Assembly (NCBI GenBank): GCA_007693955.1
Contig: RECR01000115.1
Location: 1-39,058 of the forward strand
Source of the DNA: Gloeocapsa sp. DLM2.Bin57
Lineage (GTDB): Bacteria; Cyanobacteriota; Cyanobacteriia; Cyanobacteriales; Gloeocapsaceae
DNA: 39,058 nt
Direction: 5' to 3'
This document shows positions 1-39,058 of the stretch, piece by piece. Numbering within the stretch: the first letter of the stretch is position 1; the number at the start of each line of letters is the position of its first letter. A program made the translations under genes and the position numbers. The notes beneath the pieces were generated by a model. That model had not been told where the DNA came from. It searched no databases and saw only the letters and a list, made by a program, of their open reading frames with translations.

Positions 1-9
1 AAATAAGGA

Positions 10-60
10 CGCGATTCATCTCACGCTTATTTGAGAAAATAAAGCTTGAGGCTTCTCGCG
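10..60. mobile_element. Candidate IS200/IS605-type element end (hairpin)
   Basis: A 51-base interrupted palindrome. CGCGA (10-14) pairs with TCGCG (56-60), CTCA (20-23) with TGAG (47-50), and GCTTATTT (25-32) with AAATAAAGC (37-45, one bulged A), around a GAGA loop. The GCGATTCAT...CTTCTCGCG frame resembles subterminal hairpins I remember at the ends of cyanobacterial IS200/IS605 (TnpB) elements. Any transposase gene would lie left of the window. It could also be a terminator hairpin of the preceding gene. Confidence 0.35.
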
Positions 61-104
61 GTTAAGCTAAGTTGTAACCAATTATTGAAATAAGCTATCA
101 GTTT

Positions 105-1250
105 TCATCGAGGATCTAATCTAATTAGTTGTCCTGATGAGCGATCGGTGAGAATATAGATTAAACCATCAGGACCTGTACGTACATCTCTAACTCTTTG
201 ATTGATGGGAATCTGTTCTTGATTAATAACATTACCTGAGTCGTCTAACTCGATTCTGTGGACACTTTGAGAAACTAATCCACCTGCGAGTAAATTTCCT
301 GACCAATTAGCAAAGCGATCGCCATAGTAAACCGTTAATCCTGAAGGGGCGATCGCAGGAGTCCAAACCTCCCGAGGATCGATCATCCCTGGTAAAGATT
401 GATGAGCAGAAACAGGCTCACCTGTGCTATATTCTAAACTATGAGAAACTTCTGGCCAACCGTAATTCTCTCCAGGTTTAAGTAAATTTAATTCATCTCC
501 TCCCCTTGAACCATGTTCAGTTGACCAAATCCGATTATTAACTGAATCAAAGGCTATCCCTTGAATGTTACGATGACCATAACTCCAAATCAGTGGATTT
601 ACTCCTGATTCTCCCACAAAGGGATTATCACTAGGAATTGAACCGTCATCATTGATACGTATCACCTTTCCTAGATAACTCTGTAAATTTTGTGCTTGTT
701 CTCTAATCAGTTGTCCTTCTAATTGTAGGGGGGGATTACCTCCATCTCCAATGGTTACTAACATCGTTTCATCGGGTAACCATAAGATTCGAGAACCAAA
801 ATGTTGACCACCTGTTTTAGGTTGATCAACCGCAAAAATAGTCTCTAGGTTTTCTATTTCTACTCCATTAAATACACCCCTAGCGACTTTTGTCTGATTG
901 GTTGTTTCTGTACCATCAGCATAGGTAAGATAAATATAACCATTTTCAGCAAAACGGGGATGAACTGCAACATCTAATAATCCTCCTTGTCCTAATGCTA
1001 GAACTCGGGGAACTCCTGAAATAGGATCTAGATCTAATTGACCATCTCTAACTATTCTTAATCTTCCTGGACGTTCAGTAATTAGTATCTCTCCAGTTGG
1101 TAACCAATCCATCCCCCAGGGATGTTCTAAACCCTCTATTAAGGTAACTTGAGTAAAGTTTTCACTAGCTGAATAACTCCCAAAAGTTATCACTATTAAT
1201 AAAGTAGTTAAAGTAATAAGTATCCCGCGCCAAATTACAGCAATTTTCAT
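105..1250 (-). CDS. PQQ-dependent soluble sugar (aldose) dehydrogenase, exported
   Basis: A 381-residue protein of the glucose/sorbosone dehydrogenase (YliI/Asd-like) beta-propeller family. Members oxidise aldose sugars with pyrroloquinoline quinone in the periplasm. Residues 1-30 form a signal peptide (basic start, hydrophobic stretch, then SASEN). Family motifs are visible: LEHPWGMDWLP near 41, GQGGLLDVAVHP near 88, GGQHFGSR near 147, YGHRNIQG near 225 and TEHGSRGGDELN near 243, which supplies the conserved His and Arg. The length is normal for the family. The ATG is preceded by AGGAGA (1255-1260), and this Shine-Dalgarno reaches into the sbcC stop codon 9 bases upstream, so the two genes are probably co-transcribed. 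Many cyanobacteria make no PQQ of their own, so the cofactor source and exact sugar are unknown. Confidence 0.85.
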   Translation of the reverse strand: MKIAVIWRGILITLTTLLIVITFGSYSASENFTQVTLIEGLEHPWGMDWLPTGEILITERPGRLRIVRDGQLDLDPISGVPRVLALGQGGLLDVAVHPRFAENGYIYLTYADGTETTNQTKVARGVFNGVEIENLETIFAVDQPKTGGQHFGSRILWLPDETMLVTIGDGGNPPLQLEGQLIREQAQNLQSYLGKVIRINDDGSIPSDNPFVGESGVNPLIWSYGHRNIQGIAFDSVNNRIWSTEHGSRGGDELNLLKPGENYGWPEVSHSLEYSTGEPVSAHQSLPGMIDPREVWTPAIAPSGLTVYYGDRFANWSGNLLAGGLVSQSVHRIELDDSGNVINQEQIPINQRVRDVRTGPDGLIYILTDRSSGQLIRLDPR

Positions 1251-1259
1251 ATAATCTCC

Positions 1260-4200
1260 TTAACTAGATAAACTTAATCGAGAACCTTCACTGGTTTTAT
1301 AGACTTCAATATGGTTTTGAAACGCTTCTTTAAACTGCTGCATATGAGTAACGGTTAAGATACAAGCAAATTCAGAAGCAATAGCATTAATAGCTGCAAT
1401 TAAACGATCACAACCATCTTGATCTTGTGTCCCAAAACCTTCGTCAATTACTAATAATTGTAACGATGTTCCCGATCTTTGTGTTAATAATTTTGACAAG
1501 GCTAAACGAATAGCAAAGTTAATCCGAAATGCTTCCCCACCAGAGTAGGTTTCATAGGGTCTTTTTCCTCGACTATCATGAATGTTGATATCTAGGGTTT
1601 CGTTGATTTTATCTGAAGTTCTATTGGTTTTCTGGGTGACAAATTCTACGTGTAATTGATTACTGGTTAATTTAGCTAATATTTGATTAGTTTGTGCTTC
1701 TAAATAAGGTATAATATTCTCGATCATTAGCGATTGTATCCCTTTTTTGCCAAAAGCTATTATTAATTCATCGTAAATTCTTTGTTGCTTCTGTAGAGTT
1801 TTTAGTTTTTCTCGTTTTTCTATCTGCTCTTGTTCTGCTATAGTTATCTGGTTTTGTTTTTCGGTTAAACTTCCTTTTTCTGTTAAGAAATGATTGAGAT
1901 GTTTATGTTTATTATCTTTTTCTTTGTCAAGATGATTGATTGGTTCTGTTGTGTCTTCAATAGCGTTTATTTGCGTCTGTAAATCGGTTAATTCTTGTTG
2001 GAAAGATACTAATTTTTCCTGATGTTCTTTTTGTCTTTGGGTAATTTCTGCTAAATCGGTTTGTTTTTGAGGATATTTGGCTTGAGCTTGCTGTAATTGT
2101 TGATACAATAACTCCCATTGGTCAGCTTTGTCTATAGCTTCGACTATTTGATTATATTCAACGGGATTATAGTTTAATTCTGTAACTTTTGTTAGTAATT
2201 CTTCTAATTGTTGCTGCAATGGTGAATCAATAACTAAAGTATTTATCTCTCTTTCTATTGCTGCTAATTGTGCTAATATTTGAGGTCTTAATTGTTCTAT
2301 TTCTTGTTGTTTCTTTTGTGCTCTTTCAATGTCTGCTTGTTTTTTTTCTACCCAGCCCAATCCTCGTTCTTTTTCCCTGATTAAACTATGGGTTTTCTCG
2401 TCATAATTTAGTTTGGCTAATTGTTGTTCTATTTCTGTTAATTCTACAAACAACGATTCCCCATAGGTTTTATCTTCTAGGGATTGTTCAATTAGTTCTA
2501 TTTTAGTTAATACTTGCTTTCTTTCTTGATAACGTTTATTTTGAATGTCTAATTCATTTTCTAGTTGATAATATTTTTGTTCTAAGGAACTCGACTCAAT
2601 TAAGTCTTGTTCAAGAGTAGTTAATTCTTTATTGAAATTATCTCTTTCTCTTTGTGATTGGACGATTTGTTCTTGAATTGACCAATATTCTGTTTCTATT
2701 TTCTCTGTTTCTTGTGCTGTTTTGTTGATAACTTGATGAAGATGATGTTCTCCTAAATTTTGTTCACAGAGAGGACAAATAGCTTCGCTGTGTTGGAGAG
2801 AATCTTGTTTTTGACTAAGTTTTTCTAACTCTTTTTTTAAGGTTTCCTGACGTTCTTTTAATCTGACTTCTCGATTACTTTGTTCTTGAATTTTCTGTTT
2901 GATCCATTCTAAACGAGTCCGTTTTTTCTGGAGTATCTCTAATTGTTCTTCTATTTGCTCTAATTGGGCTAACTGTTGTGTTTTTTTAGCTAATTCCTCA
3001 CTTAATTTAGTGACTGTTTGTTGTAACTGAGTTAAACTTGCTTCTAATTGGGCTTTTTCTCTTTCTATTTGGATCTGAAGATGATCTTTTCTTTGTTTTA
3101 AGGGGACAACTTCTTGTTGTAAATTATCTAATTCTCTCAATCGTTGACGATAATGTTGTAATTCTTGTACCTGTTGAGTGATTGAGTCTAGATTGCTGAG
3201 TATTTGTTTAATTTCTTGTTCTTCTTGATTCAGATTATCTAAGTTAGTTCGCAGTTTTTGTGCGTTTAATTCTAACTGATGACGTTGTTGTTGAATTTGT
3301 TGTTCAAGTTGTTGTTTTTGTTGTTGGAGACGTTGATGTTGTTGAGATTTATCTCTGAGATTGCGTTCTTGGGTTTTAAGGTTAAGTAATTCCTGATAGT
3401 TAGTAGTAATGGTTGATTCTTGTTGCAGGAGGTTTTCTAATTCTGTAAGTTGTTTAAGGGTATTTTGATATTCTTTAGTGAGGCGATCGCTTTGTTGCTG
3501 ACTATCTCTGAAGACTTGTTGTTTAATTTTTAATTCGTCTAACAAACGTTGTCTGGTGTGTTTTTTTTCTTTCAGTAAGTCTAATTGCTGTTGAATTTGA
3601 CTAATAGTTAATTGAGTTTCTTCTATCTCCGTGGTAATTGATTCTATTCTGTGTAAAATATCGGGTTTAGTAGCTATTTTTTGTTTTATTTGCTCTAATT
3701 CAGCTGCGATTCTCTCTCTCTCTTGTTTATATTGGTTGGCTTTGTTTTTAGCTTTTTCTTCTAATTCTTCGTATTGTTCTAATTTCAGGAGATTAGCTAA
3801 TACTTCTTTACGTTTACCAGGTCTAAGTAACATAAACTCATCAGCTCGACCTTGACGTAGATAAGCAGAATTAATAAAAGTATCATAATCTAATTTAATA
3901 TGTTTATTAATTTCCTCTTGACCTGCTGTTATACCTTTTTTAGTAATGGGGCTAAAACCTTTAGGTGTATAAATTTGGAATTGTAAATCACTCCGACTCC
4001 CTCGTTGACGAGTGCGAATAACTCGATAAGTATTTTCGGCAAAACTAAACTCAAAATCAACTCTAACCTCAGTCGCACCTGTATGAATCACATCATCGTT
4101 ACTTCCTGCGCGGGTTTTACCCCAAATCGCCCAGGTAATCGCCTCCAATAGAGATGACTTACCCGCACCATTGACACCACAGATACAAGCGGTATGTAAA

Positions 4201-4268
4201 CCGCGAAAATCAAGAGTAGCTTGTTGATAACTGAGAAAGTTTTTGAGGGTTAATTGTCGAGGAATCAT
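1260..4268 (-). CDS. sbcC: SbcC/Rad50-type exonuclease subunit (SMC-like ATPase)
   Basis: A 1002-residue SMC-family ATPase, the partner of SbcD/Mre11 in processing DNA ends and hairpins. The N-terminus has the Walker A GVNGAGKSS (31-39). About 800 residues of Gln/Glu/Lys-rich heptads form the coiled coil, interrupted near residue 500 by the zinc hook CPLC followed by EQNLGEHH. The C-terminal lobe has the ABC signature YSGGEAFRINFAI (about 906) and Walker B LLVIDEGFGTQD (about 941), ending with the H-loop TVTHM. All parts needed for activity are present. The length is typical of the family. No sbcD gene is in the window, so the nuclease subunit must be elsewhere. It diverges from rpoC1 and is followed at 9 bases by the sugar dehydrogenase gene. 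Confidence 0.93.
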   Translation of the reverse strand: MIPRQLTLKNFLSYQQATLDFRGLHTACICGVNGAGKSSLLEAITWAIWGKTRAGSNDDVIHTGATEVRVDFEFSFAENTYRVIRTRQRGSRSDLQFQIYTPKGFSPITKKGITAGQEEINKHIKLDYDTFINSAYLRQGRADEFMLLRPGKRKEVLANLLKLEQYEELEEKAKNKANQYKQERERIAAELEQIKQKIATKPDILHRIESITTEIEETQLTISQIQQQLDLLKEKKHTRQRLLDELKIKQQVFRDSQQQSDRLTKEYQNTLKQLTELENLLQQESTITTNYQELLNLKTQERNLRDKSQQHQRLQQQKQQLEQQIQQQRHQLELNAQKLRTNLDNLNQEEQEIKQILSNLDSITQQVQELQHYRQRLRELDNLQQEVVPLKQRKDHLQIQIEREKAQLEASLTQLQQTVTKLSEELAKKTQQLAQLEQIEEQLEILQKKRTRLEWIKQKIQEQSNREVRLKERQETLKKELEKLSQKQDSLQHSEAICPLCEQNLGEHHLHQVINKTAQETEKIETEYWSIQEQIVQSQRERDNFNKELTTLEQDLIESSSLEQKYYQLENELDIQNKRYQERKQVLTKIELIEQSLEDKTYGESLFVELTEIEQQLAKLNYDEKTHSLIREKERGLGWVEKKQADIERAQKKQQEIEQLRPQILAQLAAIEREINTLVIDSPLQQQLEELLTKVTELNYNPVEYNQIVEAIDKADQWELLYQQLQQAQAKYPQKQTDLAEITQRQKEHQEKLVSFQQELTDLQTQINAIEDTTEPINHLDKEKDNKHKHLNHFLTEKGSLTEKQNQITIAEQEQIEKREKLKTLQKQQRIYDELIIAFGKKGIQSLMIENIIPYLEAQTNQILAKLTSNQLHVEFVTQKTNRTSDKINETLDINIHDSRGKRPYETYSGGEAFRINFAIRLALSKLLTQRSGTSLQLLVIDEGFGTQDQDGCDRLIAAINAIASEFACILTVTHMQQFKEAFQNHIEVYKTSEGSRLSLSS

Positions 4269-4347
4269 AAGGAATAAGGAATTAGTACTTATGAACTACT
4301 ATAACATTCTCTCCAAGAATAACAACCAAAAAGAGTACAAAAACGAT

Positions 4348-4353
4348 TATAAT
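4348..4353 (+). promoter_or_regulatory. Candidate -10 box of rpoC1
   Basis: A perfect TATAAT lies 54 bases before the rpoC1 ATG in the 138-base gap between divergent sbcC and rpoC1. No clear -35 box stands 16-18 bases upstream. The gap also contains ATTCT-N5-AGAAT (about 4306-4320) near a TATAGT that could serve sbcC on the other strand. Confidence 0.4.
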
Positions 4354-4406
4354 TAAGTTTTGGATTTAGCAAAAGTCCAAGTCTTTGGAAGTTCGACAAC
4401 CCGAAA

Positions 4407-6284
4407 ATGAAGCAACGACAAGAAAGACGATTTGACTACGTTAAAATAGGATTAGCCTCCCCAGAAAGGATCAGACAGTGGGGAGAAAGAACATTACCCA
4501 ATGGGATTGTAGTAGGTGAGGTCACTACTCCAGAAACGATTAACTATCGTACCCTTAAACCAGAAATGGATGGGTTATTCTGTGAGAAAATTTTTGGACC
4601 ATCCAAAGATTGGGAGTGCTGGTGTGGTAAATATAAGCGGGTAAGACACAAAGGGATTGTGTGTGAACGCTGTGGAGTAGAGGTAACCGAATCGCGGGTA
4701 CGTCGTCATCGTATGGGCTATATAAAACTAGCTGCTCCTGTGACTCACGTCTGGTATCTCAAAGGGATTCCTAGTTATCTAAGTATCTTACTAGATATGC
4801 CACTCAGGGATGTAGAGCAGATAGTTTATTTCAACTCTTATGTAGTTTTAGATCCTGGTAATGCTGATAATTTAACGGCTAAACAATTATTGACAGAGGA
4901 TCAATGGCAAGAAATTGAAGAGCAAATTTATGCTGAAGATTCTACTCTAGAAGGTATAGAGGTTGGTATTGGAGCAGAAGCGATACAACAATTATTAGCA
5001 GAAATTGATCTAGAGTCAGAAGCAGAAAAACTGCGGGAAGAAATTATTGATAGTAAAGGTCAGAAAAAAGCAAAATTAATTAAAAGACTCAGGGTAATTG
5101 ATAATTTTATCGCTACTGGTTCTTTACCTGAATGGATGGTACTATCAGTGATTCCTGTGATTCCTCCTGATTTGCGTCCCATGGTACAACTCGATGGTGG
5201 ACGTTTTGCTACTTCTGATTTAAATGATCTCTATCGTCGGGTAATTAATCGTAATAACCGTTTAGCTCGTCTCCAAGAAATTCTTGCTCCTGAAATTATC
5301 GTCCGTAATGAAAAACGGATGCTTCAAGAGTCTGTAGATGCGTTAATCGATAACGGAAGAAGGGGAAGAACCGTTGTTGGGGCTAATAATCGTCCTCTGA
5401 AATCTCTCTCAGATATTATCGAGGGTAAACAAGGTCGTTTCCGTCAAAACCTCTTAGGTAAAAGGGTTGACTATTCGGGACGTTCGGTTATCGTAGTAGG
5501 TCCTAAACTGAAAATCTATCAGTGTGGTTTACCTAGAGAGATGGCGATCGAGTTATTCCAACCTTTTGTCATTCATCGTCTAATTCGCTTGAATGAGGTT
5601 AATAACATCAAAGCGGCGAAAAAGATGATTCAACGCAATGATCCTAAAATTTGGACGGTTTTAGAGCAGGTAATTACTGGTCACCCTGTTTTACTCAATC
5701 GTGCTCCTACTCTACACCGTTTAGGTATCCAAGCTTTTGAACCTATTTTAGTAAATGGTCGTGCGATTCAGCTACACCCTCTAGTCTGTCCACCTTTTAA
5801 CGCGGATTTTGACGGTGACCAAATGGCGGTACACGTACCCCTATCTCTAGAATCTCAAGCAGAAGCGCGTCTGTTGATGATGGCTTGTCATAACATTCTT
5901 TCTCCTGCAACGGGACGTCCGATTATTGCTCCTTCTCAAGATATGGTCTTGGGTTGTTATTATTTAACCGCGGAAAATCCTAAAGCCGTTAAGGGTGAAG
6001 GTCGCTATTTTGCTAATCTTGAAGATGGGATTAAAGCCTATGAACAGGGGGTTTTAGATTTACATACCTACATCTGGGTAAGATATGACGACGAGGTGCA
6101 AACTGATAAGCCTGATAATGAAGTACTCCAAACGGAAACTCTAGAAGATGGAACGGTTTGGAAACATTACCGTTTACGTAAGGTTAGGGAAACTGCTGAC
6201 GGGGAGACGATCGCTCAGTATATCAAGACTACCCCAGGTCGGATTATCTATAATAAAACTATCTTGGATGCTCTTGTTTTCTAG
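4407..6284 (+). CDS. rpoC1: DNA-directed RNA polymerase gamma subunit (RpoC1)
   Basis: A 625-residue N-terminal part of beta-prime. In cyanobacteria and plastids beta-prime is split into gamma (RpoC1) and beta-prime (RpoC2). The zinc-binding Cys cluster [19 protein letters not shown] is near residue 70. The catalytic Mg-binding motif [12 protein letters not shown] is near residue 471, in the double-psi barrel. The lid/rudder region with [15 protein letters not shown] is near 350. The length is exactly what cyanobacterial RpoC1 has, so it is complete. The neighbours are not rpoB or rpoC2: sbcC diverges upstream and a channel gene follows behind a strong terminator. The gene has therefore left the usual rpoB-rpoC1-rpoC2 operon and must be balanced with the other subunits in trans. 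Confidence 0.98.
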
Positions 6285-6295
6285 AATCTAACATC

Positions 6296-6337
6296 CTCCC
6301 CACCCTTCTCTGAATCAGGGAAGGGTTCGGAGTTTTT
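6296..6337 (+). terminator. Rho-independent terminator after rpoC1
   Basis: CTCC (6296-6299) pairs with GGAG (6329-6332). Inside, a 12-base arm starting ACCCTTCTC (6302) pairs with the arm ending AAGGGT (6326), with one G-T wobble. Five T follow (6333-6337). The CATCCTCCCC start also resembles left ends of IS200/IS605 elements, so a decayed element end serving as terminator is possible. Confidence 0.75.
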
Positions 6338-6398
6338 GCAGTCAAAAAACCGAGCGATCGCTCAAAAAAAGAACTTTTCCTCAACCAAAGTTAGCATA

Positions 6399-6506
6399 TA
6401 TAGCAGTAGCCACCGAGTCACCGAGACAGTAGCCAGGAGGCAAACGATTACTAAGTATAGGTTTCACGATTGTAGAATGTCAAACACCATAGCGCGTACT
6501 GCTATA
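6399..6506. mobile_element. MITE-like element, copy A
   Basis: A 108-base element with perfect 10-base terminal inverted repeats, TATAGCAGTA (6399-6408) and TACTGCTATA (6497-6506). The right half (GTTTCA...AATGTC...GCGCGTACTGCTATA) matches copies B (8484-8591) and C (20102-20196), while the left half has diverged. It has no convincing coding content. It sits between the rpoC1 terminator and the mechanosensitive channel gene and may carry part of that gene's promoter. Confidence 0.6.
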
Positions 6507-6540
6507 AATACTGGTGCAATATCCAAGTAATAACGCAATT

Positions 6541-8388
6541 ATGTTTAATCGCATTGTAAGTTTTATTCTCACTATCGTAATTACCTTTACTCTAGTTTTA
6601 AGTTTACATAACTCAACTCAAGCACAAATACTACCAGTCAACCCAGGAAATGGCAATAATCAAGAGAAAGTATCTAGTTTACCTTGGTGGAGTTTGAATC
6701 GTTCTTTTGTTTGTGGTAGATTTTGGTGTAGCAATATTTATATATATAATGTTAATAATTTTAGTCCAGAATTAACCCTCGCTGTACCTTTTACTAGAGA
6801 TGAATCTACCTTACAAGCACAACTAGAGGTTGAATCTAGATCTCAATTGGTGCAAAAGACTTTTAGTCAAGTTTTGTCTAATCTACTTCAATCACAGTCT
6901 CGTCGTGACCTGATTATACCTGAAAGCAACTGGCGATTTTGGTTACCTAATTTCCCTAAACCTGAACATCCTTTCACACCTCAAGTCGAAATAGGATTAC
7001 AGAATAATCAAACAGTTATTTTTGTCCCCACACAACCAGAATTAAGTCTCACTCAACAAGATTTAGTTACCGTTACAGACATAGACGCTCGCGCTAATGG
7101 TAAATCTATCGAAGAATTAGCCTCTGTTTGGCGTAATAATCTCCGCTATTCTATGAGTCAAAGACTATGGGGATATACCTTTAATGCTAATTATCCTGGA
7201 ATACGTCTAGTTATGCTTTTGGCGATCGCTGTTGTCGCTATTTTAATCATTTGCTTAATTACTTATCTCAAAAGTATCCTCAAAAATTGGGAGAAAATTC
7301 TCAAAAAAGAGCAAGATAAATTAACCAACTTTTTAACTAAAAATTATGAAAATCTGCAACAAAAAACTTCAGAATTGATGGTCTATAATACTCCTGATGT
7401 TTTATTTAAAAAACAAAGTAAAATTATCCAAACCAGAAATATTATTCAATTATTTTTAAGGATTTTATTTTGGATACAATTTAGTATCTTATTATTGAGT
7501 TTATCCTTGATGACTATCGTTTTTGCTGACTCGAGATTTTTCTATAGATTATTCCTAGGACAAGCGATATTTCTACCAGCTTTATGGGCGTTAATTAGCT
7601 TAGGAGATAAAGCCTTGGCTATGATTATTCAATATTATTTAAATCAATGGGCTATGATAGCTCAAAAATATAACCCTCTGTCTAATCGTTATACTCTCAG
7701 AGTTAAAACCTATTCTAGAGCCTTAAAAAGTGCTACTGGATTTTTATTGAATTTCTTAGGACTTTATCTAACTACAATATTTTTAGGTATAGATTTAAGC
7801 TTCTATGCTAGCGCAGGTGCAGTAGCAGTAGTATTAGCTTTTCTTTCTCGGAACTTAATCGAAAGTATGCTCAGTGGAGCATTAATTTTATGGTATGATT
7901 CTTACGCAGTAGGCGATATTATCGAGATAGAAGGCAACACAGGAGTTGTCGAAGACATTAATCTATACGCTACCTCTTTAAGAAATTTAAGTGGCGAATT
8001 AATTGTTATTCCTAATCGCAGTATTAATATTTTAATAAACAAAACCAAAGATTGGTCAAGAGTTGACTTTACTATTGAAATTAATTATGATGCAGACAGT
8101 GAAAAAGCTATGGCGATTTTAGAACAAGTCGCCGAAGAATTGCGCCAAGAACCACAATGGCGTGAGCGAATATTAGAGTCTCCTGAAATCTTAGGTGTTG
8201 ATGGTCTTTCTCATCAAGGAATAATCATTAGGTTATTAATTAAAACCGCTCCCAAAGAACAATGGAACGTAGAAAGAGAATTTCGTTTACGGGTTAAACA
8301 AGCTTTTGATGAGGCTAATATTAATGTCGGTGTTCCCCAATATAAAATAGTCCAAAATATTGCTAAGGAAATGGGGAAGAGGGAATAA
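6541..8388 (+). CDS. MscS-family mechanosensitive ion channel
   Basis: A 615-residue membrane protein of the small-conductance mechanosensitive channel family, which releases solutes during hypo-osmotic shock. The chosen ATG gives a good signal peptide (hydrophobic to about residue 25, then STQAQ). A GTG 27 bases earlier would spoil it. About 200 periplasmic residues follow, then transmembrane segments near 225, 300, 340 and 400. The pore helix is AGAVAVVLAFLSRNLIES (about 425) and the beta domain has YAVGDIIEIEGNTGVVEDI. IVIPNRSI and the C-terminal alpha/beta domain are also typical. It is larger than E. coli MscS, as usual for cyanobacterial and plant-like members with an extra N-terminal domain. 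There is no clear Shine-Dalgarno. It stands alone. Confidence 0.9.
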   Translation: MFNRIVSFILTIVITFTLVLSLHNSTQAQILPVNPGNGNNQEKVSSLPWWSLNRSFVCGRFWCSNIYIYNVNNFSPELTLAVPFTRDESTLQAQLEVESRSQLVQKTFSQVLSNLLQSQSRRDLIIPESNWRFWLPNFPKPEHPFTPQVEIGLQNNQTVIFVPTQPELSLTQQDLVTVTDIDARANGKSIEELASVWRNNLRYSMSQRLWGYTFNANYPGIRLVMLLAIAVVAILIICLITYLKSILKNWEKILKKEQDKLTNFLTKNYENLQQKTSELMVYNTPDVLFKKQSKIIQTRNIIQLFLRILFWIQFSILLLSLSLMTIVFADSRFFYRLFLGQAIFLPALWALISLGDKALAMIIQYYLNQWAMIAQKYNPLSNRYTLRVKTYSRALKSATGFLLNFLGLYLTTIFLGIDLSFYASAGAVAVVLAFLSRNLIESMLSGALILWYDSYAVGDIIEIEGNTGVVEDINLYATSLRNLSGELIVIPNRSINILINKTKDWSRVDFTIEINYDADSEKAMAILEQVAEELRQEPQWRERILESPEILGVDGLSHQGIIIRLLIKTAPKEQWNVEREFRLRVKQAFDEANINVGVPQYKIVQNIAKEMGKRE

Positions 8389-8483
8389 TATCGAATGAAA
8401 AATAAAATGCTAAAAATGAGTTAGGTATTAGGTGTTAGGTGTTCCCTTCTGTTATATTTTTAGCTTTCTTTTATCCCATTTGA

Positions 8484-8591
8484 TATAGCGCTACGTGCAA
8501 GGCACTCATGCACTCTCGCACTCTTGCAAGAGTAGATTAGCACTCGGTTTCATAACTTGAAAATGTCCTAAGCACAACGCGTACTGCTATA
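8484..8591. mobile_element. MITE-like element, copy B
   Basis: A 108-base element with imperfect terminal inverted repeats, TATAGCGCTACGTG (8484) and CGCGTACTGCTATA (ending 8591), 11 of 14 pairs matching. It contains three tandem octamers of the form GCACTCNN (8502-8525) and the perfect palindrome ACTCTTGCAAGAGT (8520-8533). Its right half is nearly identical to copy C. It ends 14 bases before the promoter of the PEP-CTERM gene. The rest of the 8389-8483 gap holds only an AT-rich stretch with a short TTAGGTG repeat. Confidence 0.65.
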
Positions 8592-8605
8592 ATTAATGTA
8601 CTATA

Positions 8606-8635
8606 TTGACAAACAAAAAAAACACTGTACAGTGT
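8606..8635 (+). promoter_or_regulatory. Promoter with 14-base palindrome before the PEP-CTERM gene
   Basis: TTGACA (8606-8611) is followed after 16 bases by TACAGT (8628-8633). That -10 candidate lies inside the perfect palindrome ACACTGTACAGTGT (8622-8635), which has the look of an operator. The gene starts at 8667. A one-base variant, ACTGTATAGTGT, occurs at 34253-34264. Confidence 0.5.
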
Positions 8636-8666
8636 AAAAGTCAAATAAATACAATTTATTACAAAA

Positions 8667-9131
8667 ATGAATAAAAAGACTTGGCTCAATAGCTTGATTC
8701 TCGGTTGTTTGATTTCGGCTAGCGCCAATGTAGCTCAAGCAGCGACTTTAACTGCTACTCCCACTCCTACTAATGATTTCTTTTCTTCTTTTACAATAGA
8801 ATTTGATGACGCAAACAATAACGGGATTCTTGATAGCAATGAAATATCATTACCTTTAGGACAGCCCGATTTTAGTGGTGTGACTACTACTAGTTCGATC
8901 TTTTACACTCAGGTAACTGAAATTGCTAATATAACAGGAATAACGCAAGGATTTAGTTTCGATGTCTGGGTTTTTCCAAACCCTAATGGTATTGGTTCGT
9001 CTGTTCAACAGGCAAGCTTGTGGAATTACGAAATAACAGGTGATAATATTATACCCGAACCGTTAACTATTCTTGGTACTGGTTTAGTAGCAGGATTTTT
9101 ACCTTTGTTAAAGAGACAAAAAAAATCATAA
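8667..9131 (+). CDS. Small exported PEP-CTERM protein with EF-hand-like loop
   Basis: A 154-residue exported protein. Residues 1-26 are a signal peptide ending AQAA. Residues 48-61 (DDANNNGILDSNEI) form a calcium-binding-type DxNxNG loop. The C-terminus is a PEP-CTERM sorting signal: PEP near 131, a short hydrophobic helix, then RQKK. Such proteins are processed by an exosortase and often end in the extracellular polymer layer. No exosortase or glycosyltransferase gene is in the window. The middle (TTTSSIFYTQV, then a Gly/Asn-rich part) matches nothing I recognise, so the specific role is unknown. The gene has its own palindromic promoter and a hairpin behind it, so it is probably monocistronic. 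Confidence 0.8.
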   Translation: MNKKTWLNSLILGCLISASANVAQAATLTATPTPTNDFFSSFTIEFDDANNNGILDSNEISLPLGQPDFSGVTTTSSIFYTQVTEIANITGITQGFSFDVWVFPNPNGIGSSVQQASLWNYEITGDNIIPEPLTILGTGLVAGFLPLLKRQKKS

Positions 9132-9149
9132 ATTAATTTCTTTCCTAGG

Positions 9150-9170
9150 GGGCGCTCATGAAAAGCGCCC
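9150..9170 (+). terminator. Hairpin after the PEP-CTERM gene
   Basis: GGGCGCT (9150-9156) pairs with AGCGCCC (9164-9170) around the loop CATGAAA. An AT-rich but not T-only tail follows, so this is a likely terminator. Confidence 0.6.
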
Positions 9171-9212
9171 TAATTGATCTAAAATAATTTCTATGGTGCA
9201 TTAAAGTATCAG

Positions 9213-9241
9213 TTGACCAAATTTGGCTTAACTGGTTCAAT
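9213..9241 (+). promoter_or_regulatory. Candidate promoter of the HerA-like gene
   Basis: TTGACC (9213-9218) and TTCAAT (9236-9241) are 17 bases apart. The palindrome CCAAATTTGG (9217-9226) overlaps the -35 side and could be an operator. No good Shine-Dalgarno precedes the ATG at 9260. Confidence 0.35.
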
Positions 9242-9259
9242 AGTACTTAAAAAACAACC

Positions 9260-10966
9260 ATGGAAAAAGCCCTAGGTACAGTTATACAAGGTTCATTAAG
9301 TCAAGGTTTAGAAGTAAGATTAAATCCCGATATATCTGTAGAAGATATGCGAGTTGGTAAATTTTTAGTAGTTCAAGGGGTACGTTCTCGCTTTTTTTGT
9401 CTTCTTACTGATGTTTGTTTGGGTACATCTAATCCTCGTATTAACGCTAATCCACCTAGTCCTAATGATACCTTGTTACAACAAATTTTAGCAGGGAGTG
9501 GCACTTATGGCACGATCGAACTCTCCCCGATGTTAATGTTAACCCTTCAAGATCAAACAGACAAATCATTTCAGCAGAAAACACCAACAGATACTAGTTT
9601 AGCTTCTTTTACTCCTCACACCAATACTAATCTACAATTAATGCCAGTTAAAACGATTCCTAGTCATTTTAGTCAAGTTTATGACGCTAGTGAACAAGAT
9701 TTTCGCCTCGTTTTTGGTTGGGAAGATGATCCGATTCATTGTAACTTTGCTATTGGTCAACCTTTAGATATGGATGTTCCCGTCTGTCTAGACTTAGAAC
9801 GCTTTGTCGAACGTAGTAATGGTGTATTTGGTAAATCAGGTACGGGTAAATCTTTTTTGACTCGCTTATTGATTTCGGGAATTATTCGTAAACAAGCAGC
9901 AGTAAATCTGATGTTTGATATGCACTCAGAATACGGTTGGGAAGCAATTAACGAAGGTAAACAATTTAGTACAGTAAAAGGATTGCGTCAACTATTTCCA
10001 GGAGAAGTAGAAATCTATACCCTAGATCCTGATTCTACTAAACGTCGTGGGGTAAAAGATGCACAAGAATTATTTCTCAGTTTGGATCAAATTGAAATCG
10101 AAGATATTCGTTTAGTTGGTTATGAGTTGGGAATATCTGAAGCGAGTTTAGATAACGCTAATATCCTCGAGGCCGAATTTGGCAAATCCTGGATTAATCA
10201 ATTATTGAATATGACTAATGAAGATATCCAGATGTTTTGTCTAGAAAAGCAAGGTCATAAAGGCTCTATAATGGCTTTGCAGCGTAAGTTAACTCGTCTG
10301 ACTAATCTTAAATATCTGCGTTCCGTTTGTCCCCACAATTATATTAAACGTATCCTAGAGTCTCTCGACGCGGGTAAACACGTGGTTATCGAATTCGGAT
10401 CTCAGTCTAATATGTTATCCTATATGTTAGCAACTAACATGATCACGCGTAGGATTCATAAAGCTTATGTCGAAAAAGCTGAAAAATTCCTACAGTCCAA
10501 AAAAGTAAGCGATCGCCCTAGACAATTGGTGATTACTATCGAAGAAGCCCACCGCTTTTTAGACTCTAGTATTGTACATCAAACTATCTTCGGGACGATC
10601 GCCCGAGAAATGCGCAAATATTTTGTTACCCTGCTAATTGTCGATCAACGCCCTTCAGGTATCGATAATGAAGTCATGTCTCAAGTTGGTACGCGTATAA
10701 CCTGTTTACTTAACGATGATAAAGACATTGACGCTATCTTTACAGGTGTCTCTGGTGGTCAAAATCTGCGTTCTGTTTTAGCTAAACTAGACTCTAAACA
10801 ACAAGCCTTAATCTTAGGTCACGCTGTACCTATGCCAGTAGTTGTCAGAACTAGACCCTATGATCAACAATTTTACAGCGAAATTGGCGAAGTAGCATGG
10901 CAAGAACTATCTGATCAAGAAGTTTTTGTAGCTGCTCAAAATGCTCTCAATGACTTAGAGTTTTAG
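9260..10966 (+). CDS. HerA-like P-loop ATPase (DUF87 family)
   Basis: A 568-residue ATPase of the HerA/FtsK superfamily. The N-terminal 60 residues look like the HAS-barrel of HerA (LGTVIQGSLSQGLEVRL...GKFLVVQG). Walker A is GKSGTGKS near 194. The Walker B region is RQLVITIEEAHRFLD near 430, with Glu-Glu as the catalytic acids. LLIVDQRPSGID near 457 and GTRITCLLNDDKDID are typical of DUF87 proteins, and the HAS-type end LILGHAVPMPVVVRTRP is present. Archaeal HerA works with the NurA nuclease in DNA end resection. No nurA-like gene is adjacent, so the partner and role of this cyanobacterial version are open. It is flanked by hairpins or long gaps, so probably monocistronic. Confidence 0.82.
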   Translation: MEKALGTVIQGSLSQGLEVRLNPDISVEDMRVGKFLVVQGVRSRFFCLLTDVCLGTSNPRINANPPSPNDTLLQQILAGSGTYGTIELSPMLMLTLQDQTDKSFQQKTPTDTSLASFTPHTNTNLQLMPVKTIPSHFSQVYDASEQDFRLVFGWEDDPIHCNFAIGQPLDMDVPVCLDLERFVERSNGVFGKSGTGKSFLTRLLISGIIRKQAAVNLMFDMHSEYGWEAINEGKQFSTVKGLRQLFPGEVEIYTLDPDSTKRRGVKDAQELFLSLDQIEIEDIRLVGYELGISEASLDNANILEAEFGKSWINQLLNMTNEDIQMFCLEKQGHKGSIMALQRKLTRLTNLKYLRSVCPHNYIKRILESLDAGKHVVIEFGSQSNMLSYMLATNMITRRIHKAYVEKAEKFLQSKKVSDRPRQLVITIEEAHRFLDSSIVHQTIFGTIAREMRKYFVTLLIVDQRPSGIDNEVMSQVGTRITCLLNDDKDIDAIFTGVSGGQNLRSVLAKLDSKQQALILGHAVPMPVVVRTRPYDQQFYSEIGEVAWQELSDQEVFVAAQNALNDLEF

Positions 10967-11093
10967 TAATTATCTCACCTCTGATTACGGTTATCTCTAT
11001 AGACTTCACTCAAATCTTAAGTCATTATAGTAATAACAGGTATAGAGAAAAATTTTAGTTAAGTTAGTTATCATTCATTGAACTTTTTTCGAG

Positions 11094-11126
11094 TTGCCGA
11101 CGTCTATTAATGTAGATAACATCTAC
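11094..11126 (+). promoter_or_regulatory. Candidate promoter/operator of the sigma factor gene
   Basis: TTGCCG (11094-11099) and TAACAT (11117-11122) are 17 bases apart. The inverted repeat GTAGAT-AAC-ATCTAC (11112-11126) lies over the -10 box, which suggests repressor control. Downstream, AAGTC-ATGAC-GACTT followed by TTTTTAT (about 11141-11162) could be a weak attenuator. The 269-base leader contains no open reading frame worth calling. Confidence 0.4.
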
Positions 11127-11235
11127 TAAGCAAGAATAAAGTCATGACGACTTCGTTTTTATAGTAACTTGCATATCTATAGAGTTAGTTAGAACTAGGC
11201 AAACAACCATCTCAAGAGGAGTCAACAAGAGAGCA

Positions 11236-12222
11236 ATGCCCACTGCCAAAGACACAACAACCACAAATAAACCATTATTCTCGGCAGATATGGTTCGTAC
11301 TTATCTCCACGAGATTGGTAGAGTACCCTTGCTTACCCCAGAACAAGAGATAAACTATGGGAAGCAAGTGCAAAAAATGATGAGTTTATTAGAAATAAAA
11401 CAAGAACTCCAGAAAAAACAAGCTAGAGAAATAAGCTTAGAAGAATGGGCAGAAAAAGCCCAAATGGAAGTAAAAGAGCTAGAAAAAGCTCTCGAAAAAG
11501 GAGAAAGAGCTAAGCGTAAGATGATTGAAGCCAATCTACGCCTAGTGGTAGCGATCGCCAAGAAATACCAAAAACGAAACATGGAATTTTTAGATCTAAT
11601 CCAAGAAGGAAGTCTCGGGTTAGAAAGAGGAGTAGAGAAATTTGATCCCACCAAAGGGTTTAAATTTTCCACCTACGCTTACTGGTGGATACGTCAAGCG
11701 ATTACCAGAGCGATCGCCCAACAAGGTCGTACGATTCGACTACCAATTCATATTACCGAAAAACTCAATAAAATCAAGCGAACTCAACGAGAATTATCAC
11801 AAAGATTAGGACGCAATCCTACTCCAAGTGAAATCGCCGAGGAATTAGAACTAGAGCCTTCCCAAATTCGGGAATACTTAAGTGTAGCTCGTCAACCCAT
11901 TTCTCTAGACGTAAGAGTAGGAGACAATCAAGATACCGAACTATCGGAATTATTAGAAGATCAAAGCGCATCTCCAGATCAATTTATCACCCAAGAGTTA
12001 TTACGCCAAGACTTAAGGGATTTGCTAGACGAACTAACCCCCCAACAAAAAGCCGTAATTAGTTTGCGCTTCGGGTTAGAAGACGGTAAAGAATTATCCT
12101 TAGCCAAAATTGGTAAAAAACTCGAACTCAGTCGCGAGAGAGTGCGCCAACTAGAGCATCAAGCCCTAGCTCATCTACGAAAACGTCGTGAGAATATACA
12201 AGAATACATAGTAGCTAGTTAG
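11236..12222 (+). CDS. Group 2 (RpoD-like, non-essential) sigma factor
   Basis: A 328-residue sigma-70 family protein. Region 1.2 is DMVRTYLHEIGRVPLLT (19-35). Region 2 contains EANLRLVVAIAKKYQKRN, LDLIQEGSLGL and FSTYAYWWIRQAITRAI (about 138-160, covering 2.3/2.4). Region 3 is IHITEKLNKIKRTQREL and region 4 ends with a helix-turn-helix LSRERVRQLEHQALAHLR. It lacks the long region 1.1 of SigA, so it belongs to the cyanobacterial group 2 (SigB/C/D/E) set, used in darkness, heat, nitrogen or light stress. I cannot say which of these it is from sequence alone; SigB/SigD look closest. AGAGGAG lies about 15-20 bases before the ATG. The long leader with an inverted repeat points to regulated expression, and a hairpin closes the unit. 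Confidence 0.93.
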   Translation: MPTAKDTTTTNKPLFSADMVRTYLHEIGRVPLLTPEQEINYGKQVQKMMSLLEIKQELQKKQAREISLEEWAEKAQMEVKELEKALEKGERAKRKMIEANLRLVVAIAKKYQKRNMEFLDLIQEGSLGLERGVEKFDPTKGFKFSTYAYWWIRQAITRAIAQQGRTIRLPIHITEKLNKIKRTQRELSQRLGRNPTPSEIAEELELEPSQIREYLSVARQPISLDVRVGDNQDTELSELLEDQSASPDQFITQELLRQDLRDLLDELTPQQKAVISLRFGLEDGKELSLAKIGKKLELSRERVRQLEHQALAHLRKRRENIQEYIVAS

Positions 12223-12230
12223 AACTTATG

Positions 12231-12262
12231 ATCCCCGTAGGCTAAAAACGGGGATTCAAATT
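12231..12262 (+). terminator. Terminator after the sigma factor gene
   Basis: ATCCCCGT (12231-12238) pairs perfectly with ACGGGGAT (12248-12255) around a 9-base loop, followed by TCAAATTTT. Confidence 0.75.
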
Positions 12263-12332
12263 TTAGCTAAGTCAATCAGAGCGAGCAACATACGTTAAAA
12301 TCAAGGAAATCCTTGAGCAAGAGTGATCATCA

Positions 12333-14063
12333 ATGTCAGAAAAAATGCCCTTGGAGCAGATACCAATTACAGACGATTTAGACAAATTATTAGAAATATT
12401 ACCTAATGTAATAGCAGAAAACCTTAAACAACACCCTCAAAAAAATGAACTAGTAGAAGTAGTCATGGACTTAGGAAGACTACCAGAAGCTCGTTTTCCA
12501 AGAGGGAGTATCGATCTTAGCAATCAACCCATAACCAAAGAAGACTTAGCACAATCAATAGCCAAAGTAGGTTATTTTAGTGGCGATAATCGAGCAGGAA
12601 TCGAAAGAACCTTACATCGAATTAGCGCCATGCGCAACCGCAGTGGCGAAATAATCGGTTTAACTTGTCGAATTGGGCGTGCTATTTTCGGGACGATCGC
12701 CATGATTCGGGAATTAGTAGAAAGTGAAAAATCAATCCTCTTATTAGGACGTCCTGGAGTAGGTAAAACTACAGCTCTCAGAGAAATAGCCCGAGTCTTA
12801 GCCGATGACTTACACAAAAGAGTAGTAATTATCGACACATCCAACGAAATAGCAGGAGATGGAGATATACCCCATCCCGCCATCGGTCGCGCTCGTCGTA
12901 TGCAGGTATCACGACCAGAACTACAGCATCAAGTCATGATTGAAGCAGTAGAAAACCATACACCAGAAGTAATCATTATCGACGAAATTGGGACAGAATT
13001 AGAAGCCCTAGCCGCTCGCACCATCGCTGAAAGAGGAGTACAATTAGTAGGAACAGCTCACGGTAACCGTTTAGAAAATTTAATCAAAAACCCCACCCTA
13101 TCAGACTTAGTAGGAGGGATTCAAACAGTTACCCTAGGAGATGATGAAGCCCGACGCCGTAACTCACAGAAAACCGTTTTAGAGCGTAAAGCTCCCCCAA
13201 CCTTCGCGATCGCCATAGAAATGATCGAAAAACAACGCTGGGTAGTACATCAAGACGTAGCCCAAACCGTAGATGCCTTATTAAGAGGTTATTCTATCCC
13301 TGTAGAAGTGAGAACAGTTGACTCATTCGGAGAGATCCAAATCAGTCAAGAAACACCGCGGGAACCTACAGAAATCACTCCTGTGCAAACCAACTTAAGA
13401 GCAATCCCCCTAAAACCCACAGGGTGGAGAGCATCAGGGCGAATGATACCCCTTCCTAACCAGAATGAGCAAAACTTCGATACTTTGATTGAACAATCCT
13501 GGCAACAAAAAGAACCAGAAACAGATAAAATACGTGTACCAGGACCTAGTGGTGAAGATTGGCCCATTTATCTCTATCCCTATGGGATCGCTCGTTCTCA
13601 ACTAGAGCAAATCATTGATATACTCAACCTACCCATAGTTTTAACTAAAGACTTTGAAAGCGCAGACGCCGTTTTAGCCTTGCGTTCCCAGATTAAAAAT
13701 AACAATAAACTGCGTCAGATGGCAAAAAGTTTTCAAATACCTATCTATGGGGTTAAATCTAACAGTATTCCTCAAATTAGTTACGGTTTAAAACAACTAC
13801 TTAATCAAGACGACTCACCAACAGCAGAAACCATAGAGCTGAGTATCCTTGCTCAAGGAGGGAATGACGACGAAATCGAAGCACTAGAAGAAGCTAGATT
13901 AGCTGTAGAACAGATTGTAATTCCACGTAAGCAAGCGGTAGAATTACTGCCACGTTCAGCTAAAGTACGTAAAATGCAGCATGAACTAGTAGAACATTAC
14001 AGGTTACAGTCAGACAGCTTAGGAGAAGAACCTAACCGCCGTTTACGTATTTACCCAGCCTAA
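12333..14063 (+). CDS. Ycf45-like R3H domain AAA ATPase
   Basis: A 576-residue protein of the Ycf45/SpoIIIAA-like family, found in cyanobacteria, red algal plastids and plant chloroplasts. The ATPase core has Walker A LLGRPGVGKTT (near 143), Walker B EVIIIDEIGTELEA (near 212) and sensor region GTAHGNRLENLIKNP (near 238). A conserved TVTLGDDEARRRNSQKTVLE segment follows. The last 60 residues, with KQAVELLPRSAKVRKMQHEL and EEPNRRLRIYPA, look like the R3H nucleic-acid-binding domain. The role is not established; plant members affect early plastid development. It starts 110 bases after the sigma factor terminator region. The palindrome TAGCCTAGGCTA (14094-14105) lies between it and the next gene. 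Confidence 0.88.
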   Translation: MSEKMPLEQIPITDDLDKLLEILPNVIAENLKQHPQKNELVEVVMDLGRLPEARFPRGSIDLSNQPITKEDLAQSIAKVGYFSGDNRAGIERTLHRISAMRNRSGEIIGLTCRIGRAIFGTIAMIRELVESEKSILLLGRPGVGKTTALREIARVLADDLHKRVVIIDTSNEIAGDGDIPHPAIGRARRMQVSRPELQHQVMIEAVENHTPEVIIIDEIGTELEALAARTIAERGVQLVGTAHGNRLENLIKNPTLSDLVGGIQTVTLGDDEARRRNSQKTVLERKAPPTFAIAIEMIEKQRWVVHQDVAQTVDALLRGYSIPVEVRTVDSFGEIQISQETPREPTEITPVQTNLRAIPLKPTGWRASGRMIPLPNQNEQNFDTLIEQSWQQKEPETDKIRVPGPSGEDWPIYLYPYGIARSQLEQIIDILNLPIVLTKDFESADAVLALRSQIKNNNKLRQMAKSFQIPIYGVKSNSIPQISYGLKQLLNQDDSPTAETIELSILAQGGNDDEIEALEEARLAVEQIVIPRKQAVELLPRSAKVRKMQHELVEHYRLQSDSLGEEPNRRLRIYPA

Positions 14064-14131
14064 ACTAAATTAGCAATAATCGCCAAAATTTGATAGCCTA
14101 GGCTAATAGCTTTGGGAATGGAAAAAAGACA

Positions 14132-15295
14132 GTGGATATAATAATAGGTCGGGGTAAAACCGCTAGAAGAGCATATGGAATTGATGAAATCGCCCTCGCC
14201 CCGGGGGCGGGTACTCTAGATCCAAGTTTAGCAAATACAACCTGGCAACTAGGCAACATCACTAGAGAAATTCCGATTATCGCTAGCGCTATGGATAGCG
14301 TAGTTGACGTGAAAATGGCAGCAAAACTATCCCAATTAGGAGCACTAGGAGTTCTAAACCTAGAAGGGATACAAACTCGTTACACAGATCCCGAACCGAT
14401 TTTAGAGAAGATCGTTTCTGTGGGTAAAACCGAGTTCGTAGAACTAATGCAGGAACTCTACGCAGAACCAATTAAAGAAGAGTTAATTACACAAAGAATC
14501 ACAGAAATAAAAGATAATGGCGGTATTGCAGCAGTTAGTTTGACTCCTGCAGGAGCGCAAAAATTTGCCGCAACCATTAAAACAGCAGCACCAGACTTAG
14601 TCTTCCTTCAAGCTACCGTAGTCTCAACAGCTCATTTAGCGCCAGATACCTTTATACCTCTAGACTTAACAGAATTCTGTCAGTCAATGCCAATGCCTGT
14701 AATCATAGGTAACTGTGTAACCTATGAAGTAGCCCTAAATCTCATGGAAGCAGGAGCAGCAGGAATTTTAGTGGGTATAGGACCAGGTGCAGCTTGTACC
14801 TCTAGAGGCGTTCTGGGGATCGGTGTTCCTCAAGCAACGGCGATCGCCGACTGTGCAGCAGCTAGAGATAAATTTGCTCACAATACAGGCAAATACGTAC
14901 CCATCATCGCCGATGGAGGTATTATCACAGGTGGTGATATCTGTAAATGTATCGCCTGTGGAGCAGATGCAGTGATGATTGGTTCTCCCATCGCTAGAGC
15001 TAAAGAAGCACCAGGAAGAGAATATCATTGGGGAATGGCAACACCTAGCCCCGTCTTACCCCGAGGAACTCGCATTAACGTCGGGACAACAGGAACAATC
15101 AACGAAATCTTAGTCGGTCCTGCTAGACTAGATGACGGAACTCATAATCTTTTGGGTGCTCTTAAAACCAGTATGGGAACACTAGGGGCTAAAAACCTGA
15201 AAGAAATGCAACAAGTAGAAGTAGTTATCGCTCCTTCTCTATTAACCGAAGGTAAAGTCTATCAAAAAGCCCAACAATTGGGTATGGGTAAATAA
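14132..15295 (+). CDS. guaB3: IMP dehydrogenase family protein without CBS domains (GuaB3 type)
   Basis: A 387-residue TIM-barrel protein of the IMP dehydrogenase/GMP reductase family. It begins IIIGRGKTARRAYGIDEIA, diagnostic of the cyanobacterial/actinobacterial GuaB3 group. The catalytic loop GIGPGAACTSRG (near 216) keeps the nucleophilic Cys. IIADGGIITGGD and GADAVMIGSP bind the substrate phosphate. Normal IMPDH carries a pair of CBS domains of about 120 residues after the first strands; here only a short linker is present, consistent with the smaller size. The expected reaction is NAD-dependent oxidation of IMP to XMP in GMP synthesis, but CBS-type allosteric control by nucleotides must be missing. 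The start is GTG, because the nearby ATG at 14118 is out of frame. Confidence 0.88.
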   Translation: MDIIIGRGKTARRAYGIDEIALAPGAGTLDPSLANTTWQLGNITREIPIIASAMDSVVDVKMAAKLSQLGALGVLNLEGIQTRYTDPEPILEKIVSVGKTEFVELMQELYAEPIKEELITQRITEIKDNGGIAAVSLTPAGAQKFAATIKTAAPDLVFLQATVVSTAHLAPDTFIPLDLTEFCQSMPMPVIIGNCVTYEVALNLMEAGAAGILVGIGPGAACTSRGVLGIGVPQATAIADCAAARDKFAHNTGKYVPIIADGGIITGGDICKCIACGADAVMIGSPIARAKEAPGREYHWGMATPSPVLPRGTRINVGTTGTINEILVGPARLDDGTHNLLGALKTSMGTLGAKNLKEMQQVEVVIAPSLLTEGKVYQKAQQLGMGK

Positions 15296-15310
15296 CCTCT
15301 AAAACCTATG

Positions 15311-15333
15311 ACCATGCCTTCTCTAGGCATGGT
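15311..15333 (+). terminator. Hairpin between the IMPDH-like gene and thrS
   Basis: ACCATGCC (15311-15318) pairs perfectly with GGCATGGT (15326-15333) around TTCTCTA. The tail is AAAATTTAAA with no long T run, so termination may be partial, or the hairpin may act in the thrS leader. Confidence 0.5.
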
Positions 15334-15367
15334 AAAATTTAAATAGTTCTATTTAGTCACATAACTA

Positions 15368-17182
15368 ATGCCAACCGCCAGCGAAAACTCAGAAAATCAA
15401 GTTAAACTACCTCGAACAAGTGAATCAGAGTTACTCAAAAAAATTCGCCATACTAGCTCCCACGTCATGGCTATGGCGGTGCAGAAGTTGTTCCCTAAAG
15501 CCCAAGTAACCATCGGTCCATGGACAGAAATGGGCTTTTACTACGATTTTGACCTACCCGAACCCCTCACTGAAGCGGATCTCAAAGCCATTAAGAAAGA
15601 AATGGTCAAGATCATTAATCAAAAATTACCCGTAATTAGAGAAGAAGTATCTCGCACAGAAGCACAAAAACGGATACAAGACATTAACGAACCCTATAAA
15701 TTAGAAATCCTCGATAGTATTCAAGAACCAATTACTATCTATCATCTAGGTGATAAGTGGTGGGATTTATGCGCAGGACCACACCTAGAAAATACCAGCG
15801 AGTTAAACCCCAAAGCTATAGACTTAGAAAGCGTCGCAGGAGCATATTGGCGCGGTGATTCTACTAAAGCTCAACTACAAAGAGTCTATGGAACAGCTTG
15901 GGAAACTAGCGAACAATTAGCAGAATATAAACGTCGTAAAGAAGAAGCGCTCAAACGCGACCACCGTAAATTAGGCAAAGAATTAGGTTTATTTATCTTC
16001 GCTGACCCCGTCGGACCTGGACTACCTCTGTGGACTCCTAAAGGGACAATACTGCGATCGCTCCTTGAAGACTTCCTCAAACAAGAACAACTTAAACGCG
16101 GTTATCTACCCGTTATTACTCCCCATATCGCTAGAGTGGATCTCTTCAAAACCTCGGGACATTGGCAAAAATATAAAGAAGATATGTTCCCCATGATGGC
16201 AGAATCCCCAGAAGAGGCAGAATTAGAGCAGGGTTTTGTCTTAAAACCGATGAATTGTCCCTTTCACATTCAAATCTATAAAAGCGAGTTACGCTCCTAT
16301 CGCGAGTTACCTATGCGTCTAGCTGAATTTGGGACGGTTTATCGTTATGAACAATCAGGAGAATTAGGAGGATTAACCAGAGTACGCGGTTTTACCGTGG
16401 ATGACTCCCATTTGTTTGTTAACCCTACTCAATTAGATACCGAGTTTCTCAGTGTGGTAGATTTAATCCTTCACGTCTTTAAGAGTTTACAACTGCGCAA
16501 CTTCAAGGCTAGACTCAGTTTCCGCGATCCCGAATCAGATAAATATATCGGCTCTGCTGAAGTCTGGTCTAAAGCTGAAAGCGCAATACGTAGAGCAGTG
16601 CAAACTCTCGGTATGGACTATTTTGAAGCACCAGGAGAAGCAGCTTTCTATGGTCCAAAACTAGACTTTATCTTCTCTGATGCACTAGAAAGAGAATGGC
16701 AACTCGGTACAGTACAGGTAGATTATAATCTACCCGAACGCTTCGATTTAGAATATATCAACGAATCAGGTCACCGAGAACGCCCTGTGATGATTCATCG
16801 CGCACCCTTTGGTTCTTTAGAACGCTTAATTGGTATCCTAATTGAAGAATACTCGGGAGATTTTCCTCTGTGGTTAGCCCCAGTACAAATTAGACTCCTT
16901 CCTGTTAGTGATGAACACTGGGATTACGTTAACAATATCACTACTAAAATGCTCAGTCTTGGTATCCGCGCTGAAGCTGATACTAGTCGCGAACGTCTCG
17001 GTAAACAAATTCGTAACGCCGAAAAACAGAAAATACCCATTATGGCTGTAGTGGGTACACAAGAAGTAGAAAGTAATAGTCTTAATATTCGTACCCGCGC
17101 ATCGGGAGAATTAGGCGCAATCCCCGTCAATACCCTGATTGAACGTCTCCAAGAAGCGATCGCTACTAAACAATCTTTATGA
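15368..17182 (+). CDS. thrS: Threonyl-tRNA synthetase
   Basis: A 604-residue class II aminoacyl-tRNA synthetase that charges tRNA-Thr. The N-terminal editing domain has H28-SS-H32 in HTSSHVMAMAVQ, and CAGPHLEN near 137 supplies the second zinc-type motif. The catalytic core has LKPMNCPFHI, motif 2 (VYRYEQSGELGGLTRVRG) and motif 3 (HRAPFGSLERLIGIL). The anticodon-binding domain starts at LWLAPVQIRLLPV. The N-terminal TGS domain of E. coli ThrRS is absent, which is usual in cyanobacteria. The only leader structure seen is the hairpin at 15311-15333. It faces hcp tail to tail. Confidence 0.97.
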   Translation: MPTASENSENQVKLPRTSESELLKKIRHTSSHVMAMAVQKLFPKAQVTIGPWTEMGFYYDFDLPEPLTEADLKAIKKEMVKIINQKLPVIREEVSRTEAQKRIQDINEPYKLEILDSIQEPITIYHLGDKWWDLCAGPHLENTSELNPKAIDLESVAGAYWRGDSTKAQLQRVYGTAWETSEQLAEYKRRKEEALKRDHRKLGKELGLFIFADPVGPGLPLWTPKGTILRSLLEDFLKQEQLKRGYLPVITPHIARVDLFKTSGHWQKYKEDMFPMMAESPEEAELEQGFVLKPMNCPFHIQIYKSELRSYRELPMRLAEFGTVYRYEQSGELGGLTRVRGFTVDDSHLFVNPTQLDTEFLSVVDLILHVFKSLQLRNFKARLSFRDPESDKYIGSAEVWSKAESAIRRAVQTLGMDYFEAPGEAAFYGPKLDFIFSDALEREWQLGTVQVDYNLPERFDLEYINESGHRERPVMIHRAPFGSLERLIGILIEEYSGDFPLWLAPVQIRLLPVSDEHWDYVNNITTKMLSLGIRAEADTSRERLGKQIRNAEKQKIPIMAVVGTQEVESNSLNIRTRASGELGAIPVNTLIERLQEAIATKQSL

Positions 17183-17212
17183 ATTCCCAAATGATGGTCA
17201 GATTGTTACAGG

Positions 17213-17236
17213 AAAAAGGGAGCAAACTTTGCTCCC
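17213..17236 (-). terminator. Terminator between thrS and hcp (best on the minus strand)
   Basis: GGGAGC (17218-17223) pairs with GCTCCC (17231-17236); the pairing extends to GGGAGCAAA/TTTGCTCCC. Read on the minus strand it is followed by TTTTT, so it fits as the hcp terminator. It may also stop thrS transcripts. Confidence 0.7.
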
Positions 17237-17251
17237 CTACATATCCTAAAA

Positions 17252-18901
17252 TTAAACCAAACAAGCGGCTAAATCCTCATCAGGAGTAGTGATCGCTTTG
17301 AGGTTATATTTCTCACTAAGTAATTTAAACACGTTAGGAGAAATAAAAGCGGGTAAAGTAGGACCTAGACGAATATCTTGGATACCTAAATATAACAGAG
17401 ATAATAACACCGCTACTGCTTTCTGTTCATACCAAGATAAAATCATCGACAAAGGTAATTGATTCACATCAACCTCAAAAGCTTTAGCTAATTCAATAGC
17501 GATTTGAATAGCTGAATAAGCATCATTACATTGTCCCACATCCATTAAACGAGGTAAATTACCAATAGTACCTAAATCCTGATCAAAGAAACGGAACTTA
17601 CCACAAGCTAAAGTTAACACCACACAATCTTGAGGTACTTTTTCCACAAACTCTGTATAATAATTCCGTTCTGGTTTAGCACCATCACAACCACCCACTA
17701 GGAAAATATGACGGAGTTTACCTTGTTTAATCGCGTCAATTACTTGATCTCCTACGCTTAAAACCGCGTTACGACCAAAACCAACCATCACTTGACGTGG
17801 TGCTTCATCTTCTCTGAAACCATCCATGGTGAGACTAATAGCGATCGCCCTACTATAATCTATTTTTCCTGTTTCATCTGCAGCTAGATAATTAATCCCA
17901 CCATAACCCACAGGACCTATGGTAAACAATTTTTCCTCATAAATCTCTTGAGGTGGCATTAAACAGTTAGTAGTTACTATAACAGCACCTGGGAATCTGG
18001 CAAATTCTTTGGTCTGATTTTGCCAAGCTGTACCATAATGACCATAGAAATGGGGATATTTTTCTTTCAGACGAGGATAACCGTGAGCGGGTAATAACTC
18101 TCCATGAGTATAGACATTAATACCTTTTCCTGCGGTTTGAGCCAGAATCTCTGCTAGTTGTCTAATATCATGTCCTGAAACTAGTATGGCTTTACCTTGT
18201 TTAGCATGCAAAGGAACAGTAGTTGGGGTAGGATGTCCATAGGTTTGAGTATGTCCTGCGTCTAGTAATTCCATGGCTTTAAGATTATACTTACCTATCT
18301 CTAAAGCTAGATTTACCCAATCTGCTAATTCCCAAGTATGATTATCAAAACTAGTTAGGGTTCTTTGAATAAAATTATAAACTTCTTCGTCTTGTTGTCC
18401 TAATTCTTGAGCGTGAAAATTATAAGATGCTAACCCTTTAAGTCCATAAAGTACGGTTAACTTTAAAGAAAATATGTCATTATTGCCTATATTTTCACTA
18501 ATAAAGCTTAAAGCAACATCTTGACCTTGCTCTACTAAACTAGCATTAAAATCTGGTTGATAGCGCGCAATTTTGGGGAAAAGAAAATTTTCTCCTGTTA
18601 GGTTATGAATCTGGGTTTTCAATCCTTCTCGATAACTCAGACATTGACGAATATATTGAGTAAATCGTTTTTGGTCAAAATTAACGTTAGTCATCGTCGC
18701 GAAAATCGTCTCACAGGTAAAGACATCAATATCATGAGTATCGATATTTAATTCTTTAGCTTTAAGAACTACATAAGCTAACCCACGTAAACAATAAATC
18801 GTCAAATCCTGTACAGCATTGACTTGAGGACTTTTACCACAAGCACCCCATTGATGACATCCATTACCACTAGCTGTTTGTTCGCATTGTTCACAAAACA
18901 T
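17252..18901 (-). CDS. hcp: Hybrid-cluster protein (class I Hcp; hydroxylamine/NO reductase)
   Basis: A 549-residue hybrid-cluster protein. Residues C3, C6, C15 and C21 give the CX2CX8CX5C pattern that holds a [4Fe-4S] cluster in class I proteins such as those of Desulfovibrio. C-terminal motifs for the hybrid Fe-S-O cluster are present: VGGCDGAKPERNYY, LTLACGKFRFF and DVGQCNDAYSA, plus an IVTTNCLMPP segment. Hcp was first called hydroxylamine reductase; later work in E. coli supports NO reduction and S-nitrosylation roles under anaerobic conditions. In a cyanobacterium it would serve dark anoxia or nitrosative stress. It diverges from a Crp/Fnr regulator across a TTGAC-N4-GTCAA palindrome, which is strong context for NO-responsive control. 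No hcr reductase gene is adjacent. Confidence 0.96.
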   Translation of the reverse strand: MFCEQCEQTASGNGCHQWGACGKSPQVNAVQDLTIYCLRGLAYVVLKAKELNIDTHDIDVFTCETIFATMTNVNFDQKRFTQYIRQCLSYREGLKTQIHNLTGENFLFPKIARYQPDFNASLVEQGQDVALSFISENIGNNDIFSLKLTVLYGLKGLASYNFHAQELGQQDEEVYNFIQRTLTSFDNHTWELADWVNLALEIGKYNLKAMELLDAGHTQTYGHPTPTTVPLHAKQGKAILVSGHDIRQLAEILAQTAGKGINVYTHGELLPAHGYPRLKEKYPHFYGHYGTAWQNQTKEFARFPGAVIVTTNCLMPPQEIYEEKLFTIGPVGYGGINYLAADETGKIDYSRAIAISLTMDGFREDEAPRQVMVGFGRNAVLSVGDQVIDAIKQGKLRHIFLVGGCDGAKPERNYYTEFVEKVPQDCVVLTLACGKFRFFDQDLGTIGNLPRLMDVGQCNDAYSAIQIAIELAKAFEVDVNQLPLSMILSWYEQKAVAVLLSLLYLGIQDIRLGPTLPAFISPNVFKLLSEKYNLKAITTPDEDLAACLV

Positions 18902-18967
18902 AATCTGACTCCATTTCCTCTGTTGGTTTATCTATGATCACTGTAGAGGATGTCAGTTATTTAAAGC

Positions 18968-18983
18968 TTTGACTTAAGTCAAA
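18968..18983. promoter_or_regulatory. FNR/DNR-type operator between hcp and its regulator
   Basis: TTTGACTTAAGTCAAA is a perfect 16-base palindrome of the form TTGAC-N4-GTCAA. It lies in the 102-base divergent gap, its centre 74 bases before the hcp start and 28 bases before the regulator start. The regulator's recognition helix has the E-T-L-S-R pattern (ExxSR) that reads TTGA half-sites in FNR and DNR proteins. The position suggests activation of hcp and possible autoregulation. Confidence 0.75.
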
Positions 18984-19003
18984 ATTAGGGATTCAGTCAA
19001 AAA

Positions 19004-19693
19004 ATGTTAAATCTAGAAGAATTTTTAAGTAACACCAAACTATTTAAGGATCTACCCCCACAACAATATCAAGCTTTAGCCAAAATTGCCCAGAAACAGA
19101 CCTATACTAAAGGACAAGTCATTTTTTGGCAAGGTGAAGAGGGAGAAGGTTTTTTTATTGTCGTCACAGGTAAGGTAAAAATATTTCAAACCTCTTTAGA
19201 GGGAAAAGAACAGATTTTAAACTTTTTTAGAGAAGGGGAACATTTTGCTGAAGTTCCCGCTTTTGATGGTGGTTGTTATCCAGTTTCTGCAGCAACTCTA
19301 GAGGATACAGAATTACTTTTTTTCTCTAGAAAAGATTTTATTACGGTAATTGAACAACATCCTACTTTAGCACTTAATATTCTGGTGGTTTTTGCTAAAC
19401 ATCTACGTAAATTAGTTGGTTTAATCGAAAATGTTTCTCTTAGAGAAGTTCCCCAACGACTCGCAGTTTATCTGTTGAGTTTAAGTGAACGTCAAGGCAA
19501 TAAAACTACCGTAGAATTGGATTTAACTAAAGGACAATTAGCCGCCATGATTGGTACGATTCCAGAGACTCTCTCTCGTGGTTTTACTAAATTATCCCAA
19601 GAAGGCTTGATTCAAGTTAATGGATTACAAATTACTTTGTTAGATATAAAAAAGCTACAGGAAAAAGCGGGAATTTTTGCTGATATTAATTAA
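19004..19693 (+). CDS. Crp/Fnr-family regulator, DNR/HcpR-like
   Basis: A 229-residue regulator. The N-terminal sensor beta-barrel (about 10-130) has IFWQGEEGEGFFIVVTGKVK. The dimer helix follows, then a C-terminal winged helix with KGQLAAMIGTIPETLSRGF. The region aligning to the cAMP pocket reads GEHFAEVPAFDGGCYPVSA and lacks the Arg that binds cAMP. The protein has only one Cys in the sensor, so it is neither a CRP nor a [4Fe-4S] FNR. This resembles DNR/HcpR proteins that sense NO, in DNR through heme. It diverges from hcp across the palindrome its helix should bind. I infer that it controls hcp in response to NO or low oxygen. The ligand is unproven. Confidence 0.85.
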   Translation: MLNLEEFLSNTKLFKDLPPQQYQALAKIAQKQTYTKGQVIFWQGEEGEGFFIVVTGKVKIFQTSLEGKEQILNFFREGEHFAEVPAFDGGCYPVSAATLEDTELLFFSRKDFITVIEQHPTLALNILVVFAKHLRKLVGLIENVSLREVPQRLAVYLLSLSERQGNKTTVELDLTKGQLAAMIGTIPETLSRGFTKLSQEGLIQVNGLQITLLDIKKLQEKAGIFADIN

Positions 19694-19726
19694 GAAAAAA
19701 ATACCTATAGCAATTACCATAGGTAT
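19694..19726 (-). terminator. Terminator shared by the regulator and the psb35-like gene
   Basis: ATACCTAT (19701-19708) pairs perfectly with ATAGGTAT (19719-19726). On the minus strand it is followed by seven T (19694-19700), so it is a clear terminator for the psb35-like gene. Confidence 0.75.
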
Positions 19727-19734
19727 CAGATCAA

Positions 19735-19974
19735 TTATTCAGCTAAATTTTTACTGGTAAAAGCGTCTAAAGAATAAGCAGGAACACGATTAGAGTAGTC
19801 TGTAGATTGTCCTGTTACTATTTTGGCGATCGCTTCAAAGCCCTTGGAATTTAAATTACGGTTGTGGATGGGTTTACTTTGTTCACCGCGGAAGTAAGCT
19901 TGTGTACCAATTACCGCAGCAGCTACCCAGCCTACTAATAATACTGCAATTAACATAATCATAGTGGTTGTCAT
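19735..19974 (-). CDS. psb35: Psb35-like small membrane protein (PSII assembly)
   Basis: A 79-residue protein with one N-terminal transmembrane helix (MIMLIAVLLVGWVAAAVIG), then QAYFRGEQSKPIHNRN and a polar tail with YSNRVPAYSLDAF. I recognise this as the small cyanobacterial protein called Psb35, reported to stabilise the CP47 module and high-light-inducible proteins during photosystem II assembly. The match is from memory, so the name is moderately sure. The start at 19974 is well supported: AAGGA lies about 8-12 bases upstream and a TTGACA/TACATT promoter ends 35 bases upstream. A longer reading from 20037 would begin inside the -35 box. It lies in the thylakoid or plasma membrane and is probably monocistronic. 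Confidence 0.7.
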   Translation of the reverse strand: MTTTMIMLIAVLLVGWVAAAVIGTQAYFRGEQSKPIHNRNLNSKGFEAIAKIVTGQSTDYSNRVPAYSLDAFTSKNLAE

Positions 19975-20008
19975 ATATTTATTTTCCTTTTTTACTTTCT
20001 TATTAACT

Positions 20009-20037
20009 AATGTAACAAGTTTATTAAGATTTGTCAA
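20009..20037 (-). promoter_or_regulatory. Promoter of the psb35-like gene
   Basis: On the minus strand, TTGACA (20037-20032) is followed after exactly 17 bases by TACATT (20014-20009). The leader would be about 28 bases. Upstream, AGGGT/ACCCT (about 20062-20078) forms a small hairpin of unknown meaning. Confidence 0.75.
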
Positions 20038-20101
20038 GTTTACTTTACAAAATTATTTAAATAGGGTAAAAATAACCCTCAATCTGAGTCAATAGAGAAG
20101 C

Positions 20102-20196
20102 TATAGCGCTACGCGCAAGGCAAGAGGCAAAAGTAGATTAGCACTCTTGTTTCATAACTTTAAAATGTCCTAACCACAACGCGTACTGCTGCTATA
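20102..20196. mobile_element. MITE-like element, copy C
   Basis: A 95-base element with ends TATAGCGCTACGCG and CGCGTACTGCTGCTATA (one extra triplet). The stretch from GTAGATTAGCACTC to the right end matches copy B almost base for base; the octamer repeats of copy B are missing. It lies 16 bases beyond the stop of the lipid-kinase gene and upstream of the psb35-like promoter. Confidence 0.65.
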
Positions 20197-20212
20197 CCTC
20201 TTGCCTGAGACT

Positions 20213-21475
20213 TTAATCTAGAGAACTCAGAGGAGCGATAATAGTCAAAGCTTGAGGAAGACAACGAAAGTGTACCGAACTTGTCTCGATAATTTCTCCA
20301 TCGATAACTAGATTTTGAGGAGTATTGGTGGTAATTGTTAGTGATTTAGTCCGCACATAGATTAAATCTTCTCGATTACTAGGTTTTCCTGCCAAAGCAG
20401 AAGTAAACAGAGAAGCAACGGTATTTAAACCTTGTAAAAAAGTCTTACTCGTAGCGATCGTCACTTCTAGTAAACCATCATCGGGAATAACTTCACCAAA
20501 ACCTTGAGCTAAAACAGAGGTAGGAGGAGCTACATTAGCTATAGTAATAGCCGTAATTTCTAGATCTTGTACTTCATCGTCTATTTCTACAGTAGCTGTA
20601 AAGGGTTGCTGTTCCGTTAATTGTTGTACTCCCGCTAAGATATAAGCCAAACTGCCAAAACGGTTTTTTAACTCTCGGTTAGCTTTGTTAACCATTTCCG
20701 CTTCAAAACCCAATCCAGCTAAAAGAATCATGGGAATATCGTTACATAAGGCTGCGTCTATAACATGAGTATTCCCTGCGATGATATTATCACAAGCACC
20801 TCTGAGGTTAGTAGGGATATCTAAAGCTACCGCAAAAGCATTAGCTGTACCACGGGGAATTATCCCTAAAGGAATATCAGTACCAATTAAAGCACTAGCC
20901 ACAGCAGAAACCGTACCATCGCCACCAGAAGCGATAATCAGACTATGGTTTTCTTGATTTTGAGCTTTAATTCCTTGAATAGCTGCTGAGACTTGTTCAC
21001 AAGGATCTAGATCTGCTTGAGTATAAATAACATTAACTAAGATTTGCGGTTCAAGAAAAGAGCGAATTAGGGTTAAGTCTTGATTGGGGTTACCATTTCC
21101 TGCGACTGGGTTAAAAATCAGATAAGCAAAACGACTCTGACTAAAACCTCTAATCATTAAATCTGCTGAAGCTTCATTAATTGCTAAGGGGATATCATAT
21201 TCTTGACAAGCTTGTAAAAGCATATGAAAATTGGGATAGTCTAACCAAAGAGTTTCAGGCTCACAGAAAAAAAACACCCCGCTGATATCTTGTTGCAGAA
21301 TTTGTTTAATAATCCCGAGTTGGGTATCACAGCTAATTTGTTTATTGATGCGTTTGCTGATTTGCTCAGTTGTCACTAAATCAAAACCACTGAGAATAGT
21401 TTTATGTTTCTCTATCCAAGCTTTCAGACTATCTATTTGATCAAGATGAGATAATAAAGCTAGTTTTCTAGACAT
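20213..21475 (-). CDS. Fusion of a methylglyoxal-synthase-like domain and a YegS/DagK-type lipid kinase
   Basis: A 420-residue two-domain protein. Residues 1-115 align with methylglyoxal synthase: ALLSH for LVAHD, a CDTQLG segment for GGDQQVG, FFFCEPE for FFWDP, and [16 protein letters not shown] for PVATNVATADFII. The phosphate-binding and HDPD residues of MgsA are not kept (HDPD reads DYPN), so this part is probably a ligand-binding remnant rather than an enzyme. From 116 on is a diacylglycerol-kinase-type lipid kinase: [25 protein letters not shown] (the GGDGT nucleotide motif) and [13 protein letters not shown]. It is a cytosolic or membrane-associated enzyme that would phosphorylate a lipid such as diacylglycerol. 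It diverges from the peroxiredoxin with a 46-base gap. Confidence 0.85.
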
Positions 21476-21521
21476 AAATTTAAGGTATATTATTAAAGTT
21501 GGTCAAAAGGAGTCTGAAGTT

Positions 21522-22130
21522 ATGGAAGGAGGCGCGAGGGTTGGTCAAGCAGCTCCTGAATTTCGTGCGACAGGAGTAATCAATCAAGAATTTAAAGATA
21601 TTAAACTATCTGACTATTTAGGTAAATACCTTATTTTGTTATTCTATCCACTTAATTTTACCTTTGTTTGTCCCACAGAAATTATCGCTTTTAGCGATCG
21701 CTATCAAGAATTTGCTGATTTAGACACAGAGATTTTAGGAATATCAGTAGATAGTGAATTTTCACACCTAGCGTGGATTCAAACCGATCCTAGAGAGGGA
21801 GGAATTGGAGATATCACTTATCCTTTGGTTTCAGATATCAAAAAAGAAATCAGTAATAGTTATGATATCCTTGATCCAGAAGCAGGAGTAGCTTTACGAG
21901 CTTTATTTATTATTGATAAAAAAGGGATTATCCAACACATAACCATCAACAATCTCTCTTTTGGACGTAGTGTTGAAGAGACCTTAAGAACGCTTAAAGC
22001 CATTCAACACGTACAAAGTTGTCCTAACGAAGTATGTCCCGTAGATTGGGAAGAAGGCAATCAAACCATCATAGCAGATCCTGACAAAGCCAAGCTATTT
22101 TTTGCTCAAGCCAACTTAGCAAATTCCTAA
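21522..22130 (+). CDS. 2-Cys peroxiredoxin (AhpC/TSA family)
   Basis: A 202-residue thiol peroxidase that reduces hydrogen peroxide and alkyl hydroperoxides with thioredoxin as donor. The peroxidatic Cys is C50 in FTFVCPTEI, and the resolving Cys lies near 172 in the pattern NEVCPVDW. The usual FYPLDFTF reads FYPLNFTF, a mild change. C-terminal residues extend past VCPVDW, as in typical 2-Cys enzymes that can be hyperoxidised. AGGAG stands about 10 bases before the ATG. The type II NADH dehydrogenase gene follows after 36 bases, so the two may be co-transcribed and linked by redox control. Confidence 0.95.
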
Positions 22131-22166
22131 TGCTATGCTAAAGATAGTTTACCTGATTGAGCTATC

Positions 22167-23378
22167 ATGACAGAAGCAAGAAAACAAGTCTGTATAATCG
22201 GTGGAGGGTTTGGAGGGTTATATACAGCCCTACGTTTAGATGAACTATCCTGGGAAAATATAGGTAAACCCCAAATAACTTTGATAGATAAAAACGATCG
22301 CTTTTTATTTAGTCCCTTACTTTACGAACTCTTAAGCGGGGAAATGCAAGCTTGGGAAATAGCCCCTAATTATAGCGAATTATTAAAAGATACAGAAGTA
22401 CAATTTAGTCAAACCTCGGTTAAAAGTCTTGATATCGGGCAAAAACAGCTTAAACTAGATGACGACACAGAATTACACTGCGATCGCCTAGTTATCGCTA
22501 CAGGAGGAAATACCCCTCTAGATTTTGTACCTGGTGCAGCAACATACGCTATCCCCTTTCGTACTCTAGAAGACGCCTATTTACTCGCCGAAAGACTCAA
22601 AAGTCTGGAGCAATCCTCAACTAATTATATTCGTATTGCCATCGTCGGTGGTGGTTATAGTGGAGTAGAATTAGCTTGTAAACTAGCAGATAGACTAGGA
22701 GAAAGAGGACGTATTCGCATTGTCGAACGTGGAGATAATATACTGCGCAATTCCCCAGAATTTAACCGAGAAACAGCGAAAAAAGCCCTAGAAGCTAGAA
22801 AAGTCTGGTTAGATTTAGAAACGGAAATTCAACGTATAGAAGCAGATAACCTTACCCTAGTTTATAAAAATCAAATAGATACCATACCAGTAGATCTAGT
22901 TTTATGGACAGTAGGTACAAAAGTATCACCTTTTATCCAACAATTACCACTTCCACATGATAACTATGGTTATTTAAAGACTAACTCCTATTTACAAGTG
23001 GAGGGAGAATCCCATCTCTATGCTCTCGGAGATGTAGCCACCAGTCAAGATGCTACAGGTCAACAAATACCCAAAACCGCCCAAGCAGCTATACAACAAG
23101 CCGATTATTGCGCCTGGAATATTTGGGCTAGTTTAACCGGACGCCCTTTATTACCTTTTCGCTATCAACCCCTAGGGGAAATGATGACTCTCGGTGTAGA
23201 TAACGCTACCCTTAGTGGTTTAGGTCTAAAATTAGAAGGTATCCCTGCTCATCTAATTAGACGTCTAATTTATCTCTATCGCTTACCTACCCGTAAACAT
23301 CAACTCAATGTCGGTTTAAATTGGTTAGCACAACCCCTATTACAATTCTTGCAGCAAGAGGAGGGTGTTCAAATTTAA
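22167..23378 (+). CDS. Type II NAD(P)H dehydrogenase (NDH-2/Ndb)
   Basis: A 403-residue FAD enzyme that passes electrons from NAD(P)H to quinones without pumping protons. The FAD site is CIIGGGFGGLYTALRL near the N-terminus. The NAD site is IAIVGGGYSGVELACKLADR near 152. The second FAD motif is LYALGDVA near 288. The C-terminal 60 residues contain an amphipathic stretch (LIRRLIYLYRLPTRKHQLNVG) that may hold the enzyme to the membrane. Cyanobacterial Ndb proteins also act in redox sensing and phylloquinone/vitamin K biosynthesis. I cannot assign it to NdbA, B or C from sequence alone. The HAD gene begins 6 bases after its stop, so they form one operon. Confidence 0.9.
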   Translation: MTEARKQVCIIGGGFGGLYTALRLDELSWENIGKPQITLIDKNDRFLFSPLLYELLSGEMQAWEIAPNYSELLKDTEVQFSQTSVKSLDIGQKQLKLDDDTELHCDRLVIATGGNTPLDFVPGAATYAIPFRTLEDAYLLAERLKSLEQSSTNYIRIAIVGGGYSGVELACKLADRLGERGRIRIVERGDNILRNSPEFNRETAKKALEARKVWLDLETEIQRIEADNLTLVYKNQIDTIPVDLVLWTVGTKVSPFIQQLPLPHDNYGYLKTNSYLQVEGESHLYALGDVATSQDATGQQIPKTAQAAIQQADYCAWNIWASLTGRPLLPFRYQPLGEMMTLGVDNATLSGLGLKLEGIPAHLIRRLIYLYRLPTRKHQLNVGLNWLAQPLLQFLQQEEGVQI

Positions 23379-23384
23379 TACTAC

Positions 23385-24032
23385 ATGAGTAAGCCTAAAG
23401 TAATCTTTTTAGACGCGGTAGAAACAATTATTGGTTTACGAGGAAGTGTCGGGGAAATCTACGCTAATCTAGCACAACAAGTAGGAGTAACCGTTAACCA
23501 AGAAGCAGTTAATCAAGCTTTTTATCAAAGTTTTAAAGCTTCTACCCCCTGTGCTTTTCCTGGTGTAGAATTAGCCGAAATACCTCAATGGGAATATAAT
23601 TGGTGGCGGGCGATCGCTTATTCTACTTTTGCTAGAGTAGGTGTAATTAATCAATTCGCCGATTTTGAGGGCTTTTTTGCTGCTGTATATCAGTACTTTG
23701 CTACCCCTAAACCCTGGTACGTTTATAGGGATGTTATACCTAGTTTGATTCATTGGCAAGAAGAAGGTATAGAATTGGGGATTATCTCTAATTTTGATAC
23801 CCGCATCTACTCAGTCTTAGAAGAATTAGGTCTCAAAGAATATTTTGATAGCATTACTATATCTTCTCTAGTAGGTGCAGCTAAACCCGATGAGCAAATC
23901 TTTTTAAGTGCACTAGAAAAACATCAATGTCAACCTAATCAAGCATGGCATATCGGTGATAGTTTTATTGAAGATTATCAAGGAGCAATATCTGTAGGTA
24001 TAAAGGGTTTTTGTTTGGAAAGAAAAGCCTAA
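23385..24032 (+). CDS. HAD-superfamily hydrolase-like protein (REG-2/HDHD3-like)
   Basis: A 215-residue HAD-like protein. Motif I is VIFLDAVETI: the nucleophile D10 is kept but the usual acid/base Asp two residues on is V12. Motif II is GIISNFDTRI near 130, the motif III lysine is in GAAKPDEQIF, and motif IV is HIGDSFIEDYQGA near 190. The GLRGSVGEIY stretch after motif I marks the REG-2/HDHD3-like group, whose substrates are poorly known. It follows the NADH dehydrogenase gene by 6 bases. Its TAA overlaps the stop codon of the convergent alpha-mannosidase gene (24029-24032). Confidence 0.85.
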   Translation: MSKPKVIFLDAVETIIGLRGSVGEIYANLAQQVGVTVNQEAVNQAFYQSFKASTPCAFPGVELAEIPQWEYNWWRAIAYSTFARVGVINQFADFEGFFAAVYQYFATPKPWYVYRDVIPSLIHWQEEGIELGIISNFDTRIYSVLEELGLKEYFDSITISSLVGAAKPDEQIFLSALEKHQCQPNQAWHIGDSFIEDYQGAISVGIKGFCLERKA

Positions 24033-27000
24033 TTGATGCTTACCAGTAAAAAACTAGCAATTTGCCAGGGTTGAATAGAGTAACAATCAGTACAGTTAAT
24101 TACTTCTTCAAGGAGGTTGACTCGACAGATGACTTTTAAGGGTAAATTATTATTAAGGTTTAATCTAGCGGGTTTTCCTTGGGATTCGTAACAACGTAAA
24201 ATCCAGTTACCTTCTTCTCCTGGTTTAAAGGCTAGTAAAATTAAATTATCCGCACCTAAATCGATAAAACTACCCTCAGGAGGTAAGGATTTAGGATTTA
24301 GGGAATTATCTAAATATTGTACCTTAAGAGGTAGGTTAAGTTCTGCTACTCTTTTCATAGGTTGGGCTTGTTGCCAATTACCTAGATTGGGATAAATAGC
24401 GTAGGTAAACTCATGTTTCCCTGTGTCTGCTTCTGGATCTGGCCAGGTAGGACTACGTAAAAGACTCAGTCGTAGTTGACTTGGTTGACTGTCATAACCA
24501 TATTTATAGTCACTTAGAAGACTAACGCTATAATTATTCTCTTCTATAGTCGCCCATCCTTGGGCACAAACTTCCCATTTACTGCTAGACTCAGTAGGGC
24601 GTAAAGTAGCAGCGCAAGGAGTACCATAAATAACGCGATCGCTAGTTAAAGTAAGAGGAAATGCTGCTTTAACCAGGGTATGTTTTTCTTGCCAATCCAC
24701 CTGAGTTTTTATTTGTAATATTTTTGATTGGTATTGTAAGATATAATCTTGTTGCCAAGAGGAGTTACCCTGAGTTCTGGTTACCCGAATACTCCATTGT
24801 AGTGGTCCTGTTTCTAGATATTGAATATCTACTAATTGAGTTGGTGGTAGGGGATAAGCTTGATAATTAGGGTTTATATTCCAAGCATCCCAATACTGAC
24901 CTTGGTCTCTAAAGCTTTGTAATTGGTTTCCTGGGGCGCTAAGTAGTTCTTTTTGACTGATTTGATCATAAATACTCAGGATATCTCCTGTTTCTAAACT
25001 AATAATTACTTTTAAATAATCGTTATCTAGAATATATTCTCTCGGTTTATCTTGAAGTGGGGGAGTTTGCTCTAGAGGATATAACCAGTAGAGACGATAA
25101 CCTACTGAGGGGATAGCTGAAGCGTAAAAGAGTAATTCTCGTTGTTGAGTAAATTGGGTAATTAGAGACTCTCCCGTTGTGGTCATAATTCCCCAATTAC
25201 CATCAGGAGGAGAGATACTGACTAATTCTGAACGTGACCAATTCAGGGAGTTAAAGATAACTATTGGTTTGGCTTCAGGGTGGAATGAGGGTGGAATTTC
25301 CACCGCTTTAGCGATCGCCTCTAATGATTCTGTTAGTATTTTTTCCCCGATTGCTTTAGCTTCTAACCATCCTTGTTGCGCTTCTGTAAATACTTCTGGT
25401 ATCGATGTTCCAGGTAAAATATCGTGGAATTGATTAAATAAAATGTGTTGCCAAGCTTGGGGGATATTCTCTTGACAAACTGGGTTTTTTGCGCTATCAT
25501 TTTGTAAAGTGGGAAAGGGCGCGCGCTTAGAATACACACTTTCAGCTACAGACATAAATAATTCCGCTGCATAAATCAAACCCTCACTCTCCCGATTAAG
25601 TTTTTTTTGGTCTGCGTGGGTAGTGTAACAACCGCGATGGAATTCGAGATAGAGTTCATCATCCCAATAGGGAAGATTAGTATTAGGGAGTTGTTGGAGA
25701 TAGTTTAAAGCGGTAGTGAAGTGAAGTTGAGGAAAAAAAGGGGAATCAGACCAAGGTTGGACTAATTCTAGCATTTCTTGACTAGGACCTCCACCGTGAT
25801 CACCTACACCAGGTAGCCAAAAAGATTGAGTCAGTTGAGTTTGTTGATACCAGTCAAAAGCGTGATTACTCATAGAGATGGGGTTAGTATCCATAACTCC
25901 AGTGAGATTAGGGGGGAGAAGAAAGGTTAAGACGCTACTACCATCAGGCGATCGCCAGTTAAACCAACCATAGGGGAAGGTATTGGTATCATTCCAGTGG
26001 AGTTTTCCTGTAAGAAAGTAATCTATGTTGGCTTGAGATAGGATTTGGGGGAGTTGAGAGGGGAAACCGAAGGAATCGGGTAACCAAGCAATGGGGGTTG
26101 TTTTACCGAATTTGGCACAGAAGTAGCGTTGTCCATAGAGAAGTTGACGAATAATGGATTCTCCCCCCACCAGATTAAGTTCTGCTTCTACCCACATACC
26201 CCCGAGGATTTCCCATGTTCCCTGTTTAACCTTGGTTTGGATAGTAGTAAATAAATCGGGGTGATTTTGTTCAATCCATTGGTATAAGACTGCGCTAGTA
26301 TGACCAAAAGTTAACTCAGGAAAGGTTTCTTGGAGAGAGATAACCGAGGTAAAGGTATTTTTAGCTACTTTCCAGGTTTCCGAAACAGTCCATAACCAAG
26401 CTAGATCTAGATGAGCGTGACCAAGTAAGTTAATCTGGTATTGTTGCAGTGGAGTAGCTAGGGGTAAAAGTTGAGTAGAGATGGTTTGTAATTGTCTCTC
26501 AAAAGCTTGAGTATCAGTTACTAAACTCCAATCAATACTAGAGAGATATTCAGCTAAAACAGGGAGTTGATCTGGTTGAAATTTCTGCAGATATTGGGCT
26601 AAGATTTGCCATTGAGTAGCGATAAAACCTGGATCTTGTCCTTTTTCATAGACACAGCGAGACTTCATCAAAGCGCCAAGATCGTGATTAGGACTAACTA
26701 AGCGTAGGGTGATGGTGATAGTTTCTCCTGGAGTAGCGTTAGGGGTGATTAATAAACGAGTAGAGGAGTCAAACAGATCACCTTCTCTAACTAACTTACC
26801 ATTAACATAGATTTGTGCAGATTGAGCCCACCAAGTTAATTCTAGACGTAGAGATAAGCCTAAGATACTATAACCACTAAGAGAATCGGGTATAGTTAAA
26901 GCTACAGCGTACCATTGTACTTGACCACCAGGAGACCAGGTTAAATAACCTTTGTCGTTAGGTTGAGTAGGAGACCAATTACTGATATCTAGAGGGGGTG

Positions 27001-27115
27001 AAGCCAAATCTTGACTACACCCATACCAGTTAAGTTGTTGTTGGGTTAATTGGGCTAATTTAGTTAAGGTTGCTTCAATGAGAGTAAGAGAGTTCATTCT
27101 GGTTATTTTGCTCAT
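24029..27115 (-). CDS. GH38-family alpha-mannosidase
   Basis: About 1028 residues, a zinc-dependent retaining alpha-mannosidase that trims terminal mannose from glycans or mannosyl compounds. The zinc site is [10 protein letters not shown] near 230. The nucleophile region is [13 protein letters not shown] near 343. Further conserved parts are [42 protein letters not shown] near 508 and [13 protein letters not shown] near 565. The beta-rich C-terminal half is complete. There is no signal peptide, so it is cytosolic. ATGs at 27115 and 27097 are possible starts, neither with a clear Shine-Dalgarno; a TTG at 27124 is less likely. All overlap the end of ftsH, so translation is probably coupled. 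The 3-prime end overlaps the HAD gene. Confidence 0.9.
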
Positions 27116-28928
27116 ATTCAGCAATCAACTTACGGAATTCTTCTCCTTCGATGGTTTCTTGTTCAATCAGGATATCTACTAGATAGTCCATCAGATCTCG
27201 ATTTTCCCTGACGATTTGTAGGGCTTGTTCGTAACAATGTAATATAATTGACCGTACTTGGGAATCGATGCGCGAGGCGATCGCTTCAGAATGTTCCGTC
27301 TGTCTTCCCCAATCACCACCGAGAAAGACGTTATCTTTGGATTCATCTAGGAAAATCGGACCTAAATCAGACATTCCGAATTGAGTCACCATTTGACGGG
27401 CGATCGCTGTTACTTTTTCCAGGTCATTAGATGCACCTGTAGTAACTTCCGCATCTCCAAAAATTACATCTTCAGCGGCTCGTCCTCCTAGAGTCGAGGT
27501 AATATTAGCTAATAGTTGGGTTCGACTCATCAACCCTTGTTCTTCATCAGGGGTAAACCAAGTTAACCCTTTAGCTTGTCCACGAGGGATGAGGGTTACT
27601 TTTTCCAGGGGATAATGTCCCGGTTGCAAAGTAGCAACGATGGCGTGACCTAATTCATGATAAGCGATCAGACGTTTACTTTTACTATCTACTAGGGGTG
27701 TTCCTTCCATTCCCGCGATCACGCGATCAATGGCGTCGTTAATTTCCAACATAGTGATCGCAGCTTTACGTCTGCGCGCGGTAAAAATAGCCGCTTCATT
27801 GAGGAGGTTAGCCAAATCTGCGCCTGTAAATCCCGGGGTACGACGGGCGATCGCTGTTAAAGACACTTCTGGGGCTAATTTTTTATTTTGACAATGAACT
27901 TCGAGGATACCGAGACGTCCTTTCAAATCGGGATAATCTACCAAGACTTGACGGTCAAAACGTCCTGGACGTAATAAAGCTGAGTCTAATACATCGGGAC
28001 GGTTAGTAGCTGCAATAACGATTATGCCTGTATTTCCCTCAAAGCCGTCCATTTCCGTGAGTAACTGATTAAGAGTTTGTTCTCTTTCGTCGTTACCTCC
28101 ACCAATTCCCGTACCTCTTTGACGTCCCACCGCGTCGATTTCATCGATAAAGATCAGACAAGGTGCGTTTTCTTTGGCTTTTTTGAATAAATCTCTGACG
28201 CGGGATGCGCCTACCCCTACGAACATTTCTACGAATTCTGAACCTGAGATACTAAAGAAGGGGACTCCTGCTTCTCCTGCGATCGCTTTTGCCATCAGGG
28301 TTTTACCCGTTCCAGGCGGTCCTACTAAGAGTATTCCGCGAGGTATTTTAGCGCCTATTGAAGTAAATTTGTCTGATTGTTTGAGAAAAGTAATAATTTC
28401 CTGTAATTCTTCCTTGGCTTCTTCGATTCCCGCTACATCTTGGAAGTTTACGCCTGTTTTAGCCTCCATTTGAAACCTAGCGCGAGATCTACCAAAATTC
28501 ATCGCTTGACCTGAAGCGTTAGCCGCGCGACGGAAAAGCATGACCATTGCGCCGAGTAAAAGTAGTAATAAAAATAAGTTCCCGATAACTCTGGCTGCGT
28601 CTGCGGTATCTGGTGAAGGACTAACCGCAAAATCGAGGTTTTTCTGACGTAACAAGTTGAAGAGTTCAGCGTTATTTTGCAATAAATCTACTTCTTTGGT
28701 TATTTCATCTTTGAGGGTTATCATCGCGCGGTTAGTGGTGGGGTCAATAATTACCTGGGTTACTTCGTTGTCTTTTACTTTGTTGATTAATTCACTATAG
28801 CTAAGAGTAGCACTAGAAGCTTTTGCAGGTAGTAACAGTAGCAATGATTGCAACATCACTCCACAACCAGCTAGTAACCACTGCTGATAACTATTTTTAC
28901 TACTTTTTTTTGTACTATATTGCTTCAT
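27075..28928 (-). CDS. ftsH: FtsH ATP-dependent zinc metalloprotease
   Basis: A 617-residue membrane AAA protease that degrades damaged or unassembled membrane proteins, including PSII D1 in cyanobacteria. Two N-terminal membrane segments lie near 17-36 and 114-131. The AAA module has Walker [11 protein letters not shown] near 201, Walker [17 protein letters not shown] near 260 and the second region of homology [19 protein letters not shown]. The zinc site is [10 protein letters not shown] near 424 (HEXXH), with the third ligand Asp in [11 protein letters not shown]. The length fits a complete cyanobacterial FtsH. HELGH instead of the commoner HEAGH sets it apart from the classic thylakoid FtsH2 type. 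It lies 69 bases after the MBOAT gene and probably has its own promoter in that gap. Confidence 0.96.
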
Positions 28929-28997
28929 TGAGATTATGCTAATTTTGAGTATATATTAGGGGTTTTAAGATCTATCATAGCATTAGGGATTTTCTAG

Positions 28998-30455
28998 TTA
29001 GAATTCAAAGTAGATAAAATCAGCGGGAGAATTAGAGGCTAATAAGATAGATAAACCCAATAGTAGGGGAGATATCCAGGGAGATAACAATAACTCGTAT
29101 TCAAATTTCTGTTGCCAAATCGCTAGATGTTCTAGGAATAACACCCCAATAGATAATAATAAGAGAATAACTAGTACAGTTCCCTCATTGATCGTATAAT
29201 TGTCCCCTACCTGAGTTAAATTATGCCAAGAATAATCCCAAGGAGTGAGGATAGTTTGCAATTTAGCTAATAACCTTCTACTATTAGTATCCATAAAGAA
29301 GAGACACCCAAGGATAACTGAAGCAAAAGTTAAACCCCAAGAGATAAACTCTGATTGAGAGACATATTGATTAACCCATTTTTGAAATGGTCTGCCTAAA
29401 TAGCGTAAAATAAGCAATAAAGACCCATGATAAGCACCCCAAATAATAAAATTCCAAGCTGCACCATGCCAAAATCCTGAGAGAGTAAAAGTTATAAACA
29501 GGAAAAAGGCTGCCCAACTTTTATTAAGATTCATTAAGGGTAAAAAGATATAATCTCTAAACCATGTACTCAAGGTAATATGCCATCTGCGCCAAAATTC
29601 GTTGATACTTTGAGATGTATAGGGGGCTAAGAAATTAATGGTTAATTTTATTCCTAGAAACTTAGCTATTCCTACCGCGATAAAACTATAACCCGCGAAG
29701 TCAAAATAGATTCTCAGAGTAAATAAAAAGGCTTGTAACCATATTAACCAAGGATTTCCTTCTAAACTAGGGTCTATGTATAATGCTAAATTATCTCCTA
29801 GTACAAACTTCAGAAATAAACCTAGGGATAACCAGCGTAAACCATCATAACAGTTAGACCAAGTAAATTTAAATTGAAAGGATTGTAACTGAGGAAATAA
29901 ATCAATTTTACGTTCAATAGGTCCGGCTACTAATTGAGGGAAAAAAGCGATAAAATTAACGTAGTCTAAGAAGTTAATTGGTTTTTTCTTTCTGGCTTTA
30001 AAAGAATCTACTACAAACGCAATCATCTGAAATGTATAAAAAGAAACCCCTGGAGGAATGGAGGTTTTAACCGGGAGAATAAAATTATCTTGCCAATTAG
30101 TTGATACACCAATAAATAAACCGATAACGTCTTCTACCAAAAAGGTTAAGTACTTAAAATAAGCTAATACAGCTACATTAAAAACTATCACTATGGTAGC
30201 GATCAATTTAGCTGACCAACCTTGACGGCGCAACATTAAGCTAACCATCAAGTAGTTAAAAACTATCTCAAAGATAAAGACAATAAAACTAGCTTGACTG
30301 GCGCTCAAAAATAGGGTTAAAGAGAGAATTAATAAACCATAACTATCAAATTTGGGCTGCCAAAAATTAGTTATTTTACCGAGGAAACGTAAACTAAAAA
30401 AAGATAGACTAAATAGTAGCAGAATCCACCAGAAAGAAAAATCAGAATAATTCAC
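28998..30455 (-). CDS. MBOAT-family O-acyltransferase (AlgI/DltB-like)
   Basis: A 485-residue protein with about ten membrane segments. Family marks are FFPQLVAGPIERKIDLFPQL (about 171-190), INEFWRRWHITLSTWFRDYI (about 284-303) and TLSGFWHGAAWNFIIWGAYHG with the invariant catalytic His at 330. AlgI and DltB move acetyl or D-alanyl groups onto polymers outside the membrane. DltB takes its acyl group from a carrier protein. Here the gene directly follows an acyl carrier protein gene (6-base gap) in an operon with a fatty acyl-AMP ligase, so a fatty acyl-ACP is the likely donor. The start is GTG. No DltD- or AlgJ-type SGNH partner is in the window, and the acceptor is unknown. Confidence 0.92.
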   Translation of the reverse strand: MNYSDFSFWWILLLFSLSFFSLRFLGKITNFWQPKFDSYGLLILSLTLFLSASQASFIVFIFEIVFNYLMVSLMLRRQGWSAKLIATIVIVFNVAVLAYFKYLTFLVEDVIGLFIGVSTNWQDNFILPVKTSIPPGVSFYTFQMIAFVVDSFKARKKKPINFLDYVNFIAFFPQLVAGPIERKIDLFPQLQSFQFKFTWSNCYDGLRWLSLGLFLKFVLGDNLALYIDPSLEGNPWLIWLQAFLFTLRIYFDFAGYSFIAVGIAKFLGIKLTINFLAPYTSQSINEFWRRWHITLSTWFRDYIFLPLMNLNKSWAAFFLFITFTLSGFWHGAAWNFIIWGAYHGSLLLILRYLGRPFQKWVNQYVSQSEFISWGLTFASVILGCLFFMDTNSRRLLAKLQTILTPWDYSWHNLTQVGDNYTINEGTVLVILLLLSIGVLFLEHLAIWQQKFEYELLLSPWISPLLLGLSILLASNSPADFIYFEF

Positions 30456-30461
30456 CCGCGG

Positions 30462-30752
30462 TTAGGAAATAATATTAGATAGGTCAAAGTTTTGGGCTAA
30501 ATATTGAGCAGCTTGAGCTATACTAGGATAATCCCAAAATAAAGTAGCCGGGAGTTCCTCATCTAACCAGTCTTCTAATTCTCCTACTAGTGTTACCGCG
30601 TCGATAGAGTCTAAACCATAACGAGTCAGGGGTTGGTTTAAATCAAGTTGACCAGGGTCTAGAGAGAGATTAGCAGCAATTTGCTTAACTAACCAATTTT
30701 GAATGATTGTTTCAGGAGTATTAGTTTTGCAGTTGGAGTCTTGGAGTTGCAT
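30462..30752 (-). CDS. Acyl carrier protein
   Basis: A 96-residue stand-alone carrier protein. Ser49 in YGLDSIDAVTLVGELED would carry the 4-phosphopantetheine arm, and LFWDYPSIAQAAQYLA is the usual helix III-IV region. It resembles PKS/FAAL-associated carriers (GLDSI with FWDYP) rather than the fatty acid synthase AcpP. The start was set at 30752: GAGG (30762-30765) lies 9 bases upstream, ideal spacing, whereas an ATG at 30761 directly touches that Shine-Dalgarno. It overlaps the dehydrogenase gene by 32 bases and is followed by the MBOAT gene after 9 bases or fewer, so all are one transcript. Confidence 0.93.
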   Translation of the reverse strand: MQLQDSNCKTNTPETIIQNWLVKQIAANLSLDPGQLDLNQPLTRYGLDSIDAVTLVGELEDWLDEELPATLFWDYPSIAQAAQYLAQNFDLSNIIS

Positions 30753-32508
30753 TAATTTCATCCTCGTTAGCTAATTGGATAGGAATTAGAGAAAATTGTC
30801 TATTCTCTTGATATAGTTTAAGCATATACTGAGTGATATTTTCAACATATACCTGATCAAGATAATATGCCATAGGTCTAATGGTACGTAACAAGCGATG
30901 CAAACTTAAGACTAACCATTCACCCTCGGCGAAAAATTCCCCTAATCTGTCTCGATTATAAAGCCAAAAATGGAGACAACAACAAGCAGCATGAAGGGTA
31001 CAATATTTTTGCGCTATTGCAAACGTTTCTGGTGATTGTTCATGACCAAAAGCAAATTGAGATTGAGTGATAGTTTGGTCATGGTTGTCTAATTCTGTCA
31101 AGATGATTTGAGTTAAATCCTGCAGATGATTAATTACGGTCGGATTAACTGTGGTAAGGTTTCTAAGGGTTGTTTGGGCGATTTCTAACCCTTGTAGGGG
31201 GTAATCTATACCTCTACCGAATAAAGATAATTTTGTCCCGTCAAAAGTGGGTAAGGGTTTGTCTAGGGAGAAAATCTCAGCTAGACTAGAGGAAATCTGA
31301 TCATAAGTTTCGGGTTGACGGCGATCGCGATATTTAGTTAATTGACGTAGTTGTAAAATCAAAGCGTGTAAATTGACTACACTACTTCCGTCGAACATAC
31401 TAATAATCGAGTTATCCCGTAGTAGTTTTTGAAAGATCCCCCAATCGTGTTCTTCTCTGAAATAAAAGCGTGATCCTAACACTACTGAGACGTTATTGAT
31501 CATCGTTTCCAGACGAGTAGTGACGAAGTATTTAACTACTGCTGACCAAACGCTAAATTGTTGGGGTATGATGTGAAAACCTCTAGCTGAGGGAATAGTT
31601 TCACATTCACAAATCAGAATATCTAGAAAAGCATCGGTAAGGGTTTGACGAGGTTGGGGTAAGTCAATAACTTTTTTCTGGTATATTTGACGATTGAGGG
31701 CAAAATTTAAGGTAGTTCTTAATGCAGTATCAGCAGCGCCATGAGAAAAAGCTGCACAAAGTGTACGGGTAATTTGAAATCCTTTTAAGGCTAATTCTAA
31801 ACCATCTCCTTCTTGTTGGAGTAGGTGTGTCTCGGGGATGAAGCAATCTTTAAACCCAATTCCACTCATATCAGAAGCGCGAATCCCATGAGTCAGGATT
31901 TTGGGCAAGTTATAATAATTATCAGGGCTAATTTCGTTTTTGTGGATTTGAAATAAGCTGAGAGATTTAGGAGTAGCTTCTGAGTTAGTTTTGGCGAGAA
32001 TATAACTAACCGTGGAACGAGTTGCGCGATTGATGGGCCATTTTTCCCCGTTGAAAAGATAACCTCCTGAGACTTTAGTTGCGTGAAGATCTCCCCCAAT
32101 TAGGTCGCTGCCGTGTTCCTTTTCGGAGTAACCTAGACACATTGTACCTTTTTGTTGTGTAATTTCTTGAGCTAGTTTGGTTTTTTGTGCGGTTGTTCCC
32201 CCAATCCAGGTTAAGAAAGACCAAAATAGGGTAGTCATGGCGATGGCTATAGTTTGGTCTCTTCTGGCTAAAACCCTGATAATAGCTACTAATTCTTCAA
32301 AGCAGGTAAATTTACCCCCATATTCAGCGGGTACATAATAGTTGTGTAATCCCCAATCATATAGCCAATCAATTTCTGTTTGGGGAAAAATTTCACTTTC
32401 ATCTATAGCGATTACTTTAGCAAAAGACATGACCGATTCGGGATTATAGGGGTCTCCTAAACTTTGTTCTAGACTTTCGGCGATGTGATATTGTGATCTT
32501 CTATCCAT
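30721..32508 (-). CDS. Acyl-CoA/acyl-ACP dehydrogenase-like flavoprotein
   Basis: A 595-residue protein of the acyl-CoA dehydrogenase fold. The N-terminal helical domain (about 1-120) has LYDWGLHNYYVPAEYGG. The beta domain has CLGYSEKEHGSDLIGGDLHA, corresponding to the ALTEPxAGSD flavin-contact motif. The C-terminal helical domain runs LLRDNSIISMFDGSSVVNLH near 362-381. In that last motif the usual catalytic Glu of YEGT is Asp373 (FDGS). About 190 further residues follow, making it longer than a normal 380-residue enzyme. Beside a FAAL and an ACP, it would introduce a double bond into an ACP-bound acyl chain. It overlaps the ligase gene by 40 bases. Confidence 0.85.
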   Translation of the reverse strand: MDRRSQYHIAESLEQSLGDPYNPESVMSFAKVIAIDESEIFPQTEIDWLYDWGLHNYYVPAEYGGKFTCFEELVAIIRVLARRDQTIAIAMTTLFWSFLTWIGGTTAQKTKLAQEITQQKGTMCLGYSEKEHGSDLIGGDLHATKVSGGYLFNGEKWPINRATRSTVSYILAKTNSEATPKSLSLFQIHKNEISPDNYYNLPKILTHGIRASDMSGIGFKDCFIPETHLLQQEGDGLELALKGFQITRTLCAAFSHGAADTALRTTLNFALNRQIYQKKVIDLPQPRQTLTDAFLDILICECETIPSARGFHIIPQQFSVWSAVVKYFVTTRLETMINNVSVVLGSRFYFREEHDWGIFQKLLRDNSIISMFDGSSVVNLHALILQLRQLTKYRDRRQPETYDQISSSLAEIFSLDKPLPTFDGTKLSLFGRGIDYPLQGLEIAQTTLRNLTTVNPTVINHLQDLTQIILTELDNHDQTITQSQFAFGHEQSPETFAIAQKYCTLHAACCCLHFWLYNRDRLGEFFAEGEWLVLSLHRLLRTIRPMAYYLDQVYVENITQYMLKLYQENRQFSLIPIQLANEDEINATPRLQLQN

Positions 32509-34226
32509 TTGGCTATATAAGTAATTTTATCTGCTAAAAAGTTATTTTTAATACTACGACGCTGGATTTTACCACTAGCGGTTTTTAAGATGTGACCAGG
32601 TTTGCTTAACAAGATAGCATAAGGGCTTAACTCGTGTGTAGAGGCGATCGCTTCGCGAATATCACCGAGTAATTGATTTAAGTCTAAATCCTGATTACCT
32701 CGTTCTAATTCTTGAATAATAACTACTTTTTCTTCTTCTTGTTTGGTGATAGAAAAAACCGCGCCATAATCTGGACGTAAAGCGGGATGTACCTTTTGTA
32801 CAGTCCATTCTAAATCTTGGGGATAATGATTAGTTCCATGGATAATGATTAAGTCTTTGAGTCTTCCTGTGATATAGAGTTCACCGTCGAGATAAAAACC
32901 GAGATCTCCGGTGCGTAAAAAAGGTCCTGTAGTGTTATCCTGAAGATAAGCTTGGAAGGTTGCTTGTGTTTCTTCTTCCCGTTGCCAATAACCTTGAGTC
33001 ACGCTAGGATCTTTTAACCAAATTTCCCCTACTTCTGTAGGTTGACAAGGAGTGAAGGTATCGGGATTGACGATCGCACATTGAGTTGTTCCTACTAACC
33101 TTCCACAACTAACCAGGATTTTTACTCCTGTTGTTTGTTCTGATGGTGCAATAATTATGTTACCCTGTTCTAAGGCTTTGCTATCTACCCTGAGTAAGAC
33201 TGGATCTGTACCTTTTGGTTTACTAGAAGCTAATAGGGTGTTTTCTGCTAAGCCGTATGCAGGGGCAAAAGCTGACCAACGAAAACCGTAGGAAGAGAAA
33301 CGGTGGTAAAATTCCTTCATTACTTTTGGGTTAATTGGTTCAGCTGCGTTTCCTGCTGCTTCCCAACAACTCAAGTCTAATGTTTGTCCTGATTTATATC
33401 TACGCACGCACAAATCATAGGCAAAATTAGGAGCTTGACTATGAGTAACACGAAATTCGGATATGTTCTGTAGCCATTGTAACGGTTTTTTGATAAAGGC
33501 AAAAGGCGACATTAAGTAACAAGGTGTACCGTTGTAGAGGGGTACGGTGATACCTTCTACTAAACCATAATCGTGAAAATAGGGCATCCAGGTTAGGGTA
33601 AGACTATTGCTGTCATAACCGCAAGCTGTTTGCAGGGAGTTAGCGTGGTACATCAGGTTAAAATGACTAAGCATAACTCCTTTAGGAGTAGAGGTAGATC
33701 CAGAAGTATATTGTAAATAGGCTAACTCATCTTTAGTAATTGCTGGCGTTACCCATTCTGGGGCTAGATTTAAATCAATGGTGGTGGTATCTAACCACTG
33801 CATTTGCTCGAATTCGGGGAATTCTTCCTTGACGTTGGCTACCAAATCAATAATTGTCTGAGTCGTGAGCACAAAGGTAGCTTGAGCATCTCTTACTATA
33901 GCACTTAAACGGGGTAGAGTCCTTTTTAGACGCCCCGATTCTGGAGGAGGAGTAGGAATGGCGATCGCCCCTGCGTATAAACAACCACAAAAAGCGGCTA
34001 CTACTTCTAAACCTTGGGGATATAGTAATAAGACTCTTTCTCCATATGCTGAGTATTGTTGCAACCAAGCGGCGATCGCCCTAGCTTGACGATCTAATTC
34101 TCCATAAGTCAGAGGAGGTGTCGGTTTTTTGCCGTTGACTAAAAAAATATAACCTGGACTATTTGGTACGACTTGAGCTCTATGACGTAATAGTTCTACT
34201 AAAGTTGTCGGAATTTGTTTATTCAT
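32469..34226 (-). CDS. Fatty acyl-AMP ligase (FAAL)
   Basis: A 585-residue adenylate-forming enzyme that activates a free fatty acid as acyl-AMP and loads it on a carrier protein. The core motif YTSGSTSTPKG is at 173-183. WMPYFHDYGLVEGI is near 213. An insertion with ALEQGNIII and the FAAL-typical KILVSCGRLVG lies near 351-379. LRTGDLGFYLDGELYITGR is near 437, and the catalytic Lys is K553 in KTASGKIQRRS. These features separate it from acyl-CoA synthetases. The ATG at 34226 is used; a TTG 21 bases upstream is less likely. It is the first gene of the FAAL, dehydrogenase, ACP, MBOAT operon. No PKS or NRPS modules are nearby, unlike most FAAL loci. Confidence 0.92.
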   Translation of the reverse strand: MNKQIPTTLVELLRHRAQVVPNSPGYIFLVNGKKPTPPLTYGELDRQARAIAAWLQQYSAYGERVLLLYPQGLEVVAAFCGCLYAGAIAIPTPPPESGRLKRTLPRLSAIVRDAQATFVLTTQTIIDLVANVKEEFPEFEQMQWLDTTTIDLNLAPEWVTPAITKDELAYLQYTSGSTSTPKGVMLSHFNLMYHANSLQTACGYDSNSLTLTWMPYFHDYGLVEGITVPLYNGTPCYLMSPFAFIKKPLQWLQNISEFRVTHSQAPNFAYDLCVRRYKSGQTLDLSCWEAAGNAAEPINPKVMKEFYHRFSSYGFRWSAFAPAYGLAENTLLASSKPKGTDPVLLRVDSKALEQGNIIIAPSEQTTGVKILVSCGRLVGTTQCAIVNPDTFTPCQPTEVGEIWLKDPSVTQGYWQREEETQATFQAYLQDNTTGPFLRTGDLGFYLDGELYITGRLKDLIIIHGTNHYPQDLEWTVQKVHPALRPDYGAVFSITKQEEEKVVIIQELERGNQDLDLNQLLGDIREAIASTHELSPYAILLSKPGHILKTASGKIQRRSIKNNFLADKITYIAKWIEDHNITSPKV

Positions 34227-34252
34227 CTTAACTAAATTAAAATACAAAAGTA

Positions 34253-34271
34253 ACTGTATAGTGTATATAAT
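34253..34271 (+). promoter_or_regulatory. Promoter region between the FAAL operon and the small secreted protein
   Basis: TATAAT (34266-34271) is a good -10 box for the gene at 34306, without an obvious -35. Next to it, ACTGTATAGTGT (34253-34264) matches the palindrome in front of the PEP-CTERM gene except for one base. It lies in the short divergent gap, so it could serve both directions. Confidence 0.4.
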
Positions 34272-34305
34272 AGAAATATCTTTCTACTAAAGGAACATTT
34301 CACCA

Positions 34306-34605
34306 ATGAGCACTAAACAACCTTATGTATTACGAGTAATTGTACTAGCTACAGTAATGATTGCATCCTGGAGTTCTCAAGTCAATGGACAATATGGAGA
34401 TCCTGAAAGTGCTTGTGTTTATCAAGCGAGAATCCAAGGTTTAAATGTTGATGAAGTGATTAGTGTCAAACCTGTTTACAATAATCGTGGTCAGATTAGT
34501 AGCGCTGAAGTTTTGCTAGACGCCACTAACCGACAGGGGACAAAATATCGTGTTACTTGTCATTACAATCAACAAACGGGTAAAGCATTTATTCCTGTGA
34601 ATTAA
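34306..34605 (+). CDS. Small secreted hypothetical protein
   Basis: 99 residues. Residues 1-28 are a signal peptide (VLRVIVLATVMIASWSSQVNGQ). The mature part of about 70 residues has two Cys (in ESACVYQA and RVTCHYNQ) that could form a disulphide, and an alternating pattern suggesting a small beta-sheet domain (VISVKPVYNNRGQISSAEVL). I do not recognise the family. AAGGA stands before the ATG. It diverges from the FAAL operon across an 80-base gap and may share its regulation. The 128 bases after it hold no gene and no clear terminator. Confidence 0.7.
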   Translation: MSTKQPYVLRVIVLATVMIASWSSQVNGQYGDPESACVYQARIQGLNVDEVISVKPVYNNRGQISSAEVLLDATNRQGTKYRVTCHYNQQTGKAFIPVN

Positions 34606-34733
34606 TCCCTAAACAAAATGAACAGGGTTAGGGAGGTAGGGAAGAATTAGCCACTACTACCCTTGATCAAGAAGACAAAATAAATAGTACAAATAGGGTA
34701 TTTTGGACCAATCCTACGAAAGGGTATCTAAAC

Positions 34734-34973
34734 TTAGGCTGTAGTAGTTACCTTAACTAAACTAGCTTCACTGCGACGTATAGCGATTTCTGTTGTACTG
34801 CCTACTCTAACTTGTAAAGGTCCTCCTAGAATTGCCGATCTTAACACGCGTATTGGTTTCCCTGGAGTCATGCCCATAGCTTCTAGTCGGATTTTAAAGC
34901 GTTCGTCTCTGGCTTCGGTTTGAATTGCTTCTACTAGGGCTATTTGGTTGATATCGAGTTCTTGTAGTGTCAT
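34734..34973 (-). CDS. feoA: FeoA-family protein
   Basis: A 79-residue SH3-like FeoA domain. Family features are MTLQELDINQIALVEAI, RLEAMGMTPGKPIRVL and GGPLQVRVGSTTEIAIRRSEA. FeoA binds the cytosolic part of the ferrous iron transporter FeoB. The start was put at 34973 because the family begins MTLxEL and CAGG lies close upstream; an ATG at 35006 would add 11 basic residues and shorten the gap to the ArsR gene to 8 bases. No feoB is adjacent. Its operon partner is an ArsR regulator, so iron or another metal may control the pair. Confidence 0.85.
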   Translation of the reverse strand: MTLQELDINQIALVEAIQTEARDERFKIRLEAMGMTPGKPIRVLRSAILGGPLQVRVGSTTEIAIRRSEASLVKVTTTA

Positions 34974-35014
34974 AGTACCTGTCTTTTTTTTGCTAATAAT
35001 TCTCATTATATCTT

Positions 35015-35314
35015 TTAATTGCTGCGAACAGGTAAAACAACATTGAAGCGGCGATACTCGGCTAGATATTGTTCTAAATCTACTAGTTGAGAAAGGTTTA
35101 AACTATAGTAAATCCATTTCCCCTCTTGGCGAGAACGTAATAAACCTGCGTCTTTAAGAGTTTTGAGGTGAAAAGATAGCTTAGATTGTCTAATATTGAG
35201 CAGATTAGATAGTTCACAGACGCATAATTCTTGGGATTTAAGTAGTTCGAGGATTTCGAGACGAATAGGTTCAGAAAGAGCCCGAAAACCTTTTAAGATG
35301 AGAATATTTGCCAT
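35015..35314 (-). CDS. ArsR/SmtB-family metal-responsive repressor
   Basis: A 99-residue winged-helix repressor. ALSEPIRLEILELLK is the typical N-terminal helix. ELCVCELSNLL carries the two Cys of the alpha-3 metal or metalloid site (ELCVCDL in ArsR). IRQSKLSFHLKTLKDAGLL is the recognition helix and RQEGKWIYYSLN the wing. It would release DNA when thiol-binding metals or arsenite are bound. It lies just upstream of the FeoA-like gene in the same direction, an unusual pairing that suggests a metal-response operon. Its target operator may be the A/T-rich inverted repeat just upstream. Confidence 0.9.
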   Translation of the reverse strand: MANILILKGFRALSEPIRLEILELLKSQELCVCELSNLLNIRQSKLSFHLKTLKDAGLLRSRQEGKWIYYSLNLSQLVDLEQYLAEYRRFNVVLPVRSN

Positions 35315-35336
35315 TAAGTCTAGATAAAATTTAGGT

Positions 35337-35355
35337 TTAACTTACTTTAGTTTAA
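35337..35355. promoter_or_regulatory. Possible ArsR operator
   Basis: TTAACTTACTTTAGTTTAA is an imperfect inverted repeat 23 bases upstream of the arsR-type start. ArsR/SmtB sites are often imperfect A/T-rich repeats of this size. Evidence is weak. Confidence 0.25.
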
Positions 35356-35362
35356 GACAAGG

Positions 35363-35884
35363 TTAAGAAGGTTGACTTTTAAGATAATTAAGAAACTCAA
35401 CAAGTTCTTGATCTGATAAGAGGTGACGGGATTTTTTGCCGTAGGTTTTGAGTAAATAATCTTTTCCTTGTTCCCTTGTCCAAGCTAAACGCTCCATTTG
35501 CAGATTAATCTCAGCGATGGTATCGGAGACAAAATCGTTACTTTCGGGTACAGGGGAAGGAGTGGGGGGAGTTTCTACCCTAGGGGGGATAGTAGGAGGA
35601 TCTTCAAGGGGAAAAGAAGGAATAACCGCAGAAGAAGGAGGGGGAGAAGAGAAGTTAACTAGAGGTGATTCAGGAGCAACAATAGACAAATCCAGAATAG
35701 CTAAAGCCCTTTCTCTAGCCTGATCTTCGGCTAATTCTACGGTATAGTCTCCCGCTAAAGCTGTAGAGAGAATTTTTCCTTCTGATTCTACGGTAACTTT
35801 AACGACATATTTACCGTGTTTGGTACTGACTAACTCGCTGATTAAGCTTCCTTGGGGATATTTGCGGCGAAATTGATTAATCAT
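35363..35884 (-). CDS. Cyanobacterial protein with Rad52-like N-terminus and Pro-rich linker
   Basis: 173 residues in three parts. Residues 1-68 (FRRKYPQGSLISELVSTKHG, then KYVVKVTVESEGKILSTAL and AEDQARERALAIL) have the layout of Rad52/phage single-strand-annealing domains: YP.G...E, VKVTV, then a helix with RALA. Residues 69-115 are a Pro/Ser-rich linker. The last 45 residues (WTREQGKDYLLKTYGKKSRH, LLSDQELVEFLNYLKSQ) resemble the small C-terminal helical piece seen on such proteins. I recognise no named family, so a DNA-annealing or repair role is only a suggestion. The full Rad52 fold would need about 150 residues, so it may be reduced. It diverges from typA. Confidence 0.65.
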   Translation of the reverse strand: MINQFRRKYPQGSLISELVSTKHGKYVVKVTVESEGKILSTALAGDYTVELAEDQARERALAILDLSIVAPESPLVNFSSPPPSSAVIPSFPLEDPPTIPPRVETPPTPSPVPESNDFVSDTIAEINLQMERLAWTREQGKDYLLKTYGKKSRHLLSDQELVEFLNYLKSQPS

Positions 35885-35964
35885 AGCTATCTGTTTTTGT
35901 AGTAATAGTCATAAAGACTTAATTTAAGTTAGAATTGTTAAGAAACTTTTAGTTTAATTTTTTT

Positions 35965-37758
35965 ATGTCTCTTCCTATTCGCAACGTTGCTATCATCGCT
36001 CACGTTGACCATGGTAAAACTACTTTAGTCGATGCTCTCTTAAAACAGTCTGGGATTTTCCGTGAAGGGGAAGAAGTTCCCACTTGTGTCATGGATTCTA
36101 ATGATTTAGAGAGAGAACGCGGTATAACTATTTTATCAAAAAACACAGCAGTTCGTTATAAAGATATTCATATTAATATCGTTGATACTCCAGGACACGC
36201 AGACTTTGGGGGAGAAGTAGAACGAGTTTTAGGGATGGTAGATGGTTGTATTCTTATTGTCGATGCCAATGAAGGACCCATGCCCCAAACTCGCTTTGTG
36301 TTAAAAAAAGCCTTAGAAAAAGGCTTAAGACCGATTGTGGTTATCAATAAGATAGATCGTCCTAACGTTGACCCCAATATAGCAGTTGATAAGGTTTTTG
36401 ATTTGTTTGTAGAACTTGGTGCAGATGATGACCAATGTGATTTTGTGACCTTATTCGCTTCTGGTTTAGGTGGTTTTGCTAAAGACGATTTAGAGTCAGA
36501 GGGCAAAGATATGCAGCCTCTGTTTGAAGCTATTTTACAACATGTTCCACCACCTGCAGGAGATCCTCAAAAACCTTTACAATTACAAGTTACTACATTA
36601 GATTACTCGGATTATCTAGGACGTATCGTAATTGGCAGGATTCATAATGGGACAATTCGCGCTAATCAACAAGCGTCTCTAATCAAGGATAATACCCAAG
36701 TCGCTAAGGGCAAAATTAGTAAGCTGTTAGGTTTTGAAGGTTTACAAAGAGTAGAACTCACCGAAGCTAGTGCGGGTAATATCGTAGCGGTGGCAGGTTT
36801 TGCTGATGCTAATATTGGTGATACGATTACTTGTCCTGATGAACCACAAGCATTACCTCTGATTAAGGTGGATGAACCTACCCTACAAATGACCTTCTCG
36901 GTTAATGATTCTCCTTTTGCGGGACAAGAGGGTACTTTTGTGACTTCTCGACAAATACGCGATCGCCTAATGCGAGAGTTAGAAACTAATGTAGCTTTAC
37001 GGGTAGAGGATGGGGATTCTCCTGAAAAATTCCTAGTGTCAGGTCGTGGGGAACTACATTTAGGTATTTTAATCGAAACCATGCGCCGTGAAGGTTACGA
37101 GTTCCAAGTGTCCCAACCCCAAGTTATCTATCGAGAAATAAATGGTCAACCCTCCGAACCTTTTGAGTATCTAGTCTTAGATGTCCCTGATGAGGCGGTA
37201 GGTTCTTGTATTGAACGTCTCGGACAACGTAAAGGGGAAATGCAGGATATGCAAGCAGGAGGTAATGGACGTACTCAGCTTGAGTTTGTTGTTCCTGCTA
37301 GAGGTTTAATTGGTTTCCGCGGTGATTTTATCCGCATCACTCGTGGTGAAGGCATTATGAATCATAGTTTCTTAGAATATCGTCCTCTCTGTGGTCAGGT
37401 GGAAACTCGTTATAATGGCACGATTATCGCTATTGAAGAGGGTGTGGCTACTTTTTATGCTCTCAAAAATGCTGAAGACCGCGGCGTTTTCTTTATCACT
37501 CCTGGAACTAAAGTTTATAAGGGTATGATTATCGGAGAACATAACCGTCCCCCTGATTTAGAACTCAATGTCTGTAAGACTAAACAATTAACTAACCATC
37601 GTTCGGCTACTGGTGATGAGTTGGTACAATTACAAGCCCCTGTGGAAATGAGTTTAGAAAGGGCTTTAGAATATATTGGTTCTGATGAGTTAGTGGAGGT
37701 TACTCCTGAATCTGTGCGTTTACGCAAGGTTAAAAGTAAGAAGTTAGCTAAACGCTAA
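35965..37758 (+). CDS. typA: Translational GTPase TypA/BipA
   Basis: A 597-residue ribosome-associated GTPase needed for stress and low-temperature ribosome function. G1 is AHVDHGKTT, the switch I region is [11 protein letters not shown]3 is [11 protein letters not shown] and G4 is NKIDRP. EF-G-like domains follow, then the TypA-specific C-terminal domain ([39 protein letters not shown]). The length is normal. A TAGAAT box (35930-35935) in the 80-base divergent gap may be its -10 site. It converges on the PPC-domain gene, with a hairpin between them. Confidence 0.97.
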
Positions 37759-37765
37759 AATCCTT

Positions 37766-37787
37766 TGCGCCCAAAACTAAGGGCGCA
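37766..37787. terminator. Hairpin between typA and the PPC-domain gene
   Basis: TGCGCCC (37766-37772) pairs perfectly with GGGCGCA (37781-37787) around AAAACTAA. Neither side has a long T run; the minus side has TTTT after a short gap. It probably acts in both directions. Confidence 0.6.
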
Positions 37788-37884
37788 GGCCTTGCTCACC
37801 TATAAATACAGTTAAAGCATAGACATATTACGTGGTTATGGTAAGCAGGGCTGTGAGTTGAAAAAATAAACTATCTAGTGGTAT

Positions 37885-39058
37885 TTAATAACCGTAACCA
37901 TCAAAAATACTACTACCTATACCAGGGATACCACTACCAGGAATCCCGGTAAGATCTACTTCAGACCAAGGAATCCAACTCTCAATAGGAACAAGATTAT
38001 TCAAGTGGTCGAGCCAATTAGTCAAGGCATCCTCTGAACCGTCTAATCTCGGAAATCCTGAGTTATTACCCTCTCCTCCAACTGAAGGAACAAGATTATT
38101 CAAGTGGTCGAGCCAATTAGTCAAGGCATCCTCTGAACCGTCTAATCTCGGAAATCCTGAGTTATTACCCTCTCCTCCAACTGAAGGAACAAGATTATTC
38201 AAGTGGTCGAGCCAATTAGTCAAGGCATCCTCTGAACCGTCTAATCTCGGAAATCCTGAGTTATTACCCTCTCCTCCAACTGAAGGAACAAGATTATTCA
38301 AGTGGTCGAGCCAATTAGTCAAGGCATCCTCATTTATACTAGAACGAGAATTATTATTACTCGAACTAGTTCTTAATCTCAGATTATAATCAGTATTAGC
38401 ATCCTCAAAAGCATAAACCCTGATATAGTATGTACCTGGCTCTAGTGTTTCATTAATATTTTCTGCTCTTGTTCCTCCTCGGTTAGAGATAGCAATTCCT
38501 GTACCGTCAGAATCTAACAACATCACATCAGCATCAGCACTTAAACGATTAAGAGTCAAATTGAGATCAGTAGTTCTATTCACAGAGAAACGATAATAAT
38601 CATTGGAGTCATTTTCCCCCACAAAATCCTGGATTCTCAGATTAGATAGACTGCCGAGATTAACCGCTCTTCTTAAGCTATTACCGTCTTCCCTATTTAT
38701 ACTAGAACGAGAATTATTATTACTCGAACTAGTTCTTAATCTCAGATTATAATCAGTATTAGCATCCTCAAAAGCATAAACCCTGATATAGTATGTACCT
38801 GGCTCTAGTGTTTCATTAATATTTTCTGCTCTTGTTCCTCCTCGGTTAGAGATAGCAATTCCTGTACCGTCAGAATCTAACAACATCACATCAGCATCAG
38901 CACTTAAACGATTAAGAGTCAAATTGAGATCAGTAGTTCTATTCACAGAGAAACGATAATAATCATTGGAGTCATTTTCCCCCACAAAATCCTGGATTCT
39001 CAGATTAGATAGACTGCCGAGATTAACCGCTCTTCTTAAGCTATTACCGTCTTCCCTA
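37885..39058 (-). CDS. Surface-type protein with PPC domains and 33-residue repeats (partial, 5-prime end outside)
   Basis: At least 390 residues; the reading frame continues to the right edge without a stop, so the true start is outside. From the N-terminal side come two identical 121-residue units, each a PPC (bacterial pre-peptidase C-terminal) beta-sandwich: NDYYRFSVNRTTDLNLTLNR, ADADVMLLDSDG, ETLEPGTYYIRVYAF, YNLRLRT. Then come three identical 33-residue units plus a part of a fourth (EDALTNWLDHLNNLVP...NNSGFPRLDGS), and a Gly/Pro/Ile-rich tail (LTGIPGSGIPGIG). PPC domains occur in secreted proteases and calcium-rich surface proteins. The 33-residue unit has no family I know; its amphipathic first half suggests a helix. 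Function is unknown; adhesion or a secreted enzyme is plausible. Confidence 0.85.
   Translation of the reverse strand, partial: REDGNSLRRAVNLGSLSNLRIQDFVGENDSNDYYRFSVNRTTDLNLTLNRLSADADVMLLDSDGTGIAISNRGGTRAENINETLEPGTYYIRVYAFEDANTDYNLRLRTSSSNNNSRSSINREDGNSLRRAVNLGSLSNLRIQDFVGENDSNDYYRFSVNRTTDLNLTLNRLSADADVMLLDSDGTGIAISNRGGTRAENINETLEPGTYYIRVYAFEDANTDYNLRLRTSSSNNNSRSSINEDALTNWLDHLNNLVPSVGGEGNNSGFPRLDGSEDALTNWLDHLNNLVPSVGGEGNNSGFPRLDGSEDALTNWLDHLNNLVPSVGGEGNNSGFPRLDGSEDALTNWLDHLNNLVPIESWIPWSEVDLTGIPGSGIPGIGSSIFDGYGY
37988..38331. repeat. Perfect 99-bp tandem repeat, 3 full copies plus 47 bases
   Basis: Units start at 37988, 38087 and 38186, with a partial unit at 38285. They look identical base for base and keep the reading frame (33 codons). 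Confidence 0.95.
38332..39057. repeat. Perfect 363-bp tandem repeat, two copies
   Basis: 38332-38694 and 38695-39057 are identical by eye (121 codons, one PPC unit each). Base 39058 agrees with the start of a third unit, so the array probably continues outside. Confidence 0.95.

Follow-up and report, generated by a model that had tools for sequence, protein, structure and literature searches.

Our analysis places four contiguous genes of Gloeocapsa sp. DLM2.Bin57, encoding a fatty acyl-AMP ligase (FAAL), an acyl dehydrogenase (ACAD), a free acyl carrier protein (ACP) and an MBOAT enzyme, within a larger module whose other members lie on other contigs of the same genome. Together with an SGNH-fold protein and two putative redox proteins, these genes have, in our assessment, a somewhat better than even chance of forming a cyanobacterial acyl-export module that is Dlt-like but works with a fatty acid. 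The window, by which we mean the whole 39,058-nucleotide stretch of DNA analysed, belongs to a genome that is 99.95% complete in 138 contigs, and the original prediction of four overlapping or abutting genes on one strand was borne out, with every gene found in the predicted place on the minus strand and matching its family (Table 1). FAAL and ACAD overlap by 40 bases and ACAD and ACP by 41, and a gap of 6 bases separates ACP from MBOAT. The fifth member, the SGNH gene, is on contig C56, where it adjoins the module's own gene for an NDH-2-like flavoprotein; this flavoprotein and a membrane DCC protein are the further members.

Table 1. Features of the window considered in this work.
Feature	Position	Strand	Description
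FAAL	32469..34226	minus	fatty acyl-AMP ligase by Pfam, NCBIfam and PDB relatives
ACAD	30721..32508	minus	acyl dehydrogenase of ~600 aa; three ACAD domains
ACP	30462..30761	minus	free-standing carrier protein; PP-binding domain
MBOAT	28998..30455	minus	membrane acyltransferase; PF03062
NDH-2-like paralog	22167..23378	plus	not part of the module; 44% identity to the module's own NDH-2-like protein

The distribution of these genes across the phylum shows that their grouping is beyond chance, both in conserved order and in joint occurrence. Among 386 genomes of the phylum, close orthologs of MBOAT (62-70%), ACAD (58-70%), SGNH (53-59% to the Gloeocapsa copy) and DCC (48-55%) occur in the same 17, with one decayed copy in a further genome (G383), although related carrier genomes are not independent events. 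FAAL orthologs were found in all 17 carriers when 20 genomes were tested, at 59-68% identity in the 16 carriers other than our own; FAAL is less specific to the module than the other members, since one non-carrier genome has a FAAL at 54%. The FAAL-ACAD-ACP-MBOAT order, whose conservation the original prediction had proposed to check, is contiguous in 7 of the 16 other carriers, and two more keep ACAD-ACP-MBOAT together; the remaining seven, which belong to a single genus, carry every member but in split form. Eight loci in named genomes comprised six with the four genes in order, one cut by a contig end and one with a distant ACAD only (26%), without the set. The longer order FAAL-ACAD-ACP-MBOAT-SGNH-NDH2-DCC recurs in 6 of 16 genomes and on five named contigs, two of which have one extra gene inside it. 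Split sets retain pairs of neighbours: the window's genome keeps SGNH beside NDH2, G141 and G105 keep SGNH beside DCC, and G129 keeps NDH2 beside DCC. Genus g22 carries MBOAT-SGNH-NDH2 and ACAD-ACP at separate loci. Within genera the module is patchy (one of four named genomes in g31, one of five in g6 and one of two in g1), and there its genes are present or absent together. Fragments of six of the seven module genes, several with stops, lie clustered in G383, where no ACP fragment was seen, which indicates that the module decayed as a unit.

Its sequence suggests that the FAAL would activate a fatty acid by adenylation and attach it to the ACP. It has an AMP-binding domain (206 bits) and a C-terminal DIP2-like domain in Pfam, and it scores 360-420 bits against the NCBIfam fatty-acid--AMP ligase models, every one of these scores below the model's cut-off, compared with 158 bits against the amino-acid adenylation model, which favours a fatty acid over D-alanine as the substrate. 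Its best solved relatives, at E 7e-149, bear the title polyketide synthase; FadD32, FadD23 and FadD28 come next, together with a fatty acyl-adenylate ligase. A single pairwise comparison with one DltA gave 24% identity over 486 columns (E 5e-18). A FAAL-specific insertion is a feature of the FAAL class; we did not count the gap in the BLAST alignment with DltA as this insertion. The ACP matches the PP-binding domain at 58 bits, and its phosphopantetheine site, Ser52 in the motif GLDSID, is invariant in 16 of 16 aligned sequences.

The original prediction also noted that no polyketide or nonribosomal peptide line was present to use this ACP, and this holds for the window's genome. There we found only two PP-binding matches, the module ACP and one protein that adjoins a ketosynthase on contig C135 and that we take to be the ACP of fatty acid synthesis, together with two ketosynthase matches and no condensation domain; these counts exclude a PKS or NRPS user of the ACP, and we reject a starter-unit role for this genome. 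Other carriers have 3 to 32 PP-binding matches, and the exclusion is limited to the window's genome.

The ACAD belongs to its family by domain, with three Pfam domains above the cut-off, and the solved structures related to it are those of acyl-CoA dehydrogenases (E 4e-19). It retains the FAD-region pattern SEKEHGSD and an RD in its C-terminal region, and dehydrogenases of CoA or carrier-protein thioesters make up most of its other listed relatives in NCBIfam and the PDB. Its top NCBIfam match is acryloyl-CoA reductase, at 86.5 bits against a cut-off of 640. The site is altered: Asp373 (FDGS) stands where ordinary ACADs carry Glu (YEGT), the usual catalytic residue (Glu376 in MCAD). All 34 module-type ACAD rows, with fragments and the L094 cousin counted in, have FDGS, and ten ordinary rows have YEGT (nine) or YAGT (one). 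No ETF alpha subunit was found in any of the 20 genomes searched (the control gave a signal in 10 of 14), so the ACAD must use a different electron acceptor. We reject a role in beta-oxidation on the basis of this absence and of the biosynthetic gene context. The sequence leads us to expect that the ACAD oxidises acyl-ACP; the desaturation of acyl-ACP originally proposed for it is plausible, but the replacement of the usual catalytic Glu by Asp speaks against it.

The MBOAT matches PF03062 at 74.5 bits. A sequence search for solved relatives found DltB alone (E 1e-28), and the active-site His292 and His330 of the MBOAT align with DltB His289 and His336. It ends in FIYFEF, including Tyr482, which matches the acyl-shuttle peptide of MBOAT-SGNH systems; the 24 full-length orthologs all carry this C-terminal motif, as FIYFEF in 23 and FIYFSF in one. 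As a fused shuttle peptide also occurs in 17 of 17 other cyanobacterial MBOATs with an intact end, the motif marks MBOAT-SGNH chemistry and not the use of an ACP. A PLGG(N/S)R loop, by contrast, is missing from all 24 module orthologs and present in all 18 other MBOATs examined, nearly all of which come from cyanobacterial genomes of the phylum sample. In the comparison with DltB, AlgI and PatA that the original prediction had called for, the module MBOATs form a starred clade of their own, separate from four DltB or DltB-like rows and not nested in 22 AlgI/PatA-like rows, in a midpoint-rooted tree for which the program warned that long branches meet and in which the support of the AlgI/PatA-like group (87/91) falls below the star threshold. 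Against the DltB model TIGR04091, whose equivalog cut-off is 375 bits, this MBOAT scores 179 and two other cyanobacterial MBOATs score nearly as high, at 154 and 140, so likeness to DltB is not peculiar to the module enzyme. A structure prediction from 8 aligned sequences (pLDDT 41, pTM 0.44) was unusable for ACP docking.

An SGNH-fold protein is the usual partner of bacterial MBOATs, and the two His residues and the F-I/L-Y motif of the MBOAT, with the SGNH fold and Ser/Asp/His residues of the C56 protein, identify the two as a putative MBOAT-SGNH acyltransferase pair. Ser61, Asp280, His282 and His284 are invariant in 15 of 15 SGNH sequences. The structural model, poor at residues 1-34 and 119-180, aligns with SGNH hydrolases at Z scores of about 11-13, including E. 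coli TesA with octanoate, and is most like the TesA thioesterase, PAF acetylhydrolase and carbohydrate esterases; Foldseek returned five matches at E <= 0.001, the best at 1e-4, with low TM-scores. The best 50 matches of each of the two structure searches name the OatA catalytic domain and do not name DltD, AlgX, AlgJ or PatB, which is not evidence of their absence. No Pfam or NCBIfam family was matched, the profile had one chance match among PDB sequences (E 0.98), and an hhalign comparison with one DltD detected no similarity (probability 0.1%). The N-terminus is moderately hydrophobic across the 15 sequences, with no clear membrane anchor by hydropathy scan (best N-terminal 19-residue window below 1.6 in all 15). 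Elsewhere we found five weak SGNH relatives, four of which have another MBOAT match 0.4-0.5 kb away. In two genera an SGNH gene has a glycosyltransferase gene next to it, along with genes for a WbuC-like cupin and a LegC-like aminotransferase.

These findings support Dlt logic without supporting Dlt membership. Like Dlt (DltX, DltA, DltB, DltC, DltD), with which Gram-positive bacteria attach D-alanine to the teichoic acids of their walls, the module joins an adenylating ligase to a free carrier protein with a DSI site, a DltB-related MBOAT and an SGNH-type partner, and it has the shuttle peptide FIYxEF, which in Dlt is on DltX (an annotated Listeria DltX ends in FIYNEF). Unlike Dlt, it has a ligase of the fatty acyl and not the amino acid type, carries the shuttle peptide fused to the MBOAT C-terminus where Dlt has it on the DltX microprotein, and adds the ACAD and two redox proteins. 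Of the originally proposed resemblance, the adenylating enzyme, free carrier protein and MBOAT stand; membership is not supported, given an SGNH protein with no detectable relation to DltD, an MBOAT clade separate from the DltB rows and a cytoplasmic DltC-holding helix that is 9 residues shorter than in DltB. The DltB docking residues are M302, V305, I306, M309, K312 and R317; the HMMER alignment pairs M309 and K312 with residues of the module MBOAT, and the MAFFT alignment does not. The module ACP, which aligned with one DltC over 27 columns (hhalign probability 1.8%, E 0.027), keeps Ile53 and Val56 and has Thr57 where DltC has a salt-bridging Glu. Lipoteichoic acid, moreover, is not expected in a cyanobacterium.

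Other known systems share parts of this arrangement. The animal enzymes HHAT, PORCN and GOAT are likewise MBOATs that place fatty acyl groups on secreted targets; they use acyl-CoA donors and protein acceptors and are not known to have an ACP or an SGNH partner. PatA-PatB and AlgI-AlgJ/X acetylases also combine an MBOAT bearing a fused C-terminal Tyr peptide with a separate SGNH protein, PatA/PatB forms an acyl-Tyr in this motif with the SGNH Ser as acceptor, and envelope polymers are the targets of bacterial pairs that end in an FIYFEF-type motif (PMC12148441). The systems named there use acetyl-CoA or, in Dlt, carrier-bound D-alanine, and the acetylases have no carrier protein (PMC12148441). 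The module, by contrast, has a FAAL and an ACP, and its MBOAT clade is without the PLGG(N/S)R loop. The three cytosolic enzyme types recur in A1S_0112, 0113 and 0114 of Acinetobacter baumannii, an AMP ligase, a dehydrogenase and an ACP that form a starter cassette for a secreted lipopeptide (PMC5376624). Such cassettes feed an NRPS, unlike the module in the window's genome, which has none. Among the matches listed, A. baumannii has a full-length relative of the ACAD (36% over 97%), whose identity with the A1S gene is not implied. In the open-licence literature we found no described system that joins FAAL, MBOAT and acyl carrier protein, which is weak evidence of novelty, no mention of FAAL in connection with DltB, MBOAT or O-acyltransferase among the matches listed, and nothing on HTTM together with DCC.

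We propose that, in the cytosol, the FAAL would turn a fatty acid into acyl-AMP and load it on Ser52 of the ACP, where the ACAD would oxidise the bound chain. The MBOAT would then transfer the chain from the arm of the ACP to its own Tyr482, at the outer face of the membrane, and the SGNH protein, through Ser61, Asp280 and His282/His284, would take it from the MBOAT and pass it on to an acceptor outside the cytoplasm, which may be a glycan. Redox roles are probable for the NDH-2-like flavoprotein and the DCC protein. The originally proposed transfer by the MBOAT to the final acceptor thus keeps its logic of membrane acyl transfer but not its target: self-acylation of the enzyme at its C-terminal Tyr is the likelier reaction, and the acceptor-side enzyme would be the SGNH protein encoded on another contig. 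The more specific reading, that a carrier-protein-dependent MBOAT-SGNH pathway with its own redox proteins exports a long-chain oxidised fatty acyl group to a surface glycan, a Dlt-like envelope lipidation for which we found no described example, we offer tentatively, at slightly less than an even chance.

The same enzymes could serve other ends. FAAL, ACAD and ACP might make an oxidised acyl-ACP that MBOAT and SGNH release or esterify as a small secreted lipid (a free acid, ester or glycolipid) in place of modifying a surface polymer, as the esterase- and thioesterase-like SGNH model and the use of such cassettes for secreted lipopeptides, for example A1S_0112-0114, would allow; we consider this unlikely, as the known pairs with the same C-terminal motif act on envelope polymers and genes for a glycosyltransferase, a cupin and an aminotransferase lie beside an SGNH gene in two genera. 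More improbable still, in our view, is that two neighbouring functions were co-inherited by chance, with FAAL-ACAD-ACP forming a cytosolic pathway and MBOAT-SGNH an ordinary acetyl-CoA-type surface acetylase. The occurrence of both halves in the same 17 of 386 genomes, their joint decay in G383, the failure to find another ACP pathway in the window's genome, the separate deep clade of the MBOAT and its missing loop all count against this arrangement, and they do so despite the separate loci of the halves in g22, the AlgI/PatA-like fused shuttle peptide and the near-equal scores of other MBOATs against the DltB model.

A further alternative concerns the ACAD and is compatible with the export model. 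Asp373, the missing ETF alpha subunit, two co-inherited redox proteins and the far-below-cut-off match to acryloyl-CoA reductase would suit an enzyme that works as a reductase or an oxygen-dependent oxidase, or a protein that partners the carrier protein without redox chemistry, rather than a desaturase. The retained SEKEHGSD and RD elements and the predominance of thioester dehydrogenases among the other relatives listed make this rather unlikely, if less so than either preceding alternative.

The proposed export module would give FAAL, ACAD and ACP a testable role that needs no PKS or NRPS, and it offers a natural experiment on how an MBOAT might exchange CoA for a carrier protein as its acyl donor. 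If our reading is correct, it would join two well-studied areas, the chemistry of lipopeptide starter units and the acylation of the cell envelope, and cyanobacteria with the module should then have a lipidated component on their surface.

Four genes that overlap or abut on one strand, as the original prediction described, encode a fatty acyl-AMP ligase (FAAL), an acyl dehydrogenase (ACAD), a free acyl carrier protein (ACP) and a membrane acyltransferase (MBOAT), with overlaps of 40 bases between FAAL and ACAD and 41 bases between ACAD and ACP, and a gap of 6 bases before the MBOAT gene. An FtsH gene lies 69 bases beyond the operon's MBOAT end. The genome (G000) comprises 3.45 Mb in 138 contigs and is 99.95% complete. 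Its named relatives mark it as cyanobacterial, the best of them for the ACAD, at 87% identity, being on an uncultured Gloeocapsa contig. Reading by eye, we also noted a FeoA-like small protein and an ArsR-type regulator upstream on the same strand (34734-35314), and a repeat-rich protein truncated by the contig end (37885-39057), which has SEDALTNWLDHLNNLVPSVGGEGNNSGFPRLDG repeats of 33 aa and, further upstream, longer ones.

Genes of the module in the window and on contig C56 of the same genome
Gene	Location	Strand	Remark
FAAL	34226-32469	minus	Pfam and NCBIfam in agreement
ACAD	32508-30721	minus	Pfam and NCBIfam in agreement
ACP	30761-30462	minus	Pfam and NCBIfam in agreement
MBOAT	30455-28998	minus	Pfam and NCBIfam in agreement
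SGNH	C56:34890-35810		NDH-2-like flavoprotein gene overlaps its end

We searched for the MBOAT, the ACAD, an SGNH protein and a membrane DCC protein across 386 genomes of the phylum (G numbers), and found full-length MBOAT orthologs (62-70% identity) in 16 genomes besides the window's own, with ACAD orthologs (58-70%) in the same 16. Other MBOAT matches, among the matches listed, reached at most 43%, the exception being G383, where a fragment containing a stop has 64%; ACAD beyond the carriers fell to 45% in G227 and at most 32% elsewhere, setting aside G383, which has fragments, and G318, where the match spans 41 residues. The FAAL, tested in 20 chosen genomes, was 59-68% identical in the 16 carriers; the runner-up, at 54%, is in G121, which belongs to the same genus but lacks the module. 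Drawing the same 17 of 386 genomes at random twice has a probability of 5e-30, a figure far too strong given their relatedness. Presence is patchy: of the genomes that the search results name, the module is in one of four from genus g31, one of five from g6 and one of two from g1, and in each case the MBOAT, ACAD, SGNH and DCC orthologs agree on presence or absence.

Gene order, proposed as a check on the operon, proved to be conserved: the four genes are contiguous in 7 of the 16 carriers (G129, G060, G305, G189, G326, G074 and G229) and keep their order in six of eight named-genome loci, mostly from Coleofasciculus and relatives, one further locus being cut and the last (Winogradskyella) holding a distant ACAD alone. 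The FAAL gene has moved away from the rest in G141 and G105. In genus g22, seven genomes carry the module in pieces (FAAL; ACAD-ACP; MBOAT-SGNH-NDH2), and the DCC gene occupies a fourth site. Pieces of the FAAL, ACAD, MBOAT, SGNH, NDH-2-like and DCC genes, several with stops, lie side by side in the usual order in G383 (locus L057, C1:438001-458000), which is a decayed copy of the module; of the seven genes, only the ACP had no piece that we could see there.

In 14 of the 16 carriers the MBOAT gene has as its neighbour a gene for a protein of about 310 aa with no Pfam or NCBIfam match. A structure search with its model finds SGNH hydrolases with Z scores of about 11-13, including TesA with octanoate, and we therefore read it as an SGNH-fold protein, of the class that partners bacterial MBOATs. 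The model, built from six sequences, has pLDDT 65 and pTM 0.70, is poor at residues 1-34 and 119-180, and has a designed scaffold as its top structural row (Z 13.9). The motifs GGSGxHYTIN and FADTHYH occur in the alignment, where Ser61, Asp280, His282 and His284 are invariant in 15/15 sequences; the N-terminus resembles a weak membrane anchor, its hydropathy below threshold in all 15. Across the 386 genomes, full-length relatives of at least 53% occur only in the 17, plus the G383 fragments. Five weak matches (24-34%) turn up in other genomes or as second copies, and for four of these another MBOAT match is 0.4-0.5 kb away.

Orthologs (48-55%) of the DCC protein, so called for its DCC1-like domain, occur in the same 17 genomes; further copies, in carriers and non-carriers alike, have at most 40% over full length and up to 46% where partial, with any match at all in 28 of 386. 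PF04134 scores above its cut-off in the copy at locus L039 and below it in that of the window's genome, and the N-terminal part, which we take to be of the HTTM type, is weakly like SdpB (TIGR04033). NDH-2-like relatives are 48-55% identical in 15 of the 16 other carriers and 45% in G129, where the gene immediately precedes that for the DCC protein; of 36 genomes tested, the 19 without an intact module, including G383, G121 and G227, have paralogs of up to 48%. Because this gap in identity is small, the membership of the NDH-2-like protein rests on linkage.

In the PatA-PatB system as described, the MBOAT transfers the acyl group to a Tyr of its own C-terminal hexapeptide, from which an SGNH partner then takes it, the equivalent hexapeptide in Dlt being carried on DltX (PMC12148441). 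The window's MBOAT ends in FIYFEF, a FIYF(E/S)F end is found in 24/24 full-length orthologs, and an annotated DltX in a Listeria record ends FIYNEF. The active-site histidines reported for DltB, His289 and His336 (PMC11035591), align with MBOAT His292 and His330. On the donor side the likeness to Dlt lies in the ANL ligase and the free-standing carrier protein. The Dlt-like logic first proposed (adenylating ligase, carrier protein, MBOAT) is supported; membership of Dlt is not.

Comparison with known MBOATs, also proposed, set the enzyme apart: in a tree of 38 sequences the 12 rows of operon MBOATs group in a starred clade of their own, outside both the four rows that are DltB or DltB-like and the 22 remaining ones. 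The group of 22 has support of 87/91 and carries no star, and the tree comes with a program warning about the meeting of long branches. Against the DltB family model, which has a cut-off of 375 bits, the window's MBOAT scores 179 and two other MBOATs score 154 and 140, all far below it. One very long branch in this tree is the MBOAT of a compact dlt-like operon on a Gram-negative plasmid (locus L115, Klebsiella electrica, 2433-6485: DltD, a short ORF, MBOAT, AMP-binding protein, ACP). DltB is described as gripping DltC via Met302, Val305, Ile306, Met309, Lys312 and Arg317 (PMC11035591); this docking stretch is nine residues shorter in the window's MBOAT, and its ACP, paired by position from the Ser, has Ile53 and Val56 at the hydrophobic-contact places of DltC and Thr57 for Glu40. 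The two partners of the salt bridge both seem to be absent, a state as compatible with docking in another way as with no docking at all. None of the 24 orthologs has the PLGG(N/S)R loop, which is present in 18/18 other MBOATs from the examined loci; this may reflect the loss of a CoA contact.

The ACAD, at about 600 aa, extends at its C-terminus past the usual 380 and retains the FAD-region pattern. Where the catalytic Glu (Glu376 of MCAD) would be expected, 34/34 module-type rows have Asp (FDGS); ordinary rows have YEGT (9/10) or YAGT (1/10). Its best NCBIfam match is acryloyl-CoA reductase, well below cut-off, and the ETF alpha subunit was not found in any of 20 genomes, the control being positive in 10 of 14. 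The enzyme therefore likely desaturates the acyl chain, and would need an electron acceptor other than ETF. A cousin cassette in G227 (L094, C275:10001-30000, at 4100-14109) holds a FAAL, a fatty-acid hydroxylase-like protein, a second FAAL, an ACAD, an ACP, a BioF/serine-palmitoyltransferase-like enzyme and an SDR, its ACAD and ACP 44% and 45% identical to the window's; its make-up suggests that a FAAL-ACAD-ACP trio supplies the synthesis of a sphingoid base.

The original statement that no PKS or NRPS line is there for the FAAL and ACP to feed was borne out in the window's genome, which has two PP-binding matches, no condensation domain and two ketosynthase matches, one adjoining the other carrier protein on contig C135; we found no other user of the operon's ACP there. 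A glycan is weakly indicated as the acceptor because an LA_3751-type glycosyltransferase (above cut-off), a WbuC-like cupin and a LegC-like aminotransferase (both below) lie near the SGNH gene in G141, genes of the same three types adjoin a second SGNH copy in G235, and a PgfS-like glycosyltransferase lies by the DCC gene in the window's genome. That DCC gene stands in a row (L058, C66, 7383-14227) with a second MBOAT (FLYFQF end), a DUF1574-like protein, the PgfS-like enzyme (these last two below cut-offs) and a large membrane protein, making up a second MBOAT unit of this genome, perhaps for glycan modification.

FAAL-ACAD-ACP is a known cassette, described for example in the Acinetobacter A1S_0112-0119 operon (PMC5376624), with which the module shares it, and MBOAT-SGNH pairs are likewise known, for export; our searches of the openly licensed PMC literature found no description of the two together. 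What seems new in the module is this combination of two known parts, which would operate on the Dlt principle while standing outside the Dlt system.
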